A stretch of 49,799 nt of DNA, from positions 1 through 49,799 of the IMG/VR virus record IMGVR_UViG_3300032241_001796; one strand, given 5' to 3'. Positions 1 to 49,799 of the stretch are shown here, piece after piece. The position numbers were made by a program, and so were the translations under genes. This stretch comes from a virus. Positions within the stretch are counted from its first letter, which is position 1; the number at the start of each line of letters is the position of its first letter. The notes below the pieces were generated by a model. It was not told where the DNA came from and made no database searches. It was given only the letters and a program-made list of their open reading frames with translations.

Positions 1-123
1 ATGCAAGGGCTATTATTAAATATATCCGTAGTACACAGGGAATAGTGGGGTATGGACTATTGAATATCTACATTTTAAATTATTCCGATACTGCTATAAC
101 ATACCCTGTTTATTATAGTTCGG
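1..123. repeat. Terminal direct repeat, left copy (circular closure)
   Basis: Bases 1-123 are identical to bases 49677-49799. An exact overlap at both ends of an assembled contig normally means a circular or circularly permuted molecule. The tail gene that starts at 49445 continues in frame through the join, which supports a genuine closure. The unique genome length is therefore about 49,676 bp. Confidence 0.95.
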
Positions 124-2534
124 AACTTGATTTTAAAACATTTTCTGATGATGCGACAGCGCGGCAGGTATCAATAAGCACCCTTGACGGGCAGTTATAC
201 AGAGACTTGCAAAGCAGAGGAGATACCGAATTTAATGCGCCAATGTGGTTGAATATCGGAACTGATGCAAGCCCAGAGTGGGTAAGGAACGGCGATAATG
301 CTTTTGTATGCCACAACGGAATAAAGCTATTGTATAATGCTACTTTCGCGGGTAGTGCAACCGCAACAACGCCTACTACTTTTGAATTGTTTGGATTCTT
401 TGGCTCGAATTGCACATCATTAGGGCAAACCACATTTCCAGGTCTTAATCCCTACAATATCGTTCAAAATAATGGAGCTACCACATACATAGGCAATGAC
501 ATTTTACAGCCCCAGATACCACAAAGAAATCAGTCTACATGGCTAAATCAATATAACAACTCATTTTCAGGGTTAAACAACCCTAACTTTTATTCTCGGG
601 ATAACTTCTGCCTGAAAAATGCATTATTTACCGGGCAATCATTTCAACTAAATGTACAAGTAAAGGCATCTTTTGTTTCAAACGGAACAAGCGACCCATC
701 GCACGGTACAATTATCGTGAATGGTGCGCCAACATTGAATACCTTTTTGGGATTTGTGCTATTCGGTATTGACCCATCCCAAACGCCCGGAACTTTTGAC
801 GGGTTGCCTGACAAATACCATTCGACTGTATATGGTGATGACATTTGGGCTATCGCGCCACTACCTGGAGTGCCGACAACACAACCTGCAAGTACCTACA
901 CAAGCCAACTTTTAGGGTATATTCCTTTAGTGGATGGCACTAACGTAGTTGATATTAATTACGTTTCAAACCCGATGCTCATTACATTATTACCAAACTA
1001 TGTGTATGTGGTTGGGATGGTTTTTGATAATTATATCACAAATCCTTTTCAGGAAGTTTTTGGCGCGGGTGGTCTTGATGGAGGTTCAAATGCAAATTTC
1101 TCACTAACTGATTTACAGGTTTCTTTCTTTTCGGAATATAACCAATGGCCATCAAATGCCGCCCCGGTTCCGGCACCAAGCCTTAACCCTTCTGTATTCC
1201 CATCTATGCGGTTATGGTATTTAATGCAGTTGCTTACATCATACCTGCCAACGACAAATGCGGATGGGTACGGTTTCCCGAAACCAGTAACAACAGAGTA
1301 TACTTTCAAAAGCGATTTTCTTTCAGCGGGTTTATTCGGCACGCCCCCGGTAACGGTAAAAGATGTTGTGCCGTCTCAAATACATATTACCTCTTCTTAT
1401 TGCATCCATGATCTGCAAGGCAACCCATACATAACGGCAAGTGTAAAGCAGGGATTTAACTTTTGTAAAAAGGTGCTGGGGTGTGGTATGGGGATTGAGT
1501 ATGACATTAACAATAACCCGACCATCCTTAGAATAGAAGATTTGGGCTATTTCTTTGACAATACGACCATGATATTGGATTTGGGATATGATGTTACCGA
1601 ACTAACCATTACTCAATTAAACGTAGGATTAGGGGCAAATTTGAAACTTGGATATACAAAAGCAAATACAAATACGGATTTTGGAGTAGACCCGATAGCG
1701 ACTGAATTATTTTTTAATACCCCAGCTAATAATATACCTGGCACAATGGACTACGAGGAAAGCGATGTGCTTGTAGAACAATATGCCATTGAGAAAATAA
1801 GGGCGCAAGTTACAAGCCAACCGATAGGAACAACTTACGACCCGGCTAACCCGTCAACGGATAATCAGATAGTGGCTTTATACTGCTATCCTTCATCAAC
1901 AATAGGATTGCCAGATACCGCAAGCCCTATTTATAATTTTGCTCCTTATGACCCATCAAACAACCTTATAGATGTAATTGCCTTTACTCCCGTAGTTTTC
2001 CCGGATGCACAGAGCATAGACCCTGGGGCGGGTAGTGCAACATATGTATTTGGGGCTTATTATCCTGACACTTATATAAATCTACCATTATCACCATGCA
2101 GGGCATTGCAACGCGGCGGTGGTCAGCTATTACACTCTGTATTGGATGAAATGGATAGCGACAGCCTGACATTCAGAAATACTGGTGTAATGCAATATAA
2201 CAATACCGTTGTTGGGTTGTCTGGTATAGAGAGCAATTTAGTAATTGGCAGCGGTGCGGGGAATGTTACAACAGAGTTTAAGGACGTGCCGATAAATTCA
2301 CTGCCAACGCAGCTATTCAAACCAATTATACTAAAGTTTAAAAGCAAATACCCGGTAAATATGTACCAGATATTAAATAATAACCCTAACGGCTATGTTC
2401 GGTTTTTTTGGAACAATGAGGATGGATTTGGCAGTAAAGAGTACAAAGGTTTTATATCAAAAGTATTTCAGAGCGCAGCAACAAACGCACCTACCGAATT
2501 TGAACTATGGGCAACGCCGGATATGGTGATTTAA
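1..2534 (+). CDS. Tail hub / tail-associated protein, C-terminal 844 residues (starts at 49445)
   Basis: This is the main part of a 921-residue protein whose start (ATG at 49445) lies at the other end of the window. The frame is open across the circular join; the first full codon here is at base 3. It directly follows the tape-measure gene, where siphoviruses encode the distal tail or tail-hub proteins. The N-terminal pattern (W..L.I.W.R...Y.GIYRS, then F..NAR.I) resembles, from memory, a large conserved tail protein of Bacteroidota phages. No catalytic motif was recognised. It ends directly against a gene on the opposite strand. Role at the tail tip is inferred from position; the exact baseplate component is unknown. 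Confidence 0.7.
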   Translation, partial: ARAIIKYIRSTQGIVGYGLLNIYILNYSDTAITYPVYYSSELDFKTFSDDATARQVSISTLDGQLYRDLQSRGDTEFNAPMWLNIGTDASPEWVRNGDNAFVCHNGIKLLYNATFAGSATATTPTTFELFGFFGSNCTSLGQTTFPGLNPYNIVQNNGATTYIGNDILQPQIPQRNQSTWLNQYNNSFSGLNNPNFYSRDNFCLKNALFTGQSFQLNVQVKASFVSNGTSDPSHGTIIVNGAPTLNTFLGFVLFGIDPSQTPGTFDGLPDKYHSTVYGDDIWAIAPLPGVPTTQPASTYTSQLLGYIPLVDGTNVVDINYVSNPMLITLLPNYVYVVGMVFDNYITNPFQEVFGAGGLDGGSNANFSLTDLQVSFFSEYNQWPSNAAPVPAPSLNPSVFPSMRLWYLMQLLTSYLPTTNADGYGFPKPVTTEYTFKSDFLSAGLFGTPPVTVKDVVPSQIHITSSYCIHDLQGNPYITASVKQGFNFCKKVLGCGMGIEYDINNNPTILRIEDLGYFFDNTTMILDLGYDVTELTITQLNVGLGANLKLGYTKANTNTDFGVDPIATELFFNTPANNIPGTMDYEESDVLVEQYAIEKIRAQVTSQPIGTTYDPANPSTDNQIVALYCYPSSTIGLPDTASPIYNFAPYDPSNNLIDVIAFTPVVFPDAQSIDPGAGSATYVFGAYYPDTYINLPLSPCRALQRGGGQLLHSVLDEMDSDSLTFRNTGVMQYNNTVVGLSGIESNLVIGSGAGNVTTEFKDVPINSLPTQLFKPIILKFKSKYPVNMYQILNNNPNGYVRFFWNNEDGFGSKEYKGFISKVFQSAATNAPTEFELWATPDMVI

Positions 2535-2990
2535 TTACAAAGATGTAAGGTCGTAAATTGATGAACCCCATGTAAAAGTTAGTGTAGGTTGATTATTAAC
2601 CACATTTGAACCGGATATGTATTCACTTAGGGTAGAAGTATCAGAAACGGATCGATAAAAAACGGAGTAAATGTATGGGGAACTGGCATCTATCGGATTT
2701 ATAGCCCATAATTTTAATGCTGTGCCGCCCTGAATTAATGAAGGTAAAAAATAATTTTCAGTCGATGATTGAACAGCAAAAGTAACGGTAGTTGTAGGTG
2801 TTGTCTCTGTTACGGTTTGGTTACTATGGAATGTGATAGTATCGCCGCCACCCTGCAAAACATATTTCTTTTCCATTTGTACATGCATCGTAGTAGTTGC
2901 ATTTATAAATGGGGCATCAAGATTATTATTACTTGATTTGTGGCAACCCATAAAAATGATGCAGGCAGGCAATAGAAATAGTTTTTTCAT
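2535..2990 (-). CDS. Small lipoprotein on the opposite strand
   Basis: This 151-residue protein begins with a short basic N-terminus, a hydrophobic stretch and Phe-Met-Gly-Cys with Cys at residue 16, a lipoprotein signal peptide. The mature part is Ser/Thr/Asn-rich and beta-looking, without known motifs. No acidic residues follow the lipid-bearing Cys, so a Bacteroidota surface-export signal is not evident and it may face the periplasm. It abuts the tail hub gene tail to tail with no gap and has its own near-perfect promoter. Phage lipoproteins encoded near receptor-binding genes (Llp of T5 is the classic case) can block receptors against superinfection. That role is a hypothesis here; function is otherwise unknown. 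Confidence 0.75.
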   Translation of the reverse strand: MKKLFLLPACIIFMGCHKSSNNNLDAPFINATTTMHVQMEKKYVLQGGGDTITFHSNQTVTETTPTTTVTFAVQSSTENYFLPSLIQGGTALKLWAINPIDASSPYIYSVFYRSVSDTSTLSEYISGSNVVNNQPTLTFTWGSSIYDLTSL

Positions 2991-3004
2991 AACATTATTT
3001 TGAA

Positions 3005-3035
3005 CAAATGTACAATAAACAATTATAGTTCCAAA
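3005..3035 (-). promoter_or_regulatory. Bacteroidota-type promoter for the lipoprotein gene
   Basis: On the minus strand, TTTG (3032-3035) is followed by exactly 19 bases and then TACATTTG (3005-3012), which matches the Bacteroidota -33/-7 consensus (TTTG, N19, TAnnTTTG). Transcription should start a few bases further on, giving a short leader before the start codon at 2990. It is one of the best promoter matches in the genome. Confidence 0.8.
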
Positions 3036-3045
3036 TATCTTACCT

Positions 3046-3081
3046 TTACCTTAGATTTTCCTCAATACCCTATCAAATGAA
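3046..3081 (+). repeat. Leader sequence shared with 10029-10064
   Basis: The bases just before and into this signal-peptide gene (AGATTTTCCT, then ACCCTATC, then AAATGAA) recur almost unchanged at 10029-10064 before the second signal-peptide fibre gene. A weak -7-like TACCTTTA at 3041-3048 precedes it. This suggests a duplicated 5' region and shared control. Confidence 0.65.
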
Positions 3082-6000
3082 ACGTTTAATATTCTTTCTG
3101 GCATTATTGCCGATGTTCGCACATGCGCAAGTAAATTATGATAGCCTTTACCGGACTTTATATATTCAATACAACCCTGCACCGTTTGGATTTACAAAAC
3201 TGATACTGCCAATAGATACGGCTAAGTTGCCGACATACACCCGCAATAATATAAAAGGCTCTCTTTGCTTTTTTAACAACAGTTTATATGTCAACAACGG
3301 AACTGGGTGGGCGGCGGTCGGTTCATCCAACTACTACGCAGGCTTCGGCATGGGGTTACACAATGACACATTTTATGTTGACACAACTAAAATAGCAACT
3401 AAATATCAATTACACGATAGTTTGGCGGGATATGCGACAACCGTAGCACTTACAGACACGGCGGCGGCGATACGTTCTGCGATCCCTTCTGGCGGAACTG
3501 CATCACTTACTGCTACATATATCGGTGTAGGTAATGGCAGTAATCAACTATCAGGCACTAATGATTTGAATTATAACACCACCTACGGTTTTTATGTTCA
3601 GCCCAATAATTTCCATGCTATGAATGTAGCTGCACCGGATGCAAGCCATATATTATTTCAGGCAGGGGACTATACTGGATATACAAATAACACCCACATA
3701 ACAGTTAACGATGCAATTCAGGAGGTAGATATTGTAGGTACAAACGTAGCTATTGATGGCAATATACTTAATGCTACTTGGGGTGGGTATGCAATAGGGT
3801 TGAATGTAGGGGGAACTAATTCAGATTTATCTGCTACCGGAGGTGCTGGTAATTACTTAAAACAATCTTCTCCCGGAGCCGCTATAACAGTAGGCACAAT
3901 ACCACTTACAGACATAACGGGTACGGCAGTATTAGCTACAACAGTTGCATTAACTGATACTGCCATTGCAAGGGCAGCAACAGCACAGACAAACTTGATA
4001 GATACGGCGGCAGCAATCCGATCATCAATACCCGTAGTTCCGTCAATTTATGTCAATAGCGTTGTAGGGACTGCGCCGGTTACAGCATCGGTAAGCACCC
4101 ACACAGTAACGGTAGGGATAAATACAATTACTGCCACTTCCGTACTGGCTAATACCACAACTGCAAATGCTACCCCGGCTCAGTCTATATCTTATTCCTC
4201 ATTGTTTGGAACTACAAGCAATTTAGTATCCAGAGACGCCAATGGAAACAGCCATGCTAATAATTTTGAAAGCCAAAGAGGTTCTGTAAACAGTTCTCCG
4301 CAAACACTAACATCAGGAAATCCAAGAATTACAGAGGCTACATTAGCCATAACAAGCACGCCAATACGTTTTAATCTAAATCCCGGAACAACATTTAATG
4401 CAGGACACGTCTTTGAAATTGATAATAATAGTAATTATGTAGATACAGTTTTTAATTATACCGGATCGCAGGTATCTTATAATGTACCCGGTTCCTACGA
4501 AATTCTTACACTAACAAATACGGTATCAAACGCCTGGGATAACCACTGGTTGCTACCTTCAACTTATATTGCCGGCACAAGTATTTTTAATATTTCAGGG
4601 GCGACATTAACGGCTGCTAATTTTTCGGGGACATCATCCGGCACAAATACAGGAGATCAAACAATAACATTAACTGGAGATGTTACCGGAAGTGGTACGG
4701 GTTCATTTACCACAACATTGAAAAACACAGGAACAGCGGGAACTTATGGCGGATCAGCCGGACAGTTATTAGGCATTACAACAGACGCACAAGGAAGGGT
4801 AAGCGGCACATCTATTTATACATTCACGCCAACATCTGGTACAGTTACAAGTGTAGGATTAGTGGCAGGTACAGGAATGTCGGTTACCGGAACATCTCCA
4901 ATTACTGGGTCTGGCACATATACGGTCGTAAACACATCTCCCGATAAAACCGTAACAATTACAGGGGCTACAGGGTTGAATGTTACCAGCGCATATCCAG
5001 CGTTTACGTTGACGCCTACGGGGGTTAATAGCGTGGTCGCTACGGGAGTAATGACCGCGACAGGGACAACAACAGTAACGGTAGGTATGCCTCAATCCAA
5101 CACATCAACAAGCGGCTATTTATCTTCAACAGACTGGAACACTTTTAATGGTAAGGGTTCGGGTAGTGTTACTTCCATACAGGTAGCAAGCAATGCAGCC
5201 GCATATTCAGTAACACCAACAAGCGCGGTAACATCAAGCGGCATTTATAGCATTGTGCCAACAGGAACAAGTGGACAATACGTAAAAGGTGATGGGACAT
5301 TAGGTACTTCAGTTAGTGGCACTGTTACTTCTGTAAAGGTCGTATCTAACCTTACCTGCTATACTGTTACGCCCACAACGTCTGTAACATCATCAGGCAT
5401 ATACAGTTTAGTTGCTACGGGTACATCTTCGCAATTCGCAAAGGGTGACGGCAGTTTGGATAATAATACTTACCTAACAGGCAACCAGACAATAACACTC
5501 ACGGGCGCAGTAACAGGTAGTGGCGCAACTTCAATAGCAACCACATTAGCTGCTTCAATAGTTGGTACAGCAAATCTATCTGCCACAGGAACACCATCGG
5601 CAACTACCTATTTATCCGGCACGAATGTATGGAGTACCCCGACAGCAGGCCCGGGCGGATCGAATACCCAAGTGCAATACAATAATAGCGGGTCTCTTGG
5701 GGGCGCTTCAAACTTACTTATAGCAGCAGATGGGAATGCACTACATGCTACAAGTGTTTATACAACCGCAGTCACAGCACCATCAAGTGGAAATATAAAA
5801 GTGTATGGCAACAGCATAAACGGACAGGATGAGCTTTGGACAAGCAATAGCGCGGGTGTAGATATTCAGGTAGAAACATTTTTAGGTCAGCACCAATGGG
5901 GTTTGTGGACTACAAACGGTACATCTACTCAACAGCAGGGATTTTTCACAGCCGCGACAAGCACTTCTGGTACATCAACATTTAATCTAAGGACTTATGA

Positions 6001-6583
6001 TGCAACCAACCTTGCACCCAACCTTATGTACAACAAGCTGACGGGTTCGGCTTCTCCTAATAATCAAGTGGAGATATGGTTTGGATACACGGGAAGGGAT
6101 GCAATGATTGGAAATAATACTTACGGTGGTGGTAGTAAATTAGTGATTGATTGCGCCCTGCCATCTTATGTATCTACGCAGCGTTTCTTTGCAGGTTATA
6201 CTTCTACATTTGGACAAATATCTACAACAACAGACCCATCGGCAGTTTTAAATATCATAGGCGTAGGCAAGGATGCGGCAGACGCTACCTTGCAATTTAT
6301 GTTTAATAATGGTTCGGGAACGGCAACCAAAGTAAATACAGGTATTACTCCGACTGTAAATGATGAATACATTATCACAGTTACATTGCCATCAAATACT
6401 GCATCTTCAACTGTAACTATTGAAAGGAGAACTAAATCGACAAGTACAAAAAACAGCGCGACAAACAGTGCGAAAATACCATCGGCAGGAACTTTAATGT
6501 ATTGGCATGCTATGAGTAATTCCGCAGCAGCTTCAACAGCTCCGGTTATTGGCATTAAACAAGTATGGGAGGAATTGTATTAA
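3077..6583 (+). CDS. Large Ser/Thr/Gly-rich tail fibre-like protein with Sec signal peptide
   Basis: A 1168-residue protein. It opens with a signal peptide (MKR, hydrophobic core, A-H-A | Q-V), then D-S-L-Y typical of secreted Bacteroidota proteins. The middle carries recurring phage-fibre phrases: GTVTSV repeats, GDVTGSGTG, YLSSTDWNTFNGK, and QVQYNNSGSLGG. The last ~270 residues differ (aromatic, ending in VWEELY) and may be the receptor-binding or lectin-like tip. Neighbours are tail genes on the same strand. A cleavable leader on a virion fibre is odd: either the protein is exported, or the hydrophobic start is a virion anchor. A weak -7-like TACCTTTA lies ~30 bases upstream. Confidence 0.75.
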   Translation: MKRLIFFLALLPMFAHAQVNYDSLYRTLYIQYNPAPFGFTKLILPIDTAKLPTYTRNNIKGSLCFFNNSLYVNNGTGWAAVGSSNYYAGFGMGLHNDTFYVDTTKIATKYQLHDSLAGYATTVALTDTAAAIRSAIPSGGTASLTATYIGVGNGSNQLSGTNDLNYNTTYGFYVQPNNFHAMNVAAPDASHILFQAGDYTGYTNNTHITVNDAIQEVDIVGTNVAIDGNILNATWGGYAIGLNVGGTNSDLSATGGAGNYLKQSSPGAAITVGTIPLTDITGTAVLATTVALTDTAIARAATAQTNLIDTAAAIRSSIPVVPSIYVNSVVGTAPVTASVSTHTVTVGINTITATSVLANTTTANATPAQSISYSSLFGTTSNLVSRDANGNSHANNFESQRGSVNSSPQTLTSGNPRITEATLAITSTPIRFNLNPGTTFNAGHVFEIDNNSNYVDTVFNYTGSQVSYNVPGSYEILTLTNTVSNAWDNHWLLPSTYIAGTSIFNISGATLTAANFSGTSSGTNTGDQTITLTGDVTGSGTGSFTTTLKNTGTAGTYGGSAGQLLGITTDAQGRVSGTSIYTFTPTSGTVTSVGLVAGTGMSVTGTSPITGSGTYTVVNTSPDKTVTITGATGLNVTSAYPAFTLTPTGVNSVVATGVMTATGTTTVTVGMPQSNTSTSGYLSSTDWNTFNGKGSGSVTSIQVASNAAAYSVTPTSAVTSSGIYSIVPTGTSGQYVKGDGTLGTSVSGTVTSVKVVSNLTCYTVTPTTSVTSSGIYSLVATGTSSQFAKGDGSLDNNTYLTGNQTITLTGAVTGSGATSIATTLAASIVGTANLSATGTPSATTYLSGTNVWSTPTAGPGGSNTQVQYNNSGSLGGASNLLIAADGNALHATSVYTTAVTAPSSGNIKVYGNSINGQDELWTSNSAGVDIQVETFLGQHQWGLWTTNGTSTQQQGFFTAATSTSGTSTFNLRTYDATNLAPNLMYNKLTGSASPNNQVEIWFGYTGRDAMIGNNTYGGGSKLVIDCALPSYVSTQRFFAGYTSTFGQISTTTDPSAVLNIIGVGKDAADATLQFMFNNGSGTATKVNTGITPTVNDEYIITVTLPSNTASSTVTIERRTKSTSTKNSATNSAKIPSAGTLMYWHAMSNSAAASTAPVIGIKQVWEELY

Positions 6584-6592
6584 ATAATTAAT

Positions 6593-6600
6593 TAAATTTG
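6593..6600 (+). promoter_or_regulatory. Possible -7 promoter element
   Basis: TAAATTTG matches TAnnTTTG and lies 19 bases before the start at 6620. The upstream element is poor: TTG occurs at 6575-6577, only 15 bases away. It may allow separate transcription of the 372-residue tail protein. Confidence 0.35.
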
Positions 6601-6619
6601 CCTAACCTATCACTCTGCC

Positions 6620-7738
6620 ATGTCTAATCCTATAGCCGACTTTCCCGCTTCAAATTCAGTTTATATTAGTGATCCAACAGGATTACCAGTATTAGGACAA
6701 AGCCCATTCGGGGTATATGGTATTCAAGATTGGATGTACCCGGCACAATACCAAAGCAAAGTTACTTTTGATGATGAAATGAACTTTACAGTCCATATAC
6801 AGGGGGATACAACGGGATTGCAGAATGGGGATGCTAAATTATACCTGCTCGACTATTACGACCCAATTAACGGAACTTATAAAATTGCCGGGACTAACAT
6901 TTATATTCCGGTCGGGGCATCTAACTACTATACGCCGACAGTGGGCGCAATTGATTTGAATGTAGCACCTTATTTTAAGGGTAAGCAGCAGATCGCAGGG
7001 AATTATTACAACAACCCACTTTCGACAGATAACGGAACGCCACTAAAAACATTCATGTGGTCGTTTTCATTCAGCGATTTGAGCATATCAACAGCGGGTA
7101 CTTACTACCTTATGCTTGTGAATAGATTACACCTTGACGAACCAAATACTAATACCTATACCCCATATTTTAGTGAGCCAATGATGGTACAAGCATCATG
7201 GAAGAAAACATTACTTTTTCAAAGTACCTTCAACACAAATAAAAGTGATAACTGGAATATTGTGGTAACAGGATGGTTCAATGACTATCCGGCCAATACA
7301 CAAACATATACCCCGATATTTCAAAACAGATGTGAAGGGTATGTTATTGACTATGACCCAAAAGCAGTACAGGTAAGTTACCTCCAACAGTCTTACCAGG
7401 CATTGCAGACATTCGGGAAATGGGTGCGAATGAAAACTTTGAAAATCGGGGAATTGGAGCGAGGCATCCCGCCGCATATTTTAGAGGCTATTTCTGCTCA
7501 AATACTGGCAGATACCTACTACATAAACGGCTATCCTTACATTAACTTCAATACTTCAAATTCAACCCAATTAGGGGATATGTGGAAGTCCCGCAGGCCG
7601 AATGATGCTTACCCGTTAATTTATGCTTCAACTATGATTATGGAGAAGTATCAGGGACAGGGAGCTATCGTAACACCGCCGCCGCCAGTACCTACCCGTT
7701 ATTTTGACCCTGCTTCTTTTAGTCCGGGATTTGCATAG
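6620..7738 (+). CDS. Putative tail / baseplate protein
   Basis: A 372-residue protein of unknown family. It is rich in Tyr, Asn and Thr, has no signal peptide or membrane segment, and ends in a Pro-rich tail (PPPPVP). Placement after the tail hub and fibre genes, before the accessory island, argues for a virion tail component or fibre chaperone. The Asn/Tyr-rich composition resembles the tail hub protein encoded upstream, but I see no clear shared domain. The start at 6620 follows a TAAATTTG element. Confidence 0.55.
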   Translation: MSNPIADFPASNSVYISDPTGLPVLGQSPFGVYGIQDWMYPAQYQSKVTFDDEMNFTVHIQGDTTGLQNGDAKLYLLDYYDPINGTYKIAGTNIYIPVGASNYYTPTVGAIDLNVAPYFKGKQQIAGNYYNNPLSTDNGTPLKTFMWSFSFSDLSISTAGTYYLMLVNRLHLDEPNTNTYTPYFSEPMMVQASWKKTLLFQSTFNTNKSDNWNIVVTGWFNDYPANTQTYTPIFQNRCEGYVIDYDPKAVQVSYLQQSYQALQTFGKWVRMKTLKIGELERGIPPHILEAISAQILADTYYINGYPYINFNTSNSTQLGDMWKSRRPNDAYPLIYASTMIMEKYQGQGAIVTPPPPVPTRYFDPASFSPGFA

Positions 7739-8230
7739 GTGGGCTCAACTACGGAAGCTCAATAAATAGTTGCAGCTAAAATGCGCCATTTATATAGCTA
7801 CGGTGAAAGTCTAAGTTGTTCTATAATTAGCTGTTATGAATGAGCAAGGTCTTTTAGATAGAATGTTGAATTTTGTGATTAGTTCTGCTTATCATAACTG
7901 CATTATGGAACAAAGCAGCGCAGCCGAACCAAGCACGGCTGGCCTGTTTAGTAGGGATATGAAACACGGACAATGTGAACGCTATTAGCCGAAGCCTACG
8001 CTATGGCGACAACCTCTTTATAAATCGAAAGCGCCATTACAGATATTCCAATAGAAATAGTTATGTTGAGTAGGAATGAACATGGCAGATTCAAACCATT
8101 ACTACTTAACATCAACTATTTTTATGACGTTTAAAAGGAATGGCGTGGAGATTTATTTGTGGGAAATGTTGGAATTGTCAAATATCTTGTATATTTGAAG
8201 TGCCAAACTTAGAAGATGTGATGCAATTGT
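7739..8230. other. Gene-poor block, possible structured RNA
   Basis: About 490 bases with no convincing gene. It contains a perfect 6-bp hairpin (CAGCCG 7921-7926 with CGGCTG 7936-7941), a CATAA/TTATG hairpin near 7892-7906, GCGCCATT twice (about 7784 and 8031) and a complementary AATGGCG near 8139. It shares GTTGTTCTATAA (7815-7826) and TGAGCAAG (7841-7848) with the second gene-free block (9793-9824). A 50-codon frame at 7836-7988 is within chance. TTG-N18-TATATTTG at 8169-8197 is a possible rightward promoter. An ncRNA or replication site is possible but unproven. Confidence 0.4.
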
Positions 8231-8241
8231 TTTGAAATGGT

Positions 8242-8760
8242 TTAGTGGCAACCGTGATAAAAAAGAATTAACTGAGTTATGTAATACCATGCTGCAATTG
8301 ACCCAGCGACAGCAGCAATTATCGTCCCAACAGCAATCCATATTGTCCACCGATTTAGCCGTTGTTGATAAAATACCTGCTTCCTTAAAACCTCTGCCTG
8401 TACAGCGTTTAGTTGGATTTGGCTTTTTTGGTACTCCATTTGGTTCCGTTCTAACAATTCTGCCTTAGCCCTTAAAGCCCCTTCCTCCTTAATTTTTTCG
8501 GTATATCCACCTTTGGAAAGTAATATTTCTCCTTGTGTCGTAATTGATAGGAATTCTACAAATCCACTAAGGGGATTCCTGTTCTCATGTGTTGTAATAT
8601 TCTTATCATTAAACAATATCAATAAAACACTTTCAAAGTCGGATTTGCTGATATTGGGGAATTTAGGCTTTAGCGTATAATTCCACCATTTTGTGTTGCT
8701 TTCGTCTTTGGGTGTTTTAGATAAAAATAGCAACACATCATCACATTCTTTTTCAAGCAT
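8242..8760 (-). CDS. Putative membrane-anchored protein of accessory island
   Basis: A 172-residue protein. Residues 1-90 look like a small helical, perhaps winged-helix-like domain. Residues ~90-135 are charged and likely coiled coil (EEGALRAKAELLERNQ region). Residues ~138-163 form a strong transmembrane helix (WTIWIAVGT, then IAAVAGSIAAWYY), leaving a short tail. It lies on the opposite strand from the surrounding tail genes. A soluble domain on a membrane anchor inside an accessory island fits a superinfection-exclusion or host-interference role, but no family is recognised. A short membrane protein at 33540-33815 (-) has a similar helix. Confidence 0.65.
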   Translation of the reverse strand: MLEKECDDVLLFLSKTPKDESNTKWWNYTLKPKFPNISKSDFESVLLILFNDKNITTHENRNPLSGFVEFLSITTQGEILLSKGGYTEKIKEEGALRAKAELLERNQMEYQKSQIQLNAVQAEVLRKQVFYQQRLNRWTIWIAVGTIIAAVAGSIAAWYYITQLILFYHGCH

Positions 8761-8765
8761 ACAAT

Positions 8766-8839
8766 TTCAGTTTGGCGGCATAAACATAAAATAAAAAACC
8801 CGCATTTCTGCGGGTATTACATTGTTTTGCCAAACTGAA
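8766..8839 (-). terminator. Nested inverted repeat with intrinsic terminator
   Basis: On the minus strand CCCGCA-GAAA-TGCGGG is followed by six T residues (hairpin 8799-8814): a textbook terminator for the gene ending at 8848. It sits inside a larger perfect 11-bp inverted repeat, TTCAGTTTGGC (8766-8776) and GCCAAACTGAA (8829-8839). The outer arms could be an operator for the next gene or an extended stem. Confidence 0.8.
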
Positions 8840-8847
8840 CGTAAGTG

Positions 8848-9201
8848 TTACAAAGGTACATAATTCTTTAATTCCGGCTCCTGGTATTGCTCAATAAACT
8901 TATCATACAGTTGCAGGGTTTCAACCGTCATTCTCAAACATTCTTCATAAGCGGATTTCTCCGCTTCGTCAGTTTCAAAAATATCAGTAATAATCCGGCG
9001 TGTAGCCAAAAAATCCCTCTCAAATGGTTTCCATTCACTTTCGGGAATGCCGCGCTCCAATGCCCATATAATCAGGTCTATGACCTTAATTAGCTTGGTA
9101 GTTGTTTCGCCGTTTATATAGTCGGCGTACTCCGGCCGGTGAAGCCATTCGATTAGTTTGTTCGCCCTTCGTGTAAGTGCTGCGCGTTTCTCAGGGATCA
9201 T
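8848..9201 (-). CDS. Hypothetical helical protein, leaderless gene
   Basis: A 117-residue, charged, mostly helical protein (MIPEKRAALTRRANKLIEW start). The ATG at 9201 is preferred over longer forms because TACATTTG lies only four bases upstream on this strand, so the transcript should start at or next to this codon. No family is recognised. It belongs to the mixed-strand accessory island and is followed by the nested terminator. Confidence 0.6.
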   Translation of the reverse strand: MIPEKRAALTRRANKLIEWLHRPEYADYINGETTTKLIKVIDLIIWALERGIPESEWKPFERDFLATRRIITDIFETDEAEKSAYEECLRMTVETLQLYDKFIEQYQEPELKNYVPL

Positions 9202-9205
9202 ACAG

Positions 9206-9213
9206 CAAATGTA
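9206..9213 (-). promoter_or_regulatory. -7 element giving a leaderless transcript
   Basis: CAAATGTA on the plus strand reads TACATTTG on the minus strand and is separated from the start codon at 9201 by four bases (CTGT). The -33 element is poor. The same four-base spacing is seen at 14827-14834 and 30795-30802. Confidence 0.5.
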
Positions 9214-9258
9214 AAAATAATTTGGGTAGGGTGACGAGGTTCTTAATGCGCTAAATAG

Positions 9259-9288
9259 AAATCCCCCGACCGACATCGAGGGATTTTT
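9259..9288 (+). terminator. Intrinsic terminator between divergent genes
   Basis: AAATCCC (9259-9265) pairs with GGGATTT (9280-9286), and CGA with TCG inside, with one C/A mismatch; five T residues follow. It would stop rightward read-through from the tail operon before the gene at 9324. Confidence 0.65.
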
Positions 9289-9323
9289 CTTTACCTTCGT
9301 TTTGCGAACTAAAAATAAAGAAT

Positions 9324-9602
9324 ATGAGTAAAGTAAAAGTTTTATTTGCTGGTACTATACCAAATCATATACCATCAGAAATCCGAAAAGAACGCGAATC
9401 CAATTTCAACAAAGAAATGTTTGAAATTGCGGAAAGATACAGCGCAATTGGACACATTTTTAATAGAGTAATTGATTTGCCTGTTCAGCATTTTATGGGA
9501 GATGATTCTGTAATGATGTTTGAATTTCCCGAAGAATTAAATATCCCTAAAGCGATGCAAAAAGAAATAGCGAAAGCGTGGAGTAAAATTTGGGAGCATT
9601 AA
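9324..9602 (+). CDS. Hypothetical protein
   Basis: A 92-residue protein with a basic N-terminal half and an acidic/hydrophobic centre (DDSVMMFEFPEEL). No membrane segment, signal or known motif. It sits alone between a terminator and a convergent small gene that begins on the base after its stop codon. A TACCTTCG element at about 9291-9298 resembles a -7 box. Function unknown. Confidence 0.6.
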   Translation: MSKVKVLFAGTIPNHIPSEIRKERESNFNKEMFEIAERYSAIGHIFNRVIDLPVQHFMGDDSVMMFEFPEELNIPKAMQKEIAKAWSKIWEH

Positions 9603-9719
9603 TTACCAACCCGGAGGCATTGTATAATTAAAGGTGAATTTCCCGTTTGTTATACTTACTTCTCTGGGTTTTGATTTGTTCGTAAACCAGCTACGAACTG
9701 CCTTAGCTATGCGTTTCAT
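9603..9719 (-). CDS. Small basic peptide, 38 residues
   Basis: An open frame starting MKRIAKAVRSWFTNKSK and ending MPPGW. Its stop directly abuts the stop of the plus-strand gene at 9602, the same tail-to-tail packing seen at 2534/2535. Basic amphipathic N-terminus, no membrane segment. No clear promoter was found. The frame is short, so it could be chance, but the exact abutment and start codon favour a gene. Confidence 0.4.
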   Translation of the reverse strand: MKRIAKAVRSWFTNKSKPREVSITNGKFTFNYTMPPGW

Positions 9720-10021
9720 AAAATAAGTTTTGCGCTCACTTACCAAACATCCATCTACATAACACCTACCAGCTTAATCCATTTACAGCGGAGTTGTTCT
9801 ATAAATATTTTTATGTTGAGCAAGATTTTGCCTTTTGAAAATCAAAGTTACGAAAATCTGCTTAATATAAAAATAATTATAGCAACAAGATTCGGACGCT
9901 GATGGCTTAATCACGGAGCGATGTGGTTGATGTTTACCTAAAAGCTAAATCAAGGTACTGAAGCTGGATTATATAATTTTGCTAAACTAAAAAATATTAT
10001 TAGGTATATCTAACTTTTACC
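9720..10021. other. Gene-free block sharing motifs with 7739-8230
   Basis: About 300 bases with no supported gene. It carries GTTGTTCTATAA (9793-9804), TTATGTTGAG (9811-9820) and TGAGCAAG (9817-9824). The first and third recur in order at 7815-7848, and TTATGTTGAG at 8061-8070. A TAATTTTG element (9974-9981) and TACATTTG (10022-10029) may be promoter parts for the fibre gene at 10059. No strong long hairpin was found by eye. Confidence 0.4.
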
Positions 10022-10028
10022 TACATTT

Positions 10029-10064
10029 GTGATAGATTTTCCTTAACACCCTATCCAAATGAAG
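10029..10064 (+). repeat. Leader sequence shared with 3046-3081
   Basis: AGATTTTCCTTA, ACCCTATCC and AAATGAAGCG closely repeat the leader of the fibre gene at 3077. TACATTTG just upstream (10022-10029) is a good -7 box, ~29 bases before the start codon. Confidence 0.65.
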
Positions 10065-11435
10065 CGTATCCTTACCCTGCTCTTACTGAGCATTGCAATA
10101 AGCGCACAGGCGCAAATATCCATTACAACCCGCGTAGATAGTGTCTATGCAATCAATAACAGGCAGATAACCACATCAGTACCCCCAAATCTTGTTTATC
10201 CCGTTCAAGTAGGTTCCAAAACAGATAGCCTTTGTGCTATTATCAATTCATTGGTAGATACCGTCAATAACATTGTTGGTACTACTTTGGGCTTGCAAAC
10301 GGTAACAGACAATCTTGATACGACAAACAATTCAATGACGGTTGGGGATGGTACATTTTATACGGTACATTCACCCATAGGAATAACCACAGTAAAAAAA
10401 TCGGGTAACATGGTGGAATCCTATTTGGGCTATATATCCGGCAAAATATCGCTATTGCTAAAAGACGTGGCAACCACAAATTATTTTTATGTAAATAGTG
10501 GCACCTTAACAGCTAATCATTTTGGATATTTCCCCAATGAAGGAACCAGCGGCGGCGGCATACCTTCGACCTTTGTACTTCACCATACTATTTACCCGAT
10601 CACTGTAGATAATACAGGCAGTGGCGACAGCACAGTAATTGCGCAAGGTTCAATTCAATTATACGCCCCACCTGTTACCAGCCTTAATATGCATAGTTGG
10701 CTTACTCCATTCTCCTTACATTTTGGGCAGATTAACACAGCTCATACGCATATTGATGGGCTAACGGTAGGGTTTACAGCAGATGGAAGCAACTACGCCC
10801 AAAACTTCCAGAACGACACAGGGGCAATTGCTCTTGTGCATAATATCACGGATGCAATTGCAGCAAGTACGACAGTTACACCCACTTATTTCGCTTATGG
10901 CAATACAGATGGCACACTTACATCAAGCCCAGATGCAATATTTAATCGTGGAAATGAAATATCTTTTGGTATTTCCGGCATGCAACTAATGGATTTATCG
11001 AGGCCGGCAGGTAATATTACAGCTTCGCTTGGCGATGCTGCAAATTCAACTAATGGAACTAAAATTGTTATTGCAGATAACTCAAAATCCACAACAATAA
11101 CTAACGCATTTGCATTAAAAGCAATACAGGTATATACAGTTGGAGGTAGTGTAACAATGAATGATGGAACACCTGGGATGCGGTATGACCCAGCTACGCT
11201 ACAATCAAGCGCAACAATAACAACATGCGCCAACCCGGTAGATGGGCAGCAAATGACTATTTATTTTGGGGGGACAACATTAACAGGGCATGGTACGCGT
11301 GTAATTACATTACTGACGCTGGCTGCCAATGCGGGGCAAAGTCTGGCGGGTATAATCGTTCCGAATCTTGCCACAACAAGTACAATATTACACCTCGTTT
11401 GGATGGCAGATATAGCAACATGGTATGTTTGGTAA
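10059..11435 (+). CDS. Second fibre-like protein with Sec signal peptide
   Basis: A 458-residue protein with a clear signal peptide (MKR, Leu-rich core, A-Q-A | Q-I) followed by Ser/Thr/Gly-rich beta-type sequence. The C-terminal ~60 residues (GTTLTGHGTRVITL, then IADIATWYVW-like aromatic end) resemble fibre tips. Its leader and signal peptide are close relatives of those of the 1168-residue protein at 3077. It opens the block that includes the lysis genes. A fibre, secreted adhesin or decoy are all possible. Confidence 0.65.
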   Translation: MKRILTLLLLSIAISAQAQISITTRVDSVYAINNRQITTSVPPNLVYPVQVGSKTDSLCAIINSLVDTVNNIVGTTLGLQTVTDNLDTTNNSMTVGDGTFYTVHSPIGITTVKKSGNMVESYLGYISGKISLLLKDVATTNYFYVNSGTLTANHFGYFPNEGTSGGGIPSTFVLHHTIYPITVDNTGSGDSTVIAQGSIQLYAPPVTSLNMHSWLTPFSLHFGQINTAHTHIDGLTVGFTADGSNYAQNFQNDTGAIALVHNITDAIAASTTVTPTYFAYGNTDGTLTSSPDAIFNRGNEISFGISGMQLMDLSRPAGNITASLGDAANSTNGTKIVIADNSKSTTITNAFALKAIQVYTVGGSVTMNDGTPGMRYDPATLQSSATITTCANPVDGQQMTIYFGGTTLTGHGTRVITLLTLAANAGQSLAGIIVPNLATTSTILHLVWMADIATWYVW

Positions 11436-11453
11436 AATTATAAATTCATAAAC

Positions 11454-11723
11454 ATGCACACACACCACTATTACGATAATAATATGCCGCCATTGCCGCA
11501 CATTACCAACCTATTGCTTGTGGGAGGTACTTTTTTCTTTTCATTTCTACCAAATTTAGATCATAATGAATTGAATGAATGGTTAACTACAATAAGTAAA
11601 ACCATTTCTATCATTTTGGGATTGTTTGCTCTTTGCAGCTATGGGGCAAAATTTATAATGTGGTATATACGTTTAAGGAATAGCCGGCGCATCAATAAGA
11701 ATAAATCAGGAGGGAAATTATAA
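11454..11723 (+). CDS. Two-helix membrane protein, holin candidate
   Basis: 89 residues, His-rich start, two probable membrane helices (about residues 17-33 and 45-67) and a basic C-terminus (RRINKNKSGGK). First of a tightly overlapped operon that ends with the endolysin, so a holin role is plausible. The stop overlaps the next start as TAATG. Confidence 0.6.
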   Translation: MHTHHYYDNNMPPLPHITNLLLVGGTFFFSFLPNLDHNELNEWLTTISKTISIILGLFALCSYGAKFIMWYIRLRNSRRINKNKSGGKL

Positions 11724-11833
11724 TGCACCACCCGAATACATATAGCATGATAATTACTGAGGCAGCTGTATTGGCTGTTTTGTGTTATCATATTTTCAAG
11801 CGTGTTGGCTGGGACTGGTTTATAAATAACTAA
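11723..11833 (+). CDS. Single-helix mini membrane protein
   Basis: A 36-residue frame (MHHPNTYSMII, hydrophobic core AAVLAVLCYHIF, aromatic end WDWFINN) linked to both neighbours by TAATG overlaps at 11721-11725 and 11831-11835. The double overlap strongly supports translation. Could be a holin partner or small regulator of lysis. Confidence 0.6.
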   Translation: MHHPNTYSMIITEAAVLAVLCYHIFKRVGWDWFINN

Positions 11834-12030
11834 TGAAAGCACTACTTACCATATTATTTCTATTTGCATCAATAAGCGATTTTGGGCAGGTAACACGGCG
11901 TGAAGTGAAGATAGCGAAGCGCCAATACTTGAATGAGAAACGCCCGGAATGGCGGGAGATAGATAGCCTTTTTTATGTGGGGATGAAAAGAATAAGACAC
12001 GATCAGCATTTTCGGATAATTAAACGATAA
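11833..12030 (+). CDS. Small exported basic protein
   Basis: 65 residues with a signal peptide (MKALLTILFLFASIS, then F-G-Q-V) and a very basic mature part rich in Arg/Lys. Location within the lysis operon suggests a cell-envelope role such as a spanin-like function, but no lipobox or coiled coil is present. The family is not recognised. Start overlaps the preceding stop. Confidence 0.55.
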   Translation: MKALLTILFLFASISDFGQVTRREVKIAKRQYLNEKRPEWREIDSLFYVGMKRIRHDQHFRIIKR

Positions 12031-12035
12031 ATTTT

Positions 12036-12395
12036 ATGATACAACAACCTAACAAAATGGAAATGGGCATTTTGAAACTGATAATTGCCCGGTTGAAAAG
12101 TAAAAGCCCGGCCATGTATGCAAATCTGACTAAAATAGCAGGTATTGTAGTAGTCCTCACAGGCGGCTTTATTGTCATCTATAATGCAGGTATCATACCG
12201 GCTCATTACGCGGTGCTTGCGGGCAAGATTGACAATATATGCGTAGTGGTGGGTGCAGCAGCTACTTCGCTGGGGCTTGTGTCTGCTACGACAACATCCG
12301 ACCCCGACCTGATACACCCGGAAGTGAAGCAAAACATTATCGACCAGGCAATATCCAAAGGCGATGTTACAGTACGCGGGAACGATCAAAATTGA
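12036..12395 (+). CDS. Putative holin or membrane protein
   Basis: 119 residues with two hydrophobic segments (about residues 34-54, IAGIVVVLTGGFIVIYNAG region, and 67-85) and a polar C-terminal tail. Starts five bases after the previous stop. Topology and operon position fit a class II-like holin, though two other membrane proteins in the operon compete for that role. Confidence 0.55.
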   Translation: MIQQPNKMEMGILKLIIARLKSKSPAMYANLTKIAGIVVVLTGGFIVIYNAGIIPAHYAVLAGKIDNICVVVGAAATSLGLVSATTTSDPDLIHPEVKQNIIDQAISKGDVTVRGNDQN

Positions 12396-12702
12396 CTGCC
12401 CAGAAGCGATAAAGGTAGGACTGCTGATAATAGCGGCGATTATGACTTTTGCATTAGCGGGAATACTCTTATCTTTGAATCTTAAAAAAAAAATAAATAT
12501 TATGACAACATTCACAGAAAAGGTAGGTCAATTGGTACAACTTGTTAAGGCTGACTTCAATGGTGCAGTAGATGCCCAGACAAAGAGAAATGTATTAGAG
12601 GCTGCAAAGACCGTAGCAGATACACTGCTGGCCGGGTCGCCCTTTGCCGTAGCTATTGTCAATTTTATTATTGGCGACTTGGAAGCAACCATTAAAGGCT
12701 AA
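12364..12702 (+). CDS. Membrane protein or two in-frame products across an A10 tract
   Basis: The frame opens at ATG 12364, overlapping the previous gene by 32 bases, and encodes one membrane helix (residues ~16-39) ending in Leu-Lys-Lys-Lys. An in-frame ATG at 12502 would give a 66-residue soluble protein (MTTFTEKVGQLVQLVKADF). A run of ten A (12484-12493) lies between the two; a one-base slip would end the first part at TAA. It may be one 112-residue protein, two proteins, or a slippage pair. Confidence 0.5.
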   Translation: MLQYAGTIKIDCPEAIKVGLLIIAAIMTFALAGILLSLNLKKKINIMTTFTEKVGQLVQLVKADFNGAVDAQTKRNVLEAAKTVADTLLAGSPFAVAIVNFIIGDLEATIKG

Positions 12703-12875
12703 TGAACGGGGAAGAAACAAGGGAACAGGGTTATAGTCCCAATCCGGTCAAGCCCAAGATATTATTCGGCAAGACGTTTTCCCTTGCTTCGTTTTTATCA
12801 TTATTCGAAAGGAAGAAAAAAGAAACTTTGAAAGAGGACTTGAGGCCGGAGATACCAGAAAGCAATGTGCAATAA
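12702..12875 (+). CDS. Small charged protein
   Basis: A 57-residue frame (MNGEETREQGYSPNP start, basic KKK centre, acidic end) joined to the previous stop by TAATG at 12700-12704. It contains a short hydrophobic patch (TFSLASFLSLF). It lies immediately before the endolysin; function unknown. Confidence 0.55.
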   Translation: MNGEETREQGYSPNPVKPKILFGKTFSLASFLSLFERKKKETLKEDLRPEIPESNVQ

Positions 12876-12909
12876 ATGCACTTTCCTTTTAAAAGCAAAA
12901 ATTAAAGTT

Positions 12910-13449
12910 ATGGCAGACTTTTCAGCGGCACAACCTTATATCTTAGCCAATGAGGGCGGATATTGCGATACAACCGGGGATACGGGTGGAGAAACCTACA
13001 TGGGAATTTCCCGTAACAACTGGCCTAATTGGGGCGGGTGGTCTTTAGTAGATGCTCACCAACCTTTGCACTACAATGAAATCATTGCTGATGACAACCT
13101 AAACAGCCTTGTAAATCAGTTCTACAAAAGGAACTTTTGGGACACGATGCTTGGGGATGGCATCGACAGCCAAGCGGTAGCGACTTACCTATACGACTTT
13201 CACGTAAATGCTGGCGGTAACGCTGTTAAATGCGTTCAGCGTGTAGTTGGTTCAAATCCCGATGGAATGTTTGGTAATGGTACGCTAAATGCGTTAAACA
13301 ACTATTCCGGTGATCTGCTTTCAGACCTTAATAATTCCCGAATTGCATATTATACAGAAATATCCCAAAATGGTGCAAATGCTAAGTTTTTGAATGGATG
13401 GTTAAAGAGGGCAAATGATATGTACGCTAAACTTAGCGAAGGGACATAA
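12910..13449 (+). CDS. Endolysin, glycoside hydrolase family 108-type muramidase
   Basis: A 179-residue protein. The start has the GH108 signature EGGY with the likely catalytic Glu at residue 15, followed by DTGGETYMGIS. The C-terminal part (VNAGGNAVKCVQRVVG, then DGMFGNGTLNAL) matches the associated peptidoglycan-binding fold. It should cut the glycan backbone of the cell wall and release progeny once holins open the inner membrane. ATG 12910 is chosen over an upstream ATG at 12865 because the protein then begins exactly where the family does. It ends the late operon and is followed by a terminator. Confidence 0.85.
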   Translation: MADFSAAQPYILANEGGYCDTTGDTGGETYMGISRNNWPNWGGWSLVDAHQPLHYNEIIADDNLNSLVNQFYKRNFWDTMLGDGIDSQAVATYLYDFHVNAGGNAVKCVQRVVGSNPDGMFGNGTLNALNNYSGDLLSDLNNSRIAYYTEISQNGANAKFLNGWLKRANDMYAKLSEGT

Positions 13450-13478
13450 AGACGTGTGTGTGATTTGATTATTGATAA

Positions 13479-13504
13479 AGAGCTGGCTATTCATAGTCGG
13501 CTCT
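13479..13504 (+). terminator. Intrinsic terminator after the endolysin
   Basis: An 11-bp stem (AGAGCTGGCTA with TAGTCGGCTCT, two G-T pairs) and loop TTCA, followed by a T-rich stretch. It marks the end of the late region. Confidence 0.8.
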
Positions 13505-13519
13505 TGTTATTTTATTTCT

Positions 13520-13582
13520 AAAAAAAAGTTTCAAAAATGTTTCAAAATAGTTTCAATTATTAGAAATAAGATTTTACCTTTA
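13520..13582 (+). promoter_or_regulatory. Early promoter with three phased 11-bp repeats
   Basis: Three tandem 11-base units starting GTTTCAA (13528, 13539, 13550) follow an A-tract. The last supplies TTTC (13551-13554), then 20 bases, then TACCTTTA (13575-13582). The A-tract and first two units recur at 16473-16497. One-turn phasing suggests an UP-like element or a regulator binding site. Confidence 0.6.
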
Positions 13583-13596
13583 CAAAAATTAGAACA

Positions 13597-13734
13597 ATGA
13601 AAGATTTACAACCACTCCGAATATTCGATACCAACTTCTCCTTTAAAACAGGTTTTGGTAAATTTATATGGATTATCAGCAAGCGCAATGAATTGCAGAC
13701 GGCATTTTTTAGAATTGTAATACATCTTAATTAA
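13597..13734 (+). CDS. Small basic protein, first early gene
   Basis: A 45-residue frame (MKDLQPLRIFDTNFSF start), 14 bases after the early promoter's -7 element, followed directly by the next start codon at 13735. Basic and aromatic, with no known motif. First genes of phage early operons often encode host-takeover peptides; that is only an inference here. Confidence 0.55.
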   Translation: MKDLQPLRIFDTNFSFKTGFGKFIWIISKRNELQTAFFRIVIHLN

Positions 13735-13893
13735 ATGATGGAGATCATAATAAAAGACAAACGACTGATATATGCTGATAGGCATTTTGTCGGTTTATAT
13801 GAACAAGGTTTGATTTATTGGTATCACGATTGCCCTGTTTACCTAACATTGAAGGATTTGCAAAATATTGTTATTGCTTTGGAAAATTTATAA
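13735..13893 (+). CDS. Small early protein
   Basis: A 52-residue frame (MMEIIIKDKRLIYADRH start) that begins on the base after the preceding stop. It reads like a compact beta-alpha fold (IYWYHDCPVYLTLKDL). No family recognised. Confidence 0.55.
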   Translation: MMEIIIKDKRLIYADRHFVGLYEQGLIYWYHDCPVYLTLKDLQNIVIALENL

Positions 13894-13945
13894 TCAAGCC
13901 TGTAAAGCGTTTCATCTTATATCCAAAAATAATTTTAAAAAATAG

Positions 13946-13975
13946 TTTCAATTTCAAAAAGTTTGTTTATCTTTG
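13946..13975 (+). promoter_or_regulatory. Early promoter
   Basis: TTTC (13946-13949), 18 bases, then TATCTTTG (13968-13975). It matches the TTTC/TTTG plus TAnnTTTG pattern of the other early promoters and lies 20 bases before the start at 13996. Confidence 0.7.
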
Positions 13976-13995
13976 GTGTAACAAAAGCAAACGAT

Positions 13996-14232
13996 ATGAA
14001 AAACAGCACTCCATTTTACGACAGCATGATAGCTAAATTTACAGAGCAGGTTGAGTTACTTTCCCCTAATGAGTTCGGTAAATATCCATACTCAAAAGAA
14101 GCATTAGAAATGGCTTTATCAGAACTTCAATACTGGCAGGGAGCAAAGTACAAGGCAGAAGTTGCGCCTGTTACCGGGACTTGTGGAATAGTTAAAAGCC
14201 ACATGACACCACAGTTAATACAAAGGTCTTAA
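13996..14232 (+). CDS. Hypothetical early protein
   Basis: A 78-residue protein, helical N-terminal half (MIAKFTEQVELLSPNEFGKYPYS). The ATG at 13996 is chosen because it is the first after the promoter; an upstream in-frame start would lie inside the promoter. No family recognised. Confidence 0.6.
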   Translation: MKNSTPFYDSMIAKFTEQVELLSPNEFGKYPYSKEALEMALSELQYWQGAKYKAEVAPVTGTCGIVKSHMTPQLIQRS

Positions 14233-14261
14233 TATTCATTCACCCACAAAAACGAAACGAA

Positions 14262-14513
14262 ATGAAAAGCGCATATACATTAATTGCAATTCACCAAAAG
14301 GCTACTTGCACCCTTGAAATGCTTGAAAATGCACGTAAACGCACAGAGCAACTAAAGGAGCATTTAAAACTTTGGCGTGATCGGCACCACATGCAATGGG
14401 TTCATAACAATTATAGAAACGAACAGGATATTATTGATAATATTATCACTGCCAATCGTGTCTATTGCAGGATAAAAAGGTATTACCTTAATCTTTTAAC
14501 AAGTCTTTCTTAA
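14262..14513 (+). CDS. Hypothetical helical basic protein
   Basis: An 83-residue protein, almost entirely helical, rich in Lys, Arg and His (ARKRTEQLKEHLKLWRDRHH), suggesting nucleic-acid contact or a coiled coil. Part of the early small-gene cluster. Family unknown. Confidence 0.55.
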   Translation: MKSAYTLIAIHQKATCTLEMLENARKRTEQLKEHLKLWRDRHHMQWVHNNYRNEQDIIDNIITANRVYCRIKRYYLNLLTSLS

Positions 14514-14539
14514 CCGGCTCAGGCCATAAAAAATGAAGT

Positions 14540-14731
14540 ATGAAAACTGATAGTTTAATAAACGATAAAGAGGTAACAATAGAATGGGAAACAGGCGATG
14601 TTATCGACATACATGACCACGAAACACACTATGCCGCCGATGGTGTTGGAGACGATGGAATTGAGTATATAGGCACAGCCATTTACATTGATGGCGAATT
14701 TGAGGAAATAACAGACATAGAAACTGCTTAA
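14540..14731 (+). CDS. Small acidic protein
   Basis: A 63-residue, strongly acidic protein (many Asp/Glu in GDVIDIHDHETHYAADG and after). Small acidic early proteins are sometimes DNA mimics that block host nucleases or regulators; here that is conjecture. A terminator hairpin follows 35 bases downstream. Confidence 0.55.
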   Translation: MKTDSLINDKEVTIEWETGDVIDIHDHETHYAADGVGDDGIEYIGTAIYIDGEFEEITDIETA

Positions 14732-14765
14732 CATTGCTAACCTTGTTTTTGTGATGTGAAAGGAT

Positions 14766-14790
14766 AGCCGCACCAGCAATGGGCGGCTTT
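14766..14790 (+). terminator. Likely intrinsic terminator
   Basis: AGCCGC (14766-14771) pairs with GCGGCT (14783-14788), followed by TTCT. The short T tract makes it weak. It separates the first early operon from the regulator gene. Confidence 0.5.
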
Positions 14791-14801
14791 CTAAAAATCT
14801 A

Positions 14802-14834
14802 TTTCATTTTTGTTTCAACATTTAATTACATTTG
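14802..14834 (+). promoter_or_regulatory. Promoter for HTH gene, leaderless
   Basis: TTTC (14802-14805), 21 bases, then TACATTTG (14827-14834). Only four bases (CATT) separate the -7 box from ATG 14839, so the mRNA should have essentially no leader. Confidence 0.65.
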
Positions 14835-14838
14835 CATT

Positions 14839-15150
14839 ATGACACAGAAAACAAACACGCCAGCAAAGAAATCCGCCTATAAAGGAATGGCAAAGCGTTA
14901 TCCGATTACTATTACGCCAGAACTATTTGAATTATGGCAGAATCACCGCAGATCAGGTGATGTAACCAACATGCTCAATGGCACCAAGACCTTTAAAAAA
15001 ATAAATGTATCACGTCCTATATTGGACAGGGCATTGAATTACGGTACTGCTGTAAGCGATGATTTGGTGCAGCGGATAACCGAGTATTTTACAATCAGGA
15101 TAGAGGCTGAAAAGAAGATGATACAGGCATTGGAAGTAGAAGGGCAATAA
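14839..15150 (+). CDS. Putative helix-turn-helix regulator
   Basis: A 103-residue protein with a Lys-rich start (TNTPAKKSAYKGMAKR). A candidate helix-turn-helix lies at about residues 55-80 (INVSRPILDRALNYGTAVSDDL), then LVQRITEYFT, resembling small phage DNA-binding proteins of Bacteroidota. Likely controls early or replication genes. Start at 14839 because the promoter lies four bases upstream and a longer frame from 14779 would begin inside a terminator hairpin. Confidence 0.6.
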   Translation: MTQKTNTPAKKSAYKGMAKRYPITITPELFELWQNHRRSGDVTNMLNGTKTFKKINVSRPILDRALNYGTAVSDDLVQRITEYFTIRIEAEKKMIQALEVEGQ

Positions 15151-15188
15151 AATACGTTTACATTTTCTCATTTATAAAATCAACCCAC

Positions 15189-16013
15189 ATGGCAGAAGAA
15201 TTTGAAATAATCCACGTAGAGCAGAAAGATACTTCATTGTACTTGCTCACTAAAGCAGAAATAGACACATCCGTAGCAACAGCAAGGGCATGGCCTCGGT
15301 CATTGGATAAGTTCCAAAAGAAAGCCCTTAGTATGGCTACTTTATCGGAGGAAATAGCATCTTCATGCTCTTATGCCCTCCCACGTTCAGGAAAGGCATT
15401 AGAAGGGCCGAGCATCCGACTTGCGGAGATAGTAGCAAGCGCCTATACAAATGTCCGTTATGGTGGCAGGGTGATTGCTAATGATGGTAAATACATCACA
15501 GCACAAGGGATATGCAGCGACTTGGAAAATAACGTATCTGCGACCGTTGAAGTATTGCGCAAGATCACGGACAAAAACGGGGTAACTTATTCCCAAGATA
15601 TGCAAGTAGTTACCGGCAATGCTGCAATAGCCATAGCGGTGCGCAATGCTATCTTTAAAGTCATTCCTTCTGCCTTGATAGAGGAAATATACGATAAGGC
15701 AAAAGAGGTATCAAGGGGAACAGCCGAAACGCTGATTGTAAGGCGTGATAAGGCAGTGAACTATTTTAAGGGGCTTGGTATTACCGACAAGCAGCTTTGC
15801 GATACATTAGAGGTGGTAGCAATCAACGATATTGATATTGACAAGCTGCAAGTCCTTACAGGTATGAAAGCATCCATAAAGAACGGGGAGGCCACCTTAA
15901 AGACACTTTTTGAACCGGCAGGGGAAGCAGAACAAACCAAGCGCAGCGAGGATGCGAAGAAAGCAACTGATACCATTGCTGATGAATTGCTGAAAAAAGG
16001 AGCGAAAAAATAA
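15189..16013 (+). CDS. Candidate single-strand annealing / recombination protein
   Basis: A 274-residue protein of a family I recall from many phages. Conserved phrases are ARAWPRSLDKF, MATLSEEIASSCSYALPR, GPSIRLAEIVASAY and VVTGNAAIAIAVRNAIFKV, with a charged, low-complexity tail. Such proteins usually sit near a YqaJ/lambda-type exonuclease, as here (17353). By analogy with exonuclease/annealing-protein pairs it would bind single strands and promote annealing. The functional claim is inference; the family match is from memory. Its leader (AAAATCAACCCAC) is identical to that of the gene at 24430. Confidence 0.6.
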   Translation: MAEEFEIIHVEQKDTSLYLLTKAEIDTSVATARAWPRSLDKFQKKALSMATLSEEIASSCSYALPRSGKALEGPSIRLAEIVASAYTNVRYGGRVIANDGKYITAQGICSDLENNVSATVEVLRKITDKNGVTYSQDMQVVTGNAAIAIAVRNAIFKVIPSALIEEIYDKAKEVSRGTAETLIVRRDKAVNYFKGLGITDKQLCDTLEVVAINDIDIDKLQVLTGMKASIKNGEATLKTLFEPAGEAEQTKRSEDAKKATDTIADELLKKGAKK

Positions 16014-16113
16014 TAAATAACATTCGATGCAGCCAAAAAAGCAAAAGAAGAAAAGAAAAAATAATGCACACTTCTTTTTATTAATTAACCATAAAAAACC
16101 AAAACAAAAAAGC

Positions 16114-16404
16114 ATGAAAAAGTACGAATTGAAACCAGCACAGTTTTTAGCAATGCAGTACACAGGAGACGTTGACCCGCTTATCGCAGCAATGGAAGCG
16201 AATGTTCCCGGCTCTGCCGATTCGGTAGATTTCAAAGAACATGACAAGTCCGTTACCTTTAAGGATGCAAGCGGCAATGATGCCGTATTGATGCCTAATG
16301 ACTTTATCCAGGTAGTGCCAAATGCAGACGGAAGCGCATCGGCCAACTATGTAGCCGTCCCTGCTGCTACTGGTGAAAATGCATGGGTAGAAGTATCCGA
16401 GTAA
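16114..16404 (+). CDS. Hypothetical acidic protein
   Basis: A 96-residue acidic protein that reads as a small beta-barrel-like fold (YELKPAQFLAMQY, SVTFKDASGNDAVLMPNDFIQVV). Chosen start ATG 16114; an in-frame ATG at 16027 would add a Lys-rich stretch that looks non-coding. Followed by a strong terminator. Co-directional with the recombination genes; role unknown. Confidence 0.6.
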   Translation: MKKYELKPAQFLAMQYTGDVDPLIAAMEANVPGSADSVDFKEHDKSVTFKDASGNDAVLMPNDFIQVVPNADGSASANYVAVPAATGENAWVEVSE

Positions 16405-16426
16405 GCGCAATCCAAAGTAAAAAGAG

Positions 16427-16451
16427 AAAGCCCCGATTATGGGGCTTTTTT
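16427..16451 (+). terminator. Intrinsic terminator
   Basis: Perfect 8-bp stem AAAGCCCC/GGGGCTTT around GATTAT (16427-16448) followed by T residues. Ends the 15189-16404 unit. Confidence 0.85.
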
Positions 16452-16472
16452 AATATGTAGAAATACTTTGTA

Positions 16473-16524
16473 AAAAAAAAGTTTCAAAAATGTTTCATTA
16501 TTTGGAAAATCTTTTGTAGGTTTA
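16473..16524 (+). promoter_or_regulatory. Early promoter with GTTTCA repeats
   Basis: The A-tract plus GTTTCAAAAAT and GTTTCA (16473-16497) repeats the upstream part of the promoter at 13520. TTTC (16493-16496), 20 bases, then TAGGTTTA (16517-16524) form the core. Confidence 0.6.
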
Positions 16525-16544
16525 CAGCATCAAATCAAAACATT

Positions 16545-16793
16545 ATGCGAAAGGTAATTTATCAGGTCTATAAATATTCACTTGTAGAAGGTAAACAAGT
16601 AGGTAATTGGAGTGAACCGGAAAGCGGATATTTTCATTGCTGGGGTACTGAAATAATTGATAGTGCTGAAAACATTTGCCAATATACAGTAGCTATTATT
16701 GAGGATGTGAACCTCGGAATTTGCTATAAAGTTGACCCAACTAAAATGCGTTTTGTTACACCACCTGAAACACGTAACCATTCAAAAGGATAA
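16545..16793 (+). CDS. Hypothetical protein
   Basis: An 82-residue protein, first gene after the promoter. Compact alpha/beta look, three Cys residues (HCWG, ICQY, GICY). No family recognised. Confidence 0.6.
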   Translation: MRKVIYQVYKYSLVEGKQVGNWSEPESGYFHCWGTEIIDSAENICQYTVAIIEDVNLGICYKVDPTKMRFVTPPETRNHSKG

Positions 16794-16796
16794 TTT

Positions 16797-17078
16797 ATGT
16801 CAGAATTAGGAGAAGATTTTAAAGCACTTTCCGACCACCTTAAAGAGATGCGCAAAGAGCGTGAGGTTAAAAATTCCGACATTATTTGTGGTTGGTGTAA
16901 TGAAAATGATGCTGAATATAAAGAAATAGCTCACTATCATATCAGGGTGAATAAGAACGGTAAATCAATAGATATTTTCCCTCAGTCTAAAAAATACCAT
17001 GATTTGAAAAACAATAAGCGCGGGAGAATAAATGGAATAATTGTAACCTTTTTGTCAACACATTTTAATAAAAAATAA
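16797..17078 (+). CDS. Hypothetical protein with CxxC
   Basis: A 93-residue protein: helical charged start (MSELGEDFKALSDHLKEMRKE), then a single CGWC pair and two His (HYHIRV), and a basic end. The Cys and His residues could bind one metal ion. Starts three bases after the previous stop. Function unknown. Confidence 0.55.
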   Translation: MSELGEDFKALSDHLKEMRKEREVKNSDIICGWCNENDAEYKEIAHYHIRVNKNGKSIDIFPQSKKYHDLKNNKRGRINGIIVTFLSTHFNKK

Positions 17079-17080
17079 CC

Positions 17081-17239
17081 ATGACATACATAGCAGAACA
17101 TTACCCGATTATTACCAATGCCTGTATAGGTATAACAGGTTTAGTTTTCCTGTCAGCATTGGCTTTTATAGTCTATTGTTTGGACTGTTTAAGAAGGATA
17201 AGGAACGAGGAAAAATTTAATAACTACGAAAACGATTAA
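17081..17239 (+). CDS. Single-span membrane protein
   Basis: A 52-residue frame with a central membrane helix (ITGLVFLSALAFIVYCL) and basic/acidic tail (RRIRNEEKF). Two bases after the previous stop and three before the next start, so it is embedded in the operon. Confidence 0.6.
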   Translation: MTYIAEHYPIITNACIGITGLVFLSALAFIVYCLDCLRRIRNEEKFNNYEND

Positions 17240-17242
17240 CCC

Positions 17243-17353
17243 ATGATACAACTAATATTCAGCAAGCTATCAGTGAGGTTTGCTCCACCCCGCACAAAGC
17301 GCTATCAAAAGCGCCGGATGTTAACTGCATTTTTGAATAATCTGAAAAGATAA
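17243..17353 (+). CDS. Small basic peptide
   Basis: A 36-residue, very basic frame (RFAPPRTKRYQKRRM). Its stop overlaps the start of the exonuclease gene as TAATG (17351-17355), suggesting translational coupling to the nuclease. Confidence 0.5.
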   Translation: MIQLIFSKLSVRFAPPRTKRYQKRRMLTAFLNNLKR

Positions 17354-18360
17354 TGAATAAGAACCTTATAGTTACTTCCGTAAAAGGATGGGATAAAGAA
17401 AAGTGGCTTCGTTTCCGGGCAGATGGTATCGGTGCCAGTAGCGTTGGTACTATATTCGGTTACAACCAATATAAATCTGCGCTTGAATTGTGGTATGAAA
17501 TGCTGACATTAGAACCTAAATATTCAGTAGAAAATATAGCGCAATTTATGGGGCATTACCATGAAAATGCGGTGGCTGAATTAAGAGAATATTGGGATGG
17601 GACTGAGGCCGGAATGATAAAGAACTATCGGGAAGGTAAAATAGTGTGCAGGAACAGGCGTATAGATGCCTATGTTCAAAACCCAAAATATCCATGGCTA
17701 TTTGCTTCTTTAGATAGAATTATCAATAAAGGTGAGCGAGGTGAAGAAGGAGCTTTGGAGATCAAAACAATATCCAGTTATGAGGCTAAGAAATGGGAAA
17801 CCGGCATACCTCCAAGTAACATCATGCAAGTAATGACACAAATGTTAGTTTGTGAATTTACTTACGGTGAGATCGCAGCTATGAGAGATGGTAGGCAGTT
17901 AGATGTTTGGCAGTTTGAGTATAACCCAATAATCGGTGATCAAATTATTATCAGGACAAAGGAATTTTGGGATAGTGTTTTGAAAGGCCGGGTATTAATG
18001 ACAAGAAAGTACGAAGCTGTAAAAAGTTTCAACATGAAGTTGGCCGATGAATTACAGGCAGAACTGGAAACATTAGAGCCACCACCGGACAATACAGAGG
18101 CATACGCGAAGTTCCTGAAAGATAAGTATAACAGGTCATTAGCGCAGGTAGGATTAGTTACAGGCACCGAGGCAGACTATCTTATAGCCGAGGAACACAA
18201 ACGCCTCAAATCGAAGATAAAGGACTTAGAAACCGAAATGAGATTGTGTGAGAACCAGTTGAAAAACCGGATTAAGGAAGGAACGGCTTTAGACTTTGGC
18301 GACAAGGGAAAAGTAAACTGGGATGGTGAACCGAGAAAATTCATAAACAAAATAAAATAG
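17353..18360 (+). CDS. YqaJ-like / lambda-type exonuclease
   Basis: A 335-residue nuclease of the lambda-exonuclease/YqaJ (PD-(D/E)xK) group. Visible motifs: GIGASSVGTIFG near the start, GHYHENAV (~67), the catalytic ASLDRI (~118) with ALEIKT (~138), and QVMTQM (~157). The C-terminal ~120 residues are helical, likely coiled coil. The enzyme degrades one strand of double-stranded DNA ends, feeding an annealing protein (candidate at 15189) for recombination or concatemer formation. Confidence 0.8.
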   Translation: MNKNLIVTSVKGWDKEKWLRFRADGIGASSVGTIFGYNQYKSALELWYEMLTLEPKYSVENIAQFMGHYHENAVAELREYWDGTEAGMIKNYREGKIVCRNRRIDAYVQNPKYPWLFASLDRIINKGERGEEGALEIKTISSYEAKKWETGIPPSNIMQVMTQMLVCEFTYGEIAAMRDGRQLDVWQFEYNPIIGDQIIIRTKEFWDSVLKGRVLMTRKYEAVKSFNMKLADELQAELETLEPPPDNTEAYAKFLKDKYNRSLAQVGLVTGTEADYLIAEEHKRLKSKIKDLETEMRLCENQLKNRIKEGTALDFGDKGKVNWDGEPRKFINKIK

Positions 18361-18364
18361 CTAT

Positions 18365-20560
18365 ATGGAATTAACCTACGATCAGTTTTTAGAAAGCAAA
18401 ATTAAAACGCACATAGATAGCGGATTTGACCACAATGGCGGATGGGAACACCTATATCCATTCCAAGAGTATTGCGTCAAATTAGCCCTAAAGAAAGGCC
18501 GATTTGCAATGTTTGAGGATTGCGGGTTAGGTAAGAGCCGCCAGCAGTTAACGTGGGCGCATGAGGTTGTGAACTTCACAAATAAACCAGTTATTATACT
18601 TGCTCCCCTTGCGGTGGTAGCACAAACTATTCAAGAGGGTAAAGTAATCGGAATTGAACCATTGGAAATGGATTATGAGGAAAACCAACTTGATTTATTT
18701 CCGGCTGTATATATTTCCAATTATGAGCAGTTGGAAAACCTGAAAGCTAATGAGTTTGTCGGTATTGTTCTGGATGAAAGTAGTATCATTAAAAACTTTG
18801 AGGGCGCTTACCGGAACCTGCTAATTGAGAACTTCGGCAATACTCCATATAAGCTATGCTGCACCGCAACACCAAGCCCTAATGACCCTATGGAGCTTGG
18901 CAACCATGCAGAGTTTTTAAACGCCATGAGCTATAATGAAATGCTTGCAATGTATTTCGTGCATGATGGCGGCGAAACCGCTAAATGGAGACTGAAAGGG
19001 CATTGTGAAAAGCTATTCTGGGACTTCGTGAGCAGTTGGGCTATCATGCTTTCCAAGCCATCTGATATTGGATTTTCCGATGAAGGGTACAACCTGCCGC
19101 CATTGGAGTATATCGAGAAAATGATTGTTACCGAAAAGAAGGATAACGGCACATTGTTTAATGATACCGCAATATCCGCCACAACCCACAATGCAGAATT
19201 GCGCCTTACTAAAATTGTCCGTCTCGATGAAGTTGCGACAATAGTAAATAGTAGGCCGGATGAAAGTTTTATTATTTGGGTAAAGCAGAATGAAGAAGGG
19301 GAAACGCTACGTAAGTTGATACCGGAAGCAATAGAGGTGCAAGGCTCTGACAGCCCTACATGGAAACGTGATAAGTTGTTAGGGTTCGCAAATAATCAGT
19401 TCCGCGTACTTATCACAAAGGCAAAAATTGGCGGGTTTGGGATGAACTTTCAGAACTGCCACAACATGATATTTGCCAGCCCTGATTTTAGCTTTGAAAG
19501 CCTTTATCAATCTATCCGCAGGGAGTGGCGTTTCGGGCAGAAGAACACGGTTAATGCATGGTTGATTACTACCGACACCATGCAGAATATTATCCAGTCA
19601 ATAAAGCGTAAGCAGGCGCAATTTGAAGATATGCAAAAAGCTATGCAGCAAAGTATGAATAGCTCATTTAAACACCAAAACAAAACTAAAAGGATGGAAC
19701 TTAGCTACAAATCAGAAATGGCAGATATACGCTTGGGCGACTGCGTAACCGGGATAAAATCTATTCCTGATGAAAGTATAGGGTTTAGCATTTTCAGCCC
19801 ACCGTTTGCGGAACTATACACCTACTCTGATGAATTAGAGGATATGGGTAACAGCAAAGACTACAATGAATTTTTTACCGCATTTAAATTTCTTGTGTCG
19901 GATCTGTTTCGGGTTTTATGGTCAGGGCGCAATGTTGCAGTTCATTGCATGGACTTGCCAATACAGAAAGGCAAAGAGGGTTACATCGGCCTACGCGACT
20001 TTTCCGGTATGATATTGCATGCGTTTCAGGATGCGGGTTTTATCTACCATAGCCGGGTAACGATATGGAAAGACCCGGTTACGGAAATGCAGCGTACAAA
20101 AGCATTGGGATTACTCCATAAGCAGGTAAAAAAAGATGCTGCAATGTCCCGTGTTGGTATTCCTGATTACCTATTGATATTCCGCAAACCAGGTGAACAT
20201 AAACACCCTGTAAGGAAAGACGATATTCCGGTTGACCTGTGGCAGAAATACGCCAGCCCGGTATGGATGGATATTGACTACGGCGAAACTTTAAACCGCA
20301 CCGAGGCCCGCGCGGAGAAAGACGAAAAGCATATTTGCCCGTTACAGCTACAAACAATCGAAAGGGCTATCCACCTATGGAGCAATGAAGGCGACACCGT
20401 TCTAACGCCTTTTATGGGCATTGGTAGCGAAGTATTTAAAGCTATCCAGATGGGTCGCAAAGGCATAGGGTTTGAGCTAAAAACAAGCTATTTCAACATT
20501 GCTGAAAAGAACATAAAGAACGCTGAAAAATCAAAACATCAAGCAAAATTGCTATTTTGA
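18365..20560 (+). CDS. SNF2-like helicase fused to a DNA methyltransferase
   Basis: A 731-residue two-part protein. The N-terminal ~430 residues are a superfamily 2 helicase: GLGKS (54-58), VLDESS in place of DEAH (~133-138), CTATP (~166), and RREWRFGQ (~384). The C-terminal ~280 residues are a beta-class amino-methyltransferase: catalytic SPPF (~478) before the AdoMet-site TPFMGIGSE (~681) and GIGFEL. Motif order and SPPF fit N4-cytosine or N6-adenine methylation. It probably modifies phage DNA against restriction, with the helicase tracking DNA. Starts four bases after the exonuclease stop. Confidence 0.85.
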   Translation: MELTYDQFLESKIKTHIDSGFDHNGGWEHLYPFQEYCVKLALKKGRFAMFEDCGLGKSRQQLTWAHEVVNFTNKPVIILAPLAVVAQTIQEGKVIGIEPLEMDYEENQLDLFPAVYISNYEQLENLKANEFVGIVLDESSIIKNFEGAYRNLLIENFGNTPYKLCCTATPSPNDPMELGNHAEFLNAMSYNEMLAMYFVHDGGETAKWRLKGHCEKLFWDFVSSWAIMLSKPSDIGFSDEGYNLPPLEYIEKMIVTEKKDNGTLFNDTAISATTHNAELRLTKIVRLDEVATIVNSRPDESFIIWVKQNEEGETLRKLIPEAIEVQGSDSPTWKRDKLLGFANNQFRVLITKAKIGGFGMNFQNCHNMIFASPDFSFESLYQSIRREWRFGQKNTVNAWLITTDTMQNIIQSIKRKQAQFEDMQKAMQQSMNSSFKHQNKTKRMELSYKSEMADIRLGDCVTGIKSIPDESIGFSIFSPPFAELYTYSDELEDMGNSKDYNEFFTAFKFLVSDLFRVLWSGRNVAVHCMDLPIQKGKEGYIGLRDFSGMILHAFQDAGFIYHSRVTIWKDPVTEMQRTKALGLLHKQVKKDAAMSRVGIPDYLLIFRKPGEHKHPVRKDDIPVDLWQKYASPVWMDIDYGETLNRTEARAEKDEKHICPLQLQTIERAIHLWSNEGDTVLTPFMGIGSEVFKAIQMGRKGIGFELKTSYFNIAEKNIKNAEKSKHQAKLLF

Positions 20561-20601
20561 CATTTGCTTTTTAAAAAATAGTTATTACTTTTGAAATAAC
20601 A

Positions 20602-20631
20602 TTGATAATGACATGCGGGTTATTATCTTTG
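20602..20631 (+). promoter_or_regulatory. Promoter for replication genes
   Basis: TTG (20602-20604), exactly 19 bases, TATCTTTG (20624-20631). The spacer contains CATGCGGG (20612-20619), whose perfect complement CCCGCATG (20671-20678) lies in the leader. Confidence 0.75.
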
Positions 20632-20654
20632 TATCATTAACCAAAAATATCGAA

Positions 20655-20700
20655 AAGGTTTGCCGGAACCCCCGCATGGGTGAAGGCAGACCTTTCTTTT
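20655..20700 (+). terminator. Leader terminator / attenuator before DUF4373 gene
   Basis: AAGGTTTGCC (20655-20664) pairs with GGCAGACCTT (20685-20694; one G-T pair), followed by a T-rich run ending at the start codon 20707. A 5' leader ending in a terminator implies conditional read-through. The loop holds CCCGCATG, complementary to CATGCGGG in the promoter spacer. Confidence 0.65.
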
Positions 20701-20706
20701 TTTCTC

Positions 20707-21480
20707 ATGGCAAAAGATACACTATGGTTTCCACACGATTACAATGCCCGTGCGGATGAGAAAACAGCAGCCCTAATAAACGATCATAGTGCATCAGGTT
20801 ATGGCATATTTCAAATAATTACAGAGATTTTGCATGAGGAAGATGATAGCCGCATTCAGTATGAGGAAAAGAAACTTAGAAGATTGGCGGCTACTTGCAA
20901 AACAGATTACAATATTTTTAAGTCAGTAATAGATGATTGTATAAATATCTATGAACTTTGGACTTTAGAGGAAGGGTATTTTTTTTCTAATCGTGTAATT
21001 AAAAATAAAGAAGCAAGGGAGCATATCAGGAATAAAAGGCGGGAAGCTGGTCAGAAGGGGGGAGAAGCAAATGCTTTAAAATTTAAAGCAAATGCTTCGG
21101 AAAATAGTAGCATTGCTAAAGCAAACGGTAGGCAAAACGAAGCAAACAGTAGCACAGGACAGGACAATACAGTAATACCTTCTAAAGAAGCTATTATATC
21201 TCCTTACGGAGATATTTTTACTGACGATCAAAAAAAACGATTCGAGGAATTTCAAAAATGGATAGCAAAAGATTTACCGGAAGTATCGAAGATGAAAAAA
21301 CCTTTTACTATTGACGAATATTTAAAATTAAAAGGCGAACACCCGAAAACTAAAACTACCGCTATTTCAAAAGAAGAATTGGTAAATACACTTCGCAGCA
21401 TTGAAAATAATACTACCTATCTCAAAAAATACCGTTCCCCCTATCTGTGTATTTTAAACTGGTCTAAAAATCAAAAGTAA
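20707..21480 (+). CDS. DUF4373 replication-initiation-like protein
   Basis: A 257-residue protein. The start matches DUF4373 (Lin1244/Lin1753 N-terminal type): DTLWFPHDYNARADEK then SGYGIFQIITEILHEE. A Lys/Arg/Gly-rich linker follows (REHIRNKRREAGQKGG), then a helical C-terminal part. Proteins of this type replace DnaD-like initiators or loaders next to DnaB in phages. The stop overlaps the dnaB start (TAATGG). ATG 20707 is preferred because an earlier in-frame start (20680) lies inside the leader hairpin. Confidence 0.75.
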   Translation: MAKDTLWFPHDYNARADEKTAALINDHSASGYGIFQIITEILHEEDDSRIQYEEKKLRRLAATCKTDYNIFKSVIDDCINIYELWTLEEGYFFSNRVIKNKEAREHIRNKRREAGQKGGEANALKFKANASENSSIAKANGRQNEANSSTGQDNTVIPSKEAIISPYGDIFTDDQKKRFEEFQKWIAKDLPEVSKMKKPFTIDEYLKLKGEHPKTKTTAISKEELVNTLRSIENNTTYLKKYRSPYLCILNWSKNQK

Positions 21481-22973
21481 TGGCAGTCAATATAAAAAAA
21501 GATTTCCCATCTACACGAAGCCGCAAACCAGATTTAAATACTTTGGTTTACGGAAAGGTGCCACCTCAGGCTTGTGATATGGAGGAAGCGGTGATTGGTG
21601 CCTGTCTTTTGGAGCGTGAAACCTTTGAACAGGTAATGGAGATTATTTCAGAACCGGAAGTTTTCTACATGGATGCCCACAAAAAGGTATATGCTTCCAT
21701 GATCGCACTTTACAAATCAGGTAGCCAAATAGACCTTTTGACAATCACAGAACAGTTAAGAAAGTCAAATGAACTGGATATTGTTGGAGGGATTTATTAC
21801 CTCTCAAACCTCACAATGGCTGTTATTTCCTCTGCCCATGCTGTTACCCATGCAAGGATAGTTTTTGAAAAGTTTATGCAAAGGGAGATAATCAGGATTT
21901 GCGGTAGCGCTATTTCGGATGCCTATGATGACCAGACAGACGTTTTTGATTTGATTGAAAAAATAGAAGTTGAAATAAAGGGTGTTACTGCTGGGATAAT
22001 ATCCGATTCGGCTATACCGGCACATAAAGCATTTGGTGAAATGCTAACCAATATCGAACACCAAAAAGCCAATAATTCAGACCTTATCGGAATATCATCA
22101 GGATTGCCTGATTTAGACCGTTTAACACTTGGTTGGATAAAGGAGTGCTTGATTATACTTGCTGCCCGGCCATCGGTAGGAAAAACAGCCTTTGCGGTGA
22201 ATTTTGCTACTAATGCAGTTACGCAAAATAAACCTACATTGCTTTTCTCCCTTGAAAGTTCAAGTGTTCCACTTGTTACCAGGATAGCGGCAGCAAAGAA
22301 GGAAATAAATATTGAAAATATTAGAATGGGGCGATTGACGGATATGGAAAATAATAAACTGATAAATTATTATCAGGAGTTCAGTAAATATCCTCTCCAT
22401 ATAGACAGCAAAAGCAGATCACTTTCAACAATCATAAAAGTTGCCCGGAAATGGCATAAGAAAAACTGCAAGGCCAAAGGATTGGAAGGTCTAATAATTA
22501 TTGACTACCTACAACTAATAAACAATAAAAATGCCGGTAACCGGGAGCAGGAAGTTGCAGGAATTAGCAGAGGATTAAAGGAGCTTTCTATGGAGTTGGA
22601 AGTACCTATAATAGCATTGAGCCAACTAAATAGGGAAGTAGAAAAAACAGGCAATAAAAAGCCGGGATTACAGCATATCCGTGAGAGTGGTGCAATAGAG
22701 CAAGATGCCGATGTGATAATGTTTATCTGGTGGGAAGAACTTGCGAACAAAGAGCGCCAACTTCATTTGTTAATTGAGAAAAACAGGGAAGGTAAATGTG
22801 GGGATGTGCCTTTGAAAATGAACGCTGAATTTCAAAAGATAATGAGCATTGATGACTTTTCCCAAAATTCAGTTAAGCCATCTTTCATTACAAATAATTC
22901 AGGGAATTATAATCCCGATGCTTTTACTGAGGGGAAAAAGAATGTTCCAGACAATGATGATGTGCCATTTTAA
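21480..22973 (+). CDS. dnaB: Replicative DNA helicase, DnaB family
   Basis: A 497-residue DnaB-type helicase. An N-terminal domain (EEAVIGACLLERETFEQV) is followed by RecA-like domain motifs: Walker A ARPSVGKT (~229-236), Walker B LIIIDYLQLI (~338-347), SQLNREVE (~380) and the RESGAIEQDADV motif. It unwinds the fork as a hexamer. Translationally coupled to the DUF4373 gene, which is probably its loader. The acidic C-terminus (NDDVPF) resembles tails that bind partner proteins. Confidence 0.9.
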   Translation: MAVNIKKDFPSTRSRKPDLNTLVYGKVPPQACDMEEAVIGACLLERETFEQVMEIISEPEVFYMDAHKKVYASMIALYKSGSQIDLLTITEQLRKSNELDIVGGIYYLSNLTMAVISSAHAVTHARIVFEKFMQREIIRICGSAISDAYDDQTDVFDLIEKIEVEIKGVTAGIISDSAIPAHKAFGEMLTNIEHQKANNSDLIGISSGLPDLDRLTLGWIKECLIILAARPSVGKTAFAVNFATNAVTQNKPTLLFSLESSSVPLVTRIAAAKKEINIENIRMGRLTDMENNKLINYYQEFSKYPLHIDSKSRSLSTIIKVARKWHKKNCKAKGLEGLIIIDYLQLINNKNAGNREQEVAGISRGLKELSMELEVPIIALSQLNREVEKTGNKKPGLQHIRESGAIEQDADVIMFIWWEELANKERQLHLLIEKNREGKCGDVPLKMNAEFQKIMSIDDFSQNSVKPSFITNNSGNYNPDAFTEGKKNVPDNDDVPF

Positions 22974-22984
22974 AATCATAACCC

Positions 22985-23428
22985 ATGAGCCAGAAAACAG
23001 TAAGAGAAATATACGAACTTCATAAGGACAAGACACCCAAAAAGAAGAAAGTTGAAATCAAATCAGATTGGGAATTATACTTGGAGCAAAAGAATAAGAA
23101 GCCATCCAAGATGCGCAATAAATGGGTAGTGATAGATGGTATCAAATTTCAATCAACTGGCGAGGGGTACTATTATTTGGAGTTGAAAGACCGATTGCTA
23201 CGAGGCCAGATAAAAGGATTCAAAAGGCAGGTATGGTTTAAGCTGGAAGTCAATGGTATTGAGATCACAAACTATGTTGCTGATTTTGTAGTAGAAAACT
23301 TTGGCGGAACATTTGAAATAATTGACCACAAAAGCGTATTCACGGCAAAGCTGGATGTATTCAGGATGAAAAAAGCGTTAATGATGGCTTGTTATGGTAT
23401 TCTGATAAAAGAAGTCGGAAAGAAATAA
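22985..23428 (+). CDS. DUF1064 endonuclease (Holliday-junction resolvase-like)
   Basis: A 147-residue protein matching DUF1064: IDGIKFQSTGEGYYYLELKD, YVADFVVE and FEIIDHKSV followed by basic residues and KKALMMACYGI. The E...D...xK pattern is the PD-(D/E)xK-like nuclease core. Family members are annotated as phage junction-resolving or branched-DNA nucleases. Eleven bases after dnaB in the same operon, fitting a role in resolving replication or packaging intermediates. Confidence 0.7.
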   Translation: MSQKTVREIYELHKDKTPKKKKVEIKSDWELYLEQKNKKPSKMRNKWVVIDGIKFQSTGEGYYYLELKDRLLRGQIKGFKRQVWFKLEVNGIEITNYVADFVVENFGGTFEIIDHKSVFTAKLDVFRMKKALMMACYGILIKEVGKK

Positions 23429-23448
23429 AAAATAATTTTTAAAAAACA

Positions 23449-23479
23449 TTTCATTTTTGTTACAAAGTTATTATCTTTG
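23449..23479 (+). promoter_or_regulatory. Promoter for the Cys-Ser repeat gene
   Basis: TTTC (23449-23452), exactly 19 bases, TATCTTTG (23472-23479); start codon 27 bases further on. One of the best promoter matches, so the repeat protein is expressed independently of dnaB. Confidence 0.75.
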
Positions 23480-23505
23480 TATCTCACATTATAAAACATA
23501 AAACA

Positions 23506-24393
23506 ATGGCTACGCAAATTTTCAATTCTTACAGAGAATTTTTAACCAGACAAGACAAAAGCATCAATGGTGTAGATGCTGAATTTGTAAATGACAACCC
23601 AGAATGGGAAAAGCAAAACGAAAGCAATAAATCATGTTGGAACTGCTCTGACTGCTCTGGCTGCTCTGGCTGCTCTGGCTGCTCTCGCTGCTCTCACTGC
23701 TCTGACTGTTCTGACTGCTCTGGCTGCTCTCGCTGCTCTGGCTGCTCTCGCTGCTCTCACTGCTCTGACTGTTCTGACTGCTCTGGCTGCTCTCGCTGCT
23801 CTGGCTGCTCTCGCTGCTCTCGCTGCTCTGACTGTTCTGACTGCTCTGGCTGCTCTCGCTGCTTTGACTGCTCTGACTGCTCTGGCTGCTCTGACTGCTC
23901 TGACTGCTCTCGCTGCTCTCACTGCTCTGACTGCTCTGACTGCTCTGGCTGCTCTGGCTGCTCTGACTGCTCTGACTGCTCTGGCTGCTCTGACTGCTCT
24001 GGCTGCTCTCGCTGCTCTCGCTGCTCTCGCTGCTCTGGCTGCTCTGACTGCTCTGGCAAAAAAGACATAAACCCTTTTATTGTCCCTGTGATAGAAAATA
24101 TACATCAAAAAGTATTAGAGGCAGTAAGCCAACCAAATGCCCTAAATATGGGTGATTGGCATACTTGCGATACAACACATTGCCGCGCTGGATGGGTTGA
24201 AGTATTAGCAGGTGAAGCAGGAAAAGAACTTTCCAGAAGAACATCTACATTATTTGCAGGGATGCAGATATATGCAGCATCATCCGACATAGAGGTAAGT
24301 CCGGTTCGGTTCTTTGAAAGTAATGAGGTTGCAATGGCTGATATGAAAGCGTGTGCAGAAGCAGAAATAGAAGCAAACAAAAACAAGCAATAA
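23506..24393 (+). CDS. Cys-Ser-x triplet-repeat protein
   Basis: A 295-residue protein. Residues 1-43 are an ordinary charged domain (SYREFLTRQDKSINGVD). Residues 44-184 are 47 consecutive triplets, all starting with Cys; all but the first (CWN) and one (CFD) are C-S-x with x limited to Asp, Gly, Arg or His. Residues 185-295 form a separate domain (NALNMGDWHTCDTTHCRAGW, then STLFAGMQIYAASS and VRFFESNEVAMAD) that I recall in other phage proteins, some with pentapeptide-like repeats. The triplets could form a regular beta-solenoid with Cys ladders, binding metal or a surface partner. Function unknown. Strong own promoter. Confidence 0.8.
   Translation: MATQIFNSYREFLTRQDKSINGVDAEFVNDNPEWEKQNESNKSCWNCSDCSGCSGCSGCSRCSHCSDCSDCSGCSRCSGCSRCSHCSDCSDCSGCSRCSGCSRCSRCSDCSDCSGCSRCFDCSDCSGCSDCSDCSRCSHCSDCSDCSGCSGCSDCSDCSGCSDCSGCSRCSRCSRCSGCSDCSGKKDINPFIVPVIENIHQKVLEAVSQPNALNMGDWHTCDTTHCRAGWVEVLAGEAGKELSRRTSTLFAGMQIYAASSDIEVSPVRFFESNEVAMADMKACAEAEIEANKNKQ
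23635..24057 (+). repeat. Forty-seven tandem 9-base units with 63-base super-repeat
   Basis: Units are TGCTCT plus GAC, GGC, CGC or CAC. Nearly all variation is confined to the first two bases of the third codon. Units 6-12, 13-19 and 20-26 (23680, 23743, 23806) are copies of a 63-base block. A silent TGT in the fourth unit of each copy shows that they arose by duplication. Confidence 0.9.
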
Positions 24394-24429
24394 ATTTTAA
24401 CTCACAAAAACAATTAAAAATCAACCCAC

Positions 24430-26043
24430 ATGGCACAGACTAAAAAAGTACAAGAAGAAAGAAAAGCCCAATTGATAGCAATGGGTTTTGAGTTATTCGA
24501 GAATGGCAAAATATATTCTCATGAATCGGGAGTATCAATAGACGTTATTCCTTTGCGCGATTCTTCCAAAGAGCATTGGGACACCATTATCGGTGAGGTA
24601 AAAAATGTCATTGAGATAGCAAAGCCAATTCCGGTAACTCATTCAGAGGAAGTACCCCACACCGAAAAAGGAATCGAAATAAGCAAGCGCAATGCTGAAA
24701 GCGATATTGCTAAGTTCGACTTCAACAAAGCCAAAATAACCGAGGCCGGCAAAGTATATTCTGTATTGGCAATCGCTTCACTTACCGATAAAGAAAACTA
24801 CAAAAAAGTAAGAGAGGCAAAGAGCGTTATGCGTACCGCCCGGACAACATTGGAAAAACGCCGGAAGGAGTTAAAGGACTGGTATCTTGTTGAGGGCAAA
24901 AAGATTGACGATTATGCTAAAGAATGTTTTGGCATGATCGAGCCAATAGAAAGCCATTTAGATGCGGAACTTGAAAAGTTTGAGGCATGGCAGAAAGAAG
25001 AAGATGAGCGCAAGGAACGGGAAGCAAACGCCGAATGTGATCGCCGGGTGAATGTGCTGAAAGATGCCGGGATGGTATTTAATGGCAACTACTATGCAGT
25101 AGGTGAAAGCATGAGTATGGATATAAGCACCATCCGAAACATGCCATTACCTGAATTTGATAATCTGGTAGAGAAAGTGAAGCTGGAAAAGGTACGTTTG
25201 GAAGTAGCCGCCGAAACAGAACGTAAGCGCAAAGAACAGGAAGAACAGGAAGCCCGGCGGCAGCGTGAAGAATATGAAGCAGGCCAAAGGAAGCTGAAAG
25301 AGGAGCAGGACAGAATGGAGCGCGAAAAGAGGCAACTGGAAGAAGAAAAAGAGAACATGCGCAAGCAGAAAATATCCATGCGTGAAACGATGTGCAAGAA
25401 TATCGGTATGCAGTTTGATTCTTCCTTACCGGCCTATGTTTTTGAAAACCAGTTTTGCAAAGCCATTGTTTCAAAAGAAACCATAGAGACACTAAACGAT
25501 ACCGAATTTGCTGCAAAGATTGACGAGTGCAATACTTCTATTCAGGAAGGGAAAAAAGCAGAAGAAGCACATAGGGAACGCCAGCGCCAGCAAAGGGAAA
25601 AGGACGAAGCAGACAGGTTAGAACGCCAGAGGATAGCCAATGAAACATACATGCAGCGTTCAACCGAACTAATCAGTTTGGGAATGGTATTGGCCGGGGA
25701 CTTGTTTGTCCGTAAAAACGAGTTCAATGACAAAGCATTTATAACCGTTGAAGTGGTAAAGGCCACAAGTGATGACCTTTGGCCATCTGCGCTTGATTCT
25801 TTGGCAGAAAAAGTAAAAGAGGTAAATGACCTTACCGATTCAAAGCGCAAGGCAATAGCCGATGAAAAAGAGGCATTGAAACCCGAAGTACAAAGGGCAT
25901 GGGAATATTTCCAAAAAGTAAATGCAATTGCCGTTCCCGACTTCGAGAATGAGCAAATAAAGAAAGTGGTAACAAACTTTGCTGAAATAGTGGCAAAGAC
26001 AGCCACCGAAGCGTACAAAATCATTGAAGAATTGCAGAAGTAA
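24430..26043 (+). CDS. Coiled-coil protein with four copies of a small domain
   Basis: A 537-residue charged protein. A ~50-residue pattern (R...L...GM.F....Y......I) appears at about residues 11-57, 202-257, 316-370 and 406-465. Between copies 1 and 2 is a helical DUF1351-like region (FDFNKAKITEAGKVYSVL), and long Glu/Arg/Lys coiled coil lies between copies 2 and 3. It resembles phage proteins that accompany recombination proteins, but the assignment is weak. Its 19-base leader/start region is identical to that of the candidate annealing protein (15189), suggesting joint control. Confidence 0.6.
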   Translation: MAQTKKVQEERKAQLIAMGFELFENGKIYSHESGVSIDVIPLRDSSKEHWDTIIGEVKNVIEIAKPIPVTHSEEVPHTEKGIEISKRNAESDIAKFDFNKAKITEAGKVYSVLAIASLTDKENYKKVREAKSVMRTARTTLEKRRKELKDWYLVEGKKIDDYAKECFGMIEPIESHLDAELEKFEAWQKEEDERKEREANAECDRRVNVLKDAGMVFNGNYYAVGESMSMDISTIRNMPLPEFDNLVEKVKLEKVRLEVAAETERKRKEQEEQEARRQREEYEAGQRKLKEEQDRMEREKRQLEEEKENMRKQKISMRETMCKNIGMQFDSSLPAYVFENQFCKAIVSKETIETLNDTEFAAKIDECNTSIQEGKKAEEAHRERQRQQREKDEADRLERQRIANETYMQRSTELISLGMVLAGDLFVRKNEFNDKAFITVEVVKATSDDLWPSALDSLAEKVKEVNDLTDSKRKAIADEKEALKPEVQRAWEYFQKVNAIAVPDFENEQIKKVVTNFAEIVAKTATEAYKIIEELQK

Positions 26044-26052
26044 TCAACGGAA

Positions 26053-26100
26053 ACTGCTATTTTGTAAGGGAAGTTACGAGTTCGAGCCTCGTTAGCAGTT
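26053..26100 (+). other. Mini tRNA-like fold (acceptor + T arm, no D arm)
   Basis: ACTGCTA (26053-26059) pairs perfectly with TAGCAGT (26093-26099), like a 7-bp acceptor stem. Next to it is a perfect T arm: ACGAG (26076-26080), loop TTCGAGC (26081-26087), CTCGT (26088-26092). Only 16 bases join the acceptor 5' strand to the T arm, so the D arm and a normal anticodon arm are missing. TTTTGTA at 26060-26066 could be a relic anticodon loop. It lies between two genes. Probably a degenerate tRNA or a tRNA mimic. Confidence 0.55.
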
Positions 26101-26112
26101 CAAAAAGAAATT

Positions 26113-26862
26113 ATGAAACACGGTAGTTTATTTAGTGGTATTGGTGGATTTGATTTAGCTGCGGAATGGATGGGTTGGGATAATGTGTTTCATTGTGAAA
26201 TAGAAGAATACCAAAGAGGAGAATTAAACAATAATTTTCCTAAAGCAATAAGTTTTAAAGACATAAAAGATATAGATGGAACACAATTCACAAATTCAAT
26301 TGATATTATTTCCGGAGGATTCCCATGTCAGGACATTAGTATCGCAAACACATATAATGGGGGGGGGCAAGGAATTAAAGGCGAAAGGTCGGGTTTATGG
26401 CAAGAATACGCCCGTCTTATTCGGGAGATTAGACCTAAATACATCGTCTTTGAAAACAGTCCAATGCTCGTTAATAGAGGATTGGAGCACGTCCTATGCG
26501 ACCTTTCCAGAATGGGGTATGATGCGGAATGGAGAATGTTTTATGCTACGCAATTTGGATTCAATCACAGAAGAAAAAGAATTTATGGAATTGCCTACTC
26601 CAAGCAAATCGGATGCGAAAATAATTTTGAACAAGGTGGAATCCTATCAAAAATATTACAACAAAAACCATCAAGACAAAATCCTTTATCAATGCCATTT
26701 GAACGGTTTAACAGCAAATCAGACTATGGACATATACGAATGGATGATGGGTTTTCCAAAGAATTGGATAAGAAGGTTATCGAAAGTTATGGAAACGCTA
26801 TAATTCCAATAATAGCATTTGAAATATTTAAAGCTATACAACAACATGATGATAGTCTATAA
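26113..26862 (+). CDS. dcm: DNA (cytosine-5) methyltransferase
   Basis: A 249-residue C5-methyltransferase with all core motifs: LFSGIGGFDLA (AdoMet binding), GGFPCQDIS (catalytic Cys), FENS in place of ENV, FNHRRKRIYGIA, and the end motif YGNAIIPIIAFEIFKAI. It is short for the family, so the target-recognition region is compact. It would methylate cytosine to hide phage DNA from host enzymes. A nine-G run lies just after the catalytic motif. The same DNA from 26276 to 26803 also encodes a conserved-looking protein in the +1 frame. The end overlaps the next gene. Confidence 0.85.
   Translation: MKHGSLFSGIGGFDLAAEWMGWDNVFHCEIEEYQRGELNNNFPKAISFKDIKDIDGTQFTNSIDIISGGFPCQDISIANTYNGGGQGIKGERSGLWQEYARLIREIRPKYIVFENSPMLVNRGLEHVLCDLSRMGYDAEWRMFYATQFGFNHRRKRIYGIAYSKQIGCENNFEQGGILSKILQQKPSRQNPLSMPFERFNSKSDYGHIRMDDGFSKELDKKVIESYGNAIIPIIAFEIFKAIQQHDDSL
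26276..26803 (+). CDS. Overprinted +1-frame protein inside the methyltransferase gene
   Basis: A 175-residue frame fully inside the methyltransferase gene. Its second half carries phrases I recall as recurring in phage methyltransferase-associated proteins: FPEWGMMRNGECF, ELPTPSKSDA and YEWMMGFPKNW. The first half (FPEDSHVRTLV) is the +1 translation of the catalytic region and is probably not a domain by itself. It could be made from ATG 26276, or as a fusion to the first ~85 methyltransferase residues if one G is lost from, or slipped over in, the nine-G run. Function unknown; expression not proven. Confidence 0.5.
   Translation: MEHNSQIQLILFPEDSHVRTLVSQTHIMGGGKELKAKGRVYGKNTPVLFGRLDLNTSSLKTVQCSLIEDWSTSYATFPEWGMMRNGECFMLRNLDSITEEKEFMELPTPSKSDAKIILNKVESYQKYYNKNHQDKILYQCHLNGLTANQTMDIYEWMMGFPKNWIRRLSKVMETL
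26359..26367 (+). repeat. Nine-G homopolymer in methyltransferase gene
   Basis: GGGGGGGGG encodes Gly-Gly-Gly directly downstream of the catalytic PCQ motif. Nine keeps the methyltransferase in frame; eight would switch the reading into the +1-frame product that ends at 26803. Such tracts are classic phase-variation switches. Confidence 0.75.
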
Positions 26863-27058
26863 CGATAACTCCCAGATGCCACACGGCTACCATCAAGGAA
26901 AGCTATTAAAAGATGTTCCCCCTGGTTATCTGTTATTGATTTATGAAAGCATGTACAATTCAAGACCAAGTAGTGATTATCCGTTATCAGAGTATATACA
27001 TAGTAACCTTTCAAGATTAAAGAGCCAAAATGAGCAGCATAAAACTAAAAATAGCTAA
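26846..27058 (+). CDS. DUF3820-like small protein
   Basis: A 70-residue protein with the DUF3820 pattern: MPHGYHQGKLLKDVPPGYLLLIYES. The family is of unknown function and is common in phages, often near nucleases. The start (MetMet at 26846) overlaps the methyltransferase end and its stop overlaps the next gene, so it is part of a coupled operon. Confidence 0.65.
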   Translation: MMIVYNDNSQMPHGYHQGKLLKDVPPGYLLLIYESMYNSRPSSDYPLSEYIHSNLSRLKSQNEQHKTKNS

Positions 27059-27515
27059 CTGTATTGATTGCGGCAAGGAAGGGCCGGTAATAGCCAAACG
27101 CTGCCAGTTATGCTATAAAAAGCATAGGAGCAAGGTAAACGCTGAAAAGACCAGCAACAAGGCTAAAAAGGTACAAAAAGAGGTATTCGGCACCTATTTT
27201 GCCAGCCAAGCCCACAAAATGCCTGCACGATGTGAGGAAACAGGACAATTACTACCAACTAAACCCGAATGGCTAAAGAAAAGCTGCATGGCGCATATCC
27301 TACCGAAAAGAGATAAATACGGTTTTCCATCGGTTGCCCTGCATCCTAAAAATATGGTTTTCCTGATGCCGGATATTCACCAGAACTTTGATAACCTCGG
27401 TGAATCGTATATAGTGAAAATGAAGATTTACCCAATTCTAAAAGAACGTGTAGCAGCATTGATCCCATTGTTGACCGAAGCAGAAAAAAGAAAAGTGCCT
27501 GAATATTATTTATAA
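27030..27515 (+). CDS. Zinc-ribbon HNH-type nuclease-like protein
   Basis: A 161-residue protein. The N-terminal CIDCGKEGP and CQLC form a zinc ribbon. The centre has CMAHILPKRDKYGF, followed by NMVFLMPDIHQNFDNLG, which fits the HNH/NinG-type pattern (H...N...H). Probably a metal-dependent endonuclease acting in recombination or host DNA cleavage. Overlaps the previous gene by 29 bases. Confidence 0.6.
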   Translation: MSSIKLKIANCIDCGKEGPVIAKRCQLCYKKHRSKVNAEKTSNKAKKVQKEVFGTYFASQAHKMPARCEETGQLLPTKPEWLKKSCMAHILPKRDKYGFPSVALHPKNMVFLMPDIHQNFDNLGESYIVKMKIYPILKERVAALIPLLTEAEKRKVPEYYL

Positions 27516-27531
27516 ATAAAACCTACTAAAA

Positions 27532-27999
27532 ATGGATGCAAAATTCATAGAGAAATTAATAGTTGCCACCTGCGATAAATTCGGAGTACACCCAAGTTCG
27601 CTGTATGAAAAATGCAGAAAGTATGAGATAAAGGTTTGCCGGTGGATAGTCTGGGAGTTGATAATCGTAAGTCAAAAGGCAACCCTTGAAAGAACAGCCT
27701 GCATATTTGGAAAGTATAACCATTCTACAATTATACATGCGCTCGATAATATAAAGGGTTTACTGGAGTACGATAAAACGGCAAAGATTAATTATAACAG
27801 GATAGTATCTGAATTGGGCATTACAATATCTTCAGTTAATTCTTTCAGAAAGCAAAGAGAGAGTAGAAAGGAAAGAAAGGTAAGGATAGATTCTGCGAAC
27901 TCAAGCGTAGATAAGGGAAATCCTATTTACGTTTCAGATCAGCATTTAAAAAAGAAGATGTTGAGATACAAAAAGATGCAACAAAATTTAACCGCTTAA
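27532..27999 (+). CDS. DnaA domain IV-like DNA-binding protein
   Basis: A 155-residue protein. Residues ~1-75 follow the DnaA C-terminal domain: an initial helix with FGVHPSSLYEKCRKYEI, then CIFGKYNHSTIIHAL, matching the DnaA-box recognition segment (G-x-D/N-H-S-T-V-x-H-A). There is no ATPase domain. The rest is basic (RKQRESRKERKVR). It may bind DnaA boxes in the phage origin or compete with host DnaA. No origin was identified by eye. Confidence 0.65.
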   Translation: MDAKFIEKLIVATCDKFGVHPSSLYEKCRKYEIKVCRWIVWELIIVSQKATLERTACIFGKYNHSTIIHALDNIKGLLEYDKTAKINYNRIVSELGITISSVNSFRKQRESRKERKVRIDSANSSVDKGNPIYVSDQHLKKKMLRYKKMQQNLTA

Positions 28000-28009
28000 A
28001 AATATATCA

Positions 28010-28378
28010 ATGATACCAGGATTTGAAACAGAGACAGCAGCCTTAACAGAATATGAGTTAACACTTATTCCAATGTTCTGCAAAGGATTTGCCAATAAGG
28101 TAGGCAAAGAAAATGCAATAACGAATAAAAGCATCATTGCTGGCTTTAAAAATCTTGGAATAAAGTTAAGTGAGAGTAGGGTAAGAAAGATAATAAACCA
28201 TATCAGAGTGAATGGATTGATAGCATGTTTAATGGCAACCTCTGACGGCTATTTTATATCGAATGATGAAGGGGAGATAAGATCATTCATTGATAGTTTA
28301 ATAAGCAGGGAAAGAGCCATTAGGCAGGTCAGGGAATCAATAGAATATCAGTTAAAATCGTTTATTCATAAAAAGTAA
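28010..28378 (+). CDS. Winged-helix protein of replication region
   Basis: A 122-residue protein with the pattern ETAALTEYELTLIPMF, ENAITNKSIIAGF, ESRVRKIINHIRVNGLIACLMATSDGYFIS, which I recall in Bacteroidota phages. It reads as a winged helix plus a C-terminal helical extension. Ten bases after the DnaA-like gene; probably DNA-binding, possibly in origin recognition or regulation. Confidence 0.6.
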   Translation: MIPGFETETAALTEYELTLIPMFCKGFANKVGKENAITNKSIIAGFKNLGIKLSESRVRKIINHIRVNGLIACLMATSDGYFISNDEGEIRSFIDSLISRERAIRQVRESIEYQLKSFIHKK

Positions 28379-28388
28379 AACAACAATC

Positions 28389-29687
28389 ATGAGAAAACAG
28401 TTACAGCAGCATTTAGTTGCGCAAAATACGTCAGGATGGAGTAAAAGGGATTTACTTAAAATAGATGGCAGTTTAGTAATTGCCGAGGGTGATTATAGCG
28501 GAGTGAGTAAAGTTAAACAACAGCTATACCTTCTAAGTGACCGAGAAATAAAGGTAGGAGCAAGTTACACATACGATATGTCCAGCCTATCAGGTAAAGA
28601 GAATGACATTGAAGTAATGGTTTGCCAAGATGAAGCAGAAGCAAAAAGGTGTAATGACAAAAGACAAGCAATAAGATTGGCAAGTAAACGTATCGAAGCC
28701 GCCTACCCTGCAATAGAAGGCATCCCTAAGATCACCGATTCCGATATGAAGGTATTTGTGGAGTGTGGGGGTAAGTGTGTGGTGTGGATGAATATGCATT
28801 TTGTGTCCTGCACTCCCATCATCCAAGACGGCTACTTGTCGCTGGAAATAGAACCATTTGAGATAGCAATGGCGAATAGTATCATAGAAGGTGAATCGTT
28901 TGATGACTTCAAAAATAGAGAATGTGAAACCTACCCCGAAAGATTCAAAAGGCAAGTTGCAAGTGAATACCATAAATGTACATGCTCAAATCAAATTGAA
29001 AGCGATAATTGCACGAAAGAGTGCGACCATACATATCAAGGTAAAACAGCCGCTGATTCAAAACCGGATGAGGTGATGAGTGCGCAGCCGTTTGAGAAAT
29101 ATCCAGAGTTAAAAGATAGCATACAACACATGGCTTGTCATGCTAAAATTGATATGTATTCTTGGACTAATCACCTGCAAAGAATAAATGAGGTTATTGA
29201 ACAACTTGAAAACGCCACCCTCTCCGCCCCTAAAGTGAAGATGAGCGCGGAGGAAATAGCCCAAGACTACAAAAAGCAAATACAGTTAAAAAATGAAGGA
29301 TGGGCAGGTAGTTTGCATCATAAAATATGGTCTTTAGCTTATGAGAATAATAGCGAAGAAGCCTATAATGGTGTGATAAAGGAAATCGAACTATTGACCG
29401 CCTACACCCAAGCCGATAAGGTTGTGGACTGGGATAAAATTGAAGCAGATTTTAAAACATGGTTTGATATTGGCAGTGATTATACTCGTCCATCTACTTA
29501 TGTTAATTGGTTCAAATCCCGTCTTGGCTCCGTATCAGATAAGGGTGGGGAAAAGGTGCTTTTTAAGGGTTTTTGGAAACGTCTTGAAATGTTCGTTTCT
29601 AATGTTAAAGTTAACGACCCAATTAGTGAAGAAGAAAAGGAAATGATACTATTCCATTGCAAACAACAACAGCCCCCAATCAAGTAA
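28389..29687 (+). CDS. Hypothetical protein, 432 residues
   Basis: Not recognised. The N-terminal half looks globular (SLVIAEGDYSGVSKVK, then CGGKCVVWMNMHF). Residues ~198-216 contain a Cys cluster (CTCS, then CTKECDH) that could bind zinc. The second half is helical and acidic. Co-directional with the replication genes, ten bases after the winged-helix gene, so a DNA-metabolism role is plausible but unsupported by motifs. Confidence 0.55.
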   Translation: MRKQLQQHLVAQNTSGWSKRDLLKIDGSLVIAEGDYSGVSKVKQQLYLLSDREIKVGASYTYDMSSLSGKENDIEVMVCQDEAEAKRCNDKRQAIRLASKRIEAAYPAIEGIPKITDSDMKVFVECGGKCVVWMNMHFVSCTPIIQDGYLSLEIEPFEIAMANSIIEGESFDDFKNRECETYPERFKRQVASEYHKCTCSNQIESDNCTKECDHTYQGKTAADSKPDEVMSAQPFEKYPELKDSIQHMACHAKIDMYSWTNHLQRINEVIEQLENATLSAPKVKMSAEEIAQDYKKQIQLKNEGWAGSLHHKIWSLAYENNSEEAYNGVIKEIELLTAYTQADKVVDWDKIEADFKTWFDIGSDYTRPSTYVNWFKSRLGSVSDKGGEKVLFKGFWKRLEMFVSNVKVNDPISEEEKEMILFHCKQQQPPIK

Positions 29688-29705
29688 CCACCAAAATCAA
29701 ATAAC

Positions 29706-29948
29706 ATGAAAATAAGAAAATCAGGTAAGTTTTATTTAAGAATTACAAAGTGTCCACACGTTGAGTGTGTTGCTGTACACGAATGTATAGAAGGTAATCT
29801 ACATAATGTACAATTTGGAGTTGTAACCATATTATTGCAAATATTTTGGCTTTGGTGGATATTAGAAATTTCAAATCCAATTACAACTAAAGGGTATGGT
29901 AAATCGCTTATGGAAGATGTTAGTAGTGAGCATTTACCACTTTCATAA
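29706..29948 (+). CDS. Small protein with one hydrophobic segment
   Basis: An 80-residue frame with CPHVECVAVHEC near the start and a probable membrane helix (FGVVTILLQIFWLWWILEI). Eighteen bases after the preceding stop. No family recognised. Confidence 0.5.
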   Translation: MKIRKSGKFYLRITKCPHVECVAVHECIEGNLHNVQFGVVTILLQIFWLWWILEISNPITTKGYGKSLMEDVSSEHLPLS

Positions 29949-29966
29949 AATTATAAATCAAATAAC

Positions 29967-30116
29967 ATGAACTACGAAGAAGAAGTAAAAATAGTACACC
30001 CCAAAGCATTTATAACAACCATTCAGATTGATTATGATGTGATTGAACCCAACGGGGTTGGCAGCTTTAATTTCTTAGGAGGAAATACAACTAATGAAGA
30101 AAGCGCATGGAAATGA
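29967..30116 (+). CDS. Small acidic protein
   Basis: A 49-residue frame (MNYEEEVKIVHPKAF start) following the same AAATAACATG-type leader as its neighbour. No motif seen. Confidence 0.45.
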   Translation: MNYEEEVKIVHPKAFITTIQIDYDVIEPNGVGSFNFLGGNTTNEESAWK

Positions 30117-30165
30117 TAGACAAGAAAATTGAAAAAATCAATTCACAATCAAACCACAAAAGCAA

Positions 30166-30351
30166 ATGAAAAGCTACATCATCAATTTTTTATCAATCGT
30201 GATTTCTGTTATCTGCTGGGGCGTATGTATTTGCATAGGTATATATGGAAATAAGTTTTGGGAAAGTTTCGCAACAGGAGCGGTTTTTAATATGCCAATG
30301 ATTATTGTTAACAGTGTTTTGTTTTATCGCAATTATAAAAACAAAATATAG
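30166..30351 (+). CDS. Two-helix membrane protein
   Basis: A 61-residue protein with two membrane helices (about residues 5-27 and 37-54) and a basic end (YRNYKNK). Four bases before a lipoprotein gene, so the two may act together in the envelope. Confidence 0.6.
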   Translation: MKSYIINFLSIVISVICWGVCICIGIYGNKFWESFATGAVFNMPMIIVNSVLFYRNYKNKI

Positions 30352-30355
30352 AACC

Positions 30356-30553
30356 ATGAAAAAGATACTACTGATAATCGCATTGGGAGTGTGTGGGTGT
30401 TCAGACCATACATATTTTAGAATAGTTGGCAAACACTATGATTCACAAAACCCAACACTATGCAAATTCTATTATGACAGAAATTACACCATAGATGACG
30501 ATTTTACCGACACCTGCTCCAAATACTCCGTAGGCGACACAATCAAACATTAG
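30356..30553 (+). CDS. Small early lipoprotein
   Basis: A 65-residue protein with a lipoprotein signal peptide (MKKILLIIALGVCGC, lipidated Cys at ~15) followed by Ser-Asp-His. ATG 30356 is chosen over an upstream start because it gives a proper signal peptide. Early-expressed lipoproteins often mediate superinfection exclusion; this is inference. Confidence 0.65.
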   Translation: MKKILLIIALGVCGCSDHTYFRIVGKHYDSQNPTLCKFYYDRNYTIDDDFTDTCSKYSVGDTIKH

Positions 30554-30568
30554 CAACAACCAAACATA

Positions 30569-30754
30569 ATGAAAGTAGGCGATACATATTTAACAGACAA
30601 TTTAGACTTACGAATAATGGCAATAGCGGACAAATACGTTATGCTCCGATACAAAGGATGTATGCCTTTTGTTGAATCAATAAAGGATTTTGAAAAAAGA
30701 AAATTACAGTTGAAAATTAAACACAACAACCAAATTCTTAACAGTCTAAAATAA
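30569..30754 (+). CDS. Hypothetical small protein
   Basis: A 61-residue beta-type fold (VGDTYLTDNLDLRIMAIADKYVMLRY) followed by a basic helix. Resembles small SH3-like barrels common in phages; no family assigned. Confidence 0.5.
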   Translation: MKVGDTYLTDNLDLRIMAIADKYVMLRYKGCMPFVESIKDFEKRKLQLKIKHNNQILNSLK

Positions 30755-30794
30755 ATGAAATGATTAATAACTCGAAACTTGCTGAATTATAAAC

Positions 30795-30802
30795 TAATTT
30801 TG
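30795..30802 (+). promoter_or_regulatory. -7 element giving a leaderless transcript
   Basis: TAATTTTG followed by four bases (CTAT) and the start codon at 30807, the same geometry as at 14827 and 9206. No clear -33 element. Confidence 0.45.
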
Positions 30803-30806
30803 CTAT

Positions 30807-31208
30807 ATGGTATATACTAACGGTAAAGAAATATGTGCTGACAGCAGAAACGAGCTATTCATATTCGCACGAAGCACCGGCATGGATACCCGTTGGTATA
30901 AAGACTTCATAGATCACGGATACTTCCAAATATTCGGGAATGTCAGGAAGTTAATAATGAGGGCAGCAGGCGTGAAGCTGCTAACTTGGGAGCAATTCGA
31001 GGAAAAGGCAAAGCAGATGTACGCAAACGGTCAAAAATTGACTGTAATAGTGCTTGCGATGCAAAATGAGACCGAAAAACAGGAAATTAAATACAACATA
31101 GCCAAATACCGCAACCCCTACAAAAAGACCAGAAAGGAAACCGGCACCGCCGGAAGTAAAAGGGCAAACCTTCAAACAAGGAAAGCAATCGAGCGAAGCG
31201 AGGATTAA
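30807..31208 (+). CDS. DUF4031-like protein
   Basis: A 133-residue protein. Residues ~1-60 follow the DUF4031 pattern: MVY start, ADSRNELFIFARSTGMD, W then DHGYFQIFGNVRKLIMRAAGV. The C-terminal 40 residues are basic and disordered-looking. Function of the family is unknown; the basic tail suggests nucleic acid contact. Confidence 0.6.
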   Translation: MVYTNGKEICADSRNELFIFARSTGMDTRWYKDFIDHGYFQIFGNVRKLIMRAAGVKLLTWEQFEEKAKQMYANGQKLTVIVLAMQNETEKQEIKYNIAKYRNPYKKTRKETGTAGSKRANLQTRKAIERSED

Positions 31209-31219
31209 AAACAAACAGG

Positions 31220-31429
31220 ATGCCATTAGAACAAATGCAGTTACTTCCAGAAGAAGTGAAAAGAAAGTTTTTGGATAAACTACCTCAAAACACAACCACA
31301 ATAAAGCTAATCGGAGTGAAACTATACGGAACGGAAAACCCCGTAGGGGTGGATAAAACAGGTTTTGAGTTAATAGGGCTGCAAGGCGATTGGTTTATTT
31401 ATACCAAGAATAAAAGGCAAAGTAGCTAA
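31220..31429 (+). CDS. Hypothetical small protein
   Basis: A 69-residue frame (MPLEQMQLLPEEVKRKFL start) with a helical first third and a beta-type remainder. Last supported gene of the early region. Eleven bases after the preceding stop; family unknown. Confidence 0.5.
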   Translation: MPLEQMQLLPEEVKRKFLDKLPQNTTTIKLIGVKLYGTENPVGVDKTGFELIGLQGDWFIYTKNKRQSS

Positions 31430-31534
31430 TGCTGATTCAGGTACTCGGTTGTCCCAAGATTTTTCAGCATTTCTAATGGGATATATTAAAAGCCAATTGT
31501 ATAAGGGGCGAACCGAAAAGACTGCTTTGCTTGT

Positions 31535-31567
31535 AAAAGGCGTATCAGAAATGGTGCGCTTTTTTTA
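31535..31567 (+). terminator. Intrinsic terminator between early and packaging genes
   Basis: AAAAGGCGTATC (31535-31546) pairs with GGTGCGCTTTT (with G-T pairs) around AGAAAT and runs into seven T residues. It separates early and late regions. Confidence 0.65.
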
Positions 31568-31583
31568 TTGTAAAGAATTTACA

Positions 31584-31610
31584 TAACTTTGATTTGACAA
31601 TGATTTGACA
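31584..31610 (+). promoter_or_regulatory. Packaging-operon promoter element with direct repeat
   Basis: TAACTTTG (31584-31591) is a -7 box 21 bases before the terminase gene. GATTTGACA occurs twice at 11-base spacing (31591-31599, 31602-31610), possibly a regulator site. The -33 element is weak (T-rich 31561-31566). Confidence 0.5.
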
Positions 31611-31612
31611 CA

Positions 31613-31996
31613 ATGGCTGCGACTGAAAAGCAAAAAGCAAATATAATACCACCCAAAAAAGGGGAAGTCAGGAACCCGAAGGGCAAGCCAAAGGGGATAA
31701 AGAACCGTTCAACGATTCTAAATGAGTTCATGAGCTGTAAGATGAAGAAAATCAACCCGATAACTGGAAAGATGGAAACGCTTACGGTGGAGCAGCATTT
31801 GGAACTGGCATTGATTAAACAGGGCTTACGGGGCAATACCAGGGCGCAAACGTTAATGATGGAGAAACGTTATGGTAAGGTGCCGTTAGACCTAAATTTG
31901 GCAGGGCAGCAGGGTAATAACGAGCCTATCAAGATGGAAATGATTACTCAGGCAGAGATAAAACTGATAGCCGATACAATTAAGAAGGATATATAG
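31613..31996 (+). CDS. Small terminase-like protein (DUF5681)
   Basis: A 127-residue protein with the DUF5681 signature NPKGKPKGIKNRST near the N-terminus, followed by a helical part (GNTRAQTLMMEKRYGKVP). Such proteins precede large-terminase genes in many phages and are treated as small terminase subunits that recognise DNA for packaging. Forty bases upstream of the large terminase. Confidence 0.7.
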   Translation: MAATEKQKANIIPPKKGEVRNPKGKPKGIKNRSTILNEFMSCKMKKINPITGKMETLTVEQHLELALIKQGLRGNTRAQTLMMEKRYGKVPLDLNLAGQQGNNEPIKMEMITQAEIKLIADTIKKDI

Positions 31997-32035
31997 TCAA
32001 ACTATTAATAATAGCCATAGTGGCTTGTCTATACG

Positions 32036-33487
32036 GTGAGCAAACCGCATTTAGGTATGGAAAAATCAGAGTTAAACCGTATCAGAGTAACACGGGAAAT
32101 GTGCCTTAGTTCCTTTGAGATATTTATCAGGTACTTTTTTAAGGCAAGGTTTAAGCGAAAGTTCATAGTCGGCGATCACCATAAATTGATTTGTGATGCA
32201 TTGGAGAAGGTAATAAGTGGTGAGATTACCCGGTTAATGATAAACCTCCCGCCTCGTTATAGTAAGACCGAGATAGCTGTTAAAAACTTCATTGCGTATG
32301 GACTTGCAATTAACCCGGCTGCTAAATTCATTCATCTTTCCTATTCGGATGACCTTGCCCTTGACAATTCAGCAGATGCCAGGGACATTGTTATTCAGGA
32401 TGCCTACCAAGAGTTATTCCCGGAAGTGCAGATAAAGCACGAGACAGACAGTAAAAAGAAATGGTACACATCGGAACGTGGTGGGGTGTATGCTACGTCA
32501 TCAGGTGGACAGGTAACAGGATTCGGGGCTGGGCAAGTGGATGATGAAGATATAGACTTTGAAACAGGGGGAAACGCTAAGTTATTCGGTGGTGCAATCA
32601 TCATAGATGACCCGATAAAGCCAGAAGATGCAGATAGCGAGATTAAGCGTACCAGGGTGAACTTGCGCTATGATTCAACGATCAGTAACCGTGTGAACTC
32701 ACGCAATACCCCGATTATTGTAATGATGCACCGGCTGCATGAAAATGATTTGTGTGGGTATCTGTTGGCAAATGAGCCTGATAAATGGACGGTATTAAGT
32801 CTGCCGGCAATCAATGACAAGGAAGAAGCATTATGGCCATTCAAGCATACTATTGAGGAACTGCGGGAGATTGAGAACGTAAACCCGATAGTATTTGAGC
32901 GCCAGTACATGCAAAACCCGATGCCTATAAAGGGCAGGCTGTACAAAACATTCAAAACCTATTCTGAATTACCACATGATGCGAGGGAAACAAAATGCGT
33001 GATTGATACCGCCGACACCGGGAATGATTACCTATGTTCAATAGTGTACAAGCCAACATTAACAGGGTACTACATTACCGATATTTACTACACTCAAAAG
33101 GGCATGGAGATAACCGAGCAAGCATGCGCCAGACAGCTAACAGATCACGGTGTAAATGAGTGCAGGATTGAGAGCAACAACGGAGGCCGTGGCTTTGCAA
33201 GGAATGTAGAGAGGATTTGTAGGGAAATGCACAATACTCGGACTGAAATAAACTGGTTCCACCAAAAGGATAACAAGCTGGTAAGGATATTCACAAAGGC
33301 GGCAGACGTTCAGAATATGATATACTACCCCGAAGATTGGGAGGGTAGATGGCCTGAATTTGCAAGGCAGGTGCAATCGTATCAAGCCATTGGAAAGAAC
33401 GCTCACGATGATGCCGAGGATGCGCTAACATTGATAATCGAGGCGGAAAATGAGTTTTCTGTTGGGTTTATTGGGAGAAGTAAGTAA
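32036..33487 (+). CDS. terL: Terminase large subunit
   Basis: A 483-residue packaging motor. Walker A-like LPPRYSKTE at ~71-79, Walker B GGAIIIDDP at ~184-192, and a C-terminal RNase H-like nuclease: VIDTADTGNDY (~321), CRIESNNGG (~376) and HDDAEDALT (~457). It cuts and pumps DNA into the prohead at the portal. The GTG at 32036 extends the frame; ATG 32057 (eighth codon) is an equally likely start. Confidence 0.92.
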   Translation: MSKPHLGMEKSELNRIRVTREMCLSSFEIFIRYFFKARFKRKFIVGDHHKLICDALEKVISGEITRLMINLPPRYSKTEIAVKNFIAYGLAINPAAKFIHLSYSDDLALDNSADARDIVIQDAYQELFPEVQIKHETDSKKKWYTSERGGVYATSSGGQVTGFGAGQVDDEDIDFETGGNAKLFGGAIIIDDPIKPEDADSEIKRTRVNLRYDSTISNRVNSRNTPIIVMMHRLHENDLCGYLLANEPDKWTVLSLPAINDKEEALWPFKHTIEELREIENVNPIVFERQYMQNPMPIKGRLYKTFKTYSELPHDARETKCVIDTADTGNDYLCSIVYKPTLTGYYITDIYYTQKGMEITEQACARQLTDHGVNECRIESNNGGRGFARNVERICREMHNTRTEINWFHQKDNKLVRIFTKAADVQNMIYYPEDWEGRWPEFARQVQSYQAIGKNAHDDAEDALTLIIEAENEFSVGFIGRSK

Positions 33488-33539
33488 CTTTGATTTTTCA
33501 AACAGCAAAATCTTGCCTTAATAAATCATCTATTTTTTT

Positions 33540-33815
33540 TTATGTCCTTCGTTCCTTTTTTAGTGTTTGGTGCCTGTATTCTATCAATACCCTTATTATT
33601 AGCCATACAGCTATTATGGTGGGGAAAAGTGTTAACAATGCTATTTGGTAAAAGGGTAAAGAATCGAAAAAAGAGTTTTTCTGATACTCAAAATAAAGCA
33701 AACCCGAAGTGGCTAAAGCGGCAACAACCGTACCAATGGCAATCGCCCATGTCTGTACGGACTGGAGGACTTCTAAAGTAGCATCACGTTTGCTTTTCCA
33801 TTTATAGCCACCCAT
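33540..33815 (-). CDS. Opposite-strand two-helix membrane protein
   Basis: A 91-residue protein with membrane helices at about residues 23-43 (WAIAIGTVVAALATSGLLYF) and 57-80 (IALLTLFPTIIAVWLIIRVLI), a basic N-terminus and basic end (KKERR). It is the only minus-strand gene in the packaging/head block. Its first helix resembles the anchor of the 8242-8760 protein. A plus-strand frame over the same DNA looks less protein-like. Possibly a moron gene acting on the host membrane. Confidence 0.55.
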   Translation of the reverse strand: MGGYKWKSKRDATLEVLQSVQTWAIAIGTVVAALATSGLLYFEYQKNSFFDSLPFYQIALLTLFPTIIAVWLIIRVLIEYRHQTLKKERRT

Positions 33816-33830
33816 TGCCTTAAAAAATAT

Positions 33831-33862
33831 TTTCTTGCAAATACAAATATTAATTACATTTG
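33831..33862 (+). promoter_or_regulatory. Promoter inside the late region
   Basis: TTTC (33831-33834), 20 bases, TACATTTG (33855-33862), 17 bases before the start at 33880. It lets the genes downstream of the antisense moron be transcribed anew. Confidence 0.7.
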
Positions 33863-33879
33863 TAGAAAATAACCACTAA

Positions 33880-34476
33880 ATGGCATATCCCACTAAAGGC
33901 AAAAAGACAAAATTGAAGCCAACTCCGAAAAAAGACCTTTCCGAGCTTTCACAACTGCATAAAGATGCGATTTTCAACCATGAAGCCTGTAAAAAGGTAT
34001 TCGATGAACGCATAAAGGAAGTGAAGCTGCCGGTAACGGAAGAACTGAAAACCGTTGTTGATGCTTTCAAATGCGTATTGCCGGAACTAACAGACGGCAA
34101 TTTGAATTTGTCCGATGTTGATGGAGAGTATGAGCAGCTCATTGACATTTTGGAGCGTGATGGCGGGGAAATTGGTACAGAATGCCCAACACATCAGGGC
34201 ATTATCATCCTCATGTGCAACCAACTGCACAAACAGCCCGGTAAGATATTTGCTGCAAACTTGCAGACACGGAATAAGGTACATTCAGCCCGGAAAGCAT
34301 TGCTGAAATCCATTACTGGATTGTATGAGCCAATCCGCGATAAATGTGTTGAGGAATGGTACGAAAACGCTACCGAGAATGAAATAATGGACATAAACAT
34401 CATTGTAAGGCACAGGGAAAACCCACAAGATATGGGGATGCCAGGCAATCAGGGAACGCCACAATTCAGGAGATAA
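33880..34476 (+). CDS. Hypothetical protein of head region
   Basis: A 198-residue protein with a very basic start (TKGKKTKLKPTPKKD), a helical centre and a Gly/Gln-rich end. Unknown family. Lies between terminase and portal, so a packaging or head-assembly role is possible. Stop overlaps the next start (TAATGG). Confidence 0.6.
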   Translation: MAYPTKGKKTKLKPTPKKDLSELSQLHKDAIFNHEACKKVFDERIKEVKLPVTEELKTVVDAFKCVLPELTDGNLNLSDVDGEYEQLIDILERDGGEIGTECPTHQGIIILMCNQLHKQPGKIFAANLQTRNKVHSARKALLKSITGLYEPIRDKCVEEWYENATENEIMDINIIVRHRENPQDMGMPGNQGTPQFRR

Positions 34477-34730
34477 TGGAACGAAGCAAAGTCGACTATG
34501 ACGGGATATACGACCATGATGCAGTTTTCAATGGTATCTTTGTAACACAACCGGCGAGGATCACGAAGTTTATAATTCCGAATTTTGATGCTGTTTACGT
34601 TCCACTTGGTGAAGTTTTTGCTTATGCTCCTGCTTACTTTCATGATCTTTTTTATCATTGGCAGTTTCAAGAAGGGAATGGGAGTGCGAGGTTTATTAGT
34701 CCATTGAGGTATCTTTTATCAGCTAATTAG
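34476..34730 (+). CDS. Hypothetical small protein
   Basis: An 84-residue aromatic-rich protein (NFDAVYVPLGEVFAYAPAYFHDLFYHW). Start overlaps the previous stop, supporting translation. No family recognised. Confidence 0.55.
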   Translation: MERSKVDYDGIYDHDAVFNGIFVTQPARITKFIIPNFDAVYVPLGEVFAYAPAYFHDLFYHWQFQEGNGSARFISPLRYLLSAN

Positions 34731-34736
34731 TATGAA

Positions 34737-34958
34737 ATGGCTTTAATTATAATACTACGGCGAAATAGAATAGCGCAAAGTAAAACATTAATAAATGGCG
34801 TTAAGGATAATGATTATAAAATAAATAATCATTGTAGTATGAGGACACATGAGCAAATGATGAAAAGCCATTACATAGATAATTTTGTGAGATCAAGATG
34901 GACAGGGCAACCGAAACCAAACTGGCTATTTCGCTTTTTGCAGTCATTATTTAGTTAG
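34737..34958 (+). CDS. Hypothetical basic protein
   Basis: A 73-residue basic frame (MALIIILRRNRIAQSK start; end WLFRFLQSLFS). It fills the gap between two better-supported frames on the same strand. Protein-like evidence is modest. Confidence 0.4.
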   Translation: MALIIILRRNRIAQSKTLINGVKDNDYKINNHCSMRTHEQMMKSHYIDNFVRSRWTGQPKPNWLFRFLQSLFS

Positions 34959-34963
34959 TAAGT

Positions 34964-35119
34964 ATGAAAAAACAATTAATAGTAACTGTTACCAAGAATG
35001 GAGTAATCGAACATGATGGGGTAAACATCATATCTTACAAAAGGTATGAAAGACCTCAAAAGGAATTGGTAAATTTGCCTAATAAGATATTGCAGAAACC
35101 ACGATTAACTACATTCTGA
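34964..35119 (+). CDS. Small basic protein
   Basis: A 51-residue frame (MKKQLIVTVTKNGVIEHDG start), beta-strand-rich then basic. Five bases after the preceding stop. Followed by a terminator directly before the portal gene. Confidence 0.5.
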   Translation: MKKQLIVTVTKNGVIEHDGVNIISYKRYERPQKELVNLPNKILQKPRLTTF

Positions 35120-35187
35120 GTGATACTTTAAGAGTTTTACAAAAATTGTATGAAGATGTACAATACCCAATTAACAACACAACTTAG

Positions 35188-35219
35188 CCTGCTGCGGTAA
35201 ACCCGTTGCAGGTTTTTTT
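35188..35219 (+). terminator. Terminator hairpin two bases upstream of the portal start
   Basis: CCTGCTGCGG (35188-35197) pairs with CCGTTGCAGG (35203-35212; one T-T mismatch, one G-T pair) and is followed by seven T residues ending at 35219, with the portal ATG at 35222. No promoter separates it from the gene, so portal expression must pass through it. Confidence 0.75.
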
Positions 35220-35221
35220 AT

Positions 35222-37180
35222 ATGGCTACGCTAACAGACCAAGAAGTTAAAAACGTCATCAAGTATAACCCTAATGGCACTTTCATAAAGTGGTTGCAGG
35301 CAAAGTACAAGATCATGCGTTCCCATGTAACAGGCATAGGGGCGGATAGCTTAATCAACCAGATACAAGGCTTCGAGCGTGAGAACATAATGAAAGCCCG
35401 TAAGAAGATGATGCTATCAAACAAAGATTTGATAGCACGCCTGATGAAGCCGAGGGCAAAGATTTATTCCGCGAAGGGTGGTATTGAAAGCTACAACCTT
35501 GCCACATCTGAACTGATACAGGAATGGAAAGAGTTTTTAAGCCATTGTGCCGGCAAAAAGACCAGCCTGAAGCAGTATATCAAACAAGAGGTACAAAAGG
35601 CTTTTGACATAGACCCTATGGGTTTAAAATGGGTAGGAATCAATGACCAGGGTGAGCCATATCCTACCTACAAGTGCATAATGAACATTTACGATTATGA
35701 AGTCAACGGGGAAGGAACACCGGAGTACGTTGCTTTCAAATCTACCGCTAAAGAAATCGCCCAATACCAGGATATGGGGATAATCACAAAAGATAATTCA
35801 AGCAGCAATCCTGATGTTTACCGGGTAGTGTGTGATGGATGGGATAGGATTGTAATAAATGAAACCGGGGAGCCACGAATACTAATAGCCATCCCTAATA
35901 TATTCGGTCAGGTGCAAGGTGAAATAGTGAGCGACATTTTAACCGAGGATGAAAGCGGCAAAAAGTATTGGGAAAGCGATTTATACGAGGTAAGCGAATT
36001 ATTGAGCCAGTTTGTATTTGCAAGGTCAATCTACAATATCGCATATTCACAGACAGCATACCCGCTAATGTGGATGCAGAAGCAGACATGCCCTACCTGC
36101 GGAGGAAAAGGTAAATTAGGGGTGCCCATGAACGGTGCGGCGCCAAGACCAGAACAAGGCGATATGAATTGCCCGGAATGTGGTGGGAGTGGCGTTTATC
36201 CCCATGTTCAAAACAGCGATACCTTCATTTGGGAGTTCAGCAAGGATATGACCGGAAAGGTGCCGGTTCCACCGCTGGGAATAATCGATACAGCTATTGC
36301 CAACCTCGAATACATGAACAGGGAGCGCGTGGAGATAGAAACGCTTGTAACAGAGACTTTATGGGGTGTAGCAAAGGTTTTTCCTAATGCCAGGGTAAAT
36401 GATGAATCAACAAAAGAAGGAGGCGGGAACACGTCTGAAACAGCCTTTGAAAGCAAACTGAATGAGCAGCCCAAGTATGACAAGCTAAAAGAGTATTCTA
36501 TTTGGCTTGGAAATAGCATCAAGTGGTATGCAGACATGATGGGTAAGATAAAGTATGAAGATGCCTATATCAGTTCTGCGATACTTTGCGGTGATCGCTA
36601 TGCCATTGAAAGCCCTGATGAAATACTTACCCGGATAACCAAAGCAAAGGCGGCAGGCGCACCACAAGCGGTACTGGAATCGCTTTACATTGAGTATATT
36701 GAAACCCGGTATGAGAATAACCCATTAGAATACCGTAAGGCTTATATCTACTATGTGGGAGAGCCATATTTTTTCTTTACGGTAGCAGATGTAATGGGGT
36801 GGGCTGCAACTTCAACACCGATACCGGGAATACAGTTATTGGAAAAGCAGATGTGGGGGGAATTTATGTGTACCCTTACAGACCAAATCATAGCATCCAT
36901 ACCTGATGACGATATTCCGGGTACTATGCAAAAGATGTTCAGGGAATATGTAACCAAAAAGTATATCGAGGACAAAAAAGCCGATACTTTGCTGTTCGCA
37001 AATGACGGCAGCATGTTGAATATCGGGGATAATGCAAGGATAAAAGCCAACCAAGCCAGAGACCCGAAAGACCTCGGTAAATCGTATCAGGTAACGAATA
37101 TAAATGGCGATGAAGTGATGCTGAAAGGCATGGCGAAGCCATATTTGAAAGCGCAGTTAGAAAGAACATTTGGAAGCTGA
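35222..37180 (+). CDS. Portal protein with inserted zinc-finger motif
   Basis: A 652-residue protein in the portal position after terminase and before scaffold and capsid. Helical, charged, with portal-like phrases (LIARLMKPRAKIYSAKGG; ESLYIEYIETRYENNPLEYRKAY). Unusually, residues 290-324 carry two DnaJ-type CxxCGGxG motifs (CPTCGGKG, CPECGGSG) that should bind one zinc. The dodecameric portal forms the DNA entry channel and nucleates head assembly. The assignment rests on order, size and general pattern. Confidence 0.7.
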   Translation: MATLTDQEVKNVIKYNPNGTFIKWLQAKYKIMRSHVTGIGADSLINQIQGFERENIMKARKKMMLSNKDLIARLMKPRAKIYSAKGGIESYNLATSELIQEWKEFLSHCAGKKTSLKQYIKQEVQKAFDIDPMGLKWVGINDQGEPYPTYKCIMNIYDYEVNGEGTPEYVAFKSTAKEIAQYQDMGIITKDNSSSNPDVYRVVCDGWDRIVINETGEPRILIAIPNIFGQVQGEIVSDILTEDESGKKYWESDLYEVSELLSQFVFARSIYNIAYSQTAYPLMWMQKQTCPTCGGKGKLGVPMNGAAPRPEQGDMNCPECGGSGVYPHVQNSDTFIWEFSKDMTGKVPVPPLGIIDTAIANLEYMNRERVEIETLVTETLWGVAKVFPNARVNDESTKEGGGNTSETAFESKLNEQPKYDKLKEYSIWLGNSIKWYADMMGKIKYEDAYISSAILCGDRYAIESPDEILTRITKAKAAGAPQAVLESLYIEYIETRYENNPLEYRKAYIYYVGEPYFFFTVADVMGWAATSTPIPGIQLLEKQMWGEFMCTLTDQIIASIPDDDIPGTMQKMFREYVTKKYIEDKKADTLLFANDGSMLNIGDNARIKANQARDPKDLGKSYQVTNINGDEVMLKGMAKPYLKAQLERTFGS

Positions 37181-37377
37181 TGATTAACATTGCTAACAAA
37201 TTTGATTTTGGACAAATCGTTTATCTGAAAACAGATAAAGAGCAAATGCCACGAATAGTTACAGCGATAAAAATAACACCGCATGAAATTATTTATGAAT
37301 TGTTTGCAGGTACTGTTTGCTCAAATCATTTTGATATAGAAATGTCAGAAACAGCAGATATTTTAATGACAACTTAA
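37180..37377 (+). CDS. Small barrel-like protein
   Basis: A 65-residue protein (FDFGQIVYLKTDKEQMPRIV, then YELFAGTVCSNHFDIEMSE) of a type I recall in Bacteroidota phages next to portal or tail genes. Likely a small beta-barrel; role unknown. Start overlaps the portal stop, stop overlaps the next start. Confidence 0.6.
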   Translation: MINIANKFDFGQIVYLKTDKEQMPRIVTAIKITPHEIIYELFAGTVCSNHFDIEMSETADILMTT

Positions 37378-37463
37378 TGAGCAAGAACAAAATAAAGCCA
37401 CGTCAGAGGCGCAAGGCTAAGAAAAAGGCTTGGCAGAAGTTAGGCAAGCAAACAAAAAAATAG
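37377..37463 (+). CDS. 28-residue polybasic peptide
   Basis: MSKNKIKPRQRRKAKKKAW start; 15 of 28 residues are Lys or Arg. Its start overlaps the preceding stop (TAATGA). Such a peptide could bind DNA inside the head or act in packaging, but it may also be a translational linker. Confidence 0.45.
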   Translation: MSKNKIKPRQRRKAKKKAWQKLGKQTKK

Positions 37464-37489
37464 TTTATTCACCACTAAAAATAAATACC

Positions 37490-37735
37490 ATGTCAGAGCA
37501 AAAGACAGGCTACACAGATGCCGAAATAGCAGACCTTCATGAGCAAGGACACCATATAGGCGCACCGATGCAGAAACTACATGCAGATACCGATGATGGT
37601 GCAAAGGCAAAACCCATCAAGCAGGTAAAGACCAACGATGCAGGCATACCAATTGAGCTTGTGAGCACCGAAACACCTGAATTGGATGCAGAAACCAAAA
37701 TACAGGATGCAGTAAAAGAGGCAGTAAAAAAGTAA
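37490..37735 (+). CDS. Small acidic protein sharing a motif with its neighbour
   Basis: An 81-residue protein. Residues ~6-26 (YTDAEIADLHEQGHHIGAP, then MQKL) match residues 35-58 of the next protein (YTKEEIKELEGKGHLIGAP, then HQKL). The rest is acidic and probably disordered. ATG 37490 is chosen over a TTG at 37430 that overlaps the basic peptide. Role unknown, presumably head assembly. Confidence 0.6.
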   Translation: MSEQKTGYTDAEIADLHEQGHHIGAPMQKLHADTDDGAKAKPIKQVKTNDAGIPIELVSTETPELDAETKIQDAVKEAVKK

Positions 37736-37761
37736 ATTCATAACGAGTAAAAACCATAACA

Positions 37762-38331
37762 ATGGCAGAAAAGAAAACAGCAGAGCAGTTAGAAAGAGAA
37801 TTGCTTGAAGCAAAAGCAAAAATAGGCGACCTTTCACCGGGGGTAGTGGCTAAGAAAAAGCCCTACACTAAGGAAGAAATAAAGGAACTGGAAGGTAAAG
37901 GACATCTCATAGGCGCACCCCATCAAAAGCTATCAGAAGGGCATGATGAAGAAGATTTGAAGCCGTGGGATTTGTGCATTGTGGAAATACTTTTGAAGGA
38001 CATAGGCAAGCTGCCTGAAACTGGAAAGGAATGGAGCGTACCTGCATCAATGACGGTGCTGAAGATCGAGAAAACAGGTATGAAAGCCAGCGATCAGACA
38101 TTCCAATGGCGTAATAAACAGGTGGATTTCCGTTACCCTGCGAGTGAGCATCGCTATATAATGCACCTACCAACGGGAATGTTCAAACCTTCTGTAAAAT
38201 ATCCCTGCCATTATTGGGTAGAGGAAATAAAACATGCCGCAGGCGTTCAGAAAGAGGTAAGAATGCTGGTAGTTGACTATCCAATCGTTACCGGTGCACC
38301 GGAGGACAAAACCAAATGGGGCAGGGGATAA
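37762..38331 (+). CDS. Head-region protein with shared GHxIGAP motif
   Basis: A 189-residue protein: helical N-terminus, the shared YTxxEIxxLxxxGHxIGAPxQKL motif (~35-58), then a beta-rich domain (VDFRYPASEHRYIMHLPTGMF, VRMLVVDYPIV). Lies between portal and scaffold. Could be a head-decoration or completion protein; unproven. Confidence 0.6.
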   Translation: MAEKKTAEQLERELLEAKAKIGDLSPGVVAKKKPYTKEEIKELEGKGHLIGAPHQKLSEGHDEEDLKPWDLCIVEILLKDIGKLPETGKEWSVPASMTVLKIEKTGMKASDQTFQWRNKQVDFRYPASEHRYIMHLPTGMFKPSVKYPCHYWVEEIKHAAGVQKEVRMLVVDYPIVTGAPEDKTKWGRG

Positions 38332-38380
38332 AAAAACGTTTTTCAATTCACAAACAAAAAGTATTTTAAAAACATATTTT

Positions 38381-39241
38381 ATGGCATTAGATGCAGCATC
38401 AAAAAAAGCATTAACAGACCTCGGCCTTAATGTTGAGGAACTTGTAAAAGCAGTTACTACAACAGGCGACCAAACCTATGCAGTAACCCTGAAAACGGGT
38501 GAAATAAAAGTAGGCGACAAGAAGCTCCACGTCTATGATGAAGATGGCCACAACGGACTAAAAGGCCGTGTAAAGGATGAAGTTCTTGCACAGGCAACAG
38601 AACTCGGTGTAAAGGCAGTAGCAGCGGAGGCTGGGGTTGATTACAAGGGTAATGACCCAAAGAAACTCATTGAGGCAGTAACGGCAAAACTAAACTTGCC
38701 GGTGGATGACAAGATTAAGGAAAAAGACCGGGATATTGCCACCATGACCGCCAACTGGAATAACGAAAAAGCAGCAAGGGAAGCAGCGGAGGCAAGATGG
38801 AAAGACCGCGAAGAACTGGACAGGGATATATCCTACTTCCCGGAAAATCGTATAAAAACGGTCAAAGAAAAGACCCTGCGCATGGAGTTGAAGGAAGAAG
38901 GCATAACCTATGGTGAGCATGACGGCAAACCAGCAGTTTTCAAAAACGGGGAAGTTCAGAAAAATGCCGACCTGACACTTGTAGAGCCTAAAACATTCAC
39001 CGCACAATTCTTCAAAGATAAAGGCTGGATAGCGGAAGCGCAGGCACAGGGGCAACAAGGCAAGCAGGGAAAACAAACATTCGATACCAAAGGACAGCCA
39101 GGGGAACCAGCGCCGAAGTTCGACCATGAAAGTACCTACAACAATATCATGAAAAAGTATGGTGGCTGGACAGACAAGGCGCAGGCGGAATATACACAGG
39201 CGCAATTGGATTCAATGCCTAAACCGGCAGCAACGGCCTAA
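38381..39241 (+). CDS. Putative scaffold protein
   Basis: A 286-residue protein: small N-terminal fold, a long charged coiled-coil centre (DDKIKEKDRDIATMTANWNN, then REAAEARWKDREELDRD), and a Gln/Gly-rich then helical C-terminus. Position before the capsid gene and this architecture fit a scaffold that shapes the prohead and is later lost. ATG 38381 follows an A-rich leader. Confidence 0.65.
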   Translation: MALDAASKKALTDLGLNVEELVKAVTTTGDQTYAVTLKTGEIKVGDKKLHVYDEDGHNGLKGRVKDEVLAQATELGVKAVAAEAGVDYKGNDPKKLIEAVTAKLNLPVDDKIKEKDRDIATMTANWNNEKAAREAAEARWKDREELDRDISYFPENRIKTVKEKTLRMELKEEGITYGEHDGKPAVFKNGEVQKNADLTLVEPKTFTAQFFKDKGWIAEAQAQGQQGKQGKQTFDTKGQPGEPAPKFDHESTYNNIMKKYGGWTDKAQAEYTQAQLDSMPKPAATA

Positions 39242-39266
39242 GATAAGCATCTAAAAAAACAAGTTT

Positions 39267-39761
39267 ATGAAACTATATACAATACCGGCGGAGTGTGTGG
39301 ATATATTCCAGCAGCGCCTTGCAAGCGAATACATGATGGAGCGTTTTTACAAAAGATGTTCTACATGGTGCGACCTAAACGGCTATAAATGCGCCTCGGA
39401 TTTCTTTGTAGATATGTACCACATCCAGCGCCAGCAGGAGCATAAGATCGAAAAGAACCTGACCAATTGGGGAGTGGCACCAGTATTGCCGGTAGTGGGC
39501 GAAGCGGAGCCGAATTTTACCACCCTGAATGAACTTGTAGCGCAAGCGTATGAAAATGAGTATGAGGTGTGTGAAGCATTGCAAAAGGCGGTAAAAGACA
39601 CAGCAAACTATGTAACCTGCAATATCTTCTTTGAGAAGTTGGCAAAGACACAAGCGAAAACGGTTATAGGATTTGGCGAAATGCTGAAAAAGCTGGAAGG
39701 GATAACCGATAAATTCGAGTTGATGAAGATCAGCAAGCAGGTGTTCAAACATTGTCCATAA
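39267..39761 (+). CDS. Ferritin-fold protein, metal site apparently degenerate
   Basis: A 164-residue protein. From memory it aligns with E. coli ferritin FtnA over about 120 residues: SEYMMERFYKRCSTWCDLNG versus the ELYSSLLYQQMSAWC helix, and TLNELVAQAYENE versus SLDELFQETYKHE. Glu21 and Glu98 match FtnA ligands Glu17 and Glu94. At the expected ligands Glu50, His53, Gln127 and Glu130 it appears to have Gln54, Gln57, Thr and Lys/Thr instead. So it likely keeps the four-helix bundle but not ferroxidase activity. Located between scaffold and capsid, it may be a structural or assembly protein. Confidence 0.6.
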   Translation: MKLYTIPAECVDIFQQRLASEYMMERFYKRCSTWCDLNGYKCASDFFVDMYHIQRQQEHKIEKNLTNWGVAPVLPVVGEAEPNFTTLNELVAQAYENEYEVCEALQKAVKDTANYVTCNIFFEKLAKTQAKTVIGFGEMLKKLEGITDKFELMKISKQVFKHCP

Positions 39762-39764
39762 AGC

Positions 39765-39869
39765 ATGATAAAGGCATTGTGCATAATAACAGTAATTGCT
39801 TTGTTCCTGATGTGGATATGGTTTGACCCGCAGAATGTCAGCCATAGTGATTTTAAAAGGAAAAAGTAA
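39765..39869 (+). CDS. 34-residue single-span membrane peptide
   Basis: MIKALCIITVIALFLMWIW then a polar, basic tail (SDFKRKK). Three bases after the preceding stop. One membrane helix; role unknown. Confidence 0.5.
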   Translation: MIKALCIITVIALFLMWIWFDPQNVSHSDFKRKK

Positions 39870-39901
39870 AGTGTTTCATAGTTACGTGGGTTTAACAACG
39901 G

Positions 39902-39929
39902 GCTGGTCTATTCTTAGACTGGCTTTTTT
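39902..39929 (+). terminator. Intrinsic terminator before capsid promoter
   Basis: GCTGGTCTA and TAGACTGGC form a 9-bp stem (two G-T pairs) around TTCT, followed by six T residues. Isolates the capsid gene from upstream transcription. Confidence 0.8.
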
Positions 39930-39946
39930 GTTTGTAAAAAATAAAT

Positions 39947-39977
39947 TTTGTTATTTCAAAAACAGTAATTAGTTTTA
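39947..39977 (+). promoter_or_regulatory. Capsid promoter
   Basis: TTTG (39947-39950), exactly 19 bases, TAGTTTTA (39970-39977). About 145 bases of leader follow before the capsid start. Confidence 0.65.
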
Positions 39978-40031
39978 CATCGCAAATGCGGAAGTTCCAA
40001 TATTTGCAAAGCATGTTCCAACCTTCTTGCC

Positions 40032-40068
40032 TTTAGGTAGTACCTAAATAGAGTTGTCCGGAGTCCGG
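40032..40068 (+). promoter_or_regulatory. Two odd palindromes in the capsid leader
   Basis: TTTAGGTAGTACCTAAA (40032-40048) and CCGGAGTCCGG (40058-40068) are perfect palindromes around a central G, centres 23 bases apart. They could be a regulator site or paired RNA hairpins that protect or control the capsid mRNA. Confidence 0.6.
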
Positions 40069-40127
40069 GATGCGAAATCTGAATAAAATCATTTTTCTCT
40101 AAACGTACTTAACAAACTCTATTCACA

Positions 40128-41252
40128 ATGGCTGCTTCAGATAATTTTGGCAACTCGGCACTCCTCGGATTTCAGGGGCGCATGTTAAAGAACCTTGCAC
40201 AATTCGAAACAAGGGAATTGGACACAATGGCGCTCGTTTACGCGCTGGAAAATCAACAGGTTTACGAAAATCTTTATGACGTTAACTCGGTGAAACAATC
40301 CGCGCAACGTCCTTTGTACCTGTATGCTTTCAACCGTATAACCACCGCAAACGGTTCCGGTATGACCTCGTTCCCGACAGGTGGGCAGGGAACAACAGCG
40401 CAGATCGCCCTTTCCTTCGTTTCCTTCACGCAGAACTTCTCGACATGGAACGTCAACGGCTTGGATAACGTTGAGGACTTCGACAGGATATTCGCTAATG
40501 CCAGCACACAGGCAATGCGCCAGATACGCACAGGCTTGCGGCAATATATCACCAACTTCCTGTACACCAACCGTACACAGGTAGGGGCTTCTTCTTCTGG
40601 CACCGGGGTATTGAAGGGTGCGAATTTCAATGCAACGACAAACTGTTTTGAGATTTCAAGCAACCAGCCTTACTCCATCATGGAGAGCGTGATGCAGCAG
40701 AACGGATATGGTGATTACTATTATGATATGTTCTGCGATACAGCGATGTACCAGAACTTCCGTTTCAGTTCACAGCAAGGCTCAATGAACGCCACCAACC
40801 TGGCATGGCAGTTCGCTAAGATGCCTACCAAACCCGGCAGCGGCTATCTCGATAACCTTTGGCAAGACCTGAACCTCGGTACAACAGTACCGATACAGAG
40901 CCAATACACCACAGGTACATGCCTGATGATGCCAACGAGCCAGCCTTTCGCTTTCGTTACATGGATGCCAGCATTGTACTATGCAGACCTGCCAAACAAC
41001 AAAGGCAAGCTGAACAACATGGATGCCTTTGCATCATACAATGGCGGATATGGCACCATAGGAGATGACAAGCTGAAAAAGCTGAACTACATGCTGTTCG
41101 GGTGGAACACACAGACCGATACATCGGCGCAGAATGGCCTTGCACAATCACAGGTGCAGCAATGGCAGATAGGCGTAAATGTGGCTATGATTACCGCCTA
41201 TATCAGCAATGCCGGTGAAACAACCATCTACCAGTTTGCTCTTGTTCCATAA
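40128..41252 (+). CDS. Major capsid protein
   Basis: A 374-residue protein. Size, position after scaffold, its own promoter and a strong terminator all indicate the most abundant virion protein. The sequence is Asn/Gln/Tyr/Met-rich with a helical start (NLAQFETRELDTMALVYALENQQVYENLYD), consistent with an HK97-like capsid, though no diagnostic motif is visible. It forms the head shell. Confidence 0.75.
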   Translation: MAASDNFGNSALLGFQGRMLKNLAQFETRELDTMALVYALENQQVYENLYDVNSVKQSAQRPLYLYAFNRITTANGSGMTSFPTGGQGTTAQIALSFVSFTQNFSTWNVNGLDNVEDFDRIFANASTQAMRQIRTGLRQYITNFLYTNRTQVGASSSGTGVLKGANFNATTNCFEISSNQPYSIMESVMQQNGYGDYYYDMFCDTAMYQNFRFSSQQGSMNATNLAWQFAKMPTKPGSGYLDNLWQDLNLGTTVPIQSQYTTGTCLMMPTSQPFAFVTWMPALYYADLPNNKGKLNNMDAFASYNGGYGTIGDDKLKKLNYMLFGWNTQTDTSAQNGLAQSQVQQWQIGVNVAMITAYISNAGETTIYQFALVP

Positions 41253-41265
41253 GATGATATAAACG

Positions 41266-41300
41266 CCTGCCGGTTAGCAATACCCGGCAGGTTTCTTTTA
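41266..41300 (+). terminator. Strong terminator after capsid gene
   Basis: CCTGCCGG (41266-41273) and CCGGCAGG (41284-41291) form a perfect 8-bp stem, followed by TTTCTTTT. Confidence 0.85.
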
Positions 41301-41374
41301 TTACATCGTCAATCATTAAAAAAGGGACATACACATTCATTCAGGCACTAACCATTTTAAAAATAAAAACACCA

Positions 41375-41911
41375 ATGAAAAAGATACTTTTTTTGTCAGC
41401 CCTTACAAGCCTTATCACTTTATCGGCCTTTGCGCAAGTACCAACATCTGCAACATTCCCGCCTAACCAATTGCTGATACAGCGGTTGAATACGCAAAAC
41501 TATACGCAGCTTACCCCTACGTACTATCACGGTGCCGGGACTAATGCAATAGTAGGACATGATACCCTGATGGGTGTAGATACCATTGCGATGTTCTGGC
41601 AGTTCGGTGCGCCATACAACCTGAAACTATCCATTAAAACCAATGTGCTTACTGATAGCCTGGTTGGACATATTTACGCCTTTGCAAGTGAAGATAATGT
41701 AACATGGCAGGCAGTTACAGGGATTACTACTGTATGTACTACCTGCGTAGGGGCAAGCCAGACATTATCAGCTACTACCGGCGTACATAGGTATGTATAT
41801 GATCTGGGTAATACTAATTTTCCTTACTGGAGAGTATGGGTTACAAGTTCCGGCGCACCTGATACAGTGGTATGTACGGGTGTGGGGATATATGCAGGCA
41901 CAGGAAACTAA
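41375..41911 (+). CDS. Exported protein in the virion gene block
   Basis: A 178-residue protein with a clear signal peptide (MKKILFLSALT, then A-F-A | Q-V). The mature part is beta-type, Thr-rich, with CTTC spaced Cys and an Ig- or jelly-roll-like look (TIAMFWQFGAPYNLKLSI). It lies between capsid and tail genes. Either a secreted factor made late, or a virion decoration whose leader is retained. Third protein in the genome with Gln directly after the cleavage site. Confidence 0.65.
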   Translation: MKKILFLSALTSLITLSAFAQVPTSATFPPNQLLIQRLNTQNYTQLTPTYYHGAGTNAIVGHDTLMGVDTIAMFWQFGAPYNLKLSIKTNVLTDSLVGHIYAFASEDNVTWQAVTGITTVCTTCVGASQTLSATTGVHRYVYDLGNTNFPYWRVWVTSSGAPDTVVCTGVGIYAGTGN

Positions 41912-41923
41912 GGATAAAATGAA

Positions 41924-43228
41924 ATGGCATTACCTGCAATACAAGGCGCATCAAGTTTTTTCGTAGGGGCAAACTCGACTTATACCAACGCAACAGCAGG
42001 TGGTGTATGGTCAAGCGGTGATAATACTATTTTAACGATTGATGGTGCAACAGGAATAGCCACAGGAGTAGCGGAAGGTGCAACGCAAATAATTTATACG
42101 GAAGGGGGGAATAGCACAGCCCTGAACGTACAAATAAACCAAGTAGGCCAGATAACAAACGGATTCAACCCTACACTTGTTTTAGGGGCATTGCAAAATG
42201 AAATCCTTTGGCCATCACAAGGTACAAGCAATTCGGGCAGATACTTTCCCAACTTTCACCCGATATGCGATGAAACAATACTAAAAGCTCTTTGCAATAC
42301 AGGTACGGATTACCCAACGTTCCTAAGTTCTTTGAATAAATCGTGCATACTTGATTGTGTAAATGCAGTTTACAACAAACCGCAGCTTATTGACAAATCA
42401 AAGTTAGTGTTCCAGCGTTCAGACATAATGCTGGTTACACAACCGGTAATGAACCAAGACCCACCACAGTTTGTAGGTTTGAAGTTCCAATTGGCACCGG
42501 GAGATTACGGGATTAAGGTGAGTAACCTGATGTTATTTTTCAATGAGACGATAACATTTCCTATCTACCTGTACAATGACTTTGACGAAGCCCCTCTGTA
42601 TAAGTTGATGGTTACGACAAGTGCCAACCAACAGAAGATAATAAACCTGCAAAATAATGTGTTCCTGAATTACCTCACTCCTTCGATAAATAAAGGTGGT
42701 ATATGGTACTTAGGGTATTATCAGGCAGATGTAATCGCGGCAAGCGCAACAGCAAAAGCGATATTTTACCCGATAGTCATCAACACTTTCCATCCGGTAG
42801 TATGTTGGTCGTATTCAGCGCCTACTTTCATAGATAGCCTGAATCAGTTGAATTTCCAGAGGCAGATAGTCGGGGCAAACAACCTCACCTATGGAATGAA
42901 CTTGGAAATATCAACGATGTTGGATGCAACCAATGACATTGTAGAGAATCCCTCATTATGGGATAATCTGATAGGCTTAAAGATGGCCTGCAAGGTGATT
43001 GAGCATTGCATATTCTCTTATCGTAGAAATGATGTGCAAAGCATAGTGCAGAGCCTCGGAGGTTTGGACAGATTGAATACGGAATTGAATGGCAAAAGTG
43101 CAAACTGGCAGGATGGTTCACCAAAGATAGTAGGACTGATCGAAAAGGTAAATGATGCTGTTCAGACCGTGAAACAAGGCTTTGAGAATGAATTTTTTGG
43201 GGGTGTAGGTTTGATAAAAGTTGACTAA
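41924..43228 (+). CDS. Virion protein with N-terminal Ig-like (Big_2) domain
   Basis: A 434-residue protein. Residues ~20-78 fit a bacterial Ig-like group 2 domain (GGVWSSGDNTILTIDGATGIATGVAEGATQI pattern). The remaining ~350 residues are an unrecognised globular domain followed by a helical end. Ig-like domains decorate capsid or tail proteins and bind cell-surface sugars. Position suggests a head-tail connector or decoration protein. Twelve bases after the exported protein. Confidence 0.65.
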   Translation: MALPAIQGASSFFVGANSTYTNATAGGVWSSGDNTILTIDGATGIATGVAEGATQIIYTEGGNSTALNVQINQVGQITNGFNPTLVLGALQNEILWPSQGTSNSGRYFPNFHPICDETILKALCNTGTDYPTFLSSLNKSCILDCVNAVYNKPQLIDKSKLVFQRSDIMLVTQPVMNQDPPQFVGLKFQLAPGDYGIKVSNLMLFFNETITFPIYLYNDFDEAPLYKLMVTTSANQQKIINLQNNVFLNYLTPSINKGGIWYLGYYQADVIAASATAKAIFYPIVINTFHPVVCWSYSAPTFIDSLNQLNFQRQIVGANNLTYGMNLEISTMLDATNDIVENPSLWDNLIGLKMACKVIEHCIFSYRRNDVQSIVQSLGGLDRLNTELNGKSANWQDGSPKIVGLIEKVNDAVQTVKQGFENEFFGGVGLIKVD

Positions 43229-43237
43229 AAAAACAAG

Positions 43238-43879
43238 ATGCCACAATTCACATTACCAAATCCTGATGGCTTAGACTGGTACATACAACAGCTACAAGGT
43301 CGTTTGTACAACTACTTTAAGACACTTTGGAATGTGGCAGATGATACCCGGTGGAATTGTTTTGGACGTGGTTACAGGAATTACAGTAAGGAGCAGGGCG
43401 GATACATTTTGGAGTTCTTTAACCCAAGCGATACGAACACTACGAATAATTATGTAGGCAGCAGCGGGGTAAATTCAGGGGCAGTATTTTACGATGACAA
43501 TTTCGACATAGTAAGCGTATTCGCCCTCGGTGATCCTGAAAAGAAAAATGATATTCGTGATGATGTGGCAAATGTGCGGTTATTGTTCTTTATGAACCTT
43601 GCAAACCTTACACCAGGAGGAATACCTCTGAACCAGCAACACGGGCAAAGGCTTGATGAAGTGGTGGTGAACGATGTAAAAAACTTTATGCTGTGTAACG
43701 GTTGCAGTTTTACGATAACGAATACCTACCGGGACATAGACAAAGTATTGCAGGATTATAGCGGGAGTGTGAAGAAACTGGCATTGCTGGACGATATGCA
43801 CCCTAAATTTTGTTTCCGATTGGATTTGACAATACCATATAACCCTTTTCAGAACGTTTCAAAGTACAGTAATAATTAA
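43238..43879 (+). CDS. Putative head-tail connector / tail completion protein
   Basis: A 213-residue protein without recognised family. Compact alpha/beta look with aromatic start (LDWYIQQLQGRLYNYFKTLW). Ten bases after the preceding gene and just before the likely tail-tube gene, where neck or tail-terminator proteins are usually encoded. Inference from order only. Confidence 0.5.
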   Translation: MPQFTLPNPDGLDWYIQQLQGRLYNYFKTLWNVADDTRWNCFGRGYRNYSKEQGGYILEFFNPSDTNTTNNYVGSSGVNSGAVFYDDNFDIVSVFALGDPEKKNDIRDDVANVRLLFFMNLANLTPGGIPLNQQHGQRLDEVVVNDVKNFMLCNGCSFTITNTYRDIDKVLQDYSGSVKKLALLDDMHPKFCFRLDLTIPYNPFQNVSKYSNN

Positions 43880-43899
43880 CCTCTAAAATACCTATCAAA

Positions 43900-44934
43900 A
43901 TGGCAGACAGTAACGTAAATCTCAACTCAACCGTACTTAGCGGCAATACGGGGCTAATCAATGCTTTCCCAGACTTGGGGATACTTACCGCAGTCGTATT
44001 AGTGCCGAAAGGAACTATCATCCCTGCTTCCGCGATGGTAAGCACATCCGCCTTTGAAACCTATGTAAATGGCAAGTTTATTGCTGATTTACGCAAAAAC
44101 AGGTGGTTTGCTTTCAATGGCTTGGATAAGTTCACGGACGAAACCAAGAAAGTGGTAAGCGAAGATACCGGGATATATCAGTTCGATATTTTCTCATTCC
44201 CAAATAAGTTCTCTTTCCGTATGATGAAGAACGCCGGGAATATGGGTAATTTCATCGAGGCTACCCGGTTCCAGAACACACAGGCTTTCTTTGATATTTT
44301 CTTCATAGACAGTAACGGTAACTGTCATGGCACAGTTGACCAGACAGGCGGCGGCGGGTTACAGGCGTATGACCTGCAACAGTTCTTCGTACCACCAAGC
44401 ATGAGGCGTACCGTATCAACCAACAACCAGTATATGGTAAATGTGCAGTTGTCAAGTTCATACGAGACAAACGGCGGGTTTGCATTGTATCAGGCTGGCT
44501 ACGATGCTGCCAACATTGCCATGCTGCAAAATGCAGTAATGAGTGATGTAAGCGCGGTACTTGGTACGCCGCTTACCATCACCACCACTACGGATATTGT
44601 ATGTATCCTGAAAGCAGGTGAGGGAAGTGAGGATTTGGCAAGCCCCGGATATTACCAGAGCGCACTTACAAAGGCTTGCTTTGTGGCCAGCAACCTGACA
44701 CTTGGAACAACGCTTACTATCTCAACCCTTACCAAAGGAACGATAGTAGTGGCAGGTCAGGTGTATAACTACCTGTGGTTTATCCTGAGTGCCGCACCAA
44801 CGGTAGGCAATGTGGTACAGATAGCACTTGCGGCACCAAGCGCAGTAAATGCCATCATACCCGGCTTTGATGCTGTAACAGAGATTGTGCAGGTGGGCGT
44901 GGATAGCGCAAATGCAGCAGTCCATACATTCTAA
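43900..44934 (+). CDS. Putative major tail protein (tube)
   Basis: A 344-residue protein, hydrophobic/Thr-rich beta-type sequence with a C-terminal ~100 residues (TLGTTLTISTLTKGTIVVAGQ, then VVQIALAAPSAVN) that could be an Ig-like addition. A strong hairpin follows, as expected for an abundant product, and the gene precedes the tail assembly and tape-measure genes. No sheath hallmark seen. Confidence 0.5.
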   Translation: MADSNVNLNSTVLSGNTGLINAFPDLGILTAVVLVPKGTIIPASAMVSTSAFETYVNGKFIADLRKNRWFAFNGLDKFTDETKKVVSEDTGIYQFDIFSFPNKFSFRMMKNAGNMGNFIEATRFQNTQAFFDIFFIDSNGNCHGTVDQTGGGGLQAYDLQQFFVPPSMRRTVSTNNQYMVNVQLSSSYETNGGFALYQAGYDAANIAMLQNAVMSDVSAVLGTPLTITTTTDIVCILKAGEGSEDLASPGYYQSALTKACFVASNLTLGTTLTISTLTKGTIVVAGQVYNYLWFILSAAPTVGNVVQIALAAPSAVNAIIPGFDAVTEIVQVGVDSANAAVHTF

Positions 44935-44944
44935 TCTTTTACCG

Positions 44945-44970
44945 AGGGGTGCGGAGTGATCTGCGCCCCT
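44945..44970 (+). terminator. Hairpin after tail-tube gene
   Basis: AGGGGTGCGGA (44945-44955) pairs with TCTGCGCCCCT (44960-44970), 11 bp with two G-T pairs and loop GTGA. The T tract is short, so it may attenuate rather than stop transcription. Confidence 0.65.
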
Positions 44971-44983
44971 TAACTATTTTCTC

Positions 44984-45247
44984 ATGGAAACATACGAGGT
45001 TAATTTATCAAGTTGGGATGTTGAATTTGTAAAATCATTTCCTAATTTCTTTGCTTTTGCGGAGTGGGATGCAACAAGGACAAAGCCCACCCCGGAAGAT
45101 GAATTGAAAGCAGTGTATGAGGCTATTGTGCCACCAGTGAAGGTTGAGAAAAAGCAAGGAGGTGCAATGACCTCATCCCCAGTAGTTGAAAAGCCAAAGG
45201 TTGAAGAAACGCCAATCAATCCTGAAAACGACCATAATGCTGAATAA
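44984..45247 (+). CDS. Small acidic tail-region protein
   Basis: An 87-residue protein with an ordered start (NLSSWDVEFVKSFPNFFAFAEWD) and a Pro/Lys/Glu-rich, disordered end. Unknown family; overlaps the next gene by one base (TAATG). Confidence 0.55.
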   Translation: METYEVNLSSWDVEFVKSFPNFFAFAEWDATRTKPTPEDELKAVYEAIVPPVKVEKKQGGAMTSSPVVEKPKVEETPINPENDHNAE

Positions 45248-45702
45248 TGTGCAGCCCGAGACAATTCAGGGAAAGGGCAGAGGCATTGCGAAGCGGGATA
45301 CTTGCAATAGCAGGTGAAACGATGCTCGAGCATAAAGAGGAAATAGTTGGCTTGGTAATCAACCAACAGCAAGAGCAGCATGTGGACAGCAACGACCAGC
45401 CATTAAAGCCATATTCCAGGCGATACAGATTGTTGAAAGAGCAGTTAGGCAAGAGTGGGGAAACGGACTTTGATTTGACGGGGCAGATGCACGCTGAAAT
45501 GAATTTAACTATTGACGGTGATACTTACTCTATTGATAGCCCTGCTACTACTGAGAACGGCGAACTTAAAAGCGAGTGGCTCAAAAAGTGGAACAACGAT
45601 GCGCCGATCATGGAGCTTACGCCGGAGAACAAAATCGAAGCATGGGGAATAATCAAGGAATCGTTTATGGAGAAAGTGAATGAGGTACTTGTCTTAGATT
45701 AA
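45247..45702 (+). CDS. Virion morphogenesis protein (HK97 gp10 / Mu gpG-like)
   Basis: A 151-residue protein. The helical start (MCSPRQFRERAEALRSGI), then LKPYSRRYRLLKEQLGKSGETDFDLTGQMHAEM, recalls phage virion morphogenesis proteins (Y..R...K...G...DLTG.M). These act in head-tail joining or tail completion. Followed by a strong terminator. Confidence 0.6.
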   Translation: MCSPRQFRERAEALRSGILAIAGETMLEHKEEIVGLVINQQQEQHVDSNDQPLKPYSRRYRLLKEQLGKSGETDFDLTGQMHAEMNLTIDGDTYSIDSPATTENGELKSEWLKKWNNDAPIMELTPENKIEAWGIIKESFMEKVNEVLVLD

Positions 45703-45732
45703 AAACCCCTCGTTGGAGCTAAGGGGTTTTTT
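45702..45732 (+). terminator. Intrinsic terminator
   Basis: AAAACCCCT (45702-45710) and AGGGGTTTT (45722-45730), a perfect 9-bp stem followed by T residues. It begins within the stop codon of the preceding gene. Confidence 0.85.
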
Positions 45733-45793
45733 AATTATTACGCATAATAGGGTAGATAGGATAAACCCATTGTAAAAATACAACTATTCTATT

Positions 45794-46663
45794 ATGCAGC
45801 ACAAAAATATTTCTTCAAAAGTTCAGGGTTGGATATTCATATCGCTGGTACTCCTTTGGGTGCTGGTTTTAACTTTTTTGTTCAACTTCGGACATTGGAA
45901 GTATGGGATATCTGTTTTCCTGCTTCCTTTCGCCATAGAGTACGTTTGCCGGTGCATAAAAGCAAAAAAGGTAATAGTACCCCATAAGGAGAAAAAACCC
46001 ACAAATACCCACAAAATAACACCGGAATTGCCCGCTAACCTGATTACCTCAATATCTGTGCTTACGGTTTACCAGTTTACAAGGTGCTATGCTTATGATG
46101 ACCTGAATGTTTTGGACGTATGGCATGTGAAACCGGAAGGATGCAGACAGGGTCAACATGGGGAAATAAAGAAGTGTTGGGAGCATTTATTGAGCGATTA
46201 CCATGCAGCCGTAAAGAATGACAATCTCATTAACCGGATAAAACTCATGCGCCGAAAGACGATCATTGATATACGGAAGGAAACGGCAGATAAGTTCGGG
46301 ACGATGCTAAAAGAAGCATATAGCCCACACCTTGCCGGGGAACTGCGCAAAATATTCAAAGAGTACAAACTCACTATTGATACGGTGCATAAAGACCTTA
46401 AACAACTGCAAACCGCATTGATAAAAGAGAAAAGGGAACGGGACAGGATTGTGAGGGAACTTGATGATATGGACAAGGGAATAAAAAAAGACCTTACCCC
46501 GGAAGAAAAGGAAATCGATATAGTGGATATGCTTATAGAAATACGCAAGCATGAGCAAACGAACTACAATGCAAAGGAAATGACGGTTTTGGAATTTGCC
46601 CGGTGCCAAAACAGGTTAACGGCTCATTATGAAAGACTAAAGCAACAAACAAACAATGGCTGA
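45794..46663 (+). CDS. Membrane-anchored helical protein before tape measure
   Basis: A 289-residue protein. Two hydrophobic segments at residues ~11-32 and 36-53, a basic linker, then a Cys-containing region (FTRCYAYDDLNVLDVWHV) and ~130 residues of charged helix. It occupies the slot where tail-assembly chaperones lie, just before and overlapping the tape-measure gene by eight bases, but chaperones are normally soluble. The C-terminal half may still act on the tape measure. Confidence 0.55.
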   Translation: MQHKNISSKVQGWIFISLVLLWVLVLTFLFNFGHWKYGISVFLLPFAIEYVCRCIKAKKVIVPHKEKKPTNTHKITPELPANLITSISVLTVYQFTRCYAYDDLNVLDVWHVKPEGCRQGQHGEIKKCWEHLLSDYHAAVKNDNLINRIKLMRRKTIIDIRKETADKFGTMLKEAYSPHLAGELRKIFKEYKLTIDTVHKDLKQLQTALIKEKRERDRIVRELDDMDKGIKKDLTPEEKEIDIVDMLIEIRKHEQTNYNAKEMTVLEFARCQNRLTAHYERLKQQTNNG

Positions 46664-49445
46664 CGCGATTAGTAATATAGTTGACCCCTCGGTCTATCCT
46701 GAATTAGACAAGCTCATAGCCAAATTGGTTGATGTGGAAGGGGAGATTACGACCATCAATAACAAGAACATATCCATAATGGTGGATATGAAAGGGGCGG
46801 AGAATCTTACAAGATTAACCGAACTTATCAACCAGCAGCAGGTAAATATTGAGAAACTGAATGGTAGCACACAGGAGTATATTGGAACTGCTAATCAATT
46901 AGGGCAAGTACAAGCACAAATAGGAACAGCATCAGCGGCTACTGTGCGCACCCTTGTGGAGCAAAAGCAAGAATTGGGTTATGTAAACCAACAGATAAAA
47001 TTCCTTAACCAAGACCTTGCAATTGGGGCGGGTAATTATGAAAAAAATATAGCTCTACTTACTACCTATACCCAACGCCAGATACAGCTAAAACAGGAGA
47101 TAAACCAAACATCTACCGCGCTCAAAGATGTAACCGTAAATGTAAATCAGACTAATAATTCATTTACTGTAATGGGTGTGAATGTGGAATCAGTATTTGC
47201 AAGAATGGCAGTAAGAATGATTGCCATGCAATTACTTTTTGTCCCGATCATTGACGGGATTACGGCGGCGGTTGAATGGTTTACAAAACTTTCAGATGCG
47301 GAACAATTGGCGGCAGATAGATTGAAAGAATACAATGATGAAATGAAAGAAACGGCGAATATAGCAGCCGGAGAAAAGGCATTAACTACAGCAAATATTA
47401 TAAAGGAAAGGCAAGAAGCAGATAGATTGATTTCTACTCTTGCGGATGAAAAGGCAACGCGTTTGGCAAAACTGGATGCTATAAAGCAATTGCAAGCATT
47501 ACAACCAGGATTATTGAATGGTTATAAAGAAGAAGCATTATTGAATCTCAAAAGTACCGATGAAATACAAAATCATTCAAATGCTATAACCAATTTAGAA
47601 GGTAAAATAAATTCGCTGAATAAAACCTACAATGCACAGGTAGATATTTTTTCAAAGACAAAAGACAAAGTAGATGATTTGAAAAAAGTGTACGGTGATA
47701 AATGGATGGAAGGTGATAAAACTACCGCCGCGAATTTCACAAAGCAATTGGACGATATGACCAAATCGGGCATTGAGCTTGATGCGCTGAAACGTCAATT
47801 AGCTAATATAGATAGCCCGGAAGAAAATCTAAATAAGCCAAAAAAAGAAAAATCAGATTACGAAATAAAGAAACGGGCTATTGAGGCGGAATTCGAATTG
47901 AATAAAAGGAGAATTGAGGGTGAAAGAGATACTGCAAAAAAAATACTTGATAATGAAGATCTTTCTCTAAATGAAAGATATAAAGCAAACTTTGATTATC
48001 AGGCTTCCCTTATTGACTTATCATCGAATGAACTGAATAAGGGGAGGAAAATAAATAATCTCGATGTAGAATATAAAAAGGAAAACCCCAAAACAGCACT
48101 TGATAAAAATAAAGCCGAGGCATTAAAATATGAAAATGATTTTCAGAAAATAAAAGCTGATGGCATCGCTCGTATAGATGCTATGCAGAAAGCATCTGAT
48201 GAAAAATGGGTAAAGTCTCAAAAAGATAAATTTGAAGAATCGCAGGCACTTGAATTGCATAACTCGGCTTACGAGGAAACTTTACTCAATAAGCGGCTTA
48301 AAAACAATCTTATAAGTCAGGAAGATTATGAAACAGAACTTGATAAACTTTTAGAAAAAAGGAAAGAAAAGGAACTTGAAGCGCAATTAGCATTTGATAA
48401 AGAACTCGCATTTAGTGGAAAACTAACTGATGATGAAAAAGCCGCATTACTTAAAAAAATTGCTCAATTAGAGGCGGAAATTGCCGCTCTTACAGGCAAG
48501 AAGAAAAAAGATGATGAAAAGCCGACCGGGGCTTTCCCGGAATTGGAGCAAGGTATTGCAGATTTAAAACCAGTAGAAGGTGAAAACCCACAGCAAAAGT
48601 TTGCGCGAGAACTTGACGCACTTAAAAACTTTAGTGCGCAATCAATAGAAATTTATCAGGAATTAGCCGCAGCAATCAAGCAAATAAATGATAACCAAAT
48701 AGCGCAGGAACAGCAGAACCTTGAAATAAAAAGCAGGGCGATACAATTAGCCTACCGGGAGCAGGTAGACGCAGTTAATGCAAGCGCGGGCTACCAGATT
48801 ACTAAAGAAAACGAACTCGCTAAAATGGCCGCTCAAAATGCCGCGCAGCAAAATGCCATACAACAGCAGCAGAACCAATTAGCACTAAAGAAAGCTATTA
48901 GTGATAAGACGGCGGCAGAGGCCGGGATTGTAGCGAATACAGCCCTTGCAATAACCAAGGCTTTACCTATGCTTGGCACACCTGCAACAGCAGCGATAGG
49001 GGCAGCGGAAATCGCTTTAATATCCGCTATTGGCGCGGTACAATATGCGGCGGCGGCATCCACACCATTACCACAATTTGAGGGTGGTGGTACAACTTAC
49101 ACCAAATACTTCATTGCAGGTGAAGCAGGGGCGGAGAGAATGACAACCCCTGATGGACAAACAATGATTGCAGATAAGCCCGGTATCTATTCAGCACCAA
49201 TAGGCACAAAGATTGATACGGCAGCGGAAACAGCGGCACTTATGAGGTTTGCATCGGCTAATATCGGATTGTCTGTTGACAGCAGGGGCGAATTAAAAGA
49301 GGGAAAAAATGAAATGACTGATAAGCGGATAGTTGAAAAGCTGGATGACCTGAATGATACTATGCGCCAAACTGCAATGATGCAAAAGACTATTAAAAAC
49401 CATATCAATATATCAGGCCGTAATGACCTGCAACTTTATCAATAA
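46656..49445 (+). CDS. Tape measure protein
   Basis: A 929-residue protein: coiled-coil start, hydrophobic segment near residues 183-205 (ARMAVRMIAMQLLFVPIIDGI), long charged helices, a hydrophobic Ala-rich segment (ALPMLGTPATAAIGAAEIALISAIGAVQYAAA region), and the typical end (FEGGGTTYTKYFIAGEAGAERMTTPDGQ). It sets tail length and helps DNA ejection; at ~1.5 angstrom per residue a tail of ~140 nm is expected. The stop overlaps the tail-hub start. Confidence 0.9.
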   Translation: MADAISNIVDPSVYPELDKLIAKLVDVEGEITTINNKNISIMVDMKGAENLTRLTELINQQQVNIEKLNGSTQEYIGTANQLGQVQAQIGTASAATVRTLVEQKQELGYVNQQIKFLNQDLAIGAGNYEKNIALLTTYTQRQIQLKQEINQTSTALKDVTVNVNQTNNSFTVMGVNVESVFARMAVRMIAMQLLFVPIIDGITAAVEWFTKLSDAEQLAADRLKEYNDEMKETANIAAGEKALTTANIIKERQEADRLISTLADEKATRLAKLDAIKQLQALQPGLLNGYKEEALLNLKSTDEIQNHSNAITNLEGKINSLNKTYNAQVDIFSKTKDKVDDLKKVYGDKWMEGDKTTAANFTKQLDDMTKSGIELDALKRQLANIDSPEENLNKPKKEKSDYEIKKRAIEAEFELNKRRIEGERDTAKKILDNEDLSLNERYKANFDYQASLIDLSSNELNKGRKINNLDVEYKKENPKTALDKNKAEALKYENDFQKIKADGIARIDAMQKASDEKWVKSQKDKFEESQALELHNSAYEETLLNKRLKNNLISQEDYETELDKLLEKRKEKELEAQLAFDKELAFSGKLTDDEKAALLKKIAQLEAEIAALTGKKKKDDEKPTGAFPELEQGIADLKPVEGENPQQKFARELDALKNFSAQSIEIYQELAAAIKQINDNQIAQEQQNLEIKSRAIQLAYREQVDAVNASAGYQITKENELAKMAAQNAAQQNAIQQQQNQLALKKAISDKTAAEAGIVANTALAITKALPMLGTPATAAIGAAEIALISAIGAVQYAAAASTPLPQFEGGGTTYTKYFIAGEAGAERMTTPDGQTMIADKPGIYSAPIGTKIDTAAETAALMRFASANIGLSVDSRGELKEGKNEMTDKRIVEKLDDLNDTMRQTAMMQKTIKNHINISGRNDLQLYQ

Positions 49446-49799
49446 TGGCATTTGACCCTACATATAAAATGTCCATTCAGGATGCGAATGGTAACTATTA
49501 TTCAGCTACTCAAAGTGCGGCGGATGGTTCATGGAGCGTTACAACTTCACCAACACTCGCGTATGTAAATATATTGCCGGACGGATGGGCAGACTTAACG
49601 ATACAATGGGAGCGCGACACCAACTATTTAGGTATTTATCGCAGTCGAAGTGACCAAGGATTTAAGTTTTCGCAGAATGCAAGGGCTATTATTAAATATA
49701 TCCGTAGTACACAGGGAATAGTGGGGTATGGACTATTGAATATCTACATTTTAAATTATTCCGATACTGCTATAACATACCCTGTTTATTATAGTTCGG
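49445..49799 (+). CDS. Tail hub protein, N-terminal part (continues at base 1)
   Basis: MAFDPTYKMSIQDANGNYY start, overlapping the tape-measure stop by one base (TAATG). The frame is open to the window end, which duplicates bases 1-123, and then continues to 2534, giving 921 residues in total. See the entry at 1-2534. Confidence 0.75.
   Translation, partial: MAFDPTYKMSIQDANGNYYSATQSAADGSWSVTTSPTLAYVNILPDGWADLTIQWERDTNYLGIYRSRSDQGFKFSQNARAIIKYIRSTQGIVGYGLLNIYILNYSDTAITYPVYYSS
49677..49799. repeat. Terminal direct repeat, right copy
   Basis: Identical to bases 1-123; remove one copy to obtain the circular genome. Confidence 0.95.

Follow-up and report, generated by a model that had tools for sequence, protein, structure and literature searches.

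Our analysis suggests that part of the virion of the phage described here is made outside the host cytoplasm: two tail fibres and a capsid decoration protein would be exported, processed and docked onto particles at lysis, a reading to which we assign a probability of about 0.55. Tailed-phage particles are taught to be assembled wholly in the cytoplasm. The window, by which we mean the whole 49,799-nucleotide stretch that was analyzed (IMG/VR record IMGVR_UViG_3300032241_001796), encodes three proteins with predicted Sec leaders of the Bacteroidota Q-rule type (hereafter, tagged proteins). The proposal is built on these leaders and how well they are conserved, on the place of the tagged genes in virion operons and on the virion annotation of similarly tagged proteins in three other Bacteroidota phages. 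The original prediction, made from the sequence alone, had offered three options: surface adhesins, decoys shed to block receptors, or fibres attached after export. The third fits best, since adhesins and decoys explain neither virion detection in relatives nor the slot that one of the genes occupies.

The window covers an entire phage genome, whose ends carry a 123-bp direct terminal repeat and are spanned by the tail-tip gene (start at 49445, stop at 2534; Table 1). Relatives of its capsid gene were found in Chitinophagaceae and Flavobacterium genome bins (genome-contig scan, alignment A5), which makes a Bacteroidota bacterium the very likely host. An unsystematic look through the window revealed no integrase-like gene. 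Three other genes drew attention: a 731-aa protein (18365-20560) that, read by eye, appears to combine helicase and DNA-methylase portions, a 295-aa protein (23506-24393) in which Cys-Ser-x repeats follow one another over a long stretch (CSDCSGCSRC...), and an ORF at 30305-30553 in which an internal start yields a second lipoprotein leader (MKKILLIIALGVCGC).

Table 1. Features discussed in the text; positions refer to the window unless a contig is named
Feature	Position	Strand	Remarks
Tail-tip protein; full gene from 49445 across the 123-bp terminal repeat	45..2534	+	
Lipoprotein, lipobox IFMGC, between tail tip and fibre	2535..2990	-	
Upstream element TTTTCCTCAATACCCTATC, common to 10037-10055	3056..3074	+	
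Tail-fibre-like protein, 1168 aa; leader 3077-3127, predicted cut after AHA, mature Q18	3077..6583	+	
Leaderless conserved protein between the two tagged fibres	6620..7738	+	364-aa counterpart in L137
Upstream element TTTTCCTTAACACCCTATC ahead of second tagged fibre	10037..10055	+	
Second fibre-like protein, 458 aa; leader 10059-10112, AQA/Q	10059..11435	+	Leader-bearing orthologue in G001 (L137:7238-8689)
Lysis-region protein, 65 aa; leader end DFG/Q; weak signal peptide	11833..12030	+	
Endolysin, GH108 and peptidoglycan-binding domain	12865..13449	+	
Major capsid protein (MCP)	40128..41252	+	31% to annotated Pan5 MCP; profile matches PDB capsid protein, E 2e-6
Putative head-decoration (cement-slot) protein, 178 aa; leader 41375-41434, AFA/Q; predicted beta-sandwich	41375..41911	+	
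Head-tail adaptor slot	41924..43228	+	Synteny with Pan5 adaptor
Tape measure-like protein	46656..49445	+	Inferred from length and place before tail-tip gene
777-aa pectate lyase copies	L158:44100-46433, L161:2563-4896, L166:10530-12863		

The Q-rule is established for substrates of Bacteroidota signal peptidase I (PMC5837995; PMC10653852). Leaders ending in A-x-A followed by Gln had been claimed for the proteins at 3077, 10059 and 41375, and direct reading and a rule-based test both bore this out. Each of the three leaders, MKRLIFFLALLPMFAHA/QVNY, MKRILTLLLLSIAISAQA/QISI and MKKILFLSALTSLITLSAFA/QVPT, respectively, combines a K/R n-region, a hydrophobic core without charge, A-x-A and Gln. Applied to the 60 non-overlapping ORFs of at least 60 aa in the window, the test returned exactly these three. 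Shuffled N-termini gave a mean of 0.24 passing (P for three or more = 0.0007), none of 2000 random internal segments passed, and in a comparison set of mostly unrelated phages only 2 of 736 genes (≥100 aa) did so. By sequence, the three proteins are thus candidate Sec/signal peptidase I substrates of the Q-rule type. The lysis-region protein at 11833, proposed to carry a comparable leader, does end in G/Q (MKALLTILFLFASISDFG/Q), but its signal peptide is weak, and we left it out of the count because the Asp at -3 is unfavourable for signal peptidase I. Pfam searches found no type IX sorting domain in the proteins at 3077, 10059 or 41375, and type IX secretion cargo was rejected on the lack of this C-terminal domain.

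Just 5' of the start codons of both tagged fibre genes lies a near-identical 19-bp sequence, with no other copy anywhere in the window, which suggests joint regulation. The minus strand also carries a lipoprotein leader (IIFMGC), overlooked earlier, in a gene whose stop abuts that of the tail-tip gene; contig L059 likewise has a lipoprotein straight after its tagged fibres. The window lipoprotein is possibly a superinfection-exclusion protein.

The assignment of the fibres rests on a gene placed behind the tail-tip gene and on repeats common with known fibres. The repeat of the protein at 3077 is common among phage fibres, and its C terminus shows weak laminin-G-like lectin similarity. Among phages in general, 70 of its 73 complete repeat relatives are leaderless; the leader-bearing ones are in L057, its duplicate L073, and L059, and their leaders end in Q and are Bacteroidota-like. 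(The L057/L073 leader was found by the Q-rule test; a first rule set had scored a weak match in L074 instead.) Tagged proteins nevertheless recur in seven further lineages (G001, G006, G009, G010, G011, G012 and Pseudanabaena phage Pan5), encoded either immediately after the tail tip or within the fibre region; G001 has both an orthologue of the protein at 10059 and a counterpart of that at 3077. Domains in these relatives include a polysaccharide lyase and a laminin-G lectin domain (Pan5), tail-spike and esterase-like domains (G012) and a virion structural domain (G009); as judged from sequence, they are of the receptor-binding and depolymerisation types. The mature N terminus of the tagged fibres resembles that of the leaderless, MS-annotated gp60/61 of phage phi18:1, a suggestive likeness (P = 6e-4 over 43 columns, with an hhalign probability of only 28%). 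Since several Bacteroidota phages (phi18:1, phi12:1, phi14:2, phi38:1, P12002L and BF503P1) have leaderless fibres, export is not required in phages of this phylum.

The protein at 41375 had been taken for a generic late protein. Its gene instead occupies a slot between the major capsid protein and adaptor genes and, by position and predicted fold, is a head gene for a capsid decoration (cement) protein whose binding to the capsid is putative. Phage Pan5 shows the same gene order, with an annotated cement protein in the slot that carries a leader ending ...SITQA/Q. Contigs were located via their capsid or terminase gene, and in all of the about 11 distinct phages with a slot gene between MCP and adaptor (the window, L086, L087, L114, L115, L120, L123, L125, L131, Pan5 and MD05, with the near-duplicates L120/L121 and L123/L124 counted once each) that gene has an A/Q or G/Q leader. 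L123/L124 have two such genes, and L131 is a Chitinophagaceae bin. In related phages that lack the slot gene, the adaptor follows the capsid gene immediately. In an alignment of ten family members (A6), the only invariant columns are M1, Q21 and D107, the remainder being 16-31% identical, so the Gln at +1 is one of three residues conserved throughout. Pan5 (L082) and MD05 (L111), in which we observed Bacteroidota-type Q-rule leaders and capsid relatives, are recorded under cyanobacterial and Rhodobacteraceae names, respectively, and 16S reads assigned only 70.1% of the Pan5 source culture to Pseudanabaena; both host labels deserve checking.

The protein at 41375 was modelled as a beta-sandwich, with an overall pLDDT of about 60 and core values mostly of 65-78. 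Fold comparison of this modest model returned carbohydrate-binding-module and jelly-roll matches (TM mostly 0.3-0.55), which support a beta-sandwich only. The protein had no Pfam match and no significant PHROG or PDB profile match, and a decoration-profile match to PDB 9efk chain T (E = 0.06) was dropped as too weak. With a single protein as query, short-peptide searches for relatives returned none, and with an alignment they recovered just two contigs, both known before; tblastn found none with the L115 and L150 queries and only Pan5 with L125. These searches having yielded no new relatives, no leaderless decoration protein was available for comparison.

Virion fibres had been presumed not to be exported, a premise contradicted by Cellulophaga phages phi10:1, phi19:1 and phi39:1, in which at least eight proteins with Q-rule signal peptides, fibres and pectate lyases among them, are listed as virion components on the basis of MS/MS; these statements are notes in GenBank records and concern phages other than the window and its close relatives. 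They comprise four consecutive proteins in phi10:1 (gp091, gp092, the pectate lyase gp093 and the tail fibre gp094), gp101-103 in phi19:1 and gp26 in phi39:1, in which gp25 is a probable further case. Secreted proteins that co-purify with particles could be an alternative source of such detection. The tagged non-structural proteins phi10:1 gp058 and phi19:1 gp061 carry no MS note, which argues that the detection is not merely that of any exported protein. As MS annotations place similarly tagged proteins in virions, the window phage and its many tagged relatives may export part of the particle and fit it on at lysis.

These annotations also bear on an alternative that we consider unlikely, namely, that the exported proteins are not virion parts and instead coat the infected cell or are shed, blocking receptors, superinfection or re-adsorption of progeny to debris. 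Export is what the leaders most simply indicate, the fibre has a lipoprotein gene as its neighbour both in the window and in L059, and some phage proteins that are exported, lambda Lom and Bor and T5 Llp among them, do act on the cell surface. The Q-rule proteins of Porphyromonas gingivalis phages, of reportedly unknown function, have also been read as surface modifiers (PMC10367356). Against such a role stand the tagged fibres annotated by MS/MS as virion proteins and the decoration gene, whose sole location is the slot between capsid protein and adaptor; genes for surface-acting cargo would not need to lie there.

Bacteroidota O-glycosylate periplasmic proteins at D-S/T-[AILVMT] (PMC8550257), for which an extended motif has been described; in P. 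gingivalis the motif is absent from the most abundant surface proteins (PMC8729774). The tagged proteins of the window contain this site of Bacteroidota O-glycosylation substrates, their glycosylation itself being predicted. In a first data set, tagged phage proteins held 113 motifs versus 62 expected from shuffles, whereas S/T-rich untagged proteins held 103 versus 101, the reversed motif was at expectation, and leaderless fibres of other phages held 130 versus 222. In mature tagged proteins the motif was enriched in the window (17 versus 7.9 expected), G012 (29 versus 10.6) and Pan5 (20 versus 5.3), close to expectation in G006, G007 and G011, and depleted in the Cellulophaga phages (10 versus 28 expected in their tagged proteins; phi10:1, 5 versus 10.8; phi19:1, 1 versus 5.4; phi39:1, 1 versus 5.7), a lineage split in sign that was drawn post hoc and over related proteins that are not independent. 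The depletion in Cellulophaga phages, together with the near-expected counts in G006, G007 and G011, rules out glycosylation as a universal purpose of export. In our reading of these sequences, chains that pass the periplasm may be selected for or against sugar, and the departure of the statistics in both directions suggests that the mature chains do pass it.

This last point weighs on a dual fate, in which an unexported fraction would keep its leader and assemble in the cytoplasm while the exported fraction has its role at the cell surface. Folding ahead of translocation is possible for long fibre-repeat proteins, and a dual fate would account for virion detection without docking at lysis. 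The strict conservation of leader and Gln in divergent decoration proteins and the two-way departure of the motif statistics from expectation speak against it, and we regard it as improbable. That the leaders are passengers, captured with whole host secreted-adhesin genes and without a role in the phage, is very improbable: Bacteroidota chromosomes do encode secreted proteins with similar leaders and cassettes do move, but leader and Gln are retained across the entire decoration family and a tagged gene follows a capsid-like gene in G010 as well (L150:5377). One moving cassette is a tagged 777-aa pectate lyase, present with the same first 60 residues in phi10:1, phi19:1 and phi13:2 (two families), which by sequence is a mobile, presumably exported depolymerase cassette.

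Under the proposed assembly outside the cytoplasm, the head, tube and tail tip of the window phage would form in the cytoplasm from leaderless proteins, and the two fibres and the decoration protein would be exported by host Sec. Host signal peptidase I would cut before the Gln, which would be cyclised to pyroglutamate, and in the window lineage the tagged proteins are probably also O-glycosylated at D-S/T-[AILVMT] in the periplasm. There they would wait, docking on particles once the cell has been opened by the endolysin. Such docking is physically reasonable, since both decoration proteins and T4 fibres can attach in vitro to completed particles. We see an even chance that the same holds for many Bacteroidota tailed phages, with DNA-filled head and tail made in the cytoplasm, fibres, depolymerases and decoration proteins matured in the periplasm as secreted and, in some lineages, glycosylated proteins, and the two sets joined at lysis.

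If this is true, the virion surface and host range of phages in a phylum that dominates gut and aquatic habitats would be shaped by the host's secretion, glutaminyl cyclase and O-glycosylation, and fibres produced recombinantly in the E. coli cytoplasm would lack their true N terminus and any glycans. A signal peptide would then also be no ground for excluding a Bacteroidota phage gene from the virion. Isolates in which export can be tested (phi10:1, phi19:1 and phi39:1) and their MS data already exist. Our survey covered mainly the open-access literature, which held no report linking Q-rule leaders to virion proteins, and the novelty of this link is limited to that literature.

Among known systems, the filamentous phage coat proteins pIII and pVIII are likewise synthesised with a Sec signal peptide and become part of the virion, but they assemble in the inner membrane during extrusion, with no tailed capsid and no lysis. 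Decoration proteins of the Hoc, Soc and gpD type and the long fibres of T4, which attach in vitro, are late add-ons that bind finished particles; unlike the tagged proteins of the window, they are leaderless and made in the cytoplasm. The Q-rule proteins of P. gingivalis phages share Bacteroidota signal peptidase I leaders but were interpreted as modifying the host surface, with no tie to virion parts (PMC10367356). Cellulophaga phages phi10:1, phi19:1 and phi39:1 resemble the window in having Q-rule fibre and pectate-lyase genes behind the tail proteins, with products annotated as virion proteins from MS/MS; they differ in their capsid families, in that no tagged gene was seen right after the capsid gene, and in the depletion of the O-glycosylation motif that is enriched in the window. 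Pan5 (ON968456), whose structural proteins were reportedly identified by MS, is annotated as a cyanophage and its MCP is only 31% identical to that of the window, yet it has the same succession of MCP, tagged cement protein, adaptor, tail tip and tagged fibres, one of the fibres being a polysaccharide lyase.

What the first reader, a model, noticed from the sequence alone, without database searches (positions are those of the whole stretch)
26276..26803. Cytosine methyltransferase gene is overprinted by a second conserved-looking frame
Frame 1 has complete C5-methyltransferase motifs through the final GNAIIP motif. The +1 frame of the same bases spells FPEWGMMRNGEC, ELPTPSKSD and EWMMGFPKNW. 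I recall these as recurring phrases of phage methyltransferase-associated proteins. Both readings look family-like over ~300 bases, so the DNA seems truly dual-coding.
Basis: partly seen in the sequence, partly recalled or inferred. Interest (0 to 1): 0.85.

Follow-up and report, generated by a model that had tools for sequence, protein, structure and literature searches.

The report
Methyltransferase gene hiding its second subunit
A phage DNA-methylating gene carries, in an overlapping reading frame, a second conserved protein that most likely supplies the enzyme's missing DNA-recognition part; the layout matches one known split enzyme (M.EcoHK31I) but proves far more widespread, and is almost never annotated.

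Summary
MTase alpha (26113-26862, frame 0) has C5-methyltransferase motifs I-VIII and X but no motif IX and no conserved target-recognition region. The +1 ORF (26276-26803, 175 aa, beta) belongs to a family (phrog_1008) with no Pfam or NCBIfam model that supplies them: GMMRNG, LPTPxxSD and an ExMMGFPxxW motif IX. No synonymous reshuffling of alpha in 40,000 reaches a 175-codon +1 ORF. In 73 relatives found by alpha motifs only, +1 stops between motifs IV and X are 26 against 300 expected; 37 canonical C5 MTases show 372 against 381. Between motifs VIII and X the +1 frame, not frame 0, is constrained. Beta has conserved starts, mostly with Shine-Dalgarno-like sites. Streptomyces phages carry beta's C-terminal half outside alpha, so beta is no shadow. 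Best reading: a two-subunit C5 MTase of the M.EcoHK31I/M.AquI kind, beta giving DNA recognition. The kind is known (nested layout of M.EcoHK31I from memory). New: spread over phages, 12 or more bacterial phyla and an archaeon, near-universal lack of annotation, and evidence that recognition lies in beta. No expression or activity data.

The parts
26113..26862 (+). alpha: C5-cytosine DNA methyltransferase catalytic subunit, 249 aa, motifs I-VIII and X, no motif IX
   Evidence: PF00145 E=1.5e-41 over profile positions 1-169 of 324, phrog_363 E=3.8e-60; AlphaFold2 pLDDT 84, best PDB match M.HhaI
26276..26803 (+). beta: +1-frame ORF, 175 aa, probable target-recognition plus motif IX subunit
   Evidence: phrog_1008 E=1.4e-12; homologues in +1 frame of MTases in phages, IMG/VR and GTDB genomes; shuffle test 0 of 20,000 twice
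26276..26278 (+). probable beta start codon ATG, directly after an in-frame TAG (26273-26275); the only ATG upstream of the conserved block LFPEDSHVRTLVSQ
   Evidence: sequence; across 191 relatives 91% have an ATG in this stretch against 50% expected; no Shine-Dalgarno match at this copy
26323..26334 (+). alpha motif IV PCQD (catalytic Cys); stop depletion of the +1 frame begins about here
   Evidence: alignment A2
26504..26539 (+). beta motif FPEWGMMRNGEC (family consensus TWPxWGMMRNG), over alpha MGYDAEW
   Evidence: alignments A1, A4; 4-fold synonymous divergence falls to 0.12 here
26588..26614 (+). beta motif ELPTPSKSD (family LPTPxASD, repeated in many relatives)
   Evidence: alignments A1, A4
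26605..26769 (+). alpha region between motifs VIII and X: frame 0 not conserved and not confidently folded; constrained in the +1 frame
   Evidence: codon-position rates; AlphaFold2 pLDDT mostly 45-70
26738..26767 (+). beta motif IX EWMMGFPKNW (family LNPxWVEWLMGFPxGWT)
   Evidence: aligns to canonical LTxREAARLQxFPDxF (E=0.068); in alpha's own frame in L157, L161, L244
26791..26808 (+). alpha motif X GNAIIP

Best explanation
The locus encodes one cytosine-5 DNA methyltransferase as two polypeptides from overlapping frames of the same DNA. Shown by sequence analysis: alpha (frame 0) has the AdoMet-binding and catalytic motifs I-VIII and motif X; the +1 ORF is a genuine, selected protein family; it holds motif IX and the conserved sequence at the place where canonical enzymes have their target-recognition domain (TRD); alpha's own reading of that stretch is not conserved. 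Inferred: beta is translated by internal initiation from its own start, binds alpha, and supplies DNA-sequence recognition and the small-domain scaffold, so neither is active alone and beta sets the recognition site. Presumed use: protecting phage DNA from host restriction, or marking the prophage.
For: +1 openness: 63 of 73 non-redundant relatives chosen by alpha motifs only are fully open in +1 from motif IV to X (1.9 expected), stops 26 against 300.0, +2 frame 722 against 680.6. The depletion is confined to that stretch: before motif IV 166/176, IV-VI 4/73, VI-VIII 1/100, TRD 12/107, motif X onward 113/75. Controls: canonical C5 MTases n=37, 372/381.3, no beta-profile hit; split enzymes from the same kind of genomes 0/37.6. 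Substitutions: TRD codon-position rates 0.33/0.20/0.20 against 0.09/0.05/0.18 in IV-VIII; frame-0 dNN/dSN 0.86 in the TRD against 0.13-0.23 elsewhere, +1 dNN/dNS 0.41. Starts: 98% have a +1 start codon (73% expected), 91% ATG (50%), 73% with a Shine-Dalgarno-like site (31%). Frame-linking cases: Streptomyces phages Samy, Euratis and phiBT1 have alpha ending after motif VIII while the +1 frame carries LPTPTASD-like repeats, motif IX and motif X (GNGVVP) in one ORF; L157, L161 and L244 carry motif IX next to motif X in alpha's frame. Alpha models as the M.HhaI catalytic domain with an unfolded stretch at the TRD.
Against: No expression, mass-spectrometry, ribosome-profiling or activity data. The beta model is poor (pLDDT 67, pTM 0.29) with no fold match, so its TRD fold is unproven. 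The profile alignment of motif IX has E=0.068 only. In motifs IV-VIII the substitution-ratio test alone does not separate +1 constraint from the N-terminal baseline (0.51 against 0.46); there the case rests on stop depletion, start codons and the fall in 4-fold divergence. The MTase search set was seeded with beta-bearing members, so 80 of 80 holds for near relatives only.
Confidence: 0.86

Rival explanations
1. The +1 similarity is only a shadow: the MTase is conserved, so its out-of-frame reading looks conserved too, and phrog_1008 holds mis-called genes.
For: All relatives found in the three scans lie over MTase genes; public records annotate only the MTase frame in nearly all cases.
Against: Canonical C5 MTases show no +1 stop depletion (372/381) and no beta hit; conservation is highest where frame 0 is least conserved; beta motifs persist outside alpha in Streptomyces phages.
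Confidence: 0.03
2. One protein made by programmed ribosomal frameshifting: ribosomes slip from frame 0 into +1 near motif VIII, giving a fused enzyme with TRD and motif IX.
For: Would produce the canonical motif order; natural in-frame variants with motif IX in alpha exist.
Against: The +1 frame is kept open far upstream of motif VIII (5 stops against 173 expected in IV-VIII) and has its own enriched start codons and Shine-Dalgarno-like sites; a second slip back would be needed to reach motif X in this locus.
Confidence: 0.06
3. Beta is a real nested gene but not a TRD: an independent regulator, anti-restriction factor or nuclease that merely overlaps the MTase.
For: No fold or family match for beta outside PHROG families of the same kind.
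Against: Beta carries motif IX, which alpha lacks; beta is linked to motif X in one frame in Streptomyces phages; alpha lacks a conserved TRD; the known two-polypeptide enzymes divide their motifs the same way (PMC3404938).
Confidence: 0.05

Closest known systems
M.EcoHK31I (YGGCCR), two-polypeptide C5 MTase of Escherichia coli
   Same: Large subunit with motifs I-VIII and X, small subunit with motif IX (PMC3404938). From memory, not from a paper read here: the small-subunit gene lies inside the large one in another frame (Lee, Kam and Shaw, NAR 1995), and the small subunit is of similar length.
   Different: That enzyme is bacterial with known specificity. Its TRD is described as predicted in the large subunit, whereas here the TRD region is conserved in the small-subunit frame. 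Sequence relationship could not be tested (its sequence is not held).
M.AquI (CYCGRG), two-polypeptide cyanobacterial C5 MTase
   Same: Catalytic motifs I-VIII on one chain, distal variable region and motif IX on the other. The Streptomyces phage relatives have this division.
   Different: In M.AquI motif X is on the small subunit; in the window motif X is on alpha, and beta is wholly nested in alpha.
Canonical monomeric C5 MTases such as M.HhaI and M.HaeIII
   Same: Alpha matches their catalytic domain (Foldseek E=2.5e-15; PF00145).
   Different: They carry TRD and motif IX in the same frame; canonical enzymes sampled show no +1 ORF.
PHROG family phrog_1008 ('DNA methyltransferase')
   Same: 150 of 150 beta proteins match it.
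   Different: Its label fits the overlapping gene; beta proteins have no catalytic-motif match in Pfam or NCBIfam.

Membership tests
C5-cytosine DNA methyltransferase (alpha) | Motifs I, IV (PCQ), VI (ENV/ENS), VIII and X in order | tested here: met
   PF00145 E=1.5e-41; invariant residues in A2 and A5
C5-cytosine DNA methyltransferase (alpha) | TRD and motif IX in the same polypeptide (canonical monomer) | tested here: not met
   PF00145 match stops at 168-169 of 324; frame-0 TRD region unconserved and not confidently folded
M.EcoHK31I-type two-polypeptide C5 MTase | Large chain with motifs I-VIII and X; motif IX on a second chain | tested here: met
   definition from PMC3404938
M.EcoHK31I-type two-polypeptide C5 MTase | Small-chain gene nested in the large one in an alternative frame | tested here: met
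   26276-26803 inside 26113-26862, frame +1; that this defines M.EcoHK31I is from memory
M.EcoHK31I-type two-polypeptide C5 MTase | Both chains needed for methylation | not testable with these tools
   needs expression and a methylation assay
M.EcoHK31I-type two-polypeptide C5 MTase | Sequence homology with M.EcoHK31I | not tested
M.AquI-type split | Motifs IX and X together on the small chain | tested here: not met
   motif X GNAIIP is in alpha in the window; met instead in Samy, Euratis and phiBT1
phrog_1008 | Profile match of beta | tested here: met
   E=1.4e-12 for the window, 150 of 150 relatives

The most novel reading that the evidence does not exclude
A large clade of phage, prophage and bacterial C5 MTases, from many phyla and at least one archaeon and now annotated as single-gene enzymes, are obligate heterodimers whose specificity subunit is nested in the +1 frame of the catalytic gene. 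It would be one of the oldest and most widespread overlapping gene pairs in prokaryotes, in which the frame constraint passes from alpha (motifs I-VIII) to beta (recognition and motif IX) and back to alpha (motif X) along one DNA stretch.
Probability: 0.7. Interest if true: 0.75.

Novelty: new member of a known kind. Interest (0 to 1): 0.62.

Why it matters
Many phage and bacterial MTases are annotated, cloned and assigned specificities from the frame-0 gene alone; if half the enzyme is hidden in the +1 frame, such constructs would look inactive or be misassigned (phiBT1 gp9.1 is annotated 'may be inactive'; its second half is unannotated). It also provides a long, ancient, easily tested dual-coding gene pair with natural frame-switch variants for studying how overlapping genes arise and how constraint is shared, and moves the predicted specificity determinant of this enzyme type to the nested subunit.

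Tried and rejected
Shadow translation: rejected (controls, Streptomyces loci). Programmed frameshift as sole explanation: disfavoured by upstream +1 openness and start codons. The first stop-count test used the ORF's own limits and was circular; replaced by motif-defined regions. Beta fold search in the PDB: no match, model too weak. Beta profile against PDB sequences: only chance Peroxin-14 hits. Pfam and NCBIfam on 150 beta proteins: nothing beyond one chance hit. First genome-contig scan failed because the alignment was too diverse. Literature: no paper on a nested C5 MTase subunit in phages found in the open-access library; the 1995 M.EcoHK31I paper is not held. The passages found in the GeneTack survey of frame transitions do not mention this family. 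The original M.EcoHK31I sequence could not be compared.

Full report
What is there. The window is an IMG/VR virus record of 49,799 bases. The MTase gene runs 26113-26862 (249 aa). The MTase matches PF00145 with E=1.5e-41, but only over profile positions 1-169 of 324 (the same). The +1 product matches no Pfam or NCBIfam family but matches phrog_1008 with E=1.4e-12.

Is it more than chance. Permuting synonymous codons within the MTase gave a mean longest +1 ORF of 56 codons, maximum 137 in 20,000, against 175 observed; drawing codons from the usage of neighbouring genes gave a maximum of 167 in 20,000. GC at MTase third positions rises from 0.19 before the overlap to 0.34 inside it and is 0.0 after it.

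Relatives. tblastn of the +1 product against 50,697 phage records found 30 records; the ones opened show it in the +1 frame of an MTase. In IMG/VR, 80 loci found with the +1 profile all overlap an MTase in frame +1 (one, L049, has a local indel), and 80 loci found with MTase motifs only (GGFPCQD or an ENS/V-containing pattern) all carry the +1 family in frame +1. In GTDB genomes 80 of 80 loci show the same, from Pseudomonadota, Actinomycetota, Acidobacteria (Geothrix, Bryobacterales), Verrucomicrobia and Kiritimatiellae, Patescibacteria, Myxococcales, Bacillota, Planctomycetes (Thermoguttaceae), Nitrospirae, Gemmatimonadales, Elusimicrobia, Desulforhopalus and an Alkanophagales archaeon, as named in the record titles; many may be prophages or viral contigs in bins. 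All 150 aligned beta proteins match phrog_1008, none Pfam. Only the nearest 80 hits per scan were examined.

Selection on both frames. With regions set by MTase motifs alone, 63 of 73 non-redundant relatives are fully open in +1 (1.9 expected); stops are 26 against 300.0 expected, while the +2 frame shows 722 against 680.6. The depletion is confined to motif IV up to just before motif X: N-terminal 166/176, IV-VI 4/73, VI-VIII 1/100, TRD 12/107, motif X onward 113/75. Thirty-seven canonical C5 MTases give 372/381.3 and no hit to the beta profile; fourteen split enzymes from genomes sampled alongside canonical ones give 0/37.6. In 17 disjoint close pairs the codon-position rates are 0.09/0.05/0.18 in IV-VIII (frame 0 coding) but 0.33/0.20/0.20 between VIII and X, where the frame-0 nonsynonymous/synonymous ratio is 0.86 and the +1 ratio 0.41. 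Fourfold-site divergence falls to 0.12 over the GMMRNG stretch and 0.05 over the MMGFP stretch, against about 0.3 at motifs I, IV and X. In IV-VIII the ratio test by itself does not separate +1 constraint from the N-terminal baseline, so there the argument rests on stops, start codons and the fourfold dip.

How beta is made. Among 191 non-redundant genes 98% have a +1 start codon between the last +1 stop and motif IV (73% expected), 91% an ATG (50% expected) and 73% a start with a Shine-Dalgarno-like site (31% expected). A recurrent site sits about 23 codons before motif IV, where the DNA coding alpha's conserved PEVPxYDD-like segment reads, for example, GGAGGTGCCGATTTATGACG; in another group ATGAATGAG gives the two start codons four bases apart. 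In the window the ATG at 26276 follows a +1 stop directly and is the only ATG before the conserved block; it has no clear Shine-Dalgarno site. Internal initiation is therefore favoured over frameshifting, but not shown.

What beta is. Its C-terminal motif LNPxWVEWLMGFPxGWT is the only stretch that a profile-profile alignment matches to canonical MTases, and it falls on their motif IX LTxREAARLQxFPDxF (E=0.068, weak). Frame-linking variants settle the matter better. In Streptomyces phages Samy, Euratis and phiBT1 alpha ends right after motif VIII, and the +1 ORF runs on alone with LPTPTASD-like repeats, a segment such as LAARFAEWLMGLPDGW and then GNGVVP, motif X, in one frame. In L157, L161 and L244 motif IX has moved into alpha's frame next to GNAVVP/GNSVVP. 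Alpha is modelled with high confidence as the M.HhaI catalytic domain plus motif X, with low confidence over residues 165-225 where the TRD would be. A tree of catalytic domains puts 90 split enzymes apart from 39 canonical ones (support 0.79) with the Streptomyces form branching first, consistent with one origin and an AquI-like ancestor; support is moderate.

Comparison with the known. Two-polypeptide C5 MTases are known: in M.EcoHK31I the large chain has motifs I-VIII and X and the small chain motif IX; in M.AquI motifs IX and X are on the small chain (PMC3404938). From memory, the M.EcoHK31I small-chain gene is nested in the large one in another frame. The window therefore has the M.EcoHK31I layout and is filed as a new member of that kind; direct sequence homology and the need for both chains were not testable. 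New here are the breadth, the lack of annotation, and the evidence that the recognition region is conserved in beta's frame, whereas the cited paper describes M.EcoHK31I's predicted TRD as in the large subunit.

Limits. No expression or activity data; the beta fold is unresolved; MTase-based sampling was seeded with beta-bearing members; literature search covered open-access PMC only.

Noticed in passing
L312:589-1348 (Mycobacterium phage Llama and relatives OfUltron, Seabastian, Ochi17, Modragons, Jinglebell): A 1-nt indel shifts alpha and beta at the same point, so both are broken into pieces annotated as two 'DNA methylase' genes; relatives such as SG4 are intact. The shift is shared by several phages.
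   Followed up: partly
L157:2486-3520, L161, L244:2257-3230: Motif IX (LNPDWVEWLMGFPIGWT) lies in alpha's own frame next to GNAVVP, while LPTPTASD stays in +1; upstream +1 has gained stops. Natural frame-switch variants.
   Followed up: partly
L049:2252-3601: The MTase/beta gene carries an HNH-like insertion after the EKLMGWPDEW motif and a 1-nt change at a G homopolymer shortly after motif IV; possibly a homing element plus a sequencing error.
   Followed up: no
L315:883-1383: phiBT1 gp9.1 is annotated 'DNA methylase may be inactive'; the unannotated +1 ORF behind it carries TRD, motif IX and motif X.
   Followed up: yes
L319:2501-3262 (E. coli PCP07014): RefSeq calls this MTase a pseudogene (internal stop); relatives of this phage MTase DNA occur in only 4 of 5,426 complete E. 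coli genomes.
   Followed up: no
window 23506-24393: Protein with a long run of CSxCSx repeats (phrog_31265, unknown function); the repeat also leaves long open frames in other readings, which look like repeat artefacts.
   Followed up: no
window 27030-27515 and 27532-27999: An HNH_2-like protein just below the Pfam cut-off (19 against 21 bits) and a protein with a DnaA C-terminal DNA-binding domain follow the MTase; no restriction enzyme was recognised among the seven neighbouring genes scanned.
   Followed up: partly
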